Source: Chloroherpetonaceae bacterium
Lineage (GTDB): Bacteria > Bacteroidota > Chlorobiia > Chlorobiales > Chloroherpetonaceae
Assembly: GCA_028277445.1 (NCBI GenBank)
Contig: JANQGG010000042.1
Span: 1 to 64,000 of the forward strand
Length of the DNA: 64,000 nt
Direction of reading: 5' to 3'
Under the pieces are notes generated by a model. The model was not told the DNA's origin, made no database searches, and worked only from the letters and a program-made list of their open reading frames with translations. The translations under genes were made by a program, and so were the position numbers. Of this stretch, positions 1 through 64,000 are shown piece after piece (positions within the stretch are counted from its first letter, which is position 1; every line of letters begins with the position of its first letter).

Positions 1-17
1 ACGCATTTACGTTATTG

Positions 18-91
18 GTCACCCTGAATTAATTTCAGGGTCTCAGAAAATGCCAATTTGGTTGAGATGCTGAAAACAAGTTCAGCATGAC
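18..91. repeat. REP-like double hairpin
   Basis: Two short inverted repeats lie side by side. ACCCTGAA at 21-28 pairs with TTCAGGGT at 34-41, and ATGCTGAA at 67-74 pairs with TTCAGCAT at 81-88. An outer GTCA (18-21) and TGAC (88-91) also match. This is the architecture of dispersed bacterial REP/BIME elements. Related hairpins occur near 52731, 53051 and 58642, and a RAYT transposase sits at 3936. Positions 92-312 hold no gene that I can see, only AT-rich sequence. Confidence 0.7.
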
Positions 92-363
92 TAGAAAATG
101 GGTGTCATTTTCTGTTTGTTTATTGTCAAATATTTGAGCTCGCATTGACATTTAAGAATGCGCGTTCTTAATTTTTAAATCCGTAACAAGGGGTTGCAAC
201 CCCTTGTTAAGCCGATACTAATCCGTCATTGGAAGCAGTTGATAGGTTAGCCACATATAAATGTTGTTTAATTCATACGCAGAGTGGTTAAAACCTTTAA
301 ATAATTGTAAATTTGTTTAAACGGCTCTGCAGTAGCCATTTTCAACGTTTAACCATCCATATT

Positions 364-3201
364 ATGGAGCATAATGCGGAACATGTGGTTGAGCATGCAG
401 AACATGCGGTCAGTAGCGGACAGCTCGGCTTGTTATTTTTAATATTAGCGTTAGTTATTGGCGCAGCCACACGATTTTTTTTGCGAAAAACCCCGGTTCC
501 GTACACTGTAGCTTTACTGATTGCCGGTTTAGGCTTGGGTATTATGGAACGCAATCATTGGCTTAGCGGCGAAGGTATTCTCGGAGAGATCGGTTCTGCA
601 ATTAATTTGGCCTCACAAATAGATCCCCATTTTATTTTATTTGTTTTTCTTCCCACGTTGATTTTTGAAGCGGCATTTGCCATGGATGTGCATGTGTTTA
701 AACGCTCCATTGCTAATGTGGTTTTGCTGGCCGTACCGGGTCTTTTAATCGGAACGGCTCTTCTGGGTGGTATGGCGCTTTTTTTTCCTTACAATTGGGA
801 TTGGACTGTGGCATTGATGTTTGGGACTTTGCTAAGCGCAACTGATCCGGTAGCTGTAGTGGCTTTACTTAAAGAACTAGGCGCAAGTAAAAAACTGGCT
901 ACCTTGATTGAAGGCGAATCGTTATTAAATGATGGAACGGCCATTGTGATCTTTATGGTGTTTTTATCTGCCGTAACGGCATCGGGAGAAATTGGCACGT
1001 TTGAAGGTATTCTTGGAAATTTCAGCTGGGTAGCGTTTGGCGGCATTGTCTTGGGATTAATTATAGCTGCCGGTACCATTTGGTGGCTCAGGCATGTTTT
1101 TAATGATGCCTTGGTTGAAATCACCCTAACGGTTGCAGCAGCTTATCTGGTGTTTTATATCGCGGAATCGTTTTTGCATGTCTCTGGTGTTTTAGCGTTG
1201 GTTGCTTTAGGTCTGTTGCTGGCCGGTGTGGGCAGAACGCGGATCAGCCCCGAAGTGGAAGGCTTTTTGCACCAGTTTTGGGAAATGACGGCATATTTGG
1301 CCAACACCTTAATTTTTATTTTGGTTGGCGTAGTAATTGCAGAACGGGCATCGGTTGGCACGCTGGAAGATTGGGTTATTCTTGGTTTGTTGTATGTGGG
1401 TATTCATGTGGTGCGTGCCATTGTAATTGCAACGTTGTATCCGATTTTAAGAAAGTCCGGGTATGGTTTGCCGCCTAAGGAAGCTATTGTTTTGTGGTGG
1501 GGCGGTTTAAGAGGCGCAGTTGGTTTGGCGCTAGGTTTATTGGTGGCCCAAAATATGTTGATCCCTGAAGAAATTCGTGGTCAAATCTTGTTCCATTGTG
1601 CAGGCATCGTAGCCTTAACATTGCTGATTAATGGCACCACGACACGAAGTTTAATCAAAGCGCTGGGCATGCAAAAGGTGGCTGCCGCAAAAGCATTGAT
1701 GCTAGATAACGCCATTAAATTTATCCGTGAAGATGCCGATAAAAATTATGAGGTGCTTCGTGAAAATAAATTTCTTTCCGGCGCTGATTGGGAGCGCGTT
1801 CGCGGTTACATGCCACGACGAAAAACGCCAAAAGAAAAGGGTGAAATTACCGACGTTGAAGAAATTGATTTGGCTGCAGAGGCAAGACGCCGCATTTTGG
1901 AAGCCCAAAAACGAAGTTATTGGCATCAATTTGAAGAAGGCATTCTTGGCCAGGGCGCTGTAAGGCGGCTAACCGAGGCTGTAAGTATTGCATTGGATCA
2001 TGAATCGGATGTCGCTTTAAATGATTGGAAAGAACTAAATCATTTTTGGCAATTTCCATTGTTATTAACCAAATTGCAACGCTTCCCGTTAATTGGCAAT
2101 ATGGTGCGAAAAAGCCTTTACGACAGATTAGCCTTTGGTTACGATATTGCCAGAGGTTATGTGGTTGCGGTTGAAGAAATCAGCGAAAATATCGAAAGCA
2201 TTGCCCCTGATGAACATATTGCCATTGATTTAGGCGTTGAGCTTAACTTCAACCGCGGTATTGCGCTTGGCGCTATTAAAAAGCTTCGTGAAACGTTTCC
2301 GGAAATTGCTGTAGCGATTGAAACTAAAACAGCCGCAAGATTAATGTTGAACCATGAACGGAATGCTATACGAAAATTACAGAGTTCAGGTGTCTTAAAC
2401 GAAGTGGAAACCTCAAGATTGAGTGGAGCTGTTGAGCGGCGCATGAAAAAGATCTTCGATACGCCACCTTCCATCGATTTGCCGGAACCGCGCGATATGC
2501 TCAAAGAAATACAATGGCTTAGCGGTATGGATGATAGTGTTTTCAAAAAAATTTGGAGTATTACTAAAGAAGAAATTGTTCCCGAAGGCCAGGCGCTGTT
2601 TAATAAAAATGCACCGGGTGAATCGGTTGTTATCATTGTTAGAGGCACAGTTAGACTTGATTACGAAACAGATGTTTCCGATTACGCAGGTTCGGGATCA
2701 ACTCTTGGCGAATTGGTATTATTATCATCAAGTCAGTTTTTATTTGATGCCGTTGCCGAATCCAACGTTCAGGTTTTAAAATTACCGGGAATTGAACTAA
2801 AAAAAATTATTGATGAACATCCCCAAATTCGTGAGAAACTTTGGCAAACAGCAGGTATTCGGGCCGCTGAAAGCAAGTTGAGAACAATGGAACCGTTCAA
2901 GCAATGGGGGCATATTGAACTCAAACGATGGCTGTTAAATGGTAAAGTTGTCTGGCCGCCAAAAAACAGGCTTCAAATGGTGAAAGGCACGATCATTTTA
3001 CTTTCCGGTAAAGCCAGTGAATTTGATGAAACCGGCAATAAGTGCGATTATAAACCAATTTCTGTGCTTCGTGCTGTAAAAGTCTTCTTTGAGGAGGATT
3101 CTGTCGTATATTTGTGCCCTGCCATTAAAATGAGTCTATCAAAAATGCATGTGTTATCCGGTCAACAAGAAGAGGAGACCAATGAAGTTAAATCGGTCTA
3201 G
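364..3201 (+). CDS. CPA1-type Na+/H+ antiporter with C-terminal cyclic-nucleotide-binding-like domain
   Basis: An inner-membrane sodium(potassium)/proton antiporter of the NhaP/SOS1 type, 945 residues from this ATG. The frame is open upstream to a TTG at 313, but the ATG gives the natural start, just before a His/Glu-rich N-terminus (MEHNAEHVVEHAEHA). About twelve hydrophobic segments fill residues 20-410. The family hallmark GESLLNDGTAIVIF is present with the ion-binding Asn-Asp pair at residues 189-190, as is the preceding ATDPVAVVALLKELG. A long helical cytoplasmic part follows, then a cNMP-binding-like beta-roll around residues 720-830 (GQALFNKNAPGESVVIIV). Plant SOS1 and some bacterial homologues share this plan, where the tail regulates transport. 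Whether this copy binds a nucleotide is not visible. It ends 12 bases before the ABC ATPase gene. Confidence 0.9.
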   Translation: MEHNAEHVVEHAEHAVSSGQLGLLFLILALVIGAATRFFLRKTPVPYTVALLIAGLGLGIMERNHWLSGEGILGEIGSAINLASQIDPHFILFVFLPTLIFEAAFAMDVHVFKRSIANVVLLAVPGLLIGTALLGGMALFFPYNWDWTVALMFGTLLSATDPVAVVALLKELGASKKLATLIEGESLLNDGTAIVIFMVFLSAVTASGEIGTFEGILGNFSWVAFGGIVLGLIIAAGTIWWLRHVFNDALVEITLTVAAAYLVFYIAESFLHVSGVLALVALGLLLAGVGRTRISPEVEGFLHQFWEMTAYLANTLIFILVGVVIAERASVGTLEDWVILGLLYVGIHVVRAIVIATLYPILRKSGYGLPPKEAIVLWWGGLRGAVGLALGLLVAQNMLIPEEIRGQILFHCAGIVALTLLINGTTTRSLIKALGMQKVAAAKALMLDNAIKFIREDADKNYEVLRENKFLSGADWERVRGYMPRRKTPKEKGEITDVEEIDLAAEARRRILEAQKRSYWHQFEEGILGQGAVRRLTEAVSIALDHESDVALNDWKELNHFWQFPLLLTKLQRFPLIGNMVRKSLYDRLAFGYDIARGYVVAVEEISENIESIAPDEHIAIDLGVELNFNRGIALGAIKKLRETFPEIAVAIETKTAARLMLNHERNAIRKLQSSGVLNEVETSRLSGAVERRMKKIFDTPPSIDLPEPRDMLKEIQWLSGMDDSVFKKIWSITKEEIVPEGQALFNKNAPGESVVIIVRGTVRLDYETDVSDYAGSGSTLGELVLLSSSQFLFDAVAESNVQVLKLPGIELKKIIDEHPQIREKLWQTAGIRAAESKLRTMEPFKQWGHIELKRWLLNGKVVWPPKNRLQMVKGTIILLSGKASEFDETGNKCDYKPISVLRAVKVFFEEDSVVYLCPAIKMSLSKMHVLSGQQEEETNEVKSV

Positions 3202-3213
3202 AGGTACCAGGTT

Positions 3214-3921
3214 ATGATCAAATTAGTATCGGTAAAAAAGCAGTTAAATCTTTCAAAAGACATTCGTCAGACCATAATCCCCAATCTGACTTTGGACATT
3301 CAAAAAGGGGAATTTGTGGCGATTACCGGCCCATCAGGTTCGGGGAAATCCACCTTGCTTTATATCATGGGTGGTTTGGATAAACCGACATCGGGTGAAG
3401 TTTGGTTGGATGGTGAAAATATTGCTAAAAAAAATGAAGATGAAATGACCCGGATACGAAACGAGAAAATCGGGTTTATTTACCAGTTTCATTTTTTGCT
3501 TCCGGAATTCACCGCATTGGATAATGTGATGATGCCCATGCTGATTAATCCGAAATTTAACCGGAAAACGGCCAAAGCTCGCGCTGAAATGCTTTTGGAA
3601 ACGGTTGGGCTTTCCAACAAAATGAACAATAAACCCTCGCAGCTTTCGGGCGGTCAGCAACAACGCGTAGCAATTGCCCGATCGCTTTCAACCGAACCTG
3701 TCGTGCTTTTTGGCGATGAACCTACAGGAAATTTGGATTCCAAATCCGCCCACAACGTCTATCGTCTATTCAATACGCTCAATAAAGAATTCGAGCAAAC
3801 CATTGTCATTGTTACCCACGATGAAGAATTTGCCAGAACAGCTCATAGAAAGATCCACCTGGTGGATGGCAAAATCGATAGCGATGTGAGGTTAAATGAG
3901 GTTCAAAAAGCAGGTGTGTAA
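3214..3921 (+). CDS. ABC transporter ATP-binding protein, LolD/MacB type
   Basis: A 235-residue ATPase subunit of an ABC transporter in the LolD/MacB/FtsE branch. It has Walker [10 protein letters not shown] near residue 40, the signature [15 protein letters not shown], Walker [15 protein letters not shown] and the H-loop VTHDEEFA. The start is supported by a purine-rich GAGGT about nine bases upstream. No permease gene lies beside it, so substrate and partner cannot be read from context; members of this branch usually drive lipoprotein release or macrolide/peptide export. A 3'-terminal copy of this gene type, interrupted by a stop, lies at 5011-5154. A second complete paralogue is encoded at 56532-57245. 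Confidence 0.9.
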
Positions 3922-3935
3922 AAAGTAGGAATTTT

Positions 3936-4496
3936 ATGAGTTGGAATTCCCCTTCCAAAAAATCTAGAAATCATCAACGCAAGTCTATTCGTCTGAAAGA
4001 CTACGATTATTCCCAGCCTGGTGCATATTTCATTACGATAAACGTGGCTAACCGTAAATGTCTGTTTGGATCAATAAAAAATGATGAAATGATCATAAAC
4101 AAATATGGAAGAATTGCGCAAGAATGCTGGTACAATATCCCAGAACATTTTATACATGTACAACTGGATGCATTTATCGTGATGCCAAACCATATTCATG
4201 GAATTATATTGATAACAGGTGTAGAGGCGACGCATGCGTCGCCCTTACATAAAATCATCCCCATCAATGGCCCAAAATCCAATTCCCTTGGTGCTGTTGT
4301 TGGATCATATAAATCTGCTGTTACAAAACGGATCAATGAAGTGAGGAAAACATCCGGCACTGGTATTTGGCAACGGAATTATTATGAACACATTATTCGT
4401 AATGAAACCGAACTAAATAAAATTAGGGACTATATCCTAACCAATCCCCTAAATTGGAAAAAGGATGATTATTTCGTGGATATAAAGGAAGGTTGA
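3936..4496 (+). CDS. REP-associated tyrosine transposase (RAYT, IS200-like Y1 family)
   Basis: A 186-residue single-strand DNA transposase-like protein. The HUH metal-binding motif is seen in MPNHIHGIILI, and the likely catalytic tyrosine lies in the helix NYYEHIIRNETE. The N-terminal RLKDYDYSQPGAYFITINV is typical of RAYT proteins. These are domesticated relatives of IS200/IS605 transposases and are thought to process REP palindromes. The reading frame contains an 18-base perfect palindrome at 4226-4243, translated as part of GVEATHASPLH, which looks like a REP-type element inserted in frame. The gene is complete. REP-like hairpins elsewhere in the window are candidate substrates. Confidence 0.88.
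   Translation: MSWNSPSKKSRNHQRKSIRLKDYDYSQPGAYFITINVANRKCLFGSIKNDEMIINKYGRIAQECWYNIPEHFIHVQLDAFIVMPNHIHGIILITGVEATHASPLHKIIPINGPKSNSLGAVVGSYKSAVTKRINEVRKTSGTGIWQRNYYEHIIRNETELNKIRDYILTNPLNWKKDDYFVDIKEG
4226..4243. repeat. 18-bp perfect palindrome inside the RAYT gene
   Basis: GGCGACGCATGCGTCGCC reads identically on both strands. It is much richer in GC than the flanking coding sequence. It is translated in frame between ITG and IIPINGPK, a region where the transposase family tolerates insertions. Confidence 0.85.
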
Positions 4497-4499
4497 GTT

Positions 4500-4899
4500 T
4501 TATTTTTGCTTGCCATAATAAAACTGCTGCCGCTCAATGATCTTGTGATAAATTTTATCAACAGTTTCCTTAAGCTCCGGCGCTTGTGAGAGCAATGTGG
4601 TTTCGGTGGCTTTATTACCGAGAAGCTTTGCAGTAACAAAATAAAGCGGTTTAGCCATATCAATTAAGGTTTGCCCGACCACACCTCAATAACGCATTGA
4701 AAAGGAGTTGACTCTAAATTATTCTGTTCCGATGCATTGCATTTCACAATGAGTGAATAGGCTTGATTTGCCTTTTGGTTTTCGTAATAATACATTAAGG
4801 CAAGGTTGAATATGGAGCTTACAAGCCCTTTGTCTATTGCCATCAGATAATATTTGACAATAAATTCATTGTCAAAAATTTTAGCAATAAAATTATTGT
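4500..4899 (-). pseudogene. Remnant of a Sel1/TPR-like repeat protein, frameshifted
   Basis: Read on the minus strand, a stop-bounded frame from about 4899 gives a repeat-like stretch containing KYYLMAIDKG and FNLALMYYYE, the rhythm of Sel1/TPR repeats. It ends in a stop near 4671. The next frame (MVGQTLIDMAKPLYFV through to a stop at 4500) continues without a gap and ends IIERQQFYYGKQK. Joining the two frames near 4675-4682 gives one continuous helical protein tail, so I read this as a 5'-truncated, frameshifted gene. The family call rests on pattern only. An alternative is that the 60-residue distal ORF is expressed by itself. Confidence 0.45.
4855..4874. repeat. Inverted repeat TGACAAT-N6-ATTGTCA
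   Basis: Seven-base arms separated by six bases, in an AT-rich stretch where related ATT/TTT motifs recur. It falls inside the degraded Sel1-like remnant, and no function can be assigned. Confidence 0.4.
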
Positions 4900-5010
4900 C
4901 ATATCATAAAAACGTGAACCGAAATGGGTTGAGAGAAATAGTTATCTCAATATGAGCTAATTGTTTAACGGATAAAAATTTTGGAAAAGGGTAAAAGATA
5001 AAGCTTTCAG

Positions 5011-5154
5011 CTCAATAAAGAATTCCAGTAAACCATTGTCATTGTTACCCACGACGATGAATTTGCCAGAACCGCTCATAGAAAGATCCACCTGTTGGAT
5101 GGCAAAATCGATAGCGATATCAGGCTGGGTAAACTAGCTGACTCCGCCGCTTAA
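5011..5154 (+). pseudogene. Broken duplicate of the 3' end of the LolD-type ABC ATPase gene
   Basis: Positions 5011-5127 match 3778-3894 of the complete ABC gene at 107 of 117 bases by my count, without gaps. The glutamine codon after LNKEF is TAA here, so the copy cannot be translated through. The frame otherwise continues [18 protein letters not shown] and ends in its own tail, GKLADSAA, then a stop at 5152. The divergent tail suggests a decayed paralogue rather than a very recent tandem duplication. Positions 5155-5438 hold no supported gene. Confidence 0.85.
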
Positions 5155-5438
5155 AGATTGTGATTCTCATGTAAATATGATCTGAGATAACAAGTGCATA
5201 GAAACTGATAACCATATGAAAGGCTGTATGGACATATGCCGGTCATGTTGCAATCTACAATTGCAATGTCGTTTGAAATTTGTGATTTAACGTTGCAATA
5301 CGGCTTAGAACCTTTAGATAAGCATTGAAACGATTTGTTGCAGTTTTCGGACTTATCGAAAGCATATTTAGGGATATCCACAGTTATTGGGATTTAAGGG
5401 ATTTGATCATTGATTCTATAAGTTTTTAGAGTCCCATA

Positions 5439-6752
5439 CTAATGGTATGGATAGAAAATATAGAATGTTAAAGAGGCAATTGCAAGCAACCACAGTCCCG
5501 GTTTAACTTCCCTTACTTTACCATCCAGAAGCTTAAGTACAGGATAAGCTATAAATCCTGCAGTAATTCCCACACCGATGTTGAACGAAAAAATCATCAA
5601 CGAAATGCATAAAAAAGAAGGGATAAGTTCGGTGTAATCGTTGAATTTAATGTATTGAAATGAGGTCATCATAAACATACCCACAATAACCAGGGCCGGT
5701 CCGTATGCAAAAGAAGGAATGGCGGTAAGAATTGGAGAAAAAAACAACGCTAGAAGAAACAAGCCGGCAACCACAACGGATGTAAATCCGGTTCGCCCGC
5801 CGGCTTCAATACCTGCTGCGGATTCAATATATACCCCGGCTGTGGTAGTTCCGAATAGCGAGCCAAATACGGTTGAAAGCGCATCAACCAGCATGGGTTT
5901 TTCAATTTGCGGGAGATTTCCTTTGCTATCCAAAAGTTTGGCACGTGCTGAAAGCCCAATCAATGAACCCATCGTATCTACAAAATCCATAACCAATACC
6001 GATACAATAACACTAAGAAACCCCCAGGTTAAAGCGCCCGCAATATCCAATTCAAGAAAAATCGATGATATATCAGGCGGCATGCTCCAAATGCGTGAGG
6101 GCATGGGCGAAAGATTAAGCGAAAATGCCAAAGCAGTAATCGATAAAATTCCAATGAGCAATCCTCCCGAAACACGTTTAATAATCAATATGCTGGTTAA
6201 TAAGAGGCCTAAAATTGCAAGTAATGCTTTGGGCATTGAAATATCGGCCAAACGTACCGGAGCGCCATCGACACCCAGTGTAATGAATTCCATGGCTTGA
6301 AACCCTAAAAATGCCAGGAAGAAACCGATGCCAACTGCAAAACTATACTTTAAAGTGTTTGGAATTGATTTGGCTAGCCAGGTTCTAAGATTTAAAACGG
6401 TTATCAGTGTAAAAAAAACACCGCTGATAAAAATAGCGCCCAATGCCGTTTGCCAGCTGTAACCTAATGAAACGACAACGGTATAAGCGATAAATGCATT
6501 TTCACCCATATATGGCGCTATTGCAAATGGTCGTTTGGCGTACAAACCCATAAGCAGTGTTCCAAATGAAGCCGTCAGGATTGTGGCAACCATACTGGGT
6601 TCTTTTGGTATGCCTGCAGCTTGGAGAATTGCTGGATTAACCACGATAATGTAAGACATGGTTGCAAATGTCGTTAATCCTGCCAAAAGTTCTCGCTTAA
6701 ACGACGTGTTATTTTCGGAAAACCTGAAAAATGTTGAAATCAGACGAGTCAT
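5439..6752 (-). CDS. NCS2-family purine permease (AzgA/PbuG-like)
   Basis: A 437-residue inner-membrane transporter, expected to take up adenine, guanine or hypoxanthine with protons. The N-terminal block RELLAGLTTFATMSYIIVVNP is characteristic of the AzgA branch, as are PYMGENAFIAYTVV and the central DFVDTMGSLIGLSARAKLLD. About twelve to fourteen hydrophobic segments span the protein, and the length is normal. It stands alone on the minus strand. I looked for a purine riboswitch in the leader (6753-6860, minus strand) and saw none. Confidence 0.92.
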   Translation of the reverse strand: MTRLISTFFRFSENNTSFKRELLAGLTTFATMSYIIVVNPAILQAAGIPKEPSMVATILTASFGTLLMGLYAKRPFAIAPYMGENAFIAYTVVVSLGYSWQTALGAIFISGVFFTLITVLNLRTWLAKSIPNTLKYSFAVGIGFFLAFLGFQAMEFITLGVDGAPVRLADISMPKALLAILGLLLTSILIIKRVSGGLLIGILSITALAFSLNLSPMPSRIWSMPPDISSIFLELDIAGALTWGFLSVIVSVLVMDFVDTMGSLIGLSARAKLLDSKGNLPQIEKPMLVDALSTVFGSLFGTTTAGVYIESAAGIEAGGRTGFTSVVVAGLFLLALFFSPILTAIPSFAYGPALVIVGMFMMTSFQYIKFNDYTELIPSFLCISLMIFSFNIGVGITAGFIAYPVLKLLDGKVREVKPGLWLLAIASLTFYIFYPYH

Positions 6753-7039
6753 GGTCTGTTAGATGTGAGTATCAAACTCATTTTAAAATGTTCTGAATAT
6801 GTTCCTAGATCGCGTTTCTAAAACACAAACTCGATGAATTTTTGCTAAGCACTGAATAAATTAGTTTATTCTTATCTATAGTTTATCTGTTATTTATGGT
6901 AATCATCTAATTTATAGCAGCTTTTATATGAAACTGTCTTTGAACGGCATGAACGAAACACACATATAAAAGAAATGATTTTTTTTAATATGAAACCCAA
7001 TTTGTTATTCAGCTGTTTAAATAACAAAATTATACCATT

Positions 7040-7528
7040 ATGATACTTGAAAAAGAAGAATTGACTGCTGAAGTTAAAAGTGAACTCTATAAAGCATTAA
7101 CAAAAAAACTTTTTCTTCTCATCAAACCAGATTTTGATTATATATCCAATGCAGCAAATTTTGTAGCCGTTATTTTTCAGAATGTTCCTGATATAAATTG
7201 GGCGGGGATATATTTTTATAGATCCGGTAAGCTAAGTTTGGGTCCTTTTCAAGGATTGCAGGCTTATCCGACGGTTGAGTTAGGTAAAGGCTTGGTTGGC
7301 GGGGCAGCTAACATGATGAAAACCGTGATTTTTGATGACATAAATCTCTATCAAGGGCAACAAATGAGTTCAAACCTTACAAATTCAGAGATTGCGGTTC
7401 CTTTGATAAAAGACGGGAAGATTTTTGGGGTTCTGGATATTTCAAGCGACTCCATGAATCGTTTTGATCAAGAAGACAAAGCCGGTTTGGAAAATTTGTG
7501 CGAAGTATTTCTTAAGATTTTGAAATAG
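7040..7528 (+). CDS. GAF-domain protein of the free-methionine-(R)-sulfoxide reductase family, catalytic cysteines absent
   Basis: A 162-residue single GAF domain. The fRMsr framework is clear: NWAGIYFYRSGKLSLGPFQG, then SEIAVPLIKDGKIFGVLDI, then RFDQEDKAGLENL. In the E. coli enzyme (YebR/MsrC) three cysteines do the chemistry, in KIACV, GVCG and HIACD. Here the matching positions are Tyr76, Val86 and Ser110. The only cysteine in the protein is Cys154 near the C-terminus. The fold is probably kept while the reductase activity is lost, so a ligand-binding role is possible. The gene is intact and reads as a normal coding frame. It lies 163 bases upstream of a peroxiredoxin gene in the same orientation. 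Confidence 0.88.
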   Translation: MILEKEELTAEVKSELYKALTKKLFLLIKPDFDYISNAANFVAVIFQNVPDINWAGIYFYRSGKLSLGPFQGLQAYPTVELGKGLVGGAANMMKTVIFDDINLYQGQQMSSNLTNSEIAVPLIKDGKIFGVLDISSDSMNRFDQEDKAGLENLCEVFLKILK

Positions 7529-7691
7529 CGAAATTCCCCCGCTTTAAATCTATAAAATGAGAGATAATCCCCTTTATTTCAAAAAAAATTTTAAACCCAA
7601 TAAACGTTTTGTTTTTTGAAGGAATTTTCTTAAATAGTAATAGTTATCATTAAGTAAAAAACATCTTTTCAACCTCAAAAAAATCTCAATT

Positions 7692-8234
7692 ATGGCAACT
7701 GTTGGACAAAAATTCCCTGATTTCAATTTAGAAGCCTGTGTTTCCCTTGAACATGGCAAAGAGTTTAGACAAATTTCCCTAGAAAATCAATTGAAAAGTG
7801 GCAATTGGCAAGTCATATTTTTTTGGCCAAAAGATTTCACGTTTGTATGCCCAACTGAAATTAAATCGTTTAATGACGCCTACAATGATTTTAAGGATCG
7901 CGATGCCGAGCTTTTAGGCGCCAGCACCGATACAGCATTTGTTCATTTGGCGTGGCGGCAAAATCACAGTGATCTTCGGGATTTGAAATTTCCCATGCTG
8001 GCTGATGCAGCCAAACGTTTATCCGGTGAATTGGGAATCCTGACATCAGACGATCAAGTGGCATTAAGAGCAACCTACATTATTGATCCTGAAGGCATTA
8101 TTCGTTGGGTAAATATTAACGATTTAAATGTGGGTAGAAATATTCAGGAAACCTTAAGAGTACTTGATGCTCTGCAAACTGATGAGCTTTGCCCTTGCGA
8201 TTGGAAAAAAGGTGATGAAGTGCTTCAGCCCTGA
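7692..8234 (+). CDS. Peroxiredoxin (AhpC/TSA family)
   Basis: A 180-residue cytoplasmic thiol peroxidase that reduces hydrogen peroxide and organic hydroperoxides. The peroxidatic cysteine is Cys53 in FTFVCPTE, with the family context FWPKDFTFVCPTE. Cys167 and Cys169 in ELCPCDW near the C-terminus are the likely resolving and additional thiols. Length and layout agree with the AhpC branch. It is followed by a strong terminator at 8337-8363. No AhpF or AhpD gene is adjacent. Confidence 0.92.
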   Translation: MATVGQKFPDFNLEACVSLEHGKEFRQISLENQLKSGNWQVIFFWPKDFTFVCPTEIKSFNDAYNDFKDRDAELLGASTDTAFVHLAWRQNHSDLRDLKFPMLADAAKRLSGELGILTSDDQVALRATYIIDPEGIIRWVNINDLNVGRNIQETLRVLDALQTDELCPCDWKKGDEVLQP

Positions 8235-8336
8235 TTGATTCGCATTGGAAAATTTGGGCATGTTGTAGAAGAATATCTTCAACGTCCCCAGGAAATTTCC
8301 TAACGAAACGAGTTCCCTTAAATTTTCACATATCCT

Positions 8337-8363
8337 AAAAGGCGTTTGTAAAAACGCCTTTTT
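8337..8363 (+). terminator. Rho-independent terminator after the peroxiredoxin gene
   Basis: AAAAGGCGTTT (8337-8347), a four-base loop, then AAACGCCTTTTT. The 11-bp stem ends in a T-run. Confidence 0.88.
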
Positions 8364-8555
8364 ACTTATGAAAGTCGGAATTAAAATGACCATCATCGCT
8401 CGTCCGGTTTTGGGGAAAGAAATGTTCGAACTGATCTCATTAGTCAATAGTGCAGCAAATGGTTGAGAAATGTGCGTGGTTAATACCATTAGGCTGGCCG
8501 CAGTTGTTAAAGGTGCAGCTATGGTATTTTCAATTCAAACCAAGAACAATTCTTT
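8364..8555. other. Gene-poor stretch with a short interrupted frame
   Basis: A plus-strand frame beginning ATG at 8368 runs 32 codons (MKVGIKMTIIARPVLGKEMF...) to a TGA, and the same frame then stays open to about 8567. It could be a decayed small gene, but it lacks a ribosome binding site and I recognise no family. Nothing else is seen. Confidence 0.25.
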
Positions 8556-9455
8556 TTATAAGTCTTGAAAGACAACGCTTTTAACTGGTAAAACCTTGTC
8601 GTGAGGAATTTTTGTTAATATTTCACAGCCATGTTTTGTTATCATAAAGGTGTGTTCAAAATGTGCGGCTAAGCTGTCATCAGCTGATAAAATTTCATCC
8701 CAACCAAATTCGCTATTTTTAACAAACCGAACTTTGCCCGATGAACCGGCTGTAACCATAGGCTCGATGGCGATGACCATATTTTCAATTAAAACCTGTC
8801 CGGTGCCTTTTCTACCGCTATGGCTGATAAACGGGGGCTCATGAACTTTGTACCCCAAACCATGCCCGCCCAGTTCGGTGACATTTCCAAAACCCCGGCT
8901 GGCTAAATATGACCCTACGGCATGACCGATATCGCCAACCCTAGCCCCGTGTTTTAAAATCGAAATTGCACGTGCCAAAGATTTTTGTGTAACATCTAAA
9001 AGCTCTCGTTTGCGATTATGCTCCAAGGTTTGTTGGAATGCAGTATCGGCAGACTTGGTATCTTTATAATTTTCAATAAAATGCGTTTTGCATGTCCGAT
9101 CCACCCCATCTTCCGTGATGATATACGTAATCGCCATATCTGTAAATAAGCCTTTGTAATCAACGCCTAAATCAAGACTTAATACATCGCCGGCTTTAAG
9201 TATTTTTTCAGGCAAACATAAGCCATGAACCACTTCATTGTTTAAAGAAAAACACACGGCATGAGGAAATCCGGAATAGCCTAAAAAACTGGGTTCGGCA
9301 TCATAACTTCGAATAAATTCCGTACAGAATCGATTGATATCCGGTGCACTGACCCCCGGTTTCAACATGGATTCCAAATGATAATAAGTGGAAGAAAGGA
9401 TATAACCGCTATAACGAATTGATTCTATATCGTTGATGTTTGTAATTATTGACAT
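8556..9455 (-). CDS. map: Type I methionine aminopeptidase with an internal insertion
   Basis: A 299-residue metalloprotease that removes the initiator methionine. All five metal ligands are visible: Asp95 and Asp106 (LDLGVDYKGLFTDMA), His198 (GGHGLGYKVHEPP), Glu231 (IEPM) and Glu267 (FEHTF). His77 in VVHG is also kept. The spacing from the second Asp to the His ligand is about 92 residues, against about 63 in the E. coli enzyme, because of an extra stretch around residues 115-150 (EDGVDRTCKTHFIENYKDTK and beyond). A 3'-side proS gene lies 18 bases upstream in the same direction, so the two are probably cotranscribed. Confidence 0.9.
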   Translation of the reverse strand: MSIITNINDIESIRYSGYILSSTYYHLESMLKPGVSAPDINRFCTEFIRSYDAEPSFLGYSGFPHAVCFSLNNEVVHGLCLPEKILKAGDVLSLDLGVDYKGLFTDMAITYIITEDGVDRTCKTHFIENYKDTKSADTAFQQTLEHNRKRELLDVTQKSLARAISILKHGARVGDIGHAVGSYLASRGFGNVTELGGHGLGYKVHEPPFISHSGRKGTGQVLIENMVIAIEPMVTAGSSGKVRFVKNSEFGWDEILSADDSLAAHFEHTFMITKHGCEILTKIPHDKVLPVKSVVFQDL

Positions 9456-9473
9456 AAACTAAGGGTGAAATAA

Positions 9474-10919
9474 TTAATAAGCCTTTGCAAAAACAACTTT
9501 CATTGGCGAAGGGTTTCCGGTATATACGCATTTTCCATTTTGATTCAATGCATACATCTCAATGTATTTGGGGTCGGTTGGTATAGTGCGAATGGTGGCT
9601 TTTGTTTCTTCTTTTATTTTAGCTTCGGTTTCGCTTGTGCCATCCCAGTGCGCAATAACAAACCCTTCTTCAATGCGTGTTTTAAACTCATCAAAAGTAT
9701 CAACCGTCCAGGTTTTTGAATGCCTCAATGCTTTGGCTTTTTCAAACAACTGATTTTGAATATCTGAGAGAAGCGTTTCAATTTGTGAAGCAAATGAGTC
9801 GTTAAGCTCAACTGTTATTTTTTCGGAGGTGTCGCGCCGTGCAATTACGCATTGATTGTTTTTAAGATCTCTTGGCCCGATTTCAATTCTTACGGGAATG
9901 CCTTGTAATTCATATTCGGCAAATTTCCATCCGGGTGAATTGTTGGTAGAGTCATCCAATATGGTAGAGATGTTTTTAGCTTCCAGTTGCGCTTTCAAAG
10001 CGGATGCTTTTTCCAGCAATGCAGATGTATCGCCTTTTAGAATAGGGACAATAACCACTTGTTTAGAGGCTAATTTCGGGGGTAGAACCAGTCCTTTATC
10101 GTCAGAGTGAGCCATAATCAACGCGCCGATCAAACGGGTTGAAACGCCCCAGCTTGTTGCCCAAACATAATCCAGCTCGCCTTCCTTAGTTTGGAATTTG
10201 CAGTCAAAAGCTTTGGCAAAGTTCTGCCCCAGATGGTGCGATGTGCCGGATTGCAAGGCTTTGCCATCTTGCATCATGGCTTCTATGCAGTAGGTATCGA
10301 TAGCGCCCGCAAAGCGTTCGGTTTCTGTTTTTCGACCAACAATCACAGGCAAGGCCATGTACTCTTCGGCAAATTTCCGATATACTTCAATCATGCGAAG
10401 CACTTCCTCGGTGGCTTCATCTTTGGTGGCATGAGCGGTATGGCCTTCTTGCCACAAAAACTCAGCAGTTCGCAAAAACAAACGCGTTCTCATTTCCCAA
10501 CGAAACACATTGGCCCATTGATTGATCAGCAATGGTAAATCTCTATACGATTGTATCCATTTACGGTACGATGACCATATAATGGTTTCCGACGTGGGTC
10601 TTACAAAAAGCTTTTCTTGAAGTTCCTGACCCCCGCCATGCGTTACCACGGCGCATTCCGGTGCAAATCCTTCAATATGATCGGCTTCTTTTTGGATAAA
10701 ACTTTCCGGTATAAGCAACGGGAAGTAAGCATTGACATGCCCGGTTGCTTTGAACATGCCATCCAAGGCCGCTTGCATTTTTTCCCAAATGGCGTAACCG
10801 TTTGGGCGAATGACCATGCATCCGCGGACATCGGAATGGTCAGCTAATTTTGCTGAACGGACAATATCTAAATACCATTGAGAGTAATTGTTTTCTCGAG
10901 GAGTGATTTTTTCAGCCAC
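9474..10919 (-). CDS. proS: Prolyl-tRNA synthetase, archaeal/eukaryotic type (ProS type 3)
   Basis: A 481-residue class II aminoacyl-tRNA synthetase that charges tRNA-Pro. It begins [20 protein letters not shown] and has motif 2-type [30 protein letters not shown] and the C-terminal FAKAY, all typical of the short ProRS without the bacterial editing insertion. It belongs to the same operon as map, which follows it. The archaeal-type enzyme is common in Bacteroidota/Chlorobiota and some other bacteria. Confidence 0.95.
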
Positions 10920-11077
10920 AGGTTATAAATGGTTTGTGTTCTATGGTTTTATCAACAGTGATTGATGATAGAAACGCAAAATAAAAGCTTTAAACTTAAA
11001 AGATAACTTCAATAAAAGCAATGATTAAGAATAGAATCCAATCGAAAAATTAATGTCAGAGAGAAATACTCAAAGAG

Positions 11078-11755
11078 TTAATACTTTGACTGTAAGGATT
11101 GGGTTTCACTATAGGATTCGGGGATTTGAAACATCGATGCCGGTACGCGTTGCTTTTTGATGTCTTTCACGGTTGAAATCAATTTTTCTCCGAACACATT
11201 TTTTTGAACAATTTTAATCGGAAAACCTTCAATACCTGCTTTTTCTAGCGCGCTTGCCAAGGAAGGATTAATAAATTTCAATGTGCTTTTTTGAAGTTTT
11301 CGGAAAACATTAAAATCAAGCACATCTTTACTGAACCATAAATCAACGGTTGTTTTTTTTCGGATAGCTTGCACATGTAGGCATTTGTAACTGGAAATGG
11401 TTTCATGGCCTATCGTTTTCACAGTATATGGGTTGAGCTTGCTATTGAACCTGGAAAGCTTTGCTGATTGCGAAAAATTTAAACGAGAGTAAGATTTTGA
11501 ATTATGGTTCAAAAGATAGGCTGTTTGTGTTTTGTTATTCAAAGCAAGAAATGACGATAGCATTGGTGAAGAATTTCCCTGATAGATCAAATTCATATCT
11601 GCACGAATCCCTTTTTTGCCAACATATAATTCTATATCGCCTTTCGTATCGGGCGATTCAACGTTGAGAATGACTTTTCCAACAAAGGGTGTTTTAGCTA
11701 ATATTGGGCTAGAAAGGTTGAAAAAAAGAATGGTTATGATCGTTATTCTGTACAT
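11078..11755 (-). CDS. Secreted DUF4412-like protein
   Basis: A 225-residue protein with an N-terminal signal peptide (MYRITIITILFFNLSSPILA, cleavage after the Ala-rich end). The mature part is rich in beta-strand patterns: VGKVILNVESPDTKGDIELYV, IGHETISSYKCLHVQAI, TTVDLWFSKDV and a C-terminal PASMFQIPESY. This order fits the DUF4412 family, whose members are periplasmic or outer-membrane-associated and of unknown function, with some resemblance to the LolA/LolB fold. It is transcribed away from the gas vesicle cluster. The family assignment is by pattern only. Confidence 0.6.
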   Translation of the reverse strand: MYRITIITILFFNLSSPILAKTPFVGKVILNVESPDTKGDIELYVGKKGIRADMNLIYQGNSSPMLSSFLALNNKTQTAYLLNHNSKSYSRLNFSQSAKLSRFNSKLNPYTVKTIGHETISSYKCLHVQAIRKKTTVDLWFSKDVLDFNVFRKLQKSTLKFINPSLASALEKAGIEGFPIKIVQKNVFGEKLISTVKDIKKQRVPASMFQIPESYSETQSLQSKY

Positions 11756-12165
11756 GGCATTTTTTAAGATATAATTTTACTTATTAGTAAAAAGTAATAG
11801 TACAAACTACCATTATTATAAGAAGTAATTTAATTATTACTAGAGTCAAAAATTTTTATCACTTATCAAAAAATTATCAAGATAATAAGTTTTTAATTAG
11901 GTGGTTTATTTAAATACTCTCATTCAAGTTTACAATTAGTAGCCCAAATCGCCATACCATTGTTTTCATTTTATTCCGATGAGGTATCAACTCAATGCGA
12001 ATAACTTGTTTGATAATCTTTTCTCGAAACACAAGCAAGTAAGCGTTGTTAAGTAAGAGTTTTTAGAGGTTGTAATTATGAGCAACCCGTTTAATCTAAA
12101 AGTTGTCTGGTAACGAATGTTAGTTATCAGATTTTAATCAAACAAAAAAATAAAAGGAGATAAAC
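11756..12165. promoter_or_regulatory. Intergenic control region upstream of gvpA
   Basis: 410 bases between two divergent genes, so it must hold both promoters. It contains a cluster of TTACT/AGTAA half-sites: the inverted repeat TTACT-TATT-AGTAA at 11777-11790, then AGTAAT at 11824-11829 and ATTACT at 11836-11841. A short frame of 11 codons starts at 12078. A hairpin lies at 12107-12130. The gvpA ribosome binding site AAAAGGAG is at about 12152-12159, seven bases before its ATG, and is by far the strongest in the window. I could not place a -10/-35 with confidence. Confidence 0.5.
12078..12113 (+). CDS. Possible 11-residue leader peptide upstream of gvpA
   Basis: ATG to TAA encodes MSNPFNLKVVW, preceded by a GAGGT-like site about eight bases upstream. 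Its stop lies inside a hairpin (CTGGTAAC at 12107-12114 pairing with GTTATCAG at 12123-12130, one wobble pair). It ends 52 bases before gvpA. A translated leader overlapping a hairpin could tune gvpA expression, but such a short frame may equally arise by chance. Confidence 0.25.
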   Translation: MSNPFNLKVVW

Positions 12166-12372
12166 ATGGCAGTTGAAAAGACCGTAGGATCGTCTAGCTT
12201 GGTTGAAGTTATCGACCGCATTTTAGACAAAGGCGTTGTTGTTGATGCCTGGATCAGAGTTTCTTTGGTGGGCATTGAATTGCTTGCTGTAGAAACGCGC
12301 GTTGTTGTCGCTTCAGTTGAAACTTATTTGAAATATGCTGAAGCTATTGGCTTAACTGCACGTGCCGCTTAA
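12166..12372 (+). CDS. gvpA: Gas vesicle major structural protein GvpA
   Basis: The 68-residue hydrophobic shell protein that polymerises into the ribs of the gas vesicle wall. The sequence is near-canonical: [20 protein letters not shown], then [20 protein letters not shown], then [16 protein letters not shown]. An excellent ribosome binding site (AAAAGGAG) precedes the ATG. It is the first gene of the cluster and is separated from the next by two hairpins, which would allow it to be expressed well above the downstream genes. It is the only GvpA proper here; GvpJ and the GvpS/M-like protein are the minor paralogues. Confidence 0.98.
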
Positions 12373-12388
12373 GCAATAACCTTGAAGG

Positions 12389-12447
12389 GAGAGATTGCGA
12401 TAATATCCTACCTTATTAAAAGCGTATTATCCCAATATCCTCTCTTA
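12389..12447 (+). promoter_or_regulatory. Long imperfect hairpin downstream of gvpA (attenuator or mRNA stabiliser candidate)
   Basis: The left arm GGAGAGATTGCGATAATA (12389-12406) can pair with TATTATCCCAATATCCTCTC (12425-12444) with one small bulge and one mismatch. There is no clean T-run directly after it, so partial termination or 3'-end protection of the gvpA message is more likely than full termination. Confidence 0.5.
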
Positions 12448-12464
12448 TTTAATTTTTAAATAAG
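12444..12464 (+). promoter_or_regulatory. Second hairpin between gvpA and the next gene
   Basis: CTTATTTAA-TTT-TTAAATAAG is a perfect inverted repeat with 9-base arms, but it is entirely A+T apart from the ends. It ends eight bases before the following ATG and could mask that gene's translation start. Confidence 0.45.
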
Positions 12465-12471
12465 TATCGAT

Positions 12472-13137
12472 ATGACTGCTGCAAATTTGGACGAAAAAAT
12501 TAGTGTACTCGTTGAAAATGTCCTTGACTCCTACGATACAAGGCTTCAAAATGTGGAAAATGTTCTAACCACGCCTTGCGAGTTTTTAGAAATGCAAGAT
12601 GTGATCACGGAAGAACGAAAAAAACGAGATGGGATTGCAGCGCAGATAAAAGAGAGTTTGGCCCAAAATGAATCGTTGCGTAAGAAAGATTTTGATGAAA
12701 TGATTCAGCGGATTATGGCGGCGCAGGAGCAACGAGAGCATCAGGTGAGGGCTTTATTGAAATCGTATTTAAGCGCACAAAAACAAATGGCTAACTCGTT
12801 AAGAGAAAGCCTGTTAGAATTTAAAACAGCGCTCCAAGAGAAAAATTTGGAGCGTGTAGATGCCCACAAGACATTTCTTCAGAAATTACTTCAAGATCAG
12901 GATTCCAGACGTCGAAAGGTTGAAACCCGATTAAAGGACTTTCGGGATTCACACCATGCGATGGCTGAAAATTTTAAGCAGTTACTTAATAAAGGAAAAC
13001 AGCTCAGGATAAAAGATTTAAAAGAATTACTGAGCGAGTTTGAAAATGATAGACAACATCGTGCTAAAGGTCATAAACGCCGTAAAGAAGAAGTTGATGT
13101 GTTGCTCAATCGTACGCCTCGGTCCAGTGCAGGGTAA
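12472..13137 (+). CDS. Coiled-coil gas vesicle cluster protein, GvpC-like candidate
   Basis: A 221-residue, highly charged, almost entirely helical protein directly after gvpA, the position occupied by gvpC in several other gas vesicle clusters. No signal peptide or membrane segment is seen. Similar units recur, for example SYLSAQKQMANSLRESLLEF near residue 98 and DFRDSHHAMAENFKQLL near 156, and RESLLEF at 111 against KELLSEF at 184. The repeats are not as regular as the 33-residue units of cyanobacterial GvpC. I infer an outer reinforcing or scaffold role from position and composition only. The C-terminus is basic (RAKGHKRRKEE). Confidence 0.55.
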   Translation: MTAANLDEKISVLVENVLDSYDTRLQNVENVLTTPCEFLEMQDVITEERKKRDGIAAQIKESLAQNESLRKKDFDEMIQRIMAAQEQREHQVRALLKSYLSAQKQMANSLRESLLEFKTALQEKNLERVDAHKTFLQKLLQDQDSRRRKVETRLKDFRDSHHAMAENFKQLLNKGKQLRIKDLKELLSEFENDRQHRAKGHKRRKEEVDVLLNRTPRSSAG

Positions 13138-13216
13138 TTACATATACGCCGGTATGATGCCGGTATTATGATTAAAGTTTAATACTCAACAATTAACAAA
13201 TCTAAAAAAATAAATT

Positions 13217-14194
13217 ATGGGACTTGCAGAAGAAATGACACGGCTTGCCGAAACTATTGTTTCGGAAAAACAACAGAGGGTTTCAGACAATGAAACGCTA
13301 AAAAATGATATTCATGAAAAATTGAATGACTTTTCAGCTCAAAGGGTACAAGTAAGCAAAGCGTTGGAGCAAAATGCTAAAGAGCTTATGGATAGTCTTC
13401 AGGATTACGTTGATAACACATTAGTTTCTGAAAACGAAGAAATGCAACTTCAGATCAAAGAATTTATGCAGAAGCTTGAAACTGAACGTGAGGAAAGAAA
13501 TAAAGTCCAAACAGAAACTTTAAATCAATTCAATAAGAATTTGGAAAGTTCAGTTGCTGAGATGATGAAACTCTTTAGTCAGCAAAGACAAGAGATGAAA
13601 AAACAACAGCAGCAAGAGTTCAACCAATTCATGGTTGACTTGAAATCTTCAGTGGGTGAAAGCCGTAAAGCGGCACAACAAATATTGGGTGACTTTAAAA
13701 AAGAAAACCAAGAGCGAGCCAAAACATTGCAAAAAGAATTGTCAGGATTTGCAAATGATCTGGCTAAATCAAGCAAAACCAAACTTAAAGAGTACGCAAA
13801 AGAACGCAAGCAAGCACAAGATGTTTGGGCAAAAATGCAGAAAAATGGCGTAAGTAAAAAAAAACCAGCATCTAAAAAAAGTGTAGAAGCCAAGGAAAAA
13901 AAGACGATTGAGCCTAAAGAAGAGAAAAACGAGTTTTTTGAAATACCCAGCGCCGAAGCATACCTAAAACCTGAAGAACCGCAACAAAAAAGCCAGAAAG
14001 GATTTACTGATAATCCTAAAAAAGATATTCAAGAACGCGTTTTCGACTATATACAGGCACATCCCGAAGGCGTTAAAGTTAGCGAAATGGAGGGGCCGTT
14101 AAATGAAAATCGCTTAAAATTAGGCGTGGCAGCCCGCAAGTTGCTTGAAGAAAACAGGGTTAAAAAAATAGAGAACATGTATTTACCGTTGTAG
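13217..14194 (+). CDS. Coiled-coil gas vesicle cluster protein with C-terminal helix-turn-helix-like domain, GvpC-like candidate
   Basis: A 325-residue protein. Residues 1-205 are continuous amphipathic helix rich in Gln, Lys and Glu. NQFNKNLESSV at residue 103 and NQFMVDLKSSV at 136 are exactly 33 residues apart, the GvpC repeat length of cyanobacteria. A third, weaker unit (GFANDLAKSS) follows after 40. Residues 205-255 are a Lys/Ala/Glu-rich linker. Residues 264-325 (DIQERVFDYIQAHPEGVKVS and following) resemble a small winged-helix domain of the kind that ends some coiled-coil gas vesicle proteins. The role of shell reinforcement is inferred. The second possibility is a regulatory DNA-binding function through the C-terminal domain. 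Confidence 0.55.
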   Translation: MGLAEEMTRLAETIVSEKQQRVSDNETLKNDIHEKLNDFSAQRVQVSKALEQNAKELMDSLQDYVDNTLVSENEEMQLQIKEFMQKLETEREERNKVQTETLNQFNKNLESSVAEMMKLFSQQRQEMKKQQQQEFNQFMVDLKSSVGESRKAAQQILGDFKKENQERAKTLQKELSGFANDLAKSSKTKLKEYAKERKQAQDVWAKMQKNGVSKKKPASKKSVEAKEKKTIEPKEEKNEFFEIPSAEAYLKPEEPQQKSQKGFTDNPKKDIQERVFDYIQAHPEGVKVSEMEGPLNENRLKLGVAARKLLEENRVKKIENMYLPL

Positions 14195-14219
14195 ATCATC
14201 AGCCTTTTTAGGCGTGATC
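14194..14219 (+). promoter_or_regulatory. Hairpin between the coiled-coil gene and gvpN
   Basis: GATCATCAGCC-TTTTTA-GGCGTGATC folds into a bulged stem of about eight pairs. It lacks a T-tail, so an RNA-processing or stability role is as likely as termination. Confidence 0.35.
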
Positions 14220-14259
14220 GTTACATCAGAAAATTTATGAATCATTATTGGAATGAAAT

Positions 14260-15210
14260 ATGGCAGATGATTTTTCTACCGTGCTTGAGCCCATTGCTCA
14301 ACCGGATTTCGTTGAAACCCCATATATCAAAAAATTAACCGAAAGGGCTTTAACCTATATTAAAGCAGGCTTTCCAATTCACTTCCGTGGTCCATCGGGT
14401 ACGGGCAAAACAACCATTGCGCTTCATTTGGCGCATAAAATTGCCCGACCAGTGGTTTTATTGCATGGCGATGCTGAGTTTACAACATCGGATTTGGTGG
14501 GTGGTGAACATGGGCATCGGTTTCAACGCACCATTGATAATTTTATTCATACGGTTCATAAATACGAAGAAAATATGGTTAAACGGTGGGTTGATAATCG
14601 GCTGACCGTAGCATGCAAGCATGGGTTTACAATGGTTTATGATGAATTTACGCGCTCGCGCCCCGAAGCAAATAATGTGCTGCTTTCAATTCTTCAGGAA
14701 AAGCTATTGGATATGCCTGCCGGTAAAACCGATAATCCTTATTTGAAAGTACACCCGGATTTTGTGGCGATTTTCACCTCTAATCCTGAAGAGTACGCGG
14801 GGGTGAATCGAACTCAGGATGCGTTGCGCGATCGTATGGTGACAATGGATGTGGATCATTTCGATTTGGAAACCGAAGTGGAAATCACCAAAACCAAGTC
14901 TGGTTTGAACCGAAAAGACACCAATAAAGTAGTGAGCATTGTTCGCGGATTGAGAGAGTCGGGAAAAACAGAATTTGAGCCTACGATTAGGGGAAGCATT
15001 ATGATCGCGAAAACGTTAAATGTGATGGGTATAAAGCCCGAAAGCCACAACGAGGCATTTCGTGAAATATGCCGCGATATTCTTGCCAGCGAAACCAGTC
15101 GGGTGGGTTCAAAAACTAATCAACAACGTGTTAAGAAAATTGTCGAGGAGTTGATTGATCTTAACACAGTAGCAACAGTTAATGGAAAAACAAAATCGGA
15201 GGTCGCGTGA
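14260..15210 (+). CDS. gvpN: Gas vesicle protein GvpN (MoxR-like AAA+ ATPase)
   Basis: A 316-residue AAA+ ATPase required in other organisms for gas vesicle enlargement. It has Walker [13 protein letters not shown] near residue 44, the GvpN-specific VLLHGDAEFTTSDLVGGEHG, Walker B-like FTMVYDEFTRSRPEANNVLL and sensor-type FTSNPEEYAGV. Its length is normal. The last bases overlap the GTG of the next gene, implying translational coupling. Confidence 0.97.
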   Translation: MADDFSTVLEPIAQPDFVETPYIKKLTERALTYIKAGFPIHFRGPSGTGKTTIALHLAHKIARPVVLLHGDAEFTTSDLVGGEHGHRFQRTIDNFIHTVHKYEENMVKRWVDNRLTVACKHGFTMVYDEFTRSRPEANNVLLSILQEKLLDMPAGKTDNPYLKVHPDFVAIFTSNPEEYAGVNRTQDALRDRMVTMDVDHFDLETEVEITKTKSGLNRKDTNKVVSIVRGLRESGKTEFEPTIRGSIMIAKTLNVMGIKPESHNEAFREICRDILASETSRVGSKTNQQRVKKIVEELIDLNTVATVNGKTKSEVA

Positions 15211-15557
15211 GTAAAAAAGAAAGCCTGAAAGGATTATCGAAGATTAAAACAGTTGCTGGCATGAAACGCCGCGCTTCAATCAATACACAAAGCCTCACTT
15301 ATTTGGATTTGTATGTGATTGTACAAGAAAAAGAGCGATTGGCTCAAGAAAAAAAACGCTTGGTTTCACGGTTAAGCGATATTGATGAACGCTTAAAGCA
15401 ATTGAACGGTCAGATTGCAGATCTTCAAAAAAATATCGGGCTAGAAAAACAGGCGTCTTTAGCGGAACAAAAAAAAGTAAAAACTAAAACCGACCGTGGA
15501 AAATCTAAGGCGGGTTCCGGCGAAAAAGAATGGAATGTCGTTAACTTGGGGTATTAG
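15207..15557 (+). CDS. Small coiled-coil protein of the gas vesicle cluster, unknown function
   Basis: A 116-residue protein starting with GTG that overlaps the gvpN stop codon by four bases, so it is very probably translated. The N-terminus is basic and conserved-looking (LSKIKTVAGMKRRASINTQS, then LTYLDLYVIVQEKERL). Residues 38-80 form a coiled coil, and the C-terminus is a basic linker ending EKEWNVVNLGY. I do not recognise a named Gvp family. The coupling to gvpN suggests that the two act together. Confidence 0.75.
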   Translation: MSKKESLKGLSKIKTVAGMKRRASINTQSLTYLDLYVIVQEKERLAQEKKRLVSRLSDIDERLKQLNGQIADLQKNIGLEKQASLAEQKKVKTKTDRGKSKAGSGEKEWNVVNLGY

Positions 15558-15581
15558 TATTGCCCATTAAACACAAATCAT

Positions 15582-15872
15582 ATGAGTGAAGCCATACAAT
15601 CCGTTCGAGCATCAACACTGGCCGATATTTTAGAACGAGTTTTAGATAAAGGCGTAGTCATTGCCGGCGATATTAAAATTCAAATTGCTGACATTGATCT
15701 GTTGACCATAAAACTCCGATTGTTGGTTGCTTCCGTTGATAAAGCCAAAGAAATTGGTATAAACTGGTGGGAAGAAGATGCCTACCTTTCAACCAAAGCA
15801 AAGTATAAAGAGCTAAAAGAAGAAAACGAAGCGTTAAAAGCGCGAGTTCAGAATCTGGAACAAAATTCTTAA
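15582..15872 (+). CDS. gvpJ: Gas vesicle minor structural protein GvpJ
   Basis: A 96-residue GvpA paralogue. The core LADILERVLDKGVVIAGDIK, then IQIADIDLLTIKLRLLVASV, then DKAKEIGINWWE is diagnostic of GvpJ. A hydrophilic coiled-coil tail follows (KAKYKELKEENEALKARVQN). In studied organisms GvpJ is a minor, essential shell component, probably at the tips or in nucleation. It lies 24 bases after the preceding gene and 16 bases before gvpH. Confidence 0.95.
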   Translation: MSEAIQSVRASTLADILERVLDKGVVIAGDIKIQIADIDLLTIKLRLLVASVDKAKEIGINWWEEDAYLSTKAKYKELKEENEALKARVQNLEQNS

Positions 15873-15888
15873 GAGGAGTAAGTTGGTT

Positions 15889-16425
15889 ATGACAGAAAAA
15901 AAGGACGATAAAAAAGGGATTGATATAGACTTTGGACTTGGAAAGATAAATCTTGGCGGCATTTTCGATGGCATTGAAAAACTGGTTGATGCAGCGGCAA
16001 AGCTAGAACAATTGGGTGGTGAGTTTAAAAAAGAAGGCGAAGTTGATTTAAGTCATCTTAAACAAGGAATGAAAGGCGTTTTTGGCGTTTCGGTCAAAAC
16101 CGGAATCGGCGGCGAAAATCCGGTCGTTGAATCCTTCGGTAATATTAAAAAAACACCCGAAGGCCCGAAAGTTGAAGAGGAGCGTGAGCCTTTAACCGAT
16201 CTGTTTGATGAAAATGATGAGATTGTGGTGATTATGGAAATGCCAGGCGTTAGCAAAGAGGATATCCAGGTTGATTTGAATGGCGATATCTTTGATGTAT
16301 CGGCAAGCGCCAAAACCCGAAAATATCGAAAAGAGATTCTATTGCCGAACGCCGTAAAATCGGAGGATATGGCCTGGACGTTTAACAATGGCATCTTTGA
16401 AGCAAGGATGAAAAAATGCCCATAG
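15889..16425 (+). CDS. gvpH: GvpH-like gas vesicle protein with Hsp20/alpha-crystallin domain
   Basis: A 178-residue protein. The ATG at 15889 is preferred over an upstream TTG because AAGAGGAG lies about twelve bases before it. Residues 1-85 form a Gly/Lys-rich region (IDIDFGLGKINLGGIFDGIE) seen in GvpH proteins. Residues 95-178 are a small-heat-shock domain: EPLTDLFDENDEIVVIMEMP, GVSKEDIQVDLNGDIFDVSA and a C-terminal [11 protein letters not shown]. GvpH acts as a holdase in haloarchaeal gas vesicle formation. The gene overlaps the next by 10 bases. Confidence 0.88.
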   Translation: MTEKKDDKKGIDIDFGLGKINLGGIFDGIEKLVDAAAKLEQLGGEFKKEGEVDLSHLKQGMKGVFGVSVKTGIGGENPVVESFGNIKKTPEGPKVEEEREPLTDLFDENDEIVVIMEMPGVSKEDIQVDLNGDIFDVSASAKTRKYRKEILLPNAVKSEDMAWTFNNGIFEARMKKCP

Positions 16426-17354
16426 CGGATTTAGGTGTTGATTCCCTGCAATTGGTAATGTTTGGTGGTAAAGGAGGGGTTGGGAAAACGACCGCCGCCG
16501 CAGCAACGGCTTTGTATCTCTCCGAATCCTACAACACGTTATTGATTTCTACTGATCCGGCCCATTCCATTGCCGATAGTTTTAGAATAAGCATTGACCA
16601 TCGAATAAAAAGTCACGAAAATATTCCAAACCTGAGTCTCTATGAAGTTGATGCCGAGCAAGCATTGGAAACATTCAAAAAAGATAATGACAAAGAAATT
16701 AAGAAATTGATGGACACATCAACCAGTTTCGATCAGGAAGATATTGATGCATTTTTAAGCTTGCCGGTTCCGGGTATTGATGAGGTGATGGGATTCAAAA
16801 CCGTTGTGGATTTAATTGATGAGGCCAAATACGAAAAATATGTGATAGATACCGCGCCTACCGGTCATGCGTTGCGATTGCTTTCTTCTCCGGGATTATT
16901 TGACGACTGGGTAAAAGTGATGGCGCAATTAAGATGGAAATACCGGTACATGGTCACTCGGTTTTCAGGGAAATACACTCCGGATGACGCCGATGACTTT
17001 CTGTTAAAGATGAAAAAAACCATCAAAAAAATCCAGAACCTTCTTCGCGACCCGGCCAAATCAAAATTTGTTGCGGTAACGATTCCCGAAACGATGGCTA
17101 TTGAAGAAACACGGCGCCTACTTTCAAGATTAGAAGCCATGCAGATTGAGGTTAAAGATATAATCGTCAATAATGTTTTAACCTCTGAAGGCTGCCAGTT
17201 CTGCATGCAAAGAAAACAAAGCCAGAAGCGTTACTTGGATGAGATTGTTTCAACCTTTTCGAATCAAAAACCAACCATCATTCCATTACAACCCTCTGAT
17301 GTTTCAGGGTTGGATTCGCTCAGAATCATCAGAGATATTTTGTTTGAAGACTAA
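16416..17354 (+). CDS. Get3/ArsA-type ATPase in the gas vesicle cluster
   Basis: A 312-residue P-loop ATPase of the TRC40/Get3/ArsA family. It has deviant Walker [13 protein letters not shown] (residues 17-28), switch [14 protein letters not shown] and switch [16 protein letters not shown]. The zinc-type CxxC pair is Cys260/Cys263 in [17 protein letters not shown], the motif that holds Get3 dimers together. Arsenite-pump ArsA proteins are usually duplicated; this is a single unit. Get3 captures hydrophobic tail-anchored segments, so a role in shielding GvpA-type subunits is a reasonable inference. The gene overlaps gvpH and shares TAATG with the CDC48-like gene, so the three are translationally coupled. 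No arsenic-resistance gene is nearby. Confidence 0.9.
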
Positions 17355-19507
17355 TGGACGAAACTCAAAACAAATTTAAAGTTAAAGAAGCCCTCCAAAA
17401 AGATGTCGGGAGAGCAATATGTCGAATTGACCCTGAAAGCATTCGGCAATTTGGTTTTTCAGCCGGCGAAGTGGTGTTATTGCAGGGCAATCGTAAAACA
17501 CCGGTCAGGATAATGCCGTGCTATCCCGAAGATCGGGGCAAACAATCAATTCAGATGGATGGCATTACGCGTGCCAATGCTCAGGTTGGGTTGGAAGATA
17601 AAATTCAGATTCTGAAAGTTGATGCCAACCCTGCCTCGCGAGTTGTACTGCAATCATTAACCAACGGAGCGAGACTCAAAGATGAAGACAGCCGATATAT
17701 CGGTACGTTGATTGACGGATTGCCGGTTCTTAAGGGCGATAAGCTTCGGGCGAGTTTGTTTGGCACAAAAAGCACGGAGTTCCAGGTATTGGAAACTAGC
17801 CCGGAAGGCGTGGTTCAAATCAATACCTCAACGGCGATTCGTATGAAATCCGACTTGCCCGGTGAAAGCAAATCGGCTCAGGTTGCTTATGAGGATATTG
17901 GTGGGTTGGGCTTGCAAGTACGCCGGATTCGAGAAATGATAGAATTACCATTGCGCTTTCCTCAATTGTTCGATCGTTTGGGTATTGAGCCGCCGAAAGG
18001 AGTGTTGTTGCATGGCCCGCCAGGCACCGGTAAAACATTAACCGCACGAGCCGTTGCCAACGAAACGGATGCGTTTTTTATCAGCATTTCTGGCCCGGAG
18101 ATCATGGGCAAGTTTTACGGCGAAAGCGAAGCGCGCATTCGAAAAGTGTTTGAAGACGCCTCTTCACATGCGCCGGCAATTATTTTTATAGATGAAATTG
18201 ATGCCATAGCCCCGAAACGGGAAGATATGGGCGGTGAAAAACAGGTTGAGCGTCGTGTGGTTGCGCAACTCCTGGCGCTAATGGATGGTTTGAAATCGAG
18301 GGGACAGGTTGTTGTAATTGGCGCAACAAACCTGCCAAACGCTTTGGATCCGGCATTACGAAGACCTGGCCGGTTCGATCGCGAAATTATTATCCCGATT
18401 CCCGATAAGCATGCCCGGCAAGAAATCCTGGGGATTCACACGCGCGGCATGCCGCTTGATGAGGATGTTCGTTTGGACATTTTAGCGGAAAAAACACATG
18501 GCTTTGTTGGCGCCGATCTTGAAGCGCTGACCCGTGAAGCGGCCATGATTACGCTTCGGAAAATTCTGCCCGAAATAGATTTTAATCTTTCAAGCATACC
18601 TTACGAAACCTTAATGACGCTTCAGGTTAAAATGTTGGATTTTCAAGAGGCCATGAAAGAAGTAGAACCTTCGGCCATTCGGGAATTTTTTGTAGAAGTG
18701 CCCAGCGTAAAATGGGAGGAAGTTGGCGGATTGGAAGGCATCAAGCAGGAGCTTGAAGAAGCCATTTTGTGGCCTTTGGACTATGCCGATTTGTTTCAAA
18801 AAACCGGCGCAAAACCCTCCAAAGGAATCTTGCTTCACGGGCCGTCGGGTACGGGTAAAACATTATTGGCTAAAGCGGTAGCGAATGAAAGCGGGGTGAA
18901 TTTTATTTCCATCAAAGGCCCGGAATTGATGAACAAGTTTATTGGCGAGTCTGAACGCGCCGTTCGGGATGTATTTAAAAAAGCAAAGCAAGCTTCGCCA
19001 ACCATTTTGTTCATTGATGAAATAGATACCTTAATTCCGAAACGCGGCTCGGAAATCGGAGGCGCTAGCGTAAGCGAACGAGTCATTGGCCAGTTTTTAA
19101 CTGAAATGGATGGTATTGAAGAACTTCAGGGCGTACTGGTGCTTGCCGCTACCAATCGCCTGGATCTCATTGATGAAGCATTGCTAAGAAGCGGACGGTT
19201 TGATTTGCATCTGGAAGTGCCTAAACCCGACCGCAGAAACCGTGAGCGCATTTTTGAAATTCATACGGCAAATAAACCACTGGCAGAAGAAGTCAGTTGC
19301 AGCACGTTGGCTGAAATAACCGAAGGCATGGTAGGCGCCGATATTGAGTTTATTTGCAGGAAAGCTGTTATGATGGCCATCAGGGAAAATATCGGGAAAT
19401 TGAAAACCTCCGAGCTTAGCGCTGATCGCCCAATTTATATAACCAATCAACATTTTGATAAAGCTATTGAACAGTTTAAAGAAATGAGCAAACAAACTGT
19501 TAACTGA
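17354..19507 (+). CDS. CDC48/VAT-type double-ring AAA ATPase
   Basis: A 717-residue ATPase of the archaeal VAT / eukaryotic p97 family. It has an N-domain (about residues 8-165, double-psi barrel plus CDC48_2 type), a D1 ring with Walker A GPPGTGKT at 221-228 and Walker [11 protein letters not shown] near 277, and a D2 ring with GPSGTGKT at 496-503 and [10 protein letters not shown] near 551. Both rings carry arginine-finger regions ([15 protein letters not shown]), so both should be active. It threads and remodels proteins. In bacteria this family is rare but recurs in gas vesicle clusters. The start overlaps the Get3-like stop by one base. The ring probably extracts or recycles misassembled shell protein (inference). 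Confidence 0.93.
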
Positions 19508-19520
19508 AAAACAACTGATT

Positions 19521-20558
19521 ATGTCGAAAGAAAAAACATTTATTCACGCATTTATTGAAAAAAGCGATGAATTAGATTTTGATGCAATTCCAGGAGAATT
19601 AAAGCTTATTGAGTACAACGATGTACTTGCTTTAATTACGCAAAGGGAAGAGCAAATAAGCGCGAAACACGACAATCAAATTTTGGCCAATCTGTTGCTT
19701 AAACATCAGCAGTATATCGAAGTCTTTATGAACCAAGGATTTACAACGATCTTGCCGGTAAAGTTGAATACCTCCTTTGATTCGCAAAAGCAGGTTAAGG
19801 CGATCCTTGAAGAATCGTACCCATTTATAAAACGAGAGTTTAATGAGATTCGTAATAAAGTGGAATATGATGTGGTTTGCACTTGGGTAGATTTTAATTC
19901 GGTACTTAACAAAATCGGGTCGGAGCCCGAAATAATTGAACTTAAAGATGCAATCTCAAAAGATCCATCCGGCCCTATGTTCGATGATCAAATGCGCATT
20001 GGCATGTTAATTAAAAAATATATCGATCAACTAAATAGTAAAATAGAAGCCGAAATTGAAACAAAGTTAAAAGAAATATGCCTGGAAATGAAAGCCAATC
20101 AAACCATGAATGATCAAATGATAGGGAACTTGGCCGTTTTACTTGATAAATCTAGTGAAAACGCTTTCGATAGGCGTATTCGGGAACTTGATCGTGATTT
20201 TAAAGGTACGTTGAATTTCAGATGTATTGGCCCTTTGCCGGCATACAACTTCTTTACCATAGAGTCGGTTGAAATTGGCTTGGAAGCTTTTCGATTGGCA
20301 AAAAATCAATTGGGTTTAAAAGATCGGTTTTCACTGAACGATATTAAAAGAGCTTATAAAACAAGAGCGTTTGATGAGCATCCCGATACCCAAAAAAATC
20401 GTGAGGCCTATAACGAGCGTTTTAATGAACTCAATAAATCGTACAAGCTGCTTAGCAGTTATGCCGAAGCCTTTGAAAACATGTTCATGAAAGAGCATAC
20501 GGAGTATTCGGAGGAACTGCTCTCGCAGCATAGTCAATTACTTAAACTAAAAGATTAA
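19521..20558 (+). CDS. GvpF/L-family protein fused to a C-terminal J-domain
   Basis: A 345-residue protein with two parts. Residues 1-250 follow the GvpF/L plan, with TTILPVKLNTSF (the usual LPVKFGT block), NLAVLLDKS and the terminal FRCIGPLPAYNFF. Residues 260-315 are a DnaJ-like domain: KNQLGLKDRFSLNDIKRAYK, the HPD motif at 287-289 in DEHPDTQ, then FNELNKSYKLLSSYA, matching helices I-IV of a J-domain. With HPD intact it could stimulate an Hsp70. It is the first of five GvpF/L genes here and follows the CDC48-like gene by 13 bases. Confidence 0.9.
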   Translation: MSKEKTFIHAFIEKSDELDFDAIPGELKLIEYNDVLALITQREEQISAKHDNQILANLLLKHQQYIEVFMNQGFTTILPVKLNTSFDSQKQVKAILEESYPFIKREFNEIRNKVEYDVVCTWVDFNSVLNKIGSEPEIIELKDAISKDPSGPMFDDQMRIGMLIKKYIDQLNSKIEAEIETKLKEICLEMKANQTMNDQMIGNLAVLLDKSSENAFDRRIRELDRDFKGTLNFRCIGPLPAYNFFTIESVEIGLEAFRLAKNQLGLKDRFSLNDIKRAYKTRAFDEHPDTQKNREAYNERFNELNKSYKLLSSYAEAFENMFMKEHTEYSEELLSQHSQLLKLKD

Positions 20559-20561
20559 ACT

Positions 20562-21332
20562 GTGGTTAAAGAAGGAAAGTACATTTATTGCATCATTATT
20601 TCTTCCGAGGAACGCAATTTTGGGCCGGTCGGTATTGGCGGGCGGGGTGATGAAGTCATGACAATTAGCTATGATAATTTGAGCATGGTGGTTAGCAATC
20701 ATCCGTTAGCCAAATTTGTATTGAATCCCGAAAATATCTTGGCCCATGAAAAAGTCATCGAAGAAGTTATGAAAGAATATCCATGCGTGCTACCGGTAAA
20801 ATTTGGAACTATTGCATCTAACGCCGATGAAATCCGAAATTTGCTCGATCGCCGCTACCGTGAGTTTATGGATCACCTTTCGTATGTGGAAAACAAAATC
20901 GAATTAAATGTTAAGGCCGAATGGAAAAATATGGAGTTGATTTTTAATGAACTTACCAATGAAAGTAAACAGATCGGTGAGTTAAGACAGAAAATCGAAT
21001 CTTCAGTTGAAGGCGGGTCAACCGATATTAAGGTTGAGTTGGGAAAGTGCGTTAAACAGGTATTGCTTGAAAAAAAAGAAGATGAGGCCGAAACCATTTT
21101 GAACCCGTTAAAACGAGCTGCCGTTGATTATAAAATTAACAGAACAACCGGCGATGCCATGCTTTTGAATGCGGCATTTTTAGTGGATACCGGACGAGAA
21201 AAAGAGTTTGATAACATTTTGGATGATTTTAGCGAGGAGTTCGAAGATCGGATTCATTTCAATTATTCAGGGCCTTTTCCAGCCTATAACTTTGTAGATG
21301 TAGCTATCTATCCTGAAGACTGGGAGCTTTAA
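20562..21332 (+). CDS. Gas vesicle protein, GvpF/L family (second copy)
   Basis: A 256-residue GvpF/L protein starting at GTG, three bases after the previous stop. Family features are KYIYCIIISSEERNFG, LAHEKVIEEVMKEYPCVLPV then KFGTIA, MLLNAAFLVD and the C-terminal FNYSGPFPAYNFVDV. GvpF and GvpL are accessory proteins that bind GvpA and prevent its aggregation. F and L cannot be told apart reliably from sequence alone. It is closely similar in layout to the third copy at 21352. Confidence 0.93.
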   Translation: MVKEGKYIYCIIISSEERNFGPVGIGGRGDEVMTISYDNLSMVVSNHPLAKFVLNPENILAHEKVIEEVMKEYPCVLPVKFGTIASNADEIRNLLDRRYREFMDHLSYVENKIELNVKAEWKNMELIFNELTNESKQIGELRQKIESSVEGGSTDIKVELGKCVKQVLLEKKEDEAETILNPLKRAAVDYKINRTTGDAMLLNAAFLVDTGREKEFDNILDDFSEEFEDRIHFNYSGPFPAYNFVDVAIYPEDWEL

Positions 21333-21351
21333 AGCAAAATCAATTTGTATC

Positions 21352-22110
21352 ATGAGTGAAAAAGAGGGGTATTATTTATACGGCATTATCAAATCGTCCA
21401 AAGAAAAATCATTTGGCAACATTGGCGTTGGCGGCAGGGAAGATGAAGTGATAACTATTTGTAAATCAGGGTTTTGCGGGGTTGTTAGTCAATCGCCAAT
21501 CGTTCAGTATCCGGCAACCAGGGAAAATACGCTGGCGCATGAGCGGGTGTTGGAAGAAGTTATGAAGGGTTTTACGGTACTGCCGATGCGTTTTGCAACC
21601 ATAGTGGAGTCGGAAATTCAATTAAAAGGGCTTCTGGAAGATCAAGCCGATGTTTTGGATGAAGAGCTTGAAAAGCTTTCCGGTAAAAAAGAGCTGGGGT
21701 TAAAAGCTATTGCAAAAAAGGAGATCATTTTTAATGATATTGTGGAAAATGATAAAAACATAAAAGCGCTTAAAGCCAAAATTGCCAAGCTACCGGAAAA
21801 AAAATCATACTATGATCGCATTGAAATTGGCCGAATGGTTGAAGACGCGCTTGAAAAGCAAAAGCAACGTTATAAAGAAACGATTTTAGCAGCTTTGCAG
21901 CCACTGGCCGTTCAGGTTAAAGAAAATGCTCCGTTCGGCGACCGGATGATTTTAAATACGGCATTTTTTATAGATGATGCCAGGGAAGATGAGTTTGACG
22001 CCAAAATCAATGAGCTGGATGAAAAGTTAGGGGATAAAATCATTTTTAAGTATGTTGGAAACTTACCGCCTTACAATTTTGTGGAGTTAAAAATCAAACT
22101 TAAAATTTGA
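21352..22110 (+). CDS. Gas vesicle protein, GvpF/L family (third copy)
   Basis: A 252-residue GvpF/L protein with EGYYLYGIIKSSKEKSFGNI, TLAHERVLEEVMKGFTVLPM then RFATIV, MILNTAFFIDD and the terminal FKYVGNLPPYNFVELKI. It shares SSKEKSFGNIGVGGREDEV with the second copy (FGPVGIGGRGDEV), so the pair probably arose by duplication. Its stop codon overlaps the gvpG start (TGATG). Confidence 0.93.
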   Translation: MSEKEGYYLYGIIKSSKEKSFGNIGVGGREDEVITICKSGFCGVVSQSPIVQYPATRENTLAHERVLEEVMKGFTVLPMRFATIVESEIQLKGLLEDQADVLDEELEKLSGKKELGLKAIAKKEIIFNDIVENDKNIKALKAKIAKLPEKKSYYDRIEIGRMVEDALEKQKQRYKETILAALQPLAVQVKENAPFGDRMILNTAFFIDDAREDEFDAKINELDEKLGDKIIFKYVGNLPPYNFVELKIKLKI

Positions 22111-22328
22111 TGCTAATTGTTGATGACATCTTATTTGCGCCCGTTAATGGTTTGGTTTGGTTGGCTAAAAAAATTGAAGAAGTGGCTGATCAAGAAATGA
22201 GCGATGATGGGCGAATCAAAGAAAAGTTGATGGAATTGCAATTGCAATTTGAGTTAGATGAAATAACGGAAGACGAGTACAATCAAAAAGAAAAAGAGTA
22301 TTTAGCTTTACTTAATCGGAAAGCCTGA
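22110..22328 (+). CDS. gvpG: Gas vesicle protein GvpG
   Basis: A 72-residue protein beginning MLIVDDILFAPVNGLVWLAK followed by KIEEVADQE and a helical acidic tail (MELQLQFELDEITEDEYNQK), the standard GvpG plan. The ATG overlapping the previous stop is preferred over a TTG one codon earlier. It has a hydrophobic N-terminal segment and is an essential minor assembly factor in studied systems. Confidence 0.93.
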   Translation: MLIVDDILFAPVNGLVWLAKKIEEVADQEMSDDGRIKEKLMELQLQFELDEITEDEYNQKEKEYLALLNRKA

Positions 22329-22339
22329 ACCAAACGATC

Positions 22340-22675
22340 ATGGCAAGAACCAAACGTACAGTTTCTGAAAATGACATGGAAACGCAAAAAACGCCGGTTT
22401 CAAAAACAGCAGTTAAAAAACCGGCCATTGTTGAAGTTAGAGAGAAAACCGACGAGTTTTTGAAGCATGTCTTAAATGTGGAGTCGGTTAAAATCATAAA
22501 AACCTCAAAAACAGAAGAGGGGTGGCTTGCTATTGCCGAAGTGTATGAAGATAGTGCGTTTATTAAGGAATTGGGTTTAAAAACCAAGGTGAAAGACAAA
22601 AACCTCTACGAAATTCAGTTCGATTCTAACTTTGAGATTATTTCTTACGAACAGCATGGGCAAAGTAGCGATTAA
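22340..22675 (+). CDS. gvpO: Gas vesicle protein GvpO
   Basis: A 111-residue protein. The N-terminal third is basic and low in complexity (ARTKRTVSENDMETQ, VSKTAVKKPA). The C-terminal domain has GWLAIAEVYEDSAFI and KNLYEIQFDSNFEIISYEQH, the conserved GvpO core. GvpO is an accessory or regulatory protein of gas vesicle formation. It lies 12 bases after gvpG. Confidence 0.92.
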   Translation: MARTKRTVSENDMETQKTPVSKTAVKKPAIVEVREKTDEFLKHVLNVESVKIIKTSKTEEGWLAIAEVYEDSAFIKELGLKTKVKDKNLYEIQFDSNFEIISYEQHGQSSD

Positions 22676-22702
22676 ATGCCATGTTGATTATCATTTGCGA
22701 CA

Positions 22703-23485
22703 ATGGGTTCAAATCTGATTTATGCATACGGAATCATAAAATCTGATTCGTCGGGGCTCAATCTAAGTTCGATCTCACCGGAGTTGCAAAGCTTACACAC
22801 GCATAATTTTTTTGTTCTCTACACCCATGTTTCTGAATCGTCCTTTGGGCAGCAGGCGCTTGATCGTAACATGAAAAGGGTTGAATGGGTTGAACCTCAG
22901 GTTAGGGCTCATTTGGAAATGCTTGGAACGATCATGGAGATCTGCGATATCTTGCCATTTAAGTTTGCGACGGTTTTTATATCAAAACAGAGTTTATTGG
23001 AGAAAATTGAAAGTTCCTACAATGAGCTTTCGGATAAATTTAACAGGATTGAAGGTCGGGAAGAGTGGGCGCTAAAAGTATTTGTTGATTTTGAGGTTCT
23101 CGAAAAGCAAATTGAAAAGTATAGCCAAAAGTTTAAGAACCTCGAAAACGAAATTCAGAATAGCTCTTCCGGAAAAGCCTACCTCTTAAAGAAGAAAAAA
23201 GCGGAATTGATTAAAGACGAAGTAAAAGCAATTGCGCAAATCCAGGTGAGTAATTTAATTGAACAAATAAAACCATTCGTGAAAGAAATCGTGTTTCATA
23301 ATGTTCAATCCAAAGAGATCACGCAAAAAGATTCCGATATGCTGCGTAATGTAGCATTATTGATCGATAAATCGGATAAATCAAGAGTATTCGGTATAAT
23401 TGAAAATTGGCAGAACGATAAATCAAAGGAAGGCTTTGAGGTAATTTGCAACGGCCCCTGGCCTCCATTCTCATTTACTTCTTAA
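22703..23485 (+). CDS. Gas vesicle protein, GvpF/L family (fourth copy)
   Basis: A 260-residue GvpF/L protein with NLIYAYGIIKSDSSG, the ICDILPFKFATVF block, MLRNVALLIDKSDKSRVFGI and the terminal VICNGPWPPFSFTS. The central part is a long charged helix (residues 120-195). It is more divergent than copies two and three and shares the GPWPP-FSF ending with the fifth copy, so these two form a second subgroup. Confidence 0.92.
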   Translation: MGSNLIYAYGIIKSDSSGLNLSSISPELQSLHTHNFFVLYTHVSESSFGQQALDRNMKRVEWVEPQVRAHLEMLGTIMEICDILPFKFATVFISKQSLLEKIESSYNELSDKFNRIEGREEWALKVFVDFEVLEKQIEKYSQKFKNLENEIQNSSSGKAYLLKKKKAELIKDEVKAIAQIQVSNLIEQIKPFVKEIVFHNVQSKEITQKDSDMLRNVALLIDKSDKSRVFGIIENWQNDKSKEGFEVICNGPWPPFSFTS

Positions 23486-23497
23486 TTCAGGGCACTT

Positions 23498-23707
23498 ATG
23501 GCGCAACATTTGGAGCAAGAAGAGGTTAGCGTTTTAGAGCTTTTAGATCGTGTACTTAACAAAGGCGTAATCATCAACGGCGAAATTGTAATTTCAGTCG
23601 CCGATATTGATTTGGTTTATGTTGGCTTAAAGTTGATGCTCTCTTCTGTGGAAACAATGGAAAAACTCAAGCATAAGTCGCGGCAGGAGATGTTAGAATT
23701 AGAGTAA
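23498..23707 (+). CDS. GvpA-like minor protein, GvpS/GvpM type
   Basis: A 69-residue GvpA-family protein. The core VSVLELLDRVLNKGVIINGE, then IVISVADIDLVYVGLKLMLS, then SVETMEKL has the LNKGVVI, DIDLVYV and ASVET-like pattern of GvpS or GvpM rather than GvpA. I cannot decide between S and M. It is probably a minor shell or nucleation component. It lies 12 bases after the fourth GvpF/L gene and 2 bases before the fifth. Confidence 0.88.
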   Translation: MAQHLEQEEVSVLELLDRVLNKGVIINGEIVISVADIDLVYVGLKLMLSSVETMEKLKHKSRQEMLELE

Positions 23708-23709
23708 CT

Positions 23710-24444
23710 ATGGCAACATGTATTTATGCAGTTACATATTCTCATCTTTTAGCTCATGGTGATTTAGGAAAAGGCTTGTTCGGTGAGCCGCTTCAAGCGA
23801 TTGAATATCAAAACTTATCTGCAATTGTCACCGAAACCCATCAAAACAAACCAACAAGCGAAAAAAAACATGTGCTGGAATTTGCTCAGACCGTTGAGCG
23901 ACTGTTTCGGCGCTATCCCTTAATCCCATTCCGTTATGGCGTTGTTCTAAAAAACCAGGTTAGTGTTGTCACTATTTTAAAGCAGAATGCCGGGCTTTTT
24001 CAGAGTTGGATGGATCAGTTCATTGATTCTGAAGAGTATGGTTTAAAAGTTATCCATAAACATACAGACCCACTTGAAATGTCCGATAAAGCATTCGCTT
24101 CCCATAAACTTGAATATGAAGCGTCTAATCTAAGCTCAGCTAAAAAGTATTTGGAGGAAAAGTTACGCCATTACAAAGTCGAGCAAGCACATCAGATCAA
24201 ATCTAAAAAAATTGCCGAATCCGTTCACCATGCCATGCAGGGTTCTTATAAATTAAGTCAAATTGTGTATACTAAATCGCATCAATTGATTTTGGATGCG
24301 GCGTATTTGGTTGAGAATCGAGAGGTACGAAGCTTTATCAACCGGGTTAAATCCATTCAAGCCGAACGCGGCGATTTGGAGTTTCTTTTAACAGGGCCTT
24401 GGCCGCCATATAGTTTTAGCATAATTGAAATTGAACCGGATTGA
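23710..24444 (+). CDS. Gas vesicle protein, GvpF/L family (fifth copy)
   Basis: A 244-residue GvpF/L protein with TCIYAVTYSHLLAHG, the RRYPLIPFRYGVVL block in place of LPVKFGT, LILDAAYLVENREVRSFI and the terminal LLTGPWPPYSFSIIEIE. It starts two bases after the GvpS/M-like stop and ends three bases before gvpK, so it is clearly part of the same unit. Confidence 0.92.
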   Translation: MATCIYAVTYSHLLAHGDLGKGLFGEPLQAIEYQNLSAIVTETHQNKPTSEKKHVLEFAQTVERLFRRYPLIPFRYGVVLKNQVSVVTILKQNAGLFQSWMDQFIDSEEYGLKVIHKHTDPLEMSDKAFASHKLEYEASNLSSAKKYLEEKLRHYKVEQAHQIKSKKIAESVHHAMQGSYKLSQIVYTKSHQLILDAAYLVENREVRSFINRVKSIQAERGDLEFLLTGPWPPYSFSIIEIEPD

Positions 24445-24447
24445 AAG

Positions 24448-24795
24448 ATGGATAAAAAAAATAAGGTGATCATAGAATCGGAATCTATGGATGTATTTGC
24501 TAAAGAGCTTCAGCAGTCGCAACATAGTTTGCCTTCACGAATTGACGCTAATCCCGACACGGTTGAAAAAGGCCTGGGGAAACTTGTGCTTACGTTAATT
24601 GAGCTCATTAGAAAACTTATGGAAAAACAAGCGTTACGCCGCTTAGAATCAGGTTCTTTAACGGATGAAGAAGTAGAGCGATTGGGTGAAACCTTGATGA
24701 AATTAGAAACCAAAATGAAAGAACTCAAAGATATTTTTGGTTTGAAAGATAAGGATTTAAATATAGATTTAGGCCCACTTGGAAAATTAATGTAG
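24448..24795 (+). CDS. gvpK: Gas vesicle protein GvpK
   Basis: A 115-residue protein. The GvpK core is visible: RIDANPDTVEKGLGKLVLTL, IELIRKLMEKQALRRLESGS and LTDEEVERLGETLMKLE. The C-terminus (DLNIDLGPLGKLM) is also typical. It is an essential accessory protein in several species. It is the last gene of the gas vesicle cluster; prmC starts 23 bases later. Confidence 0.96.
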   Translation: MDKKNKVIIESESMDVFAKELQQSQHSLPSRIDANPDTVEKGLGKLVLTLIELIRKLMEKQALRRLESGSLTDEEVERLGETLMKLETKMKELKDIFGLKDKDLNIDLGPLGKLM

Positions 24796-24818
24796 CGGTT
24801 TAACGCCCATAACTTTTA

Positions 24819-25703
24819 ATGGTGAAGATGACCCTTCAAAAACAGTGGGATGTACTCTCATTGCTTAAGATCACAACAGATCATTTTATCGGAAAGCAAA
24901 TGGATGAAGCTCGTTTGCAGGTTGAATATTTGTTGGCGCACACGTTGCAATTAAATCGAATGGATCTGTACTTGAATTTTGATCGGCCGGTTACGCCAAA
25001 CGAACTTGATCATTTCAGAGACCTCTGCAAACGAAAACTCCAAGGCGAACCGTTGCAATATATTTTAGGGTCGGAGCAATTTTTAGGGCTTAAGTTTAAA
25101 ACCGATTCACGGGCTCTCATTCCCAGACCCGAAACCGAAGTATTGATTGAGCTGGTATTTGAGGCTTTAAAAGAACGGGAAAACCAAGCCCGGCGTGTTT
25201 TAGATATCGGGACGGGTACCGGTTGCATTGCCATTTCAATGGCAAACCTGTTTAAAACGAGCGATGTTGTAGCCGTGGATGTTTCAGAGCAAGCATTGGC
25301 GTTGGCTAAAGAGAATGCTTTGGAAATAGGTGTAGAAAATCAAGTTGAGTTTCATTGCTGTGATGCGCTTAATGATGCGTTTCATGAAAGATTTTTTCAA
25401 GGGTTTGATGTGATTATCTCAAATCCCCCTTATATTCCCATTCGTGAAAAAGATGAGCTTCAAGTGGAAATTAAAGCGTATGAGCCTGAAATAGCCTTGT
25501 TTGTTGAAGAAGGCTTTGAGTTTTATCGCAAAATTGCCAGTGATGCTAATAAAATGCTTAATTCCGGAGGGTTACTGGCTTTTGAAATTCATTGCGAAGG
25601 AAAAGATGACATTGAAGAAATTTTGAACCGGAAGGCCTTTTCAAACATTAATTTTCATAAAGATTACTCTGGGTTATACAGGGTGGTTATCGCGGAAAAA
25701 TAA
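24819..25703 (+). CDS. prmC: Release factor N5-glutamine methyltransferase PrmC
   Basis: A 294-residue SAM-dependent methyltransferase that modifies the GGQ glutamine of release factors RF1/RF2. It has an N-terminal helical domain (DEARLQVEYLLAHTLQLNRM), SRALIPRPETEVLIE, the SAM loop VLDIGTGTGCIAISMA and the catalytic NPPY motif at residues 202-205 in IISNPPYIPIREKDE. An in-frame ATG three codons later is an alternative start. It is close enough to gvpK to share its transcript. Confidence 0.94.
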   Translation: MVKMTLQKQWDVLSLLKITTDHFIGKQMDEARLQVEYLLAHTLQLNRMDLYLNFDRPVTPNELDHFRDLCKRKLQGEPLQYILGSEQFLGLKFKTDSRALIPRPETEVLIELVFEALKERENQARRVLDIGTGTGCIAISMANLFKTSDVVAVDVSEQALALAKENALEIGVENQVEFHCCDALNDAFHERFFQGFDVIISNPPYIPIREKDELQVEIKAYEPEIALFVEEGFEFYRKIASDANKMLNSGGLLAFEIHCEGKDDIEEILNRKAFSNINFHKDYSGLYRVVIAEK

Positions 25704-25721
25704 ATAAGAAGCCCCGAAACA

Positions 25722-26915
25722 ATGAATTTATCAATTGGAATTGTCGGTGTTAAAAAAACAGGGTTATCGGTAGCCATTTTAGCGGCACAATCGGGAGCCA
25801 ATGTTCTGATCTATGATGATAACCCATCGCGCTTGCAACAAGCATTTGCTCGCTTGGAAAAATCGCTGCAAAACCGGCATGCCAAAGGTGCAATAAGCGC
25901 CGAAAAAGCTAAAGCGATCAAAGATAAAATTACGCCAATTTCAACGATCAAAAGCTTCACAGTGTGCGACTTAATTATTGAAGCTATTGATGAAAATCTT
26001 CAACGCAAAAAAAAGCTTTTTAAAGAATTAGATGAAGTTACTGACGACCATGTGATTTTAGCAAGCACAGCACAAAGCGCAAGCATTACCGCGCTTTCTT
26101 CACAGTGTTTTTTTAAGCAGCGGGTGGTGGGCGCACATTTTGTCAATTCATCTTCATCCAATGCAGTGGTTGAAGTTGTTAAAGGGATTGATTCTTCTAA
26201 CGATGTTTTAGATAAGGCCAATTTTATTTTTAAATCATTTGTAAAGAATGTGTTGATATCGAGGGAATCGCCGGGGTTTGTGATTAATCGTATATTAAGT
26301 GCGTTTTTTACCGAAGCAATAGCCATTAATGAAGAGGGAACGGCATCGTTTCAGGAAATAGATGCAATCATGCGAATGGTGGGCGGTTTCAAGCAAGGGC
26401 CGTTTGAAATGATGGATTTTATAGGTATTGATATCTGTTATACCTCTATACTTGATCTGTACAACTCATTTTTTCAGGAAGAACGGTTTCGCCCTAGTTT
26501 TTTATTGAAAACACGATTTGATGCCGGATTTTTGGGTCGAAAAACAACAAAAGGATTTTATGATTACAAAGATGCCAAAGAAGCGCCAAAAATGGGCATC
26601 AGGCAAAGTGAGATTGAATCATCGAGGTATTTTTTTGATGAAAATCACCTGACATTTTTTATGATCAAGCAAAGTATCTATGCTCGGATTATTTCAATGG
26701 TGATTAACGAAGCGCTCTTTTGTGTTCAGGAAAATGTGGCATCGGAAGGCGACATTGATATCGCCATGAAATATGGCATGCGTTTTCCTAGCGGTCCGAT
26801 TGCACTGGGTAGAGATATTGGTTTTGAAAAGGTCAAGAATATATTAAATAAACTCTATGATGAGTTTCATCATGGACGATATAAAACGACGCCGTTATTA
26901 AATATCTATCAATAA
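25722..26915 (+). CDS. 3-hydroxyacyl-CoA dehydrogenase family protein with altered motifs
   Basis: A 397-residue protein with an N-terminal Rossmann domain and two C-terminal 3HCDH helical domains (about residues 185-275 and 315-395), as in 3-hydroxybutyryl-CoA dehydrogenases. Family landmarks are DLIIEAIDENLQRKKKLFKE, SRESPGFVINRIL and GPFEMMDFIGID. The usual GAGxMG loop is replaced by GIVGVKKTGLSVA. The HFFNPVP motif reads GAHFVNSSSSNAVVEVVKG, keeping the catalytic His but losing the Asn-Pro-Val. Activity on the normal substrate is therefore uncertain. It lies 18 bases after prmC, on the same strand. Confidence 0.82.
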   Translation: MNLSIGIVGVKKTGLSVAILAAQSGANVLIYDDNPSRLQQAFARLEKSLQNRHAKGAISAEKAKAIKDKITPISTIKSFTVCDLIIEAIDENLQRKKKLFKELDEVTDDHVILASTAQSASITALSSQCFFKQRVVGAHFVNSSSSNAVVEVVKGIDSSNDVLDKANFIFKSFVKNVLISRESPGFVINRILSAFFTEAIAINEEGTASFQEIDAIMRMVGGFKQGPFEMMDFIGIDICYTSILDLYNSFFQEERFRPSFLLKTRFDAGFLGRKTTKGFYDYKDAKEAPKMGIRQSEIESSRYFFDENHLTFFMIKQSIYARIISMVINEALFCVQENVASEGDIDIAMKYGMRFPSGPIALGRDIGFEKVKNILNKLYDEFHHGRYKTTPLLNIYQ

Positions 26916-27099
26916 AATAAGAACTTGTCCGTCGTAATAGGTGAGAAATTTTGATGTGGAATTGGAAAGACTGAACTGACAATTTGATGGCTGATATCTA
27001 TGACAAAAGTATTATGATATGACCATATGACATAATTCGGCCTTTTCCGTATCTTCTCTTCAGCTAATATTGATGATTTTCAAAGTGGCATAAAATTTG

Positions 27100-28173
27100 A
27101 TGAAAAGATTAGCAGGTGAGCTAACCGAGCGTCAGCGTGAAGTTTTAGCTCTGATCATACAAAACTTTATTTTAACGGCCAATCCGGTCGGGTCACGTTT
27201 TTTAGCCAAACATTCCGATTTGGGCTTGTCGGATGCAACCATACGCAATGTTATGGCTGATCTTGAAGAAATGGGGTATGTAACGCATCCTCATACTTCA
27301 GCCGGACGTTTGCCGACGGATAAAGGCTATCGGTTTTATGTCGACTCCATTATGAAGATAAGTATGTTATCGGCACCGGAGCGATTAAAAATTGATCATC
27401 GGATTAACCAGGTTGTTGATGGAAATGCAGAATCAAACGAAATCCTGAGAGAATCATCACGAATTTTAGGCAGTATTTCCAAGCAACTGGGCGTGGTGTT
27501 ATCACCGAAATATTCAACCGGTGTATTTGAAAAGTTGGAAATTGTTTCAATTTCATCGAATAAAATCCTTGTCATTGTTTCGGTTCTTTCGGGATTTGTT
27601 AAAACCATCATGCTGGAAGTTAAAACGGAGGTTAAACGCAATAAAATTGAACCGTTGGTGGCGTTGCTTAATGAACGACTTTCCGGGTTGACCCTGGAAG
27701 AAATCCGACAAACGTTTTCCGAACGACTTTCCGGCGTAGATGATAGTACTGGACTTCTGAGATTGTTTGTTGATTCGGCAGATCGTGTGTTCGACGATCC
27801 ACCGATTAATGACCGAATTCATATTTCGGGCACCGATAACATTATTTTTCAACCTGAGTTTGAAAAACCCGAACGCATTCGTGGGATTGTTGAAATGGTT
27901 GAAAATGAAAATGTGATTGTGCATTTAGTTGAAGATTCATCGAACATGGATACCCATTTGGAAGGCCGCGAAGATATCAAGATTATTATTGGAAAAGAAA
28001 ACCGAGACAGTAAGATTAAAGATTGTAGCATTGTTACGGCAGAATACGAAGTCGGTGATGTGATGGGGGTAATTGGCGTTATCGGGCCAACCCGGATGAA
28101 TTACGCAAAAGTAGTCAGAATTCTCGATTACATGGCCAAACGTATTTCTGACAAACTAATTTCAATACGATAA
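27100..28173 (+). CDS. hrcA: Heat-inducible transcription repressor HrcA
   Basis: A 357-residue repressor. The N-terminal winged helix (LTERQREVLALIIQNFILTA then NPVGSRFLAK, and SDATIRNVMADLEEMGYVTH then PHTSAGRLPTDKGYRFYVD) is diagnostic. The C-terminal part ends in GVIGPTRMNYAKVVRILDYM. The ATG is preferred over the overlapping TTG one codon upstream. In many bacteria HrcA binds the CIRCE palindrome upstream of its own operon. I find no TTAGCACTC-N9-GAGTGCTAA between 26916 and 27100, nor before grpE. The order hrcA-grpE-dnaJ is conserved. Confidence 0.95.
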   Translation: MKRLAGELTERQREVLALIIQNFILTANPVGSRFLAKHSDLGLSDATIRNVMADLEEMGYVTHPHTSAGRLPTDKGYRFYVDSIMKISMLSAPERLKIDHRINQVVDGNAESNEILRESSRILGSISKQLGVVLSPKYSTGVFEKLEIVSISSNKILVIVSVLSGFVKTIMLEVKTEVKRNKIEPLVALLNERLSGLTLEEIRQTFSERLSGVDDSTGLLRLFVDSADRVFDDPPINDRIHISGTDNIIFQPEFEKPERIRGIVEMVENENVIVHLVEDSSNMDTHLEGREDIKIIIGKENRDSKIKDCSIVTAEYEVGDVMGVIGVIGPTRMNYAKVVRILDYMAKRISDKLISIR

Positions 28174-28215
28174 GCATCTGTTTTATTAACTTTTTAAACG
28201 AGTAAAGAATTATTT

Positions 28216-28899
28216 ATGACTCAAGGAACCAATCAAGACATTACTTTGGATAACAATCAGCCTGAAAACGAAAAGGAAAACGAAAAAAAATCACAAAAAC
28301 ATCCTAAAAAAACAGCCGCTAAAGATAGCCATAAAACTGAGCCTGTAACTTCAGATGTGGAATCACCATCATCTGCCCCTGAGAAAACGGAACAAACAAC
28401 CGATACAGAAACTGAAGCGCCAAAAGAAGAATCTCAGGAAGAACAAATCGAAGAACTTTCAAAAGAAGTGGACTCATACCGAGATAAACTCTTAAGGCAA
28501 GTGGCTGAATTTGAAAATTACAAAAAGCAAAAAGATCGCGAAATTGCAAATATTCGAAAATTTGCCAATGAAGGATTGATCCTTGATTTACTTCCTGTGC
28601 TGGATGATGTAGAGCGTGTGCTCCAAAACGCCGATAAATTTTTAGAAGAATCGCCGGATGCAAAAGCCTATGTGGATGGCGTAAAACTGATCCATCAAAA
28701 TTTGCTGAAAGCATTTGAACTAAAAGGCGTTCAGCGTTTAAATGCACTCGGGGAAAAATTTGATGTAAATCTTCATGAAGCTTTAAGCCAGATTGAAAAA
28801 GAAGGTGTGCAATCAGATACTATCGTTGAAGAGTATGTGCCGGGTTATAAGATGAACGATCGTGTGATTCGACATGCAAAAGTAGTTGTGGCTAAATAA
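28216..28899 (+). CDS. grpE: Nucleotide exchange factor GrpE
   Basis: A 227-residue DnaK co-chaperone. It has a long acidic/Lys-rich N-terminal extension (about residues 1-80), a coiled coil ([20 protein letters not shown]), [13 protein letters not shown] and the beta-domain signature [15 protein letters not shown] ending [15 protein letters not shown]. The extension makes it somewhat longer than E. coli GrpE (197 residues). Confidence 0.96.
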
Positions 28900-28927
28900 T
28901 TTTTTTGAATTAAGATTAAAAACACGA

Positions 28928-30115
28928 ATGAGTGCAAAACGAGATTATTACGAAATTTTAGGCGTAGGCAGGTCTGCGTCTTTGGATGACATAAAAAAAG
29001 CATATAGAAAACTAGCCATTAAGTATCACCCCGATAAAAATAAAGGTGACAAAAGCGCAGAAGAAAAGTTCAAAGAAGTTAGCGAAGCTTATGAAGTATT
29101 AAGTCATGATGAAAAAAGGGCGCGATACGATCGTTTTGGACATGCCGGCGTAGGCTCTTCGGCTGCTTCGGATGGTGGCAATCCTTTTGCCGGACGAGGT
29201 GATATTAACGACATATTCAGTGCGTTCGGTGATATTTTCGGAGGTTTTGGCGAAGGCGGTTCGCCATTTGAAGAATCGTTTGGTGGAAGAGGCGCAAGGC
29301 GTCGCCGGTCATCAGGCGTTCCGGGATCAGACCTTAAGATCAAAATCAAATTAACCTTAGAAGAAATTGCAAAAGGCGTTGAAAAAACTATAAAGATCAA
29401 AAAGCTAAAAACATGTGATACATGTAGTGGCTCTGGCTCAAAAGATGGGTCTATGAATACATGCTCAACGTGCCAGGGAAGCGGTGAAATTCGCCAGGTT
29501 TCAAAAACCATGTTTGGACAGTTTATCAATGTATCTACGTGCCCCACCTGTAATGGCGAGGGACGAGTTATTAAAGAAAAATGTTCAAAATGCCATGGCG
29601 AAGGCCGAGTTCATGGGGAATCAACCGTTAAGATGTCAATACCGGCAGGGGTTTCGGAAGGCAATTATATTCCACTACGTGGTCAGGGAAATGTTGGCAT
29701 GAGAGGAGGCCCGGCAGGAGATTTACTTGTCGTTATAGAAGAAGAGCCTCATCCGTCGTTTGACCGTCATGGTGATGATATTATTTACCATTTAAACATC
29801 AGTTACCCCGATGCTGTTTTAGGTACAAAATTGGAGGTACCAACATTAGAAGGCTCAGAAACCATTGATATTCCGGCAGGAACACACGGCGGCGATGTTA
29901 TTAAGCTTCATGGCATGGGCATTGGTCGTTTGAACAGTTATGGCAAAGGTGATGAATTGGTGATGGTCAATATTTTTGTGCCGAAGCATGTGAGCGGAAA
30001 AGAAAAAGAGTTATTAAAAGAATTGAACAATTTATCGGGTATCCAACCCCAAAAAAATGCCAAAGAAAAAGTTGAAAAGAGCATTTTTGACCGGGTTAAA
30101 GAGATTTTAGGCTAA
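28928..30115 (+). CDS. dnaJ: Chaperone DnaJ
   Basis: A 395-residue full-length type I J-protein. The ATG at 28928 ([14 protein letters not shown]) is the real start; an upstream in-frame ATG at 28886 would overlap grpE and add an atypical extension. J-domain with HPD in [10 protein letters not shown], Gly/Phe-rich linker, four CxxCxGxG zinc repeats ([32 protein letters not shown]) and C-terminal substrate domains ([20 protein letters not shown]). dnaK is not in the window. Confidence 0.97.
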
Positions 30116-30129
30116 TCGTTTGATTGCAT

Positions 30130-30336
30130 ATGGAAACTTTATCATGGAACGATTCAGAGGATATCGCGATTGCACTGTATGAAAAATATCCCGATCAAGA
30201 CCCTTTAACACTTAGGTTTACCGAGCTTCATAAGCTTATCATTGAACTGGATGGATTTTCTGATGACCCAAAATCCTCCAATGAAGCAAAGCTTGAAGCT
30301 ATTTTAATGGCCTGGGTTGATGAACGATCATCGTAA
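30130..30336 (+). CDS. iscX: IscX-like protein (Fe-S assembly)
   Basis: A 68-residue acidic protein. LSWNDSEDIAIALYEKYPDQ, then DPLTLRFTELHKLIIELDGF, and the C-terminal KLEAILMAWVDE match the IscX (YfhJ) family, which binds the IscS desulfurase and iron and modulates Fe-S cluster assembly. ATG at 30130 is preferred over a TTG two codons upstream. It sits 14 bases after dnaJ with no isc genes beside it. Confidence 0.9.
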   Translation: METLSWNDSEDIAIALYEKYPDQDPLTLRFTELHKLIIELDGFSDDPKSSNEAKLEAILMAWVDERSS

Positions 30337-30356
30337 AAGAATGATGGCTTATCAAA

Positions 30357-30797
30357 TTAAGCAAGCTTTTCAAGAATCGCATTAGCAAACTGTACTGGGC
30401 TCTCCGGATCGTCTTTGGTTTCCATACCAAATGCTTTTTCAGCAATAATATCGTGTTTTAATAACGGAAACCGGAGTTGAGGCAGGTACAATAAATCTGC
30501 GGAGATTTCCGGGCCGCCACAAATAACAAACAAACCCACTTTTTTCCCTTCCAGGTTTTTAACAATATTACCTTGAGCCAGCGTTGTACCAACATTTTTT
30601 GAAAGCATTAAATTATAAATCGGCGAACCGATAAGAACCACATCAAATTCTTGAAGGAAATCGTAATCGGCATTGGGTACGATAATGCCTTTTTCAACGT
30701 AATACCCACTTTTTACTAACTCACCACCAATAACATCAATGAGTTGTTCGGTTTTACCACCTCGCTGATAGCAATCAAAAAGTATAATGGCTTTCAT
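30357..30797 (-). CDS. Flavodoxin-like protein
   Basis: A 146-residue protein with a flavodoxin fold. The N-terminal strand and loop are KAIILFDCYQRGGKTEQLI, where the phosphate-binding loop departs from the usual T/S-x-T-G-x-T. DVVLIGSPIYNLMLSKNV and KKVGLFVICGGPEI supply the other FMN-facing loops. It is probably an FMN-binding electron carrier or oxidoreductase in the MenG/protoporphyrinogen-oxidase-like group. It converges with iscX, with a 20-base gap. Confidence 0.75.
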   Translation of the reverse strand: MKAIILFDCYQRGGKTEQLIDVIGGELVKSGYYVEKGIIVPNADYDFLQEFDVVLIGSPIYNLMLSKNVGTTLAQGNIVKNLEGKKVGLFVICGGPEISADLLYLPQLRFPLLKHDIIAEKAFGMETKDDPESPVQFANAILEKLA

Positions 30798-31079
30798 AAA
30801 AATGCGCTAAGTTTAGGTTTTTTTAAATGATAGGTAAGCTAAATGAAGTTATATTGAAAGTCAAGATTAATAGATATATAAATTTTAATTTCAAGGGGTA
30901 ACTTTTATTTCTTGAAGATTTTAAACACATATCTGTTGTAAGTAAAAATAATTTAATATTTATATCAACTTTCATATATTCAGGTTTCTATAATGTTAAG
31001 GTAAGTAAAGAAGAAAAATCTTTAATTTTTACTGTTGAAAGAATTCAAAAACCAGCCCCTTATCTAGTCAAGGCCCTAT
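30798..31079. promoter_or_regulatory. AT-rich leader of the exopolysaccharide locus
   Basis: 282 bases between divergent genes, holding the promoters of the flavodoxin-like gene and of the polysaccharide export gene. No JUMPstart or other named element is seen. Confidence 0.4.
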
Positions 31080-33797
31080 ATGATTATGATTTTTCGTGCA
31101 TTTTTGCTGTTTCTGGGGATATTTTTTATAAGCAATCCATTAAAAGCAATTCAAGTTTCTTTAGATAATATAGACCTTTTAAAGCAAGCTTCAGAACGTT
31201 TAAATCAAGGCCAAGCCTATGGTATTGGCGCGAAATCTTCAGATAAATCAAATTCTGAATCCAAAAAAGAAGAAAGTAAACAAGATCAAACAGCGAAAAA
31301 GAGGTCGGGTCAGCAACTAAGTAGGATAGAACAGCAATTACAACCCAGCCCTTCAATTAAAACAAAAGATATCAAAGGCCAATTAAGATTTGAATCTTCC
31401 CATATTTTAACCCCTTACGATAAGCTATCAATCACAATATTTGGAAAAAAGTATTTAAGCGATACCACACGTATTACTGATACTTATGATTTAGAAGTTA
31501 CTGCAAATGGTTATGTAGTATTCCCTGAGATTGGGGAGTTACCAGTTGGTGGATTAGCAATTAGTGATTTTAAAAAAGTAGTTGAGGGTATTTTAAATGA
31601 TAGCCTTTCATTTGTAAAAGTCAGTGTTTTATTAAAAGAAACACAAGTTACCCTAAAACAGTTTGGTTACGAGTTATTTGAAAGTCAGGTAAGAGATGTT
31701 TCAAATTCGACATTAATGATCCCTGACCACTATCGGTTAAATGTTGGTGATGTAATCAATATTCAACTATATGGGAATAAAAGCTCATCTTATGCATTAG
31801 AAATTAATCGAGACGGTAGCATTTTTATCCCTGATCTTGGACCAATAAATGTATTGGGCTTGTCGTATAAAGCAGCGCACAAGGTTATATCTAACACAAT
31901 TGCCAATGAAATGATCGGTGTGAGCTCTAATATTACAATGGGGACGCTCAAAGGGATTAATATTTTTGTACTTGGAGATGCAACTCATCCAGGCTCACAC
32001 ACACTTAATTCTCTTTCCAGTTTGTTAAATGCTTTGGTTGCCAGCGGTGGTATAAAAACGATTGGTAGTTTAAGAAATATTGAGCTTAAACGTTATGGCA
32101 GAACAATTACAAAACTTGATTTATATGATCTGCTTTTAAAAGGTGATGCATCAAAAGATAAACAATTGCGAAATGGAGATGTGATTTTTGTACCGCCAAT
32201 TGGTGCAACAGTTGCAGTTCAGGGTGCTGTTAAAAGGCCTGCCATCTATGAAATAAAGGGTCAGGAAACTCTAAATGATATTCTGGACATGGCTGGCGGC
32301 ACCTTGGCTAGTTCAAAAATAAATTTCGCTCAGATTGAGCGCATTTCTTCAAGTGGGGATAAAACCATTTTAGACTTGGATTTAACGAATCTGGATGATT
32401 TAAACACTAAAATTAAAGATTCGGATAAGATTTATATTCATGCTATTATTGATTTAATTGAAGATGGTGTGTATTTAAGCGGGTATGTTAAGCGCCCTGG
32501 TATATATGAATGGAAAGAAGGCTTAAAGCTTTTGGATGTGATACCATCTTTACAAGTGCTTTTACCAAACCCGGATTTGAATTATGTGTTAATCCAACGA
32601 AAGGTTGAGCCGGAAAAGAAAATTCGTTTTTTATCTGTAAATCTGTCAAAAGCATTTAAAAATCAACTTTCTAGTGAAAACCTGCTATTACGAAAAAATG
32701 ATAGTATAATGGTTTTTGGAAAAGAAGCGAATAGAGCAAAATTAATTGAGCCATTAATTAAAGAGTTAGAGTTTCAGGCCGGTTATGGAAATCCTGTGAA
32801 AATTGTAAGCATATCTGGCAAAGTAAAGCATCCGGGTATCTATCCACTTTCTGATGAGATGAAAATCAGTGATTTAGTAAATGCGGCAGGTGGGCTGCTT
32901 GAGAATGCTTATGATAAACGTGCTGAATTAAGCAGGTATACAATACCTAAAAAAGAATATAGGAAAATTGATCATATTGAAATTCATTTAGAGAAAGCGC
33001 TACAAAAAAACAATTCAGCAGATATAGAACTACAAAGCCAGGATGTATTATTGGTAAAGGAAATCCCGTCATGGTCTAATACTGCTTTTGTTGAGATCAT
33101 TGGGGAGGTGAAATTTCCCGGGATATATGCGATTAAACGTGAAGAAAGCCTGAAATCTTTAATTCAAAGAGCTGGCGGTATTACCGAATATGCATATCCT
33201 GATGCTGCAATATTTCTTCGTGAAGAATTAAGGCAGAGAGAACAACAATTATTAGATGAAATTTCTCGGCGATTGGAGTCTGATTTAGCATTATTTTCAT
33301 TAGAAAAGATGCAAAACAATGATGCATCTTTGCAAGGGTTTTTAACAGCTAAATCATTATTGGAAAAATTAAGAACCACAAAGGCTGTTGGGCGTTTGGT
33401 GATTGATTTTCCAAAAATTCTTAAATCAAAAAGTAAAGAAACGGGTATTGCTTTAAAGGATGGTGATAAATTAATAATTCCGTCTAAAACACAGGAAGTA
33501 ACTGTAATTGGGGAAGTGAAATTTCCAACATCACATTTATATGATGAAGACCTATCTAGGAGTGATTACGTTGAGTTAAGTGGCGGACCTACTTATAAAG
33601 CAGATGAAGGTGAAGTTTATACCATTAAAGCCAGCGGAAAAGTTTTAACCTATGGTGAAATTAATCCGGGTGATGTTATCGTAATGCCATTAGATATTGA
33701 TAGAGTTAGCTTCTTAACAAAGCTTTCAAAGATTACTCAAATTATGTATCAAATATCTATTACTGCAGCAAGTTTAAAAACAGTTGGAGCCTTTTAA
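31080..33797 (+). CDS. Polysaccharide export protein with multiple SLBB domains (Wza-like)
   Basis: A 905-residue outer-membrane polysaccharide export protein. An N-terminal signal peptide (IFRAFLLFLGIFFISNPLKA) is followed by a charged linker. Two Poly_export-type domains are seen, each with an HYRLNVGDVINIQLYG-like opening (near residues 120 and 218), and then about four to six SLBB units. These carry phrases such as GAVKRPAIYEIKGQETLNDI, LSGYVKRPGIYEW, GKVKHPGIYPLSDEMKISDL and GEVKFPGIYAIKREESLKSL. It is much longer than E. coli Wza (379 residues) because of the extra SLBB repeats. It begins the EPS locus and probably forms the export channel with Wzz. Confidence 0.92.
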   Translation: MIMIFRAFLLFLGIFFISNPLKAIQVSLDNIDLLKQASERLNQGQAYGIGAKSSDKSNSESKKEESKQDQTAKKRSGQQLSRIEQQLQPSPSIKTKDIKGQLRFESSHILTPYDKLSITIFGKKYLSDTTRITDTYDLEVTANGYVVFPEIGELPVGGLAISDFKKVVEGILNDSLSFVKVSVLLKETQVTLKQFGYELFESQVRDVSNSTLMIPDHYRLNVGDVINIQLYGNKSSSYALEINRDGSIFIPDLGPINVLGLSYKAAHKVISNTIANEMIGVSSNITMGTLKGINIFVLGDATHPGSHTLNSLSSLLNALVASGGIKTIGSLRNIELKRYGRTITKLDLYDLLLKGDASKDKQLRNGDVIFVPPIGATVAVQGAVKRPAIYEIKGQETLNDILDMAGGTLASSKINFAQIERISSSGDKTILDLDLTNLDDLNTKIKDSDKIYIHAIIDLIEDGVYLSGYVKRPGIYEWKEGLKLLDVIPSLQVLLPNPDLNYVLIQRKVEPEKKIRFLSVNLSKAFKNQLSSENLLLRKNDSIMVFGKEANRAKLIEPLIKELEFQAGYGNPVKIVSISGKVKHPGIYPLSDEMKISDLVNAAGGLLENAYDKRAELSRYTIPKKEYRKIDHIEIHLEKALQKNNSADIELQSQDVLLVKEIPSWSNTAFVEIIGEVKFPGIYAIKREESLKSLIQRAGGITEYAYPDAAIFLREELRQREQQLLDEISRRLESDLALFSLEKMQNNDASLQGFLTAKSLLEKLRTTKAVGRLVIDFPKILKSKSKETGIALKDGDKLIIPSKTQEVTVIGEVKFPTSHLYDEDLSRSDYVELSGGPTYKADEGEVYTIKASGKVLTYGEINPGDVIVMPLDIDRVSFLTKLSKITQIMYQISITAASLKTVGAF

Positions 33798-33869
33798 TTA
33801 AATGCATCAAACTCGTTCAGCCTCATTCATATTTAATAGGATAATTTTAAGTAACATATTCAGTGATTC

Positions 33870-34745
33870 ATGACAGATAAGACATATAAAGCAGAAGATG
33901 AAATAGATTTACTTGAATTGTGGGCTGTATTGATGCGAAGAAAAATAATGGTTTTTGCTACATCAGCCGTTGTTCTAGTCATTGCTGCATTATATGCTTT
34001 CTTATCGTCACCAATATATAGAGCTGAAGTTTTATTGGCGCCCGCGCAAGAAGAAAATGATAAGCTGTCATCGTTGGCTTCTCAATATGGAGGTTTGGCA
34101 AGTTTAGCCGGTATTAATCTTCAATCATCGGGCGCAAATAAAACTGAAGAATCCTTAGCTATACTTAAGTCAAGAAGCTTTCTATTTAATTTCATTTCAA
34201 ATGAAAATATTCTACCCGAATTATATCACGATGAATGGGATAAAAAAAAACAAAAATGGAAAGTTGATCCAGAAAATGTTCCAACATTCTATGAGGCTCA
34301 TGAAGATTTTATAGAAGATATTTTAGAAATAAATATTGATAAAAACACAGGTTTAGTTGAAGTATCAGTAGAGTGGACTGACTCAACGCTTGCTGCAAAT
34401 TGGGCTAATAAATTAGTTGAACAATTAAATTTATTTCAGAAAAAAAGGGAAGTAGCGGAAGCAAACAAAAGTTTAGAATTTTTAAATACACAACTGGAAA
34501 ACACAACATCAGTTGAAAATAGAAAAGTCCTATTTAATTTGATTGAGCACCATACTCAAACCATATTACTGGCTAATGTTACAGATGAGTTTGCTTTTAA
34601 AGTCTTGGACCCGGCCGTAGTACCAGAAAAAAAAGTTAAGCCAAAGCGATTATTAATACTTGTGGTTGGCGGTTTTACAGGATTGATTTTAGGCGTGTTT
34701 TTGGTCTTTTTTGTGGAGTTCATATCTAATGTCAAAAATAGCTAA
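33870..34745 (+). CDS. Chain-length determinant protein (Wzz family)
   Basis: A 291-residue inner-membrane polysaccharide co-polymerase. EIDLLELWAVLMRRKIMVFA leads into the first transmembrane segment, and SPIYRAEVLLAPAQEEND follows. A periplasmic helical part runs to about residue 250. PAVVPEKKVKPKRLLILVVG is the proline-rich lead into the second transmembrane segment. There is no C-terminal tyrosine kinase domain. It is next to the export gene and likely controls chain length. Confidence 0.92.
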   Translation: MTDKTYKAEDEIDLLELWAVLMRRKIMVFATSAVVLVIAALYAFLSSPIYRAEVLLAPAQEENDKLSSLASQYGGLASLAGINLQSSGANKTEESLAILKSRSFLFNFISNENILPELYHDEWDKKKQKWKVDPENVPTFYEAHEDFIEDILEINIDKNTGLVEVSVEWTDSTLAANWANKLVEQLNLFQKKREVAEANKSLEFLNTQLENTTSVENRKVLFNLIEHHTQTILLANVTDEFAFKVLDPAVVPEKKVKPKRLLILVVGGFTGLILGVFLVFFVEFISNVKNS

Positions 34746-34769
34746 TCATTAAATCAAAATCGCCCCGGA

Positions 34770-35825
34770 ATGATATACTTTTTAGTCGCATTTTTCGTTT
34801 CTATCCTTACCATCTGGTTAATTATAAATACCGAGCATCTTCATTATAGTTTTACTCACGATAATGATGTTACGTCTGTTCAAAAATTTCATGAAGAACC
34901 GGTTCCTAGAATTGGTGGAATTGGTATAGCTTCGGGAGTTAGTATATCGTTATATTTCTATGGTATGGATCATGAAAAAGAGAGAGAAATTCTTTTATGG
35001 TTAGTAATATCAACAATTCCGGTATTTTTTGGTGGTTTAATTGAAGATCTTACAAAAAAAGTTGCGCCTTTAATTCGACTTAATCTTGCATTTGTTTCTT
35101 CAGCAATTGCATTTTTTATACTTAATGCATCTTTTGCTAGAACTGGTATAGATTGGATTGACCAATCAATATTAGAGATTATGCCAATTTCTTTAATATT
35201 GACATTGATTATTGTGGGAGGTGTTTCAAACGCTACTAATATTATAGATGGATTTAATGGATTATTGCTTGGTTACGCAATGATGAGCTTTTGTTCAATC
35301 TTTTGGATTAGTTTTCAATGTGACGATCAACTTTTATACACTATTAACCTTGTGATTATTGGTGGGATATTAGGTTTATTTTTATTCAATTTTCCCAGAG
35401 GAAGAATTTTTACGGGTGATGGTGGGGCATATTTAATTGGTTTTTTATTAATTATCAATTCATTTTTACTAGTTGAAAGAAATAGTGATGTTTCACCAAT
35501 ATTACCATTTCTATTGTGTGTTTATCCGATGTTTGAAACATTGTTTTCAATGTATAGACGAGTAGCTATTAGAGGGCATTCGCCATTTACAGCTGATGAT
35601 ATTCATTTACATACATTGATTCATAGAAGAGTTGTTCCTCAGTTAGGATCAATAGCAAAAAAACATCATAACCCGATTACATCACTAATTATATGGGTTA
35701 TTTCTTTAATTAGTATTATACCAACAATTATTTGGTGGGAAAATTCATATGTTTTGTTGATCGCCATCCTTTTGTATTGCTTGATTTATACACTAATATA
35801 CTTAAGAATAGTACGATTTGGATAA
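34770..35825 (+). CDS. Undecaprenyl-phosphate sugar-1-phosphate transferase, WecA/TagO-like
   Basis: A 351-residue polytopic membrane protein of the MraY/WecA superfamily that starts polysaccharide assembly by attaching a sugar phosphate to the lipid carrier. Seen motifs are PRIGGIGIASG, the NATNIIDGFNGLLLG loop, GRIFTGDGGAYLIGF (Mg-binding Asp region) and the cytoplasmic HLHTLIHRR. About ten hydrophobic segments are present. The sugar cannot be read from sequence. It is 24 bases after wzz. Confidence 0.9.
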   Translation: MIYFLVAFFVSILTIWLIINTEHLHYSFTHDNDVTSVQKFHEEPVPRIGGIGIASGVSISLYFYGMDHEKEREILLWLVISTIPVFFGGLIEDLTKKVAPLIRLNLAFVSSAIAFFILNASFARTGIDWIDQSILEIMPISLILTLIIVGGVSNATNIIDGFNGLLLGYAMMSFCSIFWISFQCDDQLLYTINLVIIGGILGLFLFNFPRGRIFTGDGGAYLIGFLLIINSFLLVERNSDVSPILPFLLCVYPMFETLFSMYRRVAIRGHSPFTADDIHLHTLIHRRVVPQLGSIAKKHHNPITSLIIWVISLISIIPTIIWWENSYVLLIAILLYCLIYTLIYLRIVRFG

Positions 35826-36143
35826 TGATGCTTCAACTGGAAAATGAAAAATGTATAATGAGACTAAACAGTTATGAAGTAAAAATTCTAAAAGATATGA
35901 CGCTAAGTTAAATAAAAAACCATAAAACTATATTTATTAGGATATTGTAACAGGTATCAATACGATAATCAATCAGTTCAAAATTCTCTAATGTCTATAT
36001 CGCTTTTGTTACAAACAGTTCAGCTTTATATGTATATGAAATACATTTGCAAAAGAATAGGGATTGTTAGTATTAAATCAGTAATAAAATTATTGAAAAT
36101 TTAACAGTAGTCTTGTTAAGTATCAAATAAAAAATAGTATGCA
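35826..36143. other. Intergenic gap before gmd, no gene seen
   Basis: 318 AT-rich bases with only short frames. The longest, 28 codons from 35826, has no ribosome binding site. It may hold a promoter for the gmd-fcl part of the locus. Confidence 0.4.
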
Positions 36144-37271
36144 ATGAAAAAAGCGCTGATTACCGGAATAACGGGTCAAGATGGAAGTTATCTTGCAGAG
36201 CTTTTATTAGAAAAAGGTTATGAAGTACATGGTATTAAACGACGCGCATCACTTTTTAATACTCAAAGAGTAGATCATATTTATCAAGATCCACATATGA
36301 AAAATGCCAAGTTTAAACTTCATTATGGCGATCTAACGGACTCTTCTAACCTGACTCGTATTATTCAGGAAGTGCAACCGGATGAGGTTTATAACTTGGG
36401 AGCTCAAAGTCATGTCGCCGTTAGTTTTGAGTCGCCTGAATATACGACAGATGTTGATGCTATGGGAACATTGCGATTGCTGGAAGCTATACGTTTTTTG
36501 GGGTTAGAAAAGAAAACACGATTTTATCAGGCAAGCACTAGCGAATTGTATGGTTTGGTACAGGAAATTCCACAAAAAGAAACCACACCCTTTTATCCAC
36601 GAAGTCCATATGCTGTGGCAAAACTTTATGCATACTGGATAACAGTTAATTATCGTGAGTCTTACAATATGTATGCATGTAACGGTATTTTATTCAATCA
36701 TGAATCTCCCCGAAGAGGTGAAACATTTGTAACACGAAAGATCACCAGAGGTTTAGCGAATATTTCACAAGGATTAGAAAAATGTCTCTACATGGGAAAT
36801 TTGAACGCGCTTCGTGACTGGGGGCATACCAAAGATTATGTTCAAATGCAATGGTTGATGCTTCAACAAGATAAACCCGAAGATTTTGTGATTGCAACCG
36901 GAAAACAATACTCTGTTCGTGAGTTCATAGATTGGTCGGCCAAAGAATTAGGTATCACATTAAAATTCGAAGGAAAAGGTTTGGATGAAGTTGGCATAGT
37001 GCAAGATGTTGATGACACAATCTCGAATGGGTTAAAAAGAGGTGATATTATCGTTAGAATTGATCCGCGTTATTTTCGTCCTGCTGAAGTTGAGACGCTT
37101 TTAGGCGATCCCACAAAAGCCAAACAAAAGCTAGGATGGGAGCCAAAGATAACCGCCCAAGAGATGAGCGCCGAAATGGTTAAATCTGATCTTGAGATTG
37201 CAAAACGGTACGCATTATTAAAAAAACATGGTTTTCATGCGTCAATTTCTCAGGAAAATTTTCATGGATAA
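36144..37271 (+). CDS. gmd: GDP-mannose 4,6-dehydratase
   Basis: A 375-residue short-chain dehydrogenase that converts GDP-D-mannose to GDP-4-keto-6-deoxymannose, the first step to GDP-L-fucose. NAD(P)-binding motif [20 protein letters not shown], the catalytic triad region [18 protein letters not shown], the YxxxK in [12 protein letters not shown], and [19 protein letters not shown] are all canonical. Its end overlaps fcl by eight bases. Confidence 0.97.
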
Positions 37272-38247
37272 TCAGTTAGAGGCTAAAATTTTTGTTGCCG
37301 GTCATAACGGTATGGTTGGCAATGCTATTGTAGGGCGTTTAAGATCATTAGGGTATTCAAATATTATTACAAGGTCGCGTAAAGAGCTTGATTTGCTAAA
37401 CCAAAACGACGTGGAATCGTTTTTCATGGCAGAAAAGATTGACCAGGTTTATTTGGCAGCTGCAAAAGTTGGCGGCATTCATGCGAACAATACCTATCCC
37501 GCTGAATTCATCTATGATAATTTGATGATTGAGGTAAATATTATCCACGCAGCGCATCAAAGCGACGTGCAAAAATTGCTTTTTTTGGGAAGCAGTTGCA
37601 TTTATCCAAAGTTAGCGCTACAGCCAATGAAGGAAGATTCGCTCTTGACTGGAAAACTTGAAGCTACTAATGAGCCATACGCAATTGCAAAAATTGCAGG
37701 TATTAAATTGTGTGAAAGTTATAATCGTCAATACGGACGTGATTATCGGAGTGTGATGCCGACCAATTTATATGGCCCGTACGACAATTTCCATCCTGAA
37801 AATAGTCATGTTATTCCAGCGCTAATTAGGCGTTTTCAAGAAGCGGTTGAAAATAAAGATCATGAAGTTGTAATATGGGGGTCAGGAAAGCCAATGCGGG
37901 AATTTTTGCATGTAGATGATATGGCTGCAGCAAGTGTGTATGTAATGAATTTAGAAAAATCCATTTATGATGAGTATACTGAACCTATGCTATCACATAT
38001 CAATGTGGGAACTGGAATGGACTGCACAATTCATGAGCTAGCAGAAACCATTTCAAAAGTCACAGAGTTCCAGGGTAAGTTAAAGTTCGATACTTCCAAA
38101 CCTGACGGAACACCCCGTAAATTATTAGATGTTTCGCGGCTACAATCACTTGGATGGAAAGCAAGTATCTCTCTCGAAGCAGGGCTTTCTCAAACATACA
38201 AATGGTTTTTAGAATATAAAAACAACTTTAGAGGGCGAATCAAATGA
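37264..38247 (+). CDS. fcl: GDP-L-fucose synthase
   Basis: A 327-residue epimerase/reductase that makes GDP-L-fucose from the Gmd product. [18 protein letters not shown] is the cofactor loop, [19 protein letters not shown] and [15 protein letters not shown] hold the Ser-Tyr-Lys triad, and [20 protein letters not shown] is typical. The ATG at 37264 ([10 protein letters not shown]) is preferred over an in-frame ATG at 37228, which would overlap gmd by 44 bases. Confidence 0.96.
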
Positions 38248-38287
38248 AAGTCTGATTTACTACATTTTCAGGTTACACTATTAAAGT

Positions 38288-39625
38288 ATGATAAGTAAAA
38301 TAAAAGCCAAATTATCCTCCGATATTCATTTGACAGAACTTCTTAAGGGATCAACCATATCATTTTTTTTCAGAATATTTGGAATGGGGTTGGGGTATGT
38401 ATTGACAATAATGATAGCAAGATGGTATGGGGCCGAAACTTTGGGTCTTTTTGTATTATCATTAACATTGTTAAATATTTTTGCTACTTTAGCAGTTTTT
38501 GGGTTTGATAATGCATTAGTTAAGCTTATTGCAGAATTCATCAGTACTGAAAAACATACTTTAGTAAATGAAATATGTAAAAAATCATTAATAGTAACAT
38601 TTTTTATTGGGGTCTTATTGTCGGTTGTTTTTTTTTTAAGCTCAATTGTTTTCGCTAAAGAGTTTTTTCAAAATGAAAAACTTGTCATTTTTTTTAAAAT
38701 AATGTCTTTTGGTATAGTTCCATTAAGCATTATTCGAATTTGTTCTGCAGTATTTAGAGGGTTTCAAGATATTATAAGATATTCATTTCTTGAAAATGTT
38801 GCAGTATATTTATTGGCTACAATTTTTCTTGCTATTGAGTTTTTTGTTTTTCATAAATTAAATCCAAATACCACAATTATAATTTATGTGGCATGTTTAA
38901 TGATTTTCATGTTAATATGTTTTTTTATGGCTCAAGGTCTCAAATCTGAAGCTTTTAAAATTGATATTAAACAAAAGGGATTAAATTTTAAAAAAATAAT
39001 AAAGGTATCAGCTCCTATGCTTTTAACAAATTCAATGGCAATTGTTATTCAGTGGACTGATATCATTATGCTTGGTTTATTTAGGAGTGAAGTAGATGTA
39101 GGGATATATAGTGTTGTAATAAAAATTTCAGGACTTGCTAATATTACTCTAATGTCTATAAACTCTATTGCTGCCCCAAAATTTTCCTCATTATATAGTA
39201 GAGGGGATATGAATGGATTAAAAAATGCTGTACAAAGTTCTACAAAAATGATTTTCTATAGCACATTGCCTATTATTATGATACTTACATTTTTTTCATC
39301 AATCATATTGAATTTTTTTGGTAGTGATTTTATTATAGGGGTTACAGCTCTTTGGGTGCTAATGTTTGGACAGTTTATCAATGCTTTAACTGGTCCTGTT
39401 GGAAGTTTACTAAACATGACAAATAAGCATGTGCTATTTAATAAAATAATTTTATTATGTAGTGCCCTAAATATAGTGTTAAACTATTTTATGATTCAGC
39501 GATATGGGATAACCGGAGCATCAGTAGCTACATCAATATCTTTAATTTTATTAAATATACTCCCATTTTTTTATGTGAAGTATTATTATGGTTTTTTTAG
39601 TCTCAATTTATTAATGAAAAAATGA
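38288..39625 (+). CDS. Polysaccharide flippase (Wzx / MATE-like)
   Basis: A 445-residue integral membrane protein with about twelve to fourteen hydrophobic segments. GSTISFFFRIFGMGLGYVLT and MIARWYGAETLGLFVLSL at the N-terminus are typical of the polysaccharide transporter family that flips lipid-linked repeat units across the inner membrane. AT content is far higher than in the flanking housekeeping genes. Its stop overlaps the next start (ATGA). Confidence 0.9.
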   Translation: MISKIKAKLSSDIHLTELLKGSTISFFFRIFGMGLGYVLTIMIARWYGAETLGLFVLSLTLLNIFATLAVFGFDNALVKLIAEFISTEKHTLVNEICKKSLIVTFFIGVLLSVVFFLSSIVFAKEFFQNEKLVIFFKIMSFGIVPLSIIRICSAVFRGFQDIIRYSFLENVAVYLLATIFLAIEFFVFHKLNPNTTIIIYVACLMIFMLICFFMAQGLKSEAFKIDIKQKGLNFKKIIKVSAPMLLTNSMAIVIQWTDIIMLGLFRSEVDVGIYSVVIKISGLANITLMSINSIAAPKFSSLYSRGDMNGLKNAVQSSTKMIFYSTLPIIMILTFFSSIILNFFGSDFIIGVTALWVLMFGQFINALTGPVGSLLNMTNKHVLFNKIILLCSALNIVLNYFMIQRYGITGASVATSISLILLNILPFFYVKYYYGFFSLNLLMKK

Positions 39626-40485
39626 AACAGCCCATAGTTATTATTGGGATGCACCGTTCGGGAACTTCATTATTAGCAAGAATTTTAAAAGACATTGGTG
39701 TCTTTATGGGAAAGAAGCTTCAGGGAGATCATGAGTCAACCTATTTTCTTGATATTAATGAATGGATTTTTCAACAAGCTAATGCTTCATGGGATAATCC
39801 ATATAACATGAATTATATTGATGACTATTTTATTGAACAAACATCTATTAGGATAATTCGTTATTTAAAATCATTTAGAAATTATGAATACTTCGGTTAT
39901 GATAAGAAAATATCTTTAATCAATTTTAATAATATTAAGTTTGCTTGGGGTTGGAAAGATCCTAGAAATACATTTACTATTGATATTTGGAAGAAAATTT
40001 TCCCCAAGCTTAAAATAATTCATATTTATAGAAACCCTATTGATGTTGCAAATAGTTTAAGAGTAAGGGAAGAAAAAGTTAGGCGCAAGAAAATAACTTT
40101 AAATAAATTGATAAAAGATTCTTTTTTAATAGGGAATTCGGGGTTTAGTTCTTCAGTTAGAACCAATAATATTTATCAAGGAGTATGTTTATGGAGTGAA
40201 TATACAGAAAAAGCATTTTCTTGTATTGAAAATTATGATGGATTGAATTTGAGGTATGAATCCTTTTTAGAAAACCCAAAAACTATTTTATCTGATATTC
40301 TATCATTTATTGAATTTTTTCCGACAAAACATTTTAAAGCGGATGAGTATTTTAATAATTTTGACCGAACCAGAAAAAATGCTTTCTTGAAAGATCAAAA
40401 ATTGGTTGATTTGTTTTTGAATACCAAAAAAGATGATAAGATAAATTTGTTAATGAATAAATGCAGTTATGATAGCATTTTATAA
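39622..40485 (+). CDS. Sulfotransferase-family protein
   Basis: A 287-residue PAPS-dependent sulfotransferase-like protein. The 5'-phosphosulfate loop is IVIIGMHRSGTSLLARILK, and the 3'-phosphate loop is IHIYRNPIDVANSLRVREE. Family members transfer sulfate to sugars or other acceptors. Its place between a flippase and a polymerase candidate suggests that the exopolysaccharide is sulfated, or that a precursor is modified (inference). It is low in GC, like its neighbours. Confidence 0.85.
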   Translation: MKQPIVIIGMHRSGTSLLARILKDIGVFMGKKLQGDHESTYFLDINEWIFQQANASWDNPYNMNYIDDYFIEQTSIRIIRYLKSFRNYEYFGYDKKISLINFNNIKFAWGWKDPRNTFTIDIWKKIFPKLKIIHIYRNPIDVANSLRVREEKVRRKKITLNKLIKDSFLIGNSGFSSSVRTNNIYQGVCLWSEYTEKAFSCIENYDGLNLRYESFLENPKTILSDILSFIEFFPTKHFKADEYFNNFDRTRKNAFLKDQKLVDLFLNTKKDDKINLLMNKCSYDSIL

Positions 40486-40836
40486 ATATTATATTTATTA
40501 TATGATCCTACTGGTCCTTATGATAGTTTTATTGCATTTGATATTATTGAAATATGTAAATTCATCTTATCCTTTATTTATATATAATCAATAAACTCAT
40601 TTGTTTTAATTGGGTATGTTTTCGGATATAAAGAAATTGACATTGATTCTATAAAAATATTTTTGCGAACATTGTTTTTGTTTTTGAATTTAACTGTAAA
40701 ACAAAAATACACATCGATAAAAATATATCATTTTAAAAAATCACATCTGATAATCTTGGCATTGATTTATGTAAGTGCTTTGGTTTGGGTTACTACACAA
40801 GGGATTTCGAACCCGGTGACAGGTAGTGCATAAATT
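40486..40836 (+). pseudogene. Decayed membrane-protein remnant in the polysaccharide locus
   Basis: An ATG at 40502 opens a 30-codon hydrophobic frame (MILLVLMIVLLHLILLKYVN...) that stops near 40593. A second frame continues without a gap from about 40588 (NSFVLIGYVFGYKEIDID...) to a TAA at 40831 and contains another hydrophobic segment (LIILALIYVSALVWVTTQGI). Joined, they would make the N-terminal part of a polytopic membrane protein with a frameshift. I cannot name the family; a former polymerase is one option. Confidence 0.4.
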
Positions 40837-40989
40837 TTTTATTGTTAATGCAGGAAAGAGCTGATGTTAAAAATGAATGGCATTATATGTGTTTCCTATA
40901 ATATGACAAAAAATTGTGTTTAAATATGTTGAAGAAAATCAGTGTTTAAATGTTTTACATAGCGGTATTAAATTTGAAAATAAAAAGTG

Positions 40990-41331
40990 TTAAACCTATC
41001 TCAAAGAAAAGTCAAGTAAGACAATTGTTATTATTGGTTACATATTTAAAAGAAAGGGTGTTGATTGTCAAGAGGTACTACCCCGTGTCTTAATGAATCC
41101 TGTGCTAGTGGTTTGCCAGTAGTTACTTTCAATGTGACAATTACTAAGGAATGGCTACCATTTAACTATCCCTACCTGTATCAAATTGGTGACATTGACT
41201 TAAAATTGAAACAACCTTAAAAGTAATCACAACTAATGATCCAATGCTTTACCAATAAGTGAAAAACCATATAGAAGTTAATTTTAACCAACAAAGATTA
41301 GTATCTAAACTATACGGGTTATTGACATCGT
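40990..41331 (+). pseudogene. Decayed glycosyltransferase 3' remnant
   Basis: In one frame, GVDCQEVLPRVLM near 41058-41093. In the next, ESCASGLPVVTFNVTITKEW from 41096. Together these restore the E-x7-E-type block of a GT4 glycosyltransferase (compare EGLPRVLLEAMASGLPVV). The tail near 41276-41331 reads NFNQQRLVSKLYGLLTS then a stop. Several frameshifts and stops separate the pieces, so it is not functional. Confidence 0.55.
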
Positions 41332-42499
41332 GATACAAAAATATACCTCAAAAGGAAATTGTTATTCGTTTTTTTTATTTCTATTTTTATTATCGCTTTT
41401 AGTTGATTCAGGTGGGGCTCTGGGTTTCAGAAATTTAATGTTGACGGTTGTTATTTTATTGACAATAATATTGTTTTTAAATACATCTTTTAAGTTCCTT
41501 AAAGAGCATTTATTTTTGATATTTGTTTGTTTGACTTTAGCAGCTTGGGGTGCTTTCTCTGGAACTCTAAATAATATACCGATTGAAAAAACATTTATTT
41601 TTTCTTACTTTTTAATTGCAATACCTGTTTTTTATATATTTTTTAAATTATTTACCCAAGAATTGATTATTAGTAACATGATCTTGGTGGGCCAGGTGTT
41701 TGTTTTTTCGGTTGCTTTTGTACACATTATGGTTTTAAGTGAGTTTTTAATACCTGCAGATTTGATAATTGTTTTCTTATTAAAAAATTTCGATGGTTTA
41801 TTTCATCCGAAGAATTTTTTTGGTTTCGATTATTATGTAATTTACTTTCAAGCTACACTTTTGTTTACAGTTTTTTCAATAATTTTTTATACTCAAAAAA
41901 AATATAAACTCTACTTTTTCTCTCTTCTTCTGTTGTTTGTATCGACTTCACGATTTGGTTTATTTGTTGGAATATTGGTTCCTATTCTAATTCGCTTTTT
42001 AGGAAAAAGAAGATTATCAAAACTAACAGTTTACTTTTTTATTTTTTTGCCGCTTCTAATTTTATTACTTTATGTGTATGTATATTTTGCTAATTCCAGT
42101 TCATGGAATGCTGATCCCTATTATGGGCTTACGAGTGGGGAAGCAAGAATTGCACATGTGATATCCACAATTAATAGTTTCACAGATATTAAGTCAGTCA
42201 TCTTAGGGCAAGGACCTGGCTCGGAATTTTATACTTTGAGATGTAACTGTTTTGTTGATAATACAGAGCTAAGTCAGTTAGAGTTTTTGAGAAAGTTTGG
42301 CCTTATAGGTTATATTTTATTTCATTTGTTTTTATTTTATGTTGTTTTTAGGAATAATTCTAATCATTTGTACGATTTAAATATGTTTGTATTAACTGCT
42401 TATGTAGTTTCTGTTTCAAATCCAGTTTTAACATCTTTAATTTTTAGTGCTTTAATTAGTTTGTCGTTAAGATGTCAATTGATAAGGGCTTTTAAATGA
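41330..42499 (+). CDS. O-antigen polymerase (Wzy) candidate
   Basis: A 389-residue polytopic membrane protein starting with GTG, with about ten to twelve hydrophobic segments. A hydrophilic periplasmic-type loop lies near residues 260-325, including SGEARIAHVISTINSFTDI and LGQGPGSEFY. This layout (many transmembrane segments, one large late loop, locus position) fits Wzy polymerases, whose sequences are poorly conserved. No strong motif confirms it. It overlaps the next gene by four bases. Confidence 0.65.
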   Translation: MIQKYTSKGNCYSFFLFLFLLSLLVDSGGALGFRNLMLTVVILLTIILFLNTSFKFLKEHLFLIFVCLTLAAWGAFSGTLNNIPIEKTFIFSYFLIAIPVFYIFFKLFTQELIISNMILVGQVFVFSVAFVHIMVLSEFLIPADLIIVFLLKNFDGLFHPKNFFGFDYYVIYFQATLLFTVFSIIFYTQKKYKLYFFSLLLLFVSTSRFGLFVGILVPILIRFLGKRRLSKLTVYFFIFLPLLILLLYVYVYFANSSSWNADPYYGLTSGEARIAHVISTINSFTDIKSVILGQGPGSEFYTLRCNCFVDNTELSQLEFLRKFGLIGYILFHLFLFYVVFRNNSNHLYDLNMFVLTAYVVSVSNPVLTSLIFSALISLSLRCQLIRAFK

Positions 42500-43341
42500 A
42501 CGCAGTTTTAGTAGTAAGATATGAAATATCTTCAAATATATTTAGTGAGTTAATCTTTGAGATTTCTAAAAAATTTAAAGTTTATGTTTATGACAATTCA
42601 AAGGTAGGTTTAAATTTAGGTGGTTCGGCAATTTATTATTTTCATGACCCGGATAATGGTGGTTTGGCAAAAGCTATTAATCATTGTGTAAATCAGGCGA
42701 TTTCTGATGGAGTTGAACAATTAGTATATTTTGATCAAGATTCTCGTTTGAATTTAGAGCTTATTTCTGATTTGTTTTCATCTTATGATAGAGTGTTAAA
42801 AAAACACCCTAATTTGTTTGTTTTAGGGCCCCAGCCGGTCATGGTTGATGGTGATTTTTACCCAATAAAATTAGAAAAAGAAATTGATAATGATTTATTT
42901 GGGGCATCTGAAATAATTACCTCTGGGATGGTCTTCAAACCTTTTTTTGTTAGGGAGCTTGGGTATTTCGATGAAGATTTGTTCTTAGATTTGGTGGATT
43001 TTGAAATTTGTTGGCGTGCTCGGGCAGCTGGGATGTTGGTTGCTGTGGATCGTAGAATCAAAATGGTTCATGAAGTTGGAGAGGCCACCATTAAAATACC
43101 CTTTCGAGTATTACCTGTTTCTTCTCCTGTTCGAAATTACTATCAATTGAGGAACATGCTGTATCTAGCAATTTATAAATATAATTACAGTAAGAGCAAA
43201 GTGTTTTATTATCTTCTTCGTCGTGCATTCAACATTTTTATCAATCTTATTTTTTCTGATAATAAATTACTTCGTCTTAAATATAATTATTGTGGTGTCA
43301 AAGATGCCATAAAAAATAAAATGGGTAAAGCTCCATTTTAA
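42496..43341 (+). CDS. Glycosyltransferase family 2, rhamnosyltransferase-like
   Basis: A 281-residue GT-A enzyme. VYVYDNSKVG, NGGLAKAINHCVNQAISDG and the Asp motif YFDQDSR (metal-binding) are followed by DEDLFLDLVDFEICWRARAA. This arrangement resembles dTDP-rhamnosyl transferases of polysaccharide loci. Donor and acceptor are not visible from sequence. No rml genes are in the window. Confidence 0.88.
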   Translation: MNAVLVVRYEISSNIFSELIFEISKKFKVYVYDNSKVGLNLGGSAIYYFHDPDNGGLAKAINHCVNQAISDGVEQLVYFDQDSRLNLELISDLFSSYDRVLKKHPNLFVLGPQPVMVDGDFYPIKLEKEIDNDLFGASEIITSGMVFKPFFVRELGYFDEDLFLDLVDFEICWRARAAGMLVAVDRRIKMVHEVGEATIKIPFRVLPVSSPVRNYYQLRNMLYLAIYKYNYSKSKVFYYLLRRAFNIFINLIFSDNKLLRLKYNYCGVKDAIKNKMGKAPF

Positions 43342-44541
43342 ATGGATAAAAAAATTTTGCTTTATACCCCATTCGTTAAAATGGGCGGCATAGAGAAAGT
43401 TTCTATTGAGTTTTTAAAAATCCTTAAAGAAAATGGTATTCAGGTTGAACTTTTGGTTGATTATGACATGAGAGACAAGAATGTTTTGCTGGATACTTTA
43501 CCATGCGATGTAGAGTATAGTTTTGTCAAAGGTCCAAAACTATCTAACTTCATTTATGTTCTTCGATCACTCGCGAAACGCAATAAGGTATTATTACCGC
43601 TTTTGCTTGCATCAGTCTTAATTAGTGACTTTTTTTTGTATCACTTGAAGGTTAAAAAGTTGGTGAAGAAAAAAAAGTATGATATGGTTATTACTTTTTA
43701 TCAGTTTTTGCCCACTTATTTGGCCAATAATTCATATTATAAAAATGTACTTTGGTTGCATGGCTCTCTTGAACACTTTATAGGAGGATCCAAAAACCTT
43801 TTTAAAAAAATGTACTTACGAAAATTTAAAAAATATGACAAGGTTGTTACTATTTCCGATGAAATGCTAGATCAACTTCTTACAATTTATCCCCAACTTA
43901 ATGAGTCACAAGTTGCACGTATTTATAACCCTTTGGATTTTAACTTGATTGCAAAAAAGTCAATAGATAAAGGCTCTCTAAGTGAAACAGAAAAGCAAAT
44001 TATTTCTAAGCCCTTTATTTGTCATGTTTCGCGTGTAGATGAAAACCAGAAAGATATCTCAACCTTAATAAAAGCTTATGCAAATGTTATCGCTTGCAGT
44101 GCCATTACTCATAACCTTGTAATAGTAGGATCAGGGCCAGATGTTGATAATTTGAAAGCACTTTCTGAAAAGATGGGTGTATCAGAAAAAGTTTGTTTTA
44201 TAGGTAATCAGCTAAATCCTTATGTTTGGATGAAGCAAGCAGATGCTTTAGTTTTATCTTCTAAATTCGAAGGATTTGGCTTGGTGTTAGTTGAAGCAAT
44301 GGCAGTTGGAACTTTTGTTATTTCTTCAGCATGTAAAACAGGGCCAAGGGAAATTTTAGGTAATGGACAGTGCGGTGATCTGTTTGAAGTCGGAAACGTT
44401 CAAATGCTTTCTAAAGCAATAGAAGATGGTCTAAAAGACAAATCATATCGTGACAGAAAAATCGCTCTTGCTAGTCAAAGAATTCTTGCTTTTGACAGAC
44501 AGAGAATTGCGAAACAGTTATTGGAACTGGTAAATAGGTAA
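43342..44541 (+). CDS. Glycosyltransferase family 4 (GT-B fold)
   Basis: A 399-residue retaining glycosyltransferase. N-terminal LLYTPFVKMGGIEKVSIEFL, donor domain FICHVSRVDENQKDISTLIK, and E-x7-E block SSKFEGFGLVLVEAMAVGTF are typical of GT4. It starts directly after the GT2 stop. It probably adds one sugar of the repeat unit on the cytoplasmic face. Confidence 0.93.
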   Translation: MDKKILLYTPFVKMGGIEKVSIEFLKILKENGIQVELLVDYDMRDKNVLLDTLPCDVEYSFVKGPKLSNFIYVLRSLAKRNKVLLPLLLASVLISDFFLYHLKVKKLVKKKKYDMVITFYQFLPTYLANNSYYKNVLWLHGSLEHFIGGSKNLFKKMYLRKFKKYDKVVTISDEMLDQLLTIYPQLNESQVARIYNPLDFNLIAKKSIDKGSLSETEKQIISKPFICHVSRVDENQKDISTLIKAYANVIACSAITHNLVIVGSGPDVDNLKALSEKMGVSEKVCFIGNQLNPYVWMKQADALVLSSKFEGFGLVLVEAMAVGTFVISSACKTGPREILGNGQCGDLFEVGNVQMLSKAIEDGLKDKSYRDRKIALASQRILAFDRQRIAKQLLELVNR

Positions 44542-44628
44542 ATGTAAATATGAAACATCTATGATTGAGGAAACACAAACAAGCATGAAAAAATGTACCA
44601 GACCTGATAAACTAAAAGCGAGGCTACA

Positions 44629-44945
44629 ATGGGAGAAAAAATAATTGAATTGGTTCAAATCATAGAGTAAGGCTGTGGAATAGATTTTCACAAAGAAACG
44701 GCTGTAGCGACGGTAATGGGAAATGGTGTTAAAACAGAAACAAATGCATATAAAACAACCTTACCAATGCAATGCATTGAAAGAAATGAAACAATGGCTT
44801 CAAAGCGTGGGCAACCCATATAGCAATGGAAAAGCACAGGGGCATATTGGAAACCGGTTTTCAATATTTTAGAGGATGCTTTTGAAGTGATATTAGTAAA
44901 TGCTAGACATATAAAAACGTACCGGGAAGAAAGACTGACAAAGTC
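44629..44945 (+). pseudogene. IS110-family transposase remnant (N-terminal part)
   Basis: The pieces read MGEKIIELVQIIE, stop, GCGIDFHKETAVATVMGNGV, then after frameshifts KEMKQWLQSVG, TGAYWKPVFNILEDAFEVIL and VNARHIK, then NVPGRKTDK. This is the order of the DEDD catalytic half of an IS110 transposase. It carries at least one nonsense codon (44668) and several frameshifts, and the C-terminal half is missing. Where it ends, the galE remnant begins. Confidence 0.85.
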
Positions 44946-45134
44946 AGCAAAGCATGTGGAAAAAAAATTCCCTTTAAAATTGTAAATAGGCGACAAGGAG
45001 ATATTGCTAAATGCTATGCCGACCCAACACTCGCTTATAAAAAACTGGGTTGGAAAGCAGAATTGGGATTGGATAAGATGTGTGAAGATGTATGGCTATG
45101 GCAATCCAATAACCCAAATGGTTACAATACGTAG
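44946..45134 (+). pseudogene. galE: galE 3' remnant (UDP-glucose 4-epimerase C-terminus)
   Basis: An open frame reads [20 protein letters not shown], then [20 protein letters not shown], ending [13 protein letters not shown] and a TAG at 45132. This is the GalE C-terminus (KKIPYKIV, RRPGDIAECYADP and WQSxNPNGY are family signatures). Only about 63 codons remain and no start is available. It adjoins the broken IS110 gene without a gap. Confidence 0.9.
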
Positions 45135-45152
45135 TTAATTAAAAACCGCTAA

Positions 45153-46634
45153 ATGAAAAAAATATCGATCATAATCACCCTGCTATTATTTATCAATCCC
45201 ATACAAGCTCAAACAAAATTAGACTATCAAATAGAAACACATAACCATTTTTCAAATAATGTACCATTTTGGTTGAAAAGTAATCAAAATGGACGATATA
45301 GTACTGAGGATATAAACTCCCAATTAAACGGTCATATTCAAGGAACCACAACAATAACTTCGAAAGTCAGCCTATCGTATGGCGTAGAGGCTTTAGTTGA
45401 GAATAAAGGAATATATCACGATGTCTTTAGGTTTTTTCAGTACTATGCGAATATCAATACAGCTTATTTGGATTTAAAAATAGGTAAGCAGTATGACGAG
45501 AAACTAAACTTTGAACTTCTAAAGTCTGGGCAGCTTTTAAATTCCTCCAATGCAGAACCCATTCCAAAAGTCCAACTAAAAACACCAGGTTACATTCCTT
45601 TCCCATTTATACAGGATTATTTTGATTTTAAAGCTATGATGGCTCATGGTTGGTTGGAAAGTGAGCGTTTTGTAGAAAGCCCATATTTGCATGAAAAGTA
45701 TGCGTATTTAAAGGTCAAAAATATTTTACCAGTAGAATTTTACATTGGTTTGCAACATGCAGCCATGTGGGGAGGTTCGCATCCGGTATATGGAAAATTA
45801 CTGGACACATGGTCAGTGTTTAGAGATGTATTTTTAGCCAAAGCAGGAAACGATGAAACCTCACCAGTGGCAGATGAACAAGAAAACAGAACAGGCAATC
45901 ATATTGGAATGTATGACCTAGGCTTGAATTACAAGTATAATGATTACTCTTTTACAATATATCGACAGGTACTATTTGAAGATGCCTCTGGAAAAACTAT
46001 TCAGTTTTTTAGTGACGGATTATGGGGTTTAGAAATAAAACTGGGTCATAAAAACGCTTTTTTTCAAGGGTTTGTCATAGAGTTCATTAAAACCGATTAT
46101 CAAAGCGGGCCTGTTCATGATTTAGAGACTGAGCCTCGTTTGTTTGGCAACGATAATTATTTTAATAATTACTTATATCAATCAGGGTGGTCTTATTATG
46201 GGTTCACAATTGGAAATCCATTCATCACCTCGCCTATTTTCAATTTTAGAAATTCACTAACCGAAAAAGATGGAAAAACAATAGTGAGCCATTTCCCAAA
46301 TAACAGAGTGTTGGCATGGCATGTTGGATTAATGGGGGCGCTTTCCGATAAATTAAGCTACCGTTGGTTACTTTCATACTCATTGAATTATGGTTATTAC
46401 TATAGCACCGAAGAAGATTATAATGAGAAGGAAGTAATCATAAACGGAAAATCATACATCATAAGAGAGTTACCAGGGTTAAAACAATTTTCAACGATGG
46501 TGGAGCTTGAATTTCCTATAAAAATTATGGAATCAGAACTAAAAGCCACGACCAGAGTTGCATTAGATATAGGCGATCTTCTAGGTAATCGTTATGGGAT
46601 CTTTGTAGGATTATCCAAACATGGGGTTTTCTAA
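45153..46634 (+). CDS. Wzi-like capsule assembly outer-membrane protein
   Basis: A 493-residue protein with a signal peptide (KKISIIITLLLFINPIQAQT). The rest alternates aromatic beta-strands and turns, as in an outer-membrane barrel. PFWLKSNQNGRYS near residue 38, VEFYIGLQHAAMWGGSHPVY and HVGLMGALSDKLSYRWLLSY are the kind of blocks seen in the Cap_assemb_Wzi family of Bacteroidota. It probably anchors the polymer to the cell surface. It ends 3 bases before a terminator. Confidence 0.85.
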   Translation: MKKISIIITLLLFINPIQAQTKLDYQIETHNHFSNNVPFWLKSNQNGRYSTEDINSQLNGHIQGTTTITSKVSLSYGVEALVENKGIYHDVFRFFQYYANINTAYLDLKIGKQYDEKLNFELLKSGQLLNSSNAEPIPKVQLKTPGYIPFPFIQDYFDFKAMMAHGWLESERFVESPYLHEKYAYLKVKNILPVEFYIGLQHAAMWGGSHPVYGKLLDTWSVFRDVFLAKAGNDETSPVADEQENRTGNHIGMYDLGLNYKYNDYSFTIYRQVLFEDASGKTIQFFSDGLWGLEIKLGHKNAFFQGFVIEFIKTDYQSGPVHDLETEPRLFGNDNYFNNYLYQSGWSYYGFTIGNPFITSPIFNFRNSLTEKDGKTIVSHFPNNRVLAWHVGLMGALSDKLSYRWLLSYSLNYGYYYSTEEDYNEKEVIINGKSYIIRELPGLKQFSTMVELEFPIKIMESELKATTRVALDIGDLLGNRYGIFVGLSKHGVF

Positions 46635-46637
46635 ACG

Positions 46638-46670
46638 AAAAAGGCAACCATTAATTTTGGTTGCCTTTTT
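46638..46670. terminator. Bidirectional terminator between wzi-like gene and gap
   Basis: AAAAAGGCAACCA (46638-46650), a 7-base loop, then TGGTTGCCTTTTT (46658-46670). The 13-bp stem has A-run and T-run flanks, so it serves both converging genes. Confidence 0.92.
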
Positions 46671-46688
46671 ATTTAGAATTAAAATACT

Positions 46689-47738
<1,050 letters not shown>

Positions 47739-47828
47739 TCATAGCAGTACTTTTTAGTAGAACCGCTAAACATACAAAACATTAGCGCCACAAGCAATAT
47801 CCTAAGGGATGCAAACCAAAGAATTTAC

Positions 47829-49277
47829 TTAAATATTATGAGTTTCTTCCAAAAGCATGCTTTTTAATTGTATGATAAGTCCTCCAAAACTTCCATTGCT
47901 TAATACCAATAGCACATCGCCGGATTTTAAATGTTGTTTTAGAAACGAAACTATGCGTTCAACATAATTTTCAGGTTTAGGCAAAGGAACGGCATACCCG
48001 GTTTTGCCTGTTTCTTTGAGCACCTTTAGCATGGCCTGAGTATCCAGTCTTGCATCATCGCTATAACGCTCAGGGCGATTCACCGGACCCAAAACAACAC
48101 TATTGGCCAGATCAAACGCTTTAATAAAGTCATCCTGAAAGATGTTTCGTGTTGAGGTATTGGAACGCGGTTCAAAACAAGCAATAATTCGCCGGTTTGG
48201 GAACATTTGCTTTGCAGCTTTCAGCGTTTCGCGAATGGCCGTTGGATGATGGGCAAAATCATCAATCAACGTGAGGTTGTTTTGGTTGAACAGGACTTCC
48301 AGGCGTCGTTTTGGCGATGAAAACGACATTAACCCGTTTTGAATATCCATTAAGGATAATCCTACGGCATGCGATGCGGCAATGCATGCCAGCGCATTTC
48401 GGCAATTATGTTCGCCAAACAAGGGTGTTTCCAGACGGCCAATTTCATTATTATTATGCAATACTGTAAAACTGGTTCCACTGCGTGAAGTTTCTATATC
48501 TACGGCTCGCCAAGCGGCTTTTGGTTCAAGACCAAAACGTTCAACTTTGCAAAATGATTTCTGAGCGAGTTTTACTGCACCTTTATCCAGGCTACTAACC
48601 AAGAGCAAGCCGTTTTTGGGGATCAAATGAATAAGCCTGCTAAAAGATTGGTAAATGGCATCGAGATTGGGGAAAATGTCGGCATGGTCGAATTCAATGT
48701 TGTTGATTATGGCAAGATTCGGGCGATAATGGAGAAACTTGCTTCGTTTATCAAAAAATGCCGTATCGTATTCATCTCCTTCGATAACAAAGTATCCGTA
48801 GCCCTGATCTTTCAGGGTTTGAGTTGGTCGGCATCCGCAGTTAAAGTTGCGGTGGATGCCTCCGAGTAAAAAACCGGGTGAAAGATTTGCTTGATCCAGT
48901 AGCCAGCACAATAAAGACGTTGTGGTGGTTTTGCCATGCGTGCCTGAAACCACAATGGAATAATGTTGTTGGATCAGCTCTTGGCTTACAACTTCCGGGA
49001 GAGATTTTAAGATCATGCGTTTATTGAGCGCAGTTTCCAGTTCGGGATTGCCACGGCTGATGGCATTACCGACAACAATCATTGTGTTCAGATCATCGGG
49101 CAGGTGTGTTTCATCAAATGTATTGAAATACGTGATGCCTGATGAGGAAAGAAAATCGGACATGGGTGAATAAACCCCCGAGTCAGACCCGGAAACCTCA
49201 TGGCCAAGTTGGCGTAGTGCAACGGCAACAGAGCCCATAGCTGTACCGCCAATACCTATAAAATAATACGATGTCAT
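47829..49277 (-). CDS. mpl: Murein peptide ligase Mpl
   Basis: A 482-residue Mur-ligase-family enzyme that joins the recycled tripeptide L-Ala-gamma-D-Glu-meso-Dap to UDP-MurNAc. FIGIGGTAMGSVAVALRQLG is the nucleotide-binding start, SGTHGKTTTTSLLCWLL is the ATP loop, and the Mpl-type GGIHRNFNCGCRP and FAHHPTAIRETLKAAKQMFP are seen. FVIEGDEYDTAFFDKRSKFL and ACFEPRSNTSTR favour Mpl over MurC. It overlaps the sensor kinase stop by four bases (ATGA). Confidence 0.92.
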   Translation of the reverse strand: MTSYYFIGIGGTAMGSVAVALRQLGHEVSGSDSGVYSPMSDFLSSSGITYFNTFDETHLPDDLNTMIVVGNAISRGNPELETALNKRMILKSLPEVVSQELIQQHYSIVVSGTHGKTTTTSLLCWLLDQANLSPGFLLGGIHRNFNCGCRPTQTLKDQGYGYFVIEGDEYDTAFFDKRSKFLHYRPNLAIINNIEFDHADIFPNLDAIYQSFSRLIHLIPKNGLLLVSSLDKGAVKLAQKSFCKVERFGLEPKAAWRAVDIETSRSGTSFTVLHNNNEIGRLETPLFGEHNCRNALACIAASHAVGLSLMDIQNGLMSFSSPKRRLEVLFNQNNLTLIDDFAHHPTAIRETLKAAKQMFPNRRIIACFEPRSNTSTRNIFQDDFIKAFDLANSVVLGPVNRPERYSDDARLDTQAMLKVLKETGKTGYAVPLPKPENYVERIVSFLKQHLKSGDVLLVLSNGSFGGLIIQLKSMLLEETHNI

Positions 49278-52200
49278 GATGGCTTCGATTGAGCGGGAAA
49301 TTCAATAAAAAACGTTGACCCACGGTTTTTGCCCGAACTTTCAGCCCAAACACGTCCGTGGTGCAATTCAATCAGTTGTTTGACAATGGATAACCCTAAC
49401 CCGGTAGAGGATTCCCCACCGGTTGGCCGGGCTGAAAGTTTTTGAAATTTACCAAATAACTTTTTCAGATCATCTTCGGTTAAGCCAAGGCCCTCATCGG
49501 AAACCGAAAACCGAATACTTTCAGGATTTTTTTTAGGGCTTTTTTTCAATGATACGTTTATCGTTTTACCCACAGGCGAGTACTTAATGGCATTGCTCAG
49601 CAGGTTTTCAACAATTTCCCGCATGCGATGAGCATCGGCTTGGATGTAGCAATTGGATTCCAGGTCTAGCGAAAGAATTTGTTGTTTTTTTTCAAAGTGT
49701 TGCTGGAATTCGTTGCATACCATTGAAACAAGACCGCCAAACTCAAATGTTGTTTTATTAAGATCAAGCCTTCCGCTTTCTATGGCTGATGTATCCAACA
49801 AGTCTTTGATTAAGCCCACCATGTTTTGAGATGAGCGATATATGGCATCGCTCATCCGAGAAACCGTAGCCTGATTTTCGGCATCCTCTTTAATCAGTTG
49901 AGCGTAACCCAAAATGGTTTGCAGAGGATTTTTTAAATCGTGAGAAGCAATATTTAGAAATTGCGATTTAAGTTCATTAAGCTCTTTAAGTTCTTTATTG
50001 GAGCGCTCCAGGGCGTTTTTTTGCGCTTCAACTTCCGTTGTTCGTTGTTTTACCAAGGCTTCCAGTTCCAACTGGCGTTGTTTAAGTCGCTTTACATTTA
50101 AACGATTCAATCCATAACCTGAAAGACCTAACACAATAAGATATGCCAAATAAGCCAATGGGGTTTTCCAGGGAGCCGCTTCAATTATAAAATAAAAGGC
50201 AATGGGTTGAGCTAATTTTCCGTCATAATCTTTGGCTTGGATATGAAAGGCGTAAGAACCGGCGGGCAAGTTGGTGTATTCCTTTTGTGTTTGATGCAAC
50301 CATCCTGACGGCTCTTGATCAAATCCAATTAACCGGGTTTGAAACTGGGTTTCGTGTTCCCGTTTAAAGGTCAAGCATGCAAATTCAAAGGTGAGATGAT
50401 TTTGGTTGTAACGCAACAGCAGGGGATCCCTCTCAGAAGACGATATTAGCTTTTTGCGTTGAAGGCTGTCCAGATTCTCATGGATGAGTATTGAATTTAA
50501 CAAGGTATGATGTTGATCGTCTTTTAGACGTTGCTCTACAGGGTTTAGCATCGCTGCACCTTTTACAGTACCAAACCATAGACGGCCTTTTAAATCAACA
50601 AAAGAAGCGCCGGCATTGCCTTCCATAGATGGCAAGCCATCGTCTGTGGTATAGGTTTGAATCTGAACTTGCGATAAATTTTCGGATTTTTCTAGGTTGC
50701 TCAGCCGAAAAACCCCACGATTGGTTAGTCCATAGAGGTGACCAATACGGTCGATTTGCAATTGGTATATTACATTGTTTGGCAACGAAGGGTTTGTTTT
50801 CAGATGAAGATGCTCAAAATTTCCATTTTGCCATCGTGAAAGACCGCCGTTTGTACCAATCCATAAAACGCCGTGCCGATCATCTTGTAGAAGTGATCGT
50901 AAATCATTGTTGATCAGGCCATTTTCAGAATCTATGATTTTAATCTCATTTTCTTCAAGAATAACCAGGCCGCCACCCCTGGTGCCCACATACGTTGCTC
51001 CGTTTGGCGCATGCAGAATGGTGTAAATATAGTTCGAAGGAAAATTTGAGGTTGTGGTGTAAGTTTTCAAAGTTCGATGATCCCAAATTAACAGACCCTG
51101 ATCGGTTGTCCCGATATAAAGATTCCCATTTGGATGTGTGGCGATATCGGTGACGGTCAGATTTTCAAACCGTTCAGGATGAAACGGTGCAGGTTTCCCG
51201 GCTTTGAATTGATAGATTCCATTGTTGGTTGCCAAAAGCATTGTTTTGTTATTCAAAGGCTCAATATCGCGAATCGTAAGACCGGAAAGGTACGATGTGA
51301 AGTTTCCGTTTTTAGCATTGAACACACTCAATCCGGCAGTTGTGCCAAAGTAATAATTGCCACGAGAATCCTGGGCAATTGACCAAATCACCGGATGAAT
51401 TACCCTTTCGAAAGGGCTGAGGGATTTAAACGATTCCGGGTGCATGATGGACAAGCCGACTTCCGTGCCAATAAAAAGTTGCGATGACGAATGTTCATAA
51501 AAGCTTAGCACAACTTGGTTGGAAAGCCCCTCTGCTTCGGAAATCATTTCAACAGATTGTTTACTTAAAATTGAGATACCTTTATTTGTTCCTACATAAA
51601 TCCGGTTGTCTTTTCCATTGGCTAAACAGGTAATATAACGGCTTGGTAGTGTGAAATTGGCGTTTAATGACGTAACCATGCTCTGTTGAAGTTTGAACAA
51701 CCCATCGCCCTGCGAGCCGATTATAATGCCATGCAGTTGTGATTCCAGAATTGAGAAGATTTTAGCTTCAGATTTTCCAGGGACGGCAATTATAGAAAAT
51801 GTTGATGAATCAATTGTGATTATTTGGGCTGATGAACCGCAGTATAGTGTTCCGGAAGAGGCTTGCAGAATAGAAAAAACCGGGCGTTTAAGTTTAGGGT
51901 CGTTTAAATCTGTTGCGCCATAGGCTTTGGAAAAGCGTTGTTGATCAAAGACGATCAAGCCGGAGTCAGTGCCGATCAGCAGGTGGCCTTCGGTTTGTAG
52001 AGCTAAAGCGTAAATTTGTTTGGCCTCACTGTGTTTTGTGAGATCATAATTTTGCCAAAGCCAGTCTTTGGGTTTGGCATCTTGTTGGGGCATGAGTTTG
52101 TGAAGCCAACCGGCCGTTGTTCCTATCCAAATTGAGCCGTCGCCTGAGCAAACCAAGGCATTTCGAGATACCGCATTTGAAGCGTTTCTAAGTGGTAAGT

Positions 52201-52432
52201 TTAATGTTTGTAATCCAATCCCGTTATAAAATGCAATGCCATCCAGTGTTGTGATCCAAAGCCACCCACGCGAGTCTTCGGCTATATTGGTAATGCTGTT
52301 TTGCGGCAATCCCTGTTTATCGCTCCAGACTTGATGGATTTTTTTCAATGCATCATCAATATCCTTTCCGTTCAAAGTTGCCGGGAAAAGATGCATGAAA
52401 AAACATGTGATGAAAACAAATCCAAAACGCAT
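49274..52432 (-). CDS. Large periplasmic beta-propeller sensor histidine kinase
   Basis: A 1052-residue membrane sensor kinase. I choose the ATG at 52432, which gives a signal peptide (MRFGFVFITCFFMHLF); an upstream in-frame ATG at 52660 adds 76 unlikely residues. Periplasmic part: two seven-bladed reg_prop propellers built from units such as GLPQNSITNIAEDSRGWLWI and RSLLQDDRHGVLWIGTNGGL, then a Y_Y_Y domain (residues about 670-740, YTNLPAGSYAFHIQAKDYDG). A transmembrane helix follows near 760, then a coiled coil, HisKA with His831 in ASHDLKNPLQ, and HATPase_c with STGLGLSIVKQLIE. There is no receiver or AraC domain, unlike the hybrid systems of Bacteroides. No response regulator is adjacent. 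Downstream mpl is coupled by overlap. Confidence 0.9.
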   Translation of the reverse strand: MRFGFVFITCFFMHLFPATLNGKDIDDALKKIHQVWSDKQGLPQNSITNIAEDSRGWLWITTLDGIAFYNGIGLQTLNLPLRNASNAVSRNALVCSGDGSIWIGTTAGWLHKLMPQQDAKPKDWLWQNYDLTKHSEAKQIYALALQTEGHLLIGTDSGLIVFDQQRFSKAYGATDLNDPKLKRPVFSILQASSGTLYCGSSAQIITIDSSTFSIIAVPGKSEAKIFSILESQLHGIIIGSQGDGLFKLQQSMVTSLNANFTLPSRYITCLANGKDNRIYVGTNKGISILSKQSVEMISEAEGLSNQVVLSFYEHSSSQLFIGTEVGLSIMHPESFKSLSPFERVIHPVIWSIAQDSRGNYYFGTTAGLSVFNAKNGNFTSYLSGLTIRDIEPLNNKTMLLATNNGIYQFKAGKPAPFHPERFENLTVTDIATHPNGNLYIGTTDQGLLIWDHRTLKTYTTTSNFPSNYIYTILHAPNGATYVGTRGGGLVILEENEIKIIDSENGLINNDLRSLLQDDRHGVLWIGTNGGLSRWQNGNFEHLHLKTNPSLPNNVIYQLQIDRIGHLYGLTNRGVFRLSNLEKSENLSQVQIQTYTTDDGLPSMEGNAGASFVDLKGRLWFGTVKGAAMLNPVEQRLKDDQHHTLLNSILIHENLDSLQRKKLISSSERDPLLLRYNQNHLTFEFACLTFKREHETQFQTRLIGFDQEPSGWLHQTQKEYTNLPAGSYAFHIQAKDYDGKLAQPIAFYFIIEAAPWKTPLAYLAYLIVLGLSGYGLNRLNVKRLKQRQLELEALVKQRTTEVEAQKNALERSNKELKELNELKSQFLNIASHDLKNPLQTILGYAQLIKEDAENQATVSRMSDAIYRSSQNMVGLIKDLLDTSAIESGRLDLNKTTFEFGGLVSMVCNEFQQHFEKKQQILSLDLESNCYIQADAHRMREIVENLLSNAIKYSPVGKTINVSLKKSPKKNPESIRFSVSDEGLGLTEDDLKKLFGKFQKLSARPTGGESSTGLGLSIVKQLIELHHGRVWAESSGKNRGSTFFIEFPAQSKPS

Positions 52433-52544
52433 AAGTAAGTGGCCAAAAGATTGGATGAGGTTAATATACAAAAAGTCGATGCGAATGAATGAATTTGATC
52501 GTGAGGCAATTTTGCTATTAACCCGATGTTTGTTATAAGTATGC

Positions 52545-52605
52545 TGAGCGGAGCCGAAGCACTGCCGAACAGAACATTTAAAATCGGTCATTGAGCGGAG
52601 CCGAA
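52545..52605. repeat. Short dispersed repeat, two copies of TGAGCGGAGCCGAA
   Basis: Exact 14-base copies at 52545-52558 and 52592-52605. The surroundings (GCTGAGCGGAGCCGAAGC and CATTGAGCGGAGCCGAAATG) match phrases common in dispersed bacterial intergenic repeats. It is upstream of the sensor kinase gene. Confidence 0.6.
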
Positions 52606-52723
52606 ATGCTGATTTTTTTAGATATACACACCGGATTAATATTAACTCACACTGATCCATTCGGTGAGCGTATGATCATTTTTAGGGATTGTTATAAACT
52701 AATGATTAAACAGACTCCACCCT

Positions 52724-52753
52724 GGTCATGCCCCGATTGAGTCGGGGTATCCA
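52724..52753. repeat. REP-like hairpin
   Basis: CCCCGA (52731-52736), 5-base loop, TCGGGG (52742-52747), set in GGTCATG...GTATCC, the typical frame of dispersed palindromes of the 'gtcatgcc...ggcatcc' kind. Compare 58642. Confidence 0.65.
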
Positions 52754-53042
52754 GTAGCCAACTCTGTATATAGATCCTTCCAATTTGGATTGTTTTTTTC
52801 AATCAAATTAAGTTTCCACTTACCACGATATTTCTTTAAGCGCTTTTCCCTTTTAATTGCAGCTACGGAGTCATCAAATTGCTCGAAATAGATAAGTTTA
52901 TCCACACCATACCTCGTTTAAATCCATCTATAAATTTTCCGTTATGCTGCCAGAGACGCTTTATGATATCTGAAGTAAAACCAACATACAAAGCGCCATT
53001 ACGTTTGTTAGCTAGGATATAGATGTCGTATTTTTTTGCCAT
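52726..53042 (-). pseudogene. GIY-YIG endonuclease-like gene with one frameshift
   Basis: The frame from the ATG at 53042 reads MAKKYDIYILANKRNGALYV, then GFTSDIIKRLWQHNGKFIDG, the GIY-YIG fold of the UPF0213 group. After FKR near 52915-52925 the frame shifts. In the next frame YGVDKLIYFEQFDDSVAAIK, then REKRLKKYRGKWKLNLIEKN, then PNWKDLY completes the domain, with a stop at 52726. A single missing base explains it. The last codons run into a REP-like hairpin. Confidence 0.85.
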
Positions 53043-53050
53043 CGTTATGG

Positions 53051-53073
53051 ATCACCCGGATAAACCGGGTGAT
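53051..53073. repeat. REP-like hairpin
   Basis: ATCACCCGG-ATAAA-CCGGGTGAT, a perfect 9-base inverted repeat. It lies just upstream of the GIY-YIG remnant's start and inside the bracketed segment. A second stem (AAGTGAAA/TTTTCACTT) is at about 53087-53107. Confidence 0.7.
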
Positions 53074-53165
53074 GACATTAAGGCAAGTGAAATGATTTTT
53101 CACTTAAGAAAACATCAGCTATTCTGATTTTTAAACGATACACACCGGATTAATAATAGGGAAGG

Positions 53166-54995
53166 CTAATAGCGGATTTGGTTTCGCCCTTTTTGTTTGG
53201 CTTCGTAAAGTTTGTTATCGGCTAAAGAGATCATTTTTTCGTGGCTGTGAACGCTAATATCCGAAGTTATACCAATGCTGATGGTTACATGCAGATTTTT
53301 ATGAATGGCTTTCCAGTTGAAGGTTTCAATTGATTTGCGGATTTTTTCACAGGCTAAAATGGCTTTTTGGAGCGGTGTTTCAGGGAAGAAGAAGACAAAT
53401 TCTTCACCGCCATATCTGGAAATGGTGTCAATAACACGAGAATTTTGCTTAAAGATCACCGCCACTTGCTTGAGAACTTCATCACCGATTTGATGCGAAA
53501 AATTATCATTGACACGTTTAAAATGATCAATATCGGCAATTGCCACACTTAATGCGCTGTTATAACGTTTGGTACGCTCAAATTCCTGGGCAAGTAAGAA
53601 ATCAAGGTAACGTCGATTATTCAGGCCGGTTAAGGAATCCTCACGGGTTTGTTTTTCTAAAGCCTGAGTTTGTACGCGTAGTTGCTCTAAAAGCTGAGAT
53701 TTTTGTTCATTGGCTTCACGAAGCGAAATATTCAAACTTCGTAATCGCTCATAAGCAGCAGCGAGTTCTTCGTTTTTTAAACGATAGATTTCTTTTTCGT
53801 TTTGGGCTTGCTCAGATTCGTATCGAATTTTCAAAACGCGTGTTTTTTTAGTGATCTCGTTCTGAAAAAATTCATCTTTTAAGGCAATAAATTTTTTGCA
53901 GTGGTGAAGCGCCTGTTCAGGATCATTAATCAATTCATACGCTTCGGTGAGAGATTCATGAATTCGGTAAATTGATTCCTGATACGAGGCATTTTGTACC
54001 AACTCTAACGCTTGATTTAAAAACGTCAGTGCATGATTGCCATCAAGCTCTTTCAGATAAAGCCTCCCCAATCCTAATAATCCTTCAATCTGACCTTCAA
54101 GATCGCCGATCTCCTGGCTGAGCGATAAGCTATCCATAAAATATTGGCGAGCTTTAGCATCCTCATCCAGGCTTAGATACACATTCCCAATATTAACCAT
54201 CAACAATTCTTCGCCCCATTTGTCGTTAAGTTTGCGCGTGATCTCCAAACTATTGAAAAAATATGAGAGCGCTTTTTCATAATCTTTATTAAGGTGATAA
54301 AGGCTGCCAAGATTGTTGAGGCATGAGGTTTCGATGGTAACATCGTGGAAGTTCTGAATATTGGCCAGGCATTTGTGATAGTAATCCAACGCGTTTTCGT
54401 ATTCTTCCAACCGTTGATACACATTTCCGATATTGTTCAAACTACCGGCTTCGCCCCGTGCGTCTTTCATATCCTGGGCGATTTTTAAGCTTTGGATGTA
54501 ATACTCCATAGCATTGGCGTAATCGCCAATTTCCAAATAAATATTCCCAATATTATTTAATGAATAGCCTTCTTCGGAACGGTCGGATAGTTTTTTTCTA
54601 AGGTCTAAACTTTTTAGATGATACTCGAGCGCTAAATCGCAATTGCTTTGGCGATGATAAATGTTGCCTATAGTGTTATAAGAGACGGCTATGCCATGAT
54701 CATCCTTAATCTTTTTGAAAAGAAGCAAAGCATCTTCAGCATATGTTAATCCTTTTTCAAAGTCTGATAGCCAGAACAGGGCTTCACCGAGGATGGATTT
54801 GCTGGCTGCAATTTGATGGTCATCGCGATTTTTTTCAGCAATAAGCTCCGCTTTTTTTGCTAATTCCAGCGCTTGTTGTGGATTTTTTTTTCGAAGCGCC
54901 CAGGCTTCTTTATTTAAATCTACTGAGCTTTGAAAACTCTCGGTTGGATTTAATGAAGTTACAGTGTCTTTTATGATTGCTTGCTTTTTGGCCAT
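53166..54995 (-). CDS. TPR-containing diguanylate cyclase
   Basis: A 609-residue cytoplasmic protein. Residues about 30-330 hold eight or more tetratricopeptide repeats (for example YNTIGNIYHRQSNCDLALEY and SLNNIGNIYLEIGDYANAME), then a coiled coil (380-440) and a GGDEF domain. The active-site motif is GGEEF at 529-533, preceded by RVID at 520-523, the inhibitory site, so c-di-GMP synthesis with product inhibition is expected. The TPR part probably binds a partner. No transmembrane segment. A second such gene lies 147 bases upstream. Confidence 0.95.
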   Translation of the reverse strand: MAKKQAIIKDTVTSLNPTESFQSSVDLNKEAWALRKKNPQQALELAKKAELIAEKNRDDHQIAASKSILGEALFWLSDFEKGLTYAEDALLLFKKIKDDHGIAVSYNTIGNIYHRQSNCDLALEYHLKSLDLRKKLSDRSEEGYSLNNIGNIYLEIGDYANAMEYYIQSLKIAQDMKDARGEAGSLNNIGNVYQRLEEYENALDYYHKCLANIQNFHDVTIETSCLNNLGSLYHLNKDYEKALSYFFNSLEITRKLNDKWGEELLMVNIGNVYLSLDEDAKARQYFMDSLSLSQEIGDLEGQIEGLLGLGRLYLKELDGNHALTFLNQALELVQNASYQESIYRIHESLTEAYELINDPEQALHHCKKFIALKDEFFQNEITKKTRVLKIRYESEQAQNEKEIYRLKNEELAAAYERLRSLNISLREANEQKSQLLEQLRVQTQALEKQTREDSLTGLNNRRYLDFLLAQEFERTKRYNSALSVAIADIDHFKRVNDNFSHQIGDEVLKQVAVIFKQNSRVIDTISRYGGEEFVFFFPETPLQKAILACEKIRKSIETFNWKAIHKNLHVTISIGITSDISVHSHEKMISLADNKLYEAKQKGRNQIRY

Positions 54996-55141
54996 CTAAG
55001 GTAATCCAATTGTGTCAGACTGATGATTGCATTTAGAACAACAAAAAAACTGGGTAAAAACATTCAGAATGGATTTACCGGATTGATTAGGTATGATAAG
55101 GTAACTGAGAATATACGGATAAATTGATTAGGATAACAAAA

Positions 55142-56485
55142 TTATACGCTATCGTATGCGGAGTGTAAACGGTTTCGGCCACGCTTTTTTGCCTCGTATA
55201 AATAGTTGTCGGCTTGTTGAAGAAGGTCGTTGCCGGATGAAAATTCTAAACTTTCAACAACACCGATGCTAATGGTGACGTGAAGGTTTTCTTCTATGAA
55301 AGACCAATCATAAGTTTCTATGGTTTCACGAATGCGCTCACAAACAATAATTGCCTTGTTTAGCTTTGTCATGGGGAGTAGTATGGTAAATTCTTCGCCG
55401 CCAAACCGAGCGACAAGATCCGATATACGACATTTTTGAACCATTAACCTCGAAATTTCTTTTAAAACTTCATCGCCAACCATGTGAGAATAATTGTCAT
55501 TGATCATTTTGAAATTATCAATATCAGCAATAGCTAAGGAAAAAATCTGGTTGTGGCGTTTTGAGCGGTCGAATTCGATGGAAAACTGTTCATCAAAATG
55601 TCTTCTGTTATGAAGCTTTGTTAATGAATCTTCGTGAGTTTGGCGTTCAAGGTGTTTAATAGTGTCGTGCAGTTCTTTAAAATGATCATTTTGATCTTGG
55701 ATACTTTGGTAGAGTAGGGAATAGGTTTTTATTTCTTTAAAGATGTCGTATAACGCATCTTGATTATTTTGGCTTGTTTCTATGACTTTGAAAAAAAGGG
55801 TTTCGGGAGCGCCGTGTTGAAGACTTTCGTAAAATTTCTGGAAATAGTGATGATAATTCTCATAATGACTGAGCGATAAATTGAAATCACCGTGTTTTTT
55901 AAACGCTTTGCTTAAGCCAAGGTGCAATTTGAATAAAATTAATGATTGATTTTTGACTTGAAAATCAATCTCCAGCGCTTTGTTGTATGCGCTTAATGCA
56001 TCAGTGATATATCCCTCTTGATTATAAAATTCACCTTGATAATATAAGCACCAGATTAAATGCGTTTTTTTACCACTTTTCGTTGCGGAATCAATGGCTT
56101 TTTCCAATTGCTTTGAAGCAGCATTGAAATCGCCAAGCTGATAAGCCAGAAAAGCCTCGTAAATAGTTAGCCAATGCAATGCATCGGTATCGGTGTTGGA
56201 TTCAAAAAAAAGCTTGGCTTGTTGAAAGTGGGATTGCGTGTCTGAGCTGTTCTTTAAAAACAAATGGGCGATACCTTCTAAAAGCCGACAGTACCCCAAT
56301 AGCGTGTTATGGGTTTGTTTTAGGGCCAGATTTTTGCATGAGCTGGTTAAAAACAACGCATAAGCAGGCCGAATAAACACCACCTGGCTCGCAAGTTGAA
56401 CGAGGCGCTCAATCGTATGATCGTTTTTATAATGACCCGATTCTCCTTTATGTATAAATGAAATCTCCACGGGAAATGTGTTCAA
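55142..56485 (-). CDS. Helical-repeat diguanylate cyclase
   Basis: A 447-residue cytoplasmic protein. The N-terminal 270 residues are helical and TPR-like (LGDFNAASKQLEKAIDSATK, GYITDALSAYNKALEI, ALYHYE-type units). The GGDEF domain begins RQTHEDSLTKLHNRRHFDEQ. GGEEF is at 362-366 and the RISD inhibitory site at 353-356. The domain closely resembles that of the neighbour at 53166, so the two probably arose by duplication of the cyclase part. Confidence 0.93.
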   Translation of the reverse strand: MNTFPVEISFIHKGESGHYKNDHTIERLVQLASQVVFIRPAYALFLTSSCKNLALKQTHNTLLGYCRLLEGIAHLFLKNSSDTQSHFQQAKLFFESNTDTDALHWLTIYEAFLAYQLGDFNAASKQLEKAIDSATKSGKKTHLIWCLYYQGEFYNQEGYITDALSAYNKALEIDFQVKNQSLILFKLHLGLSKAFKKHGDFNLSLSHYENYHHYFQKFYESLQHGAPETLFFKVIETSQNNQDALYDIFKEIKTYSLLYQSIQDQNDHFKELHDTIKHLERQTHEDSLTKLHNRRHFDEQFSIEFDRSKRHNQIFSLAIADIDNFKMINDNYSHMVGDEVLKEISRLMVQKCRISDLVARFGGEEFTILLPMTKLNKAIIVCERIRETIETYDWSFIEENLHVTISIGVVESLEFSSGNDLLQQADNYLYEAKKRGRNRLHSAYDSV

Positions 56486-56531
56486 AGTTTTGCTTATAAA
56501 ATAATGATCAAATCATGACAATAGCATTGAC

Positions 56532-57245
56532 TTAAACCAGAGAGCCTTCATTTAGAATGCCATCTAGCATATGCAAATTGCGGTCGGCAATTTTTGTCAT
56601 ATGTTCATTGTGGGTTACGATTACAAACGATGTTTTGTGGCGTTCGGATAAATGTAAAATTAAATCGTACAACTTACGGCTGTTTTTTGAATCGAGGTTT
56701 CCCGAGGGTTCATCGGCAAAAACAATTTTAGGCGAATTAATCAAAGCCCTTGCAACGGCAACACGTTGTTGTTCGCCACCGGAAAGTTCGGAAGGCAAAT
56801 GATGAAGTCGCTCACTAAGTCCAACTTGCTCCAGCAATTCTTCAGCAAGTGATTTCGAGGCTTTTAGATTGCCAGTGGCAATAAACCTTGGAATGGCTAC
56901 ATTTTCCAGGGCTGAAAAATCCTCAAGCAAATGATGAAACTGAAATACAAATCCCAAATGTTCATTTCTAAGTGTAGATAAATCTTTAGCGGAAAGCCTG
57001 GAAGAATTGCCCGAGAAAACCGTGATATCGTTAAACATTAAATGGCCGCTATCCGGTGCATCCAGGGTACTTAAAAGATTAAGTAATGTGGTTTTACCGC
57101 TCCCTGATTCTCCGACAATGGTGATGATTTCCTGCGGGCGTATATCCAAAGAAATGCCTTTAATGATTTCAATGTGCTTTCGGCCTTTCGGAGAGTAGCT
57201 TTTAACTAAATCTTTAGCGCTAAGAATGTACTGTGAATCGGACAT
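56532..57245 (-). CDS. ABC transporter ATP-binding protein, LolD/MacB type (second)
   Basis: A 237-residue ATPase with Walker A GESGSGKTTLLNLLSTLDAP, signature LSGGEQQRVAVARALI, Walker B IVFADEPSGNLDS and VTHNEHMT. FQFHHLLEDFSALENVAIPR is the LolD-like Q-loop region. It has the same general plan as the gene at 3214. No permease is adjacent. Lipoprotein release (LolD) is the most likely role but is not proved. Confidence 0.9.
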   Translation of the reverse strand: MSDSQYILSAKDLVKSYSPKGRKHIEIIKGISLDIRPQEIITIVGESGSGKTTLLNLLSTLDAPDSGHLMFNDITVFSGNSSRLSAKDLSTLRNEHLGFVFQFHHLLEDFSALENVAIPRFIATGNLKASKSLAEELLEQVGLSERLHHLPSELSGGEQQRVAVARALINSPKIVFADEPSGNLDSKNSRKLYDLILHLSERHKTSFVIVTHNEHMTKIADRNLHMLDGILNEGSLV

Positions 57246-57405
57246 AAAGTGATAATAATTAAAATACTTTATAAAATGTTAAGAGGTTAAGGACCGGGTT
57301 AAAATTCAAGGCAGATTCTATTAACTAAAAAATGGTATCACAAGCACAACCATTGTTGAAATAATTAAAGCGCTTAAACAAAGCAAGCTTATTTTATAAA
57401 AAAAG

Positions 57406-57846
57406 TTACAATTCGTGAACTACATGCGTGGCAACGCCCCAAATTTGCATTTCCATTTCCGAAGTCACTTCTATAGGCTCATAGTTTGGGTTTTCAGCAA
57501 TCAGAAAAATTTTATCTTGTTTGTGTGCAAGTCGTTTAACCGTCAGCTCCCCAAAAACAACAGCGATCACCACTTTGTTATTCGATGGGGGTATGGAACG
57601 ATCAACCACAAGAATATCATCATGGTAGATACCGGCGTTAATCATCGAATCCCCTTCAACCCTAACAAAAAAAGTAGCCTCGGGATGTTTGATAAGCAAG
57701 TCATTTAAATCCAAAGCCTGCCCAAGATAGTCATCTGCCGGCGAAGGAAATCCAGCGGGAACATGACTTAAATACATCGGGCATTCCGTGCTTGCGTTTT
57801 GTTTAAATGGTAAGAGTTTAGCGGTAGGTTTTACATCTTTTTTCAT
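57406..57846 (-). CDS. UmuD-like S24 peptidase (orphan)
   Basis: A 146-residue self-cleaving protein. The cleavage site is Ala31-Gly32 (VPAGFPSPADDY), the catalytic Ser is Ser67 in VEGDSMINAGI, and the Lys is Lys104 in ELTVKRLAHK. This is the UmuD plan: cleavage under RecA stimulation yields UmuD', the partner of the UmuC polymerase. The usual umuC does not follow; the next gene is the ABC ATPase. No LexA box is obvious in the 80 bases upstream. Confidence 0.9.
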   Translation of the reverse strand: MKKDVKPTAKLLPFKQNASTECPMYLSHVPAGFPSPADDYLGQALDLNDLLIKHPEATFFVRVEGDSMINAGIYHDDILVVDRSIPPSNNKVVIAVVFGELTVKRLAHKQDKIFLIAENPNYEPIEVTSEMEMQIWGVATHVVHEL

Positions 57847-57928
57847 AATATTCGAACCAAGTCTAATATAGTGTCTTAAAAAGGATATTAGCGAGTAGTT
57901 TTCTTATATCAAAATTATAACCTTTAAA

Positions 57929-58618
57929 ATGCGTATTCATTTTTTACAACATGTTCCTTTTGAAGGATTGGGTGTGATGGAAGCGTGGTTTAACGAGCGC
58001 CATGCCACGATATCTTCCACGCAAATGTTCCAAAACCCGGTTTTGCCCGATCCAAATGATTTTGATGTTCTAATTGTTATGGGCGGCCCTATGGGTGCTA
58101 ATGATGATCGGATTTATCCATGGTTAAAAACAGAAAAACAATGTATTGAAAAAGCCATTGCATTGAAAAAAAAGGTGTTGGGTATATGTTTGGGCGCTCA
58201 GCTTATTGCAGATGTGTTGGGTGCAAAAGTATATCAACATCGTGAAAAAGAGATCGGTTGGTTTCCTATTTCAAAAGTTTATAGTGGCAAGTCACACAAG
58301 TTGATTGAATCGTTTCCTGAGAAAGTTTATGCGTTTCATTGGCATGGCGATACGTTTGATATGCCCCAAGGCGCATTGCATTTGTTTAAAAGTGAGGGTT
58401 GTGAAAATCAGGCGTTTCTTTGGCAAGAGAGTGTATTAGGATTGCAATTTCATTTAGAAATGACCCAAACTGGAGCCAGTGCATTAATAGAAGTATGCCG
58501 AAATGAAATGATTTCATCCAGGTTTGTTCAATCCGAAGAAACAATTTTTGCGAACCCCGAACGATTTAAGGAAAGCAATTCCCACATGCACGAGCTTTTG
58601 AACCGCTTTTTGCCATAA
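57929..58618 (+). CDS. Class I glutamine amidotransferase (GMP-synthase-like subfamily)
   Basis: A 229-residue cytoplasmic GATase. IVMGGPMGANDDRIYPWL is the oxyanion region, GICLGAQLIADVLGAKVYQH holds the nucleophile Cys, and LQFHLEMTQTG has the catalytic His and Glu. FHWHGDTFDMPQGALHL is typical of the stand-alone group. The acceptor substrate is not known for most members. It starts 82 bases from the divergent umuD-like gene. Confidence 0.88.
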   Translation: MRIHFLQHVPFEGLGVMEAWFNERHATISSTQMFQNPVLPDPNDFDVLIVMGGPMGANDDRIYPWLKTEKQCIEKAIALKKKVLGICLGAQLIADVLGAKVYQHREKEIGWFPISKVYSGKSHKLIESFPEKVYAFHWHGDTFDMPQGALHLFKSEGCENQAFLWQESVLGLQFHLEMTQTGASALIEVCRNEMISSRFVQSEETIFANPERFKESNSHMHELLNRFLP

Positions 58619-58635
58619 GAACTATGGTTATGCTT

Positions 58636-58700
58636 CACAGGATGCCGGATCAAGTCCGGCATGACTTCAGATACCCCGTCTGCTTGCAACGGGGTAGTTC
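58636..58700. repeat. REP-like double hairpin
   Basis: ATGCCGGA (58642-58649) pairs with TCCGGCAT (58655-58662), and TACCCCGT (58672-58679) pairs with ACGGGGTA (58689-58696). The doublet lies 24 bases after the GATase stop, the usual location of such elements. Confidence 0.75.
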
Positions 58701-58864
58701 ATTATTTGTTTATGAGTTATTTATCCGATAAAATTTTGTGAAGCCGATCACAGCAATTAATTTGCAAAATAATTATGTTGGGCCTGAAAAAGCCCATACC
58801 TTATCTTTTCTTTGTTGAGAGTTGCAACCGCAACTATTGAAAAACCAAATAAAACACTATCCCT

Positions 58865-59614
58865 ATGAAACGCATCTTAGTTATCATGTCGTTAATCGCT
58901 GTTCTGTTTCAAAGTTCAGCATTTGGAAAGCCCAATACTCAAGATCACATACACTTGTTTCAAACGTTTTTTGAAGATGCAGCGATGGTAAAATCCAGTT
59001 ATGGACAAGCCTCGCTACGATTTTCGGATTTTGATTATGCAAGCACCGTTTTTTTACCCGTTCAAGTAGTTTTTCCAACCGGACAGTATTATCATCTGAA
59101 TTTTGGCGTTGAAGCCGGATTCCTAAGTATTGATCCTGAAGTTGGTGATGGGAATTCAGGATTGACTGATCTAAAATTTGTTGGAAGGTACAATTTCCCG
59201 ACCGGAGCTACTAAGGTTGCTGCGGGTGGTTATGTAACATTGCCAATCGGAAGCGAGGATGTTGGCCAAAGTCAGCTTAATATCGGTGGATTCGGAGCTG
59301 TCCGTCATCCGCTAATGAATGAACTGACGCTAACCGGAACATTAATGCTTGAATTTGTAGAACAAGCGGGTACGGAGGATGACCGGGAGGCTTCTCTTTT
59401 ATTTGCATTCGGCGCTATTTATGAAGTTGAACCAAGACTTCACTTAATTGGCGAGATCAATTTGAAAACAGGCCTTGATTATGGATTGTTATCATTTGGC
59501 GCGGATTATGTGGTATCAAAGCAAGGCAGCTTAAGAGGTGTTTTGGGTCTTGGTCTTGATGATGCCGCCCCGGATGTTTCCCTGCAAGTCGGCTATCACC
59601 ACTACTTCAATTAA
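58865..59614 (+). CDS. Outer-membrane beta-barrel protein
   Basis: A 249-residue protein with a signal peptide (MKRILVIMSLIAVLFQSSAF then GKP). The mature part is a run of amphipathic beta-strands ending in a C-terminal aromatic residue pattern (LQVGYHHYFN), the assembly signal of outer-membrane barrels. FPTGQYYHLNFGVEAGFLSI and VAAGGYVTLPIGSEDVGQSQ are barrel-like. It may be a small transporter-family porin. I do not recognise a closer family. Confidence 0.75.
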   Translation: MKRILVIMSLIAVLFQSSAFGKPNTQDHIHLFQTFFEDAAMVKSSYGQASLRFSDFDYASTVFLPVQVVFPTGQYYHLNFGVEAGFLSIDPEVGDGNSGLTDLKFVGRYNFPTGATKVAAGGYVTLPIGSEDVGQSQLNIGGFGAVRHPLMNELTLTGTLMLEFVEQAGTEDDREASLLFAFGAIYEVEPRLHLIGEINLKTGLDYGLLSFGADYVVSKQGSLRGVLGLGLDDAAPDVSLQVGYHHYFN

Positions 59615-59626
59615 ACATTTATTTTT

Positions 59627-59653
59627 GCGGTGTAAGCAATAGGCTTGCACCGC
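59627..59653 (+). terminator. Hairpin after the beta-barrel gene
   Basis: GCGGTGTAAGC and GCTTGCACCGC pair with one wobble and a 5-base loop. A T-run (ATTTTTA) follows only after eight more bases, so its strength as a terminator is uncertain. Confidence 0.55.
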
Positions 59654-59802
59654 AGCATTGAATTTTTACCCTGAACCAAAACCTTCAGCTTTTCCTTTCT
59701 TGTTTTTGCACTTACACTTTGAAACCACTATCTTATCGCTCATTTAATTTAAGTTTATAAAAACTTCAAATAACCATAACATATTCCTAAGAAAGCGGTT
59801 TC

Positions 59803-60228
59803 ATGATTTGCAGCCAACTTAGAATTACCTTACCAACAACAGAGCCTATTCAACTTATTGATATTACCCAAGAGGTGAAAAACAGATTTCAAGAGACAGG
59901 CTTGAAAAATGGAGTTCTAACGATAATTTCAAATCACACGACGGCATATGTTAATCTGAATGAGCGAGAAGAACTGCTTCAAAACGATATGATTACATAT
60001 CTGAAGCGTCTGGTTCCGAAAGATGGAAATTATGCGCACAACCTGAATCCAATTGATGGCAGGCACAATGCACATTCACATTTGATGGGATTGTTTATGA
60101 ATGCTTCAGAAACCATTCCGTTTTTTAATGGCGAGTTAACTTTGGGTACTTGGCAGTCGGTGTTTTTTGTTGAGCTCGATGGTCCCAGGGAAAAACGAAA
60201 CATCACATTGCAATTTTTAGGGGAATAA
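59803..60228 (+). CDS. YjbQ / UPF0047 family protein
   Basis: A 141-residue protein. [40 protein letters not shown] and [20 protein letters not shown] are the three conserved blocks with metal-binding His residues. E. coli YjbQ complements thiamine-phosphate synthase mutants and is described as a secondary thiamine-phosphate synthase enzyme; the physiological role is not settled. It ends eight bases before the RuBisCO-like gene. Confidence 0.92.
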
Positions 60229-60236
60229 CAAACGAC

Positions 60237-61535
60237 ATGAAATCAAGCGATATACCAGGATTTTTTGCAAAAGCAGAAGACCTGAATTTAGACGATTACA
60301 TTTTACTGGACTATTACTTTGAATGTGTTGGCGATCCAAAAGAAGCTTCGGCTCATCTGTGCAGTGAGCAATCTACCGCACAATGGAAACGAGTGGATGT
60401 GGATGAAGATTTCAGAGATGAATTTGGTGCAAAGGTTTTACAACTTGAAATTAAGGATAAATTAAACGACATTAGTTATCCGGTTCAGCATAACGCTAAA
60501 GGTGATGTTTATGCATGTTATGCAAAAATTGCACATCCCCATAGAAATTTTGGCGCTAAACTGCCTAATCTGATTTCTGCTGTTTGCGGCGAAGGCACGT
60601 TTTTTACACCGGGCATACCAATCATTAAGCTGTTGGATATCCATTTTCCTCAGTCATTTCTTGCGGAATTTGAAGGCCCGAAATTTGGTATATCCGGCAT
60701 TCGCGAAATTCTTCAGGTTCATGACCGCCCGATATTTTTTGGCGTTATCAAACCGAATATTGGCCTTTCTCCCGAACCTTTTTCGAAAATCGGTTATCAG
60801 AGTTGGTTGGGAGGCTTGGATATTGCTAAAGATGATGAAATGTTGGGTGATATGGAATGGTCGCCCGTATCCGAACGATCAAAACTTTTAGGCGCTGCAC
60901 GAAAAAAAGCAGAATCGGAAACCGGTCGGCCAAAAATTTATTTAGCCAATATTACCGATGAAGTCGATCGTTTAATTGAGTTGCATGATACAGTGGTAAA
61001 AAATGGCGCTAATGCGTTATTAGTAAATGCAACGCCTGTTGGTTTAAGCGCGGCCAGAATGCTAAGAAAACATACCCAGGTTCCAATAATAGCTCATTTT
61101 CCTTTTATTGCTTCATTCAGCAGGATGGAGCGATATGGCGTGCACTCTCGCGTGTTTACTAAATTTCAACGTTTAGCGGGATTTGATTCAATTATCATGC
61201 CAGGTTTTGGAAAACGTATGATGACGCCTGAAAGTGAAGTGAAAGCGAATGTAGAAGCCTGTCTTGAAGAAATGGGCAATATAAAACCCGTCTTACCCGT
61301 TCCTGGCGGAAGTGATTGGGCGGGCACGTTAAAACTTGTGTATGAAAAAGTCGGCTCAATTGATTTTGGATTTGTACCGGGCAGGGGCATTTTTGGACAT
61401 CCAATGGGCCCGGCAGCAGGAGCAAAAAGCATTAATCAAGCCTGGCAGGCTATTTCAAAAAATATTGCAATAGAAGAGTATGCAAAAACCCATCCTGAAC
61501 TTCAAACAGCCATTGATGTATTTGGAAAGAACTAA
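60237..61535 (+). CDS. RuBisCO-like protein, type IV (green sulfur type)
   Basis: A 432-residue RuBisCO large-subunit homologue. Lys198, Asp200 and Glu201 in [10 protein letters not shown] keep the carbamate-lysine and magnesium ligands. The catalytic KPK motif is instead IKPNIGLS (Lys172 kept, second Lys replaced by Asn174). The loop-6 sequence is [11 protein letters not shown] and the phosphate loop is [14 protein letters not shown]. Carboxylation of RuBP is therefore not expected. In Chlorobium tepidum the RLP affects sulfur oxidation and the oxidative-stress response. It is directly downstream of yjbQ with an eight-base gap, so the two are an operon. Confidence 0.95.
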
Positions 61536-61725
61536 GAACGGCATTGTTTTTTATAGATTCCCCCACTAAAATGCGCGCTAGATTTCATATAACCTTTATA
61601 TTGAAGTTGTTGTTAAATAACCCATTGGGTTTTAACTTCCGATCAATTTTTCGCCATAGTATTAGCCATTAGAATGGCTAGTAAAGTATTATCAGTTCAG
61701 AACCTTTAATTAGAGATATAAACCC
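61536..61725. other. Intergenic gap before the GH13 gene
   Basis: 190 AT-rich bases with an inverted-repeat-like ATTAGCCATTAGAATGGCTAG at about 61660-61680 (AGCCATT/AATGGCT) that may act as a terminator or operator. No gene is seen. Confidence 0.35.
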
Positions 61726-64000
61726 ATGCCAATTTTCAATTTTCATATAAATCGTAAAGCTCGTGATGAATATCAATTAACGGAGGATTTTTTCTCACTT
61801 CGTGGATCTGTGGTTTTGGGGGATTTCAAAAAAGCGCAGGATTTTGCAAAAAAAATCAATGACCTGCGCGGTATTATCAAAGATCCCAAAAAACCGGCGG
61901 TACTTCCGGCTCAATTGAATGGCATGGCATTGCTACACGAGATTTTCCATTATGTGATCGGGCTGTATAAAAAAGAAGCCGATACAAAAGCGTTTGAAAA
62001 ATGCAAGACTCACTTGGAAAAAATACTTGGAGAAGACCCCTTAAACGATTTGCTGTTACAAACCGTGAGCCATTTTCCGGCATTATCGGTATATAAACAA
62101 AGCGCCAGCGAAATTGACTATCTGAATGATAGTTCAGAGGGTGTGCCAAATTCCGAGATTATGCTTGAGGAATTAATCCTGATTTGGCTCCAGAATCAGA
62201 ATCCGGTATTTAAACCCATAAGGGATATGATCAATGATCAAGACCTGGAAGTCGGTAAATCGTATACCAATGCAATCCGTGAAATTGATTGCTTTTTTGA
62301 TCAAGAACCGCCATTTGGCCCCGATAATGAGCCACTGTTTAAACTCTTAATGCGTCCCATTCTGGCCGCACCTACATCCATATTAGATCAAATAAAATAT
62401 ATCACGGATCACTGGGGAGAAATGCTTAAAGGTTCACAGTTATTGAATCTGCTTACCACAGCTTCTGAATTTATCAAAGAGGAAGATCAGTACTTTTTCA
62501 TGAAAGCTCAGGCCGAAGCTGACCGGCTTAAGTCACCAAATGTGCGACAAACCGGATTTATGGGTGGATTTGAAAAGCATACACCGCCTATTCCAACATA
62601 TGCCGAAGGATTTCTTGAAGGTCCTGAGCGTTTTTCTGAGGATTTGAACTGGATGCCCAGGGTGATCTTGCTGGCGAAAAGTACATTTGTTTGGTTGGAT
62701 CAATTGAGTAAACGTTACGGGCGGCACATTCACAAATTGGATCATATACCCGATGAGGAATTGGATATCATTGCCCGACGCGGATTTACCGGGCTTTGGT
62801 TGATTGGTATATGGGAACGCAGCAAAGCTTCAAAACGAATTAAACATATTAATGGCAATATTGATGCCGTTGCTTCTGCCTATTCACTTCAGAATTATGA
62901 AATAGCCGAAGAACTTGGCGGATACCCAGCGTATGAAGATCTTCGCGACAGGGCAAAACGCCGGGGCGTTCGCCTGGCTAGCGATATGGTTCCAAATCAT
63001 ACCGGAATTGATTCCGATTGGGTGATCAATCACCCCGATTGGTTTATTCAAAAAGATCATCCGCCATTTCATGGATACAAGTATACCGGCCCGGATTTAA
63101 GTGAAGATGATCGCGTGGGTATTTTTCTTGAAGACGGTTATTGGTCAAAAACCGATGCGGCTGTTACCTTTAAACGTGTTGATCGTTGGACAGGCGATGA
63201 AAAATACATCTATCATGGTAATGACGGCACATTCATGCCGTGGAACGACACCGCGCAGCTTGATTTTCTTAACCCTGAGTTGCGTGAAGCGGTTATCCAA
63301 CAAATTCTGCATGTGGCTCGCCATTTCCCGATTATTCGGTTTGATGCGGCCATGGTACTGGCAAAGCAACATATCCAACGGTTGTGGTATCCGCGGCATG
63401 GCACTACTGGCGCTATACCTTCGCGATGGACTGCATCAATGACTCAGGAAGAATTTGATGCTGCCATTCCGGAAGAGTTTTGGCGAGAAGTCGTGGATCG
63501 AATCCAAACCGAAGTTCCGAATACATTGTTGCTAGCCGAAGCATTCTGGATGCTGGAAGGATATTTTGTGCGCACGTTGGGTATGCATCGGGTTTATAAC
63601 AGCGCCTTCATGCATATGTTTATGAAAGAAGAAAATGCCAGCTATCGTTATCTGATCAAAAATACCCTGGAATACAACCCGCAGATTCTGAAACGCTATG
63701 TGAATTTCATGAATAATCCTGATGAAGAAACCGCGGTTGAGCAATTTGGCAAAGGCGATAAATATTTCGGAGTATGCATCATGATGTGCACCTTACCCGG
63801 CCTACCTATGTTCGGTCATGGTCAGATTGAAGGGTTTAATGAAAAATACGGCATGGAATACAAACGTGCGTATTATGATGAGCACCCCGACGATCATTTG
63901 GTTTCCCGTCATGAGCGCGAAATATTTCCATTCCTCAAAAAGCGTTATCTCTTTGCTGAGGTTGAAAATTACTACCTCTACGATTTTTATACCGAATCGG
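61726..64000 (+). CDS. Large GH13 alpha-amylase-family enzyme (3' end outside the window)
   Basis: An open frame of at least 758 codons running off the right edge, starting ATG at 61726. Residues 1-300 are a helical domain without recognisable family, including DFFSLRGSVVLGDFKKAQDF. The catalytic (beta/alpha)8 barrel then begins near 320: RRGFTGLWLIGIWERS, GVRLASDMVPNHTGI (region I), IIRFDAAMVLAK with nucleophile Asp540, LLAEAFWM with acid/base Glu605 and MNNPDEETA with Asp666 (region IV, where NHD is usual). Activity is expected; the substrate is unclear, as maltosyltransferase, trehalose synthase and branching-type enzymes all share these motifs. Confidence 0.9.
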   Translation, partial: MPIFNFHINRKARDEYQLTEDFFSLRGSVVLGDFKKAQDFAKKINDLRGIIKDPKKPAVLPAQLNGMALLHEIFHYVIGLYKKEADTKAFEKCKTHLEKILGEDPLNDLLLQTVSHFPALSVYKQSASEIDYLNDSSEGVPNSEIMLEELILIWLQNQNPVFKPIRDMINDQDLEVGKSYTNAIREIDCFFDQEPPFGPDNEPLFKLLMRPILAAPTSILDQIKYITDHWGEMLKGSQLLNLLTTASEFIKEEDQYFFMKAQAEADRLKSPNVRQTGFMGGFEKHTPPIPTYAEGFLEGPERFSEDLNWMPRVILLAKSTFVWLDQLSKRYGRHIHKLDHIPDEELDIIARRGFTGLWLIGIWERSKASKRIKHINGNIDAVASAYSLQNYEIAEELGGYPAYEDLRDRAKRRGVRLASDMVPNHTGIDSDWVINHPDWFIQKDHPPFHGYKYTGPDLSEDDRVGIFLEDGYWSKTDAAVTFKRVDRWTGDEKYIYHGNDGTFMPWNDTAQLDFLNPELREAVIQQILHVARHFPIIRFDAAMVLAKQHIQRLWYPRHGTTGAIPSRWTASMTQEEFDAAIPEEFWREVVDRIQTEVPNTLLLAEAFWMLEGYFVRTLGMHRVYNSAFMHMFMKEENASYRYLIKNTLEYNPQILKRYVNFMNNPDEETAVEQFGKGDKYFGVCIMMCTLPGLPMFGHGQIEGFNEKYGMEYKRAYYDEHPDDHLVSRHEREIFPFLKKRYLFAEVENYYLYDFYTES

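Follow-up and report, generated by a model that had tools for sequence, protein, structure and literature searches.

A GvpF-type gas-vesicle protein with an intact C-terminal J-domain is conserved in several bacterial phyla

We asked whether a gene in a gas-vesicle (gvp) cluster of a Chloroherpetonaceae bacterium encodes a genuine fusion of a GvpF/L protein to a J-domain, how widely such a fusion occurs, and what it might do. The gene, here called gvpF-J, lies in a window of 64,000 nucleotides (the whole stretch of DNA that was analysed). The original prediction, made from the letters of the sequence, placed an intact J-domain after the GvpF/L domain, with an HPD motif at residues 287-289. The gene and its parts are as follows.

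19521..20558, + strand: gvpF-J, GvpF/L domain plus C-terminal J-domain; open reading frame with ATG start, 345 aa
19590..20255, + strand: GvpL_GvpF domain, residues 24-245; Pfam 2.4e-43, Foldseek matches to GvpF 6L5D/4QSG
20280..20486, + strand: J-domain, residues 254-322 (Pfam core 264-313); Pfam 2.6e-9, predicted helices, PDB J-domain matches
20379..20387, + strand: HPD motif, residues 287-289, Hsp70-activating loop; position, conservation in homologues
20535..20549, + strand: C-terminal strand, residues 339-343 (LLKLK); alignments and full-length model

We found that GvpF-J is a gas-vesicle assembly protein of the GvpF type with a real, intact DnaJ-type J-domain at its end. Pfam recovered both domains, AlphaFold predicted the helices, the PDB contained structural matches, and the HPD motif is exactly where it had been placed. 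The match to PF06386 scored 149.4 bits (cut-off 23.6) over profile positions 24-244 of 245, and the match to the DnaJ profile PF00226 scored 37.5 bits (curated cut-off 27.8) over residues 264-313. In addition, phmmer against PDB sequences matched GvpF (4QSG/6L5D) over residues 47-245 and DnaJ chains over residues 263-314. Pfam detected neither the zinc finger (PF00684) nor DnaJ_C (PF01556) in GvpF-J; that is, the protein is not a class A DnaJ. A profile search of homologues for C-terminal J-domains, proposed along with the original prediction, found PF00226 at E <= 1e-5 in 43 of 45 and PF06386 in 45 of 45, which indicates that the J-domain is not a matter of chance. Because of these matches, we rejected the notion of a chance HPD motif in GvpF-J.

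The predicted structure agreed with the profile matches. A full-length AlphaFold2 model built from 17 aligned sequences had a mean pLDDT of 88.5, with J-domain helices at residues 254-264, 272-286 and 294-322 and the HPD motif in the turn between the last two. By Foldseek, this model matched the GvpF structures 6L5D and 4QSG with E values from 3.9e-12 to 1.2e-10 (the best value and a TM of 0.69 by target being for 6L5D) and thus has the GvpF fold; its end also matched J-domains in the PDB. The tail was also modelled alone and compared with DnaJ, as the original prediction had suggested. Its top PDB matches were J-domains with probability near 1, at an rmsd of 1.1-1.8 Å over ~53 columns for the best of them and 1.3 Å over 53 columns for the DnaK-bound J-domain of 5NRO chain B. 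The shortness of the domain accounts for the weak Foldseek E values of the tail (0.03 and above). By prediction, then, the J fold is present. Residues 339-343 formed a strand in the full-length model and were of low confidence in the tail-only model. This end strand follows the J-domain in nearly all of the aligned fusions, reading LVKIK in most relatives, and may fasten the J-domain to the GvpF body.

The fusion is not peculiar to the window genome; it is a conserved subfamily found in several phyla. Sixteen genomes of the same order, beyond that of the window, have full-length or nearly full-length relatives, and in one further genome of the order the fusion gene is divided over two contigs. 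Among 394 sampled genomes of the phylum, a profile of the junction gave a match across it in 19. When named genomes were scanned with the junction region, the fusion turned up in Chlorobiaceae, in many Bacteroidales and other Bacteroidia, and in a genome each of Lentisphaeria and Acidobacteriota. A search of plasmids found it on the finished plasmid record of Octadecabacter arcticus 238 (WP_015497776.1), where the annotation says no more than "GvpL/GvpF family gas vesicle protein" and its DnaJ match, 28.0 against a cut-off of 27.8, is barely above threshold. The method of searching mattered. A whole-protein, single-sequence scan of genome contigs gave no match, whereas the junction alignment did find fusions. 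A search of the phylum at 1e-12 with the tail alone returned only the window itself, since the tail is too short and divergent. No phage relatives of GvpF-J were found.

In all, the architecture occurs in at least 40 other genomes, at ~22-34% identity to the window copy. This recurrence, which includes the finished O. arcticus plasmid, refutes the idea that a frameshift, an assembly error or read-through joined two separate genes; we consider such an artefact next to impossible. Many gas-vesicle bacteria do not have the fusion, including about ten other genomes of the same order that have GvpF without it, so that the fusion is not essential to gas vesicles generally.

We placed the fusion in the GvpF/L family with a tree of the GvpF/L domain alone that included ten fusions. 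All ten formed one clade (support 96/88), in a branch with GvpF of Halobacterium and of Nostoc, and GvpL-type paralogues fell elsewhere. Support for the GvpF side of the tree, which includes Halobacterium GvpF, was 94/89. Since the fusions form one clade, independent fusions were rejected and a single fusion event is the most likely explanation. It would have occurred in a duplicate of GvpF and then spread with the clusters.

The setting of gvpF-J is that of a gas-vesicle cluster, as indicated by the genes for GvpA, GvpN, GvpJ, GvpG, GvpO and GvpK that surround it. Where no other basis is given, assignments below rest on cluster annotation and gene order in relatives.

12166..12372, + strand: GvpA-family shell protein, the presumed client; Pfam Gas_vesicle 1.6e-15
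14260-15210, + strand: GvpN
15582-15872, + strand: GvpJ-type protein
15883..16425, + strand: Hsp20/GvpH-like small heat-shock protein; Pfam HSP20 1.1e-4 and GvpH 2e-4, NCBIfam Hsp20 1.3e-37, synteny
16416..17354, + strand: single-domain ArsA/Get3-like ATPase; Pfam 3.5e-77, PDB relatives including Get3, P-loop, DPAHS and CxxC
17354..19507, + strand: CDC48/VAT-like double AAA+ ATPase, directly upstream of gvpF-J; Pfam AAA 1.4e-93, CDC48_N 1.3e-22
20562-21332 and 21352-22110, + strand: two GvpF-type paralogues without a J-domain; Pfam, tree
22107-22328, + strand: GvpG
22340-22675, + strand: GvpO
22703-23485 and 23710-24444, + strand: two GvpL-side paralogues; Pfam, tree
23498-23707, + strand: GvpA-family gene between the GvpL-side paralogues
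24448-24795, + strand: GvpK

The cluster therefore encodes five GvpF/L proteins, three of the GvpF type (including GvpF-J) and two on the GvpL side. Across Chlorobiaceae, Bacteroidia and Lentisphaeria (three phyla) the genes follow one another with little variation: GvpA, two coiled-coil proteins, GvpN, a small open reading frame, GvpJ, Hsp20, the ArsA-like and CDC48-like proteins, then GvpF-J, GvpF, GvpF, GvpG, GvpO, GvpL, GvpS, GvpL and GvpK. Sampled clusters of a related family that do not have the fusion (L056-L058) also have no Hsp20 and CDC48-like genes nearby. The Octadecabacter cluster has Hsp20 and GvpF-J and contains neither the ArsA-like nor the CDC48-like gene, indicating that the fusion is independent of the ATPase genes.

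Other features of the region are as follows. The two coiled-coil proteins between GvpA and GvpN (12472-14194 in the window) have no useful family match and a position that is conserved across phyla; it is possible that they are GvpC-like shell-strengthening proteins. The C-terminal CxxC of the ArsA-like protein is shared by half of the homologues examined (20 of 40), namely in most Bacteroidia, in Lentisphaeria and in the window; no Chlorobiaceae copy has it. From 24795 to 30115, the end of the gvp cluster is followed, after 24 bases, by prmC, then a hydroxyacyl-CoA-dehydrogenase-like gene and then hrcA-grpE-dnaJ, with no change of strand. Scans for promoters and terminators gave no more than shuffled sequences did. 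In the window genome there are two full-length Hsp70 genes and, counting gvpF-J, seven J-domain genes; there is no DnaK gene inside the gvp cluster.

The residues by which a J-domain works are conserved in the fusions. We examined 46 distinct fusion sequences, a set that leaves out the Octadecabacter copy, which also has HPD. The HPD motif, whose conservation in homologues the original prediction had made a point of, was kept in 44 of the 46, implying selection for contact with Hsp70. Among helix II and III positions, with E. coli DnaJ numbering in brackets, K276 (R22) and F301 (F47) were each kept in 44 of 46 and Y279 (Y25) in 40, with F in four others. The conserved equivalents of Y25, H33, P34, D35 and F47 fit a working J-domain. 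A simple Nei-Gojobori count, comparing the J part with the GvpF part in copies within clusters, gave dN/dS of 0.07-0.33 and 0.08-0.16, respectively; these values show purifying selection on the J part, much like that on the GvpF part.

It is also possible that the J fold has a purely structural or protein-protein role and has ceased to act with Hsp70. Loss of Hsp70 function is known for some J-like domains elsewhere, and in the window copy helix II is less basic immediately ahead of the motif (FDEHPD, compared with MKYHPD in E. coli DnaJ). However, degenerate J-folds normally lose HPD, and the fusions keep it except in copies outside intact clusters, so we regard this reading as improbable. 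Position 26, a DnaK contact, is Leu in most Bacteroidia fusions. Together with the less basic helix II of the window copy, this indicates that affinity or choice of partner may differ.

Only two of the 46 sequences have lost HPD, and both are outside intact gvp clusters. One, L022 (around 9899 of L053), has YPD and is then truncated. Its genome, of the Chlorobiales, contains no further GvpF match, and no other gvp genes were found within the 10 kb read on either side; this gvpF-J is an orphan, decaying copy. The other, L095, has LPE. It belongs to a second, separate locus of GvpA and GvpF-J (7084-10378) in a Bacteroidales genome, not in a full cluster, and the same genome has an intact cluster copy with HPD (L079). 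In L095, dN was 0.46 for the J part compared with 0.17 for the GvpF part, which is still constrained. Two cases are few, but their direction agrees with retention of HPD where the gas-vesicle cluster is complete.

The idea that a Gvp protein is linked to Hsp70 holds up in outline, given an intact J-domain and a conserved HPD; neither of the outcomes named as refuting the original prediction, a fold unlike a J-domain or an HPD lost from close homologues, was observed. The word "nascent" for the shell protein in that prediction is a guess. We think it reasonably probable that GvpF-J belongs to the class C J-domain proteins, is specific to one kind of client and passes a GvpA-family shell protein to DnaK during assembly. 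The GvpF domain would hold a hydrophobic GvpA-family protein (GvpA, GvpJ or GvpS), and the C-terminal J-domain would dock on DnaK and trigger ATP hydrolysis. The client would then be handed from GvpF-J to DnaK and stay soluble until GvpG, GvpL and GvpK bring it to the growing shell. GvpF-J would act beside the Hsp20, ArsA/Get3-like and CDC48-like proteins of the cluster as part of a dedicated proteostasis set. We infer that DnaK is bound, which protein is the client and which way it is passed. Halobacterium GvpF binds GvpA, possibly keeping it in solution (PMC9501494), and a systematic interaction study (EMBO J 2024) identified GvpF as the primary, transient partner of GvpA2 and proposed it as the chaperone of GvpA2 (PMC11445434). 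These GvpF proteins are not of the GvpF-J subfamily. Since the window cluster also encodes two plain GvpF paralogues, the client may be shared or different, and GvpF-J, as one of three GvpF-type proteins, need not be the GvpA binder of the cluster.

A more elaborate version is a hand-over chain encoded by the cluster for a hydrophobic shell subunit that resembles a membrane protein, in which the J-domain GvpF and DnaK would pass the client on to the Get3-like ArsA protein, with Hsp20 as holdase and the CDC48-like unfoldase in quality control. We consider this chain speculative and rather doubtful. If true, it would do for soluble assembly what the Hsp70-to-Get3 pre-targeting pathway does for tail-anchored proteins.

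Perhaps the J-domain instead recruits DnaK for disassembly, freeing GvpF or other Gvp scaffolds from complexes of the shell or of nucleation or, with the CDC48-like ATPase, recycling mis-assembled shell protein. Auxilin is a J-protein that recruits Hsp70 to take clathrin coats apart. CDC48-like ATPases segregate protein complexes, and in almost all clusters such a gene is directly upstream of gvpF-J. Binding of GvpF to GvpA is transient and is superseded by GvpG (PMC11445434); the Octadecabacter cluster, with the fusion and neither ATPase gene, argues against it. We judge disassembly to be a minor possibility, on the unlikely side, although nothing in the sequence alone separates it from delivery.

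GvpF-J might also sense free DnaK through its J-domain, such that vesicle assembly slows under protein stress. The window gvp cluster is co-directional towards hrcA-grpE-dnaJ, with the 24 bases to the next gene. However, this nearness was absent at all other clusters examined, so we rejected it as a general feature, and no CIRCE element was found in the window. We consider coupling to stress very unlikely.

How does GvpF-J compare to known proteins? It has the N-terminal fold and family (PF06386; 4QSG, 6L5D) of GvpF from Halobacterium, Microcystis and Anabaena, and groups with GvpF of Halobacterium and of Nostoc in the GvpF/L tree. Unlike plain GvpF, it has a C-terminal J-domain of ~70 residues and the conserved end strand, and forms a separate paralogous clade whose gene adjoins two plain GvpF copies. 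Like the class C (type III) proteins DjlA and auxilin, it joins an HPD J-domain to a client- or context-specific domain, and it shares with class C J-proteins the absence of the Gly/Phe and zinc-finger regions of DnaJ. It differs from DjlA and auxilin in having a gas-vesicle assembly protein as its partner domain, a C-terminal J-domain and a gene that lies in a gvp operon.

A 2010 survey had already noted genes for chaperone-like proteins and ATPases in gvp clusters, one of them the Chlorobi cluster of Pelodictyon luteolum (PMC2963123). Those clusters have Hsp20/GvpH and ArsA-family genes, as here; DnaJ and CDC48 go unmentioned there, and the gvp-linked ArsA of that survey has two domains, in contrast to the single-domain proteins of 304-324 aa here (PMC2963123). 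The original prediction knew of no standard Gvp protein with this fusion. That is so for the Gvp proteins in searchable papers: no link of a Gvp protein to a J-domain was found in the open literature searched, which covers few subscription journals. The fusion nevertheless makes up a subfamily conserved across phyla, and because both Pfam domains match by default, the architecture is probably already listed in domain databases. What is new here is that GvpF serves as the client domain of a J-domain protein.

GvpF has been only a proposed chaperone, and the field still asks how the strongly hydrophobic GvpA avoids aggregation before joining the shell. GvpF-J, kept over deep divergence with its catalytic motif, ties this pathway to Hsp70 in a way that can be tested by one point mutation, and it adds a class of client-dedicated J-proteins. 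It may also be of use for producing gas vesicles in other hosts, in which aggregation of shell protein may limit yield. Our results suggest that bacteria with the fusion feed the sticky protein of the vesicle wall to the general chaperone Hsp70 during assembly.
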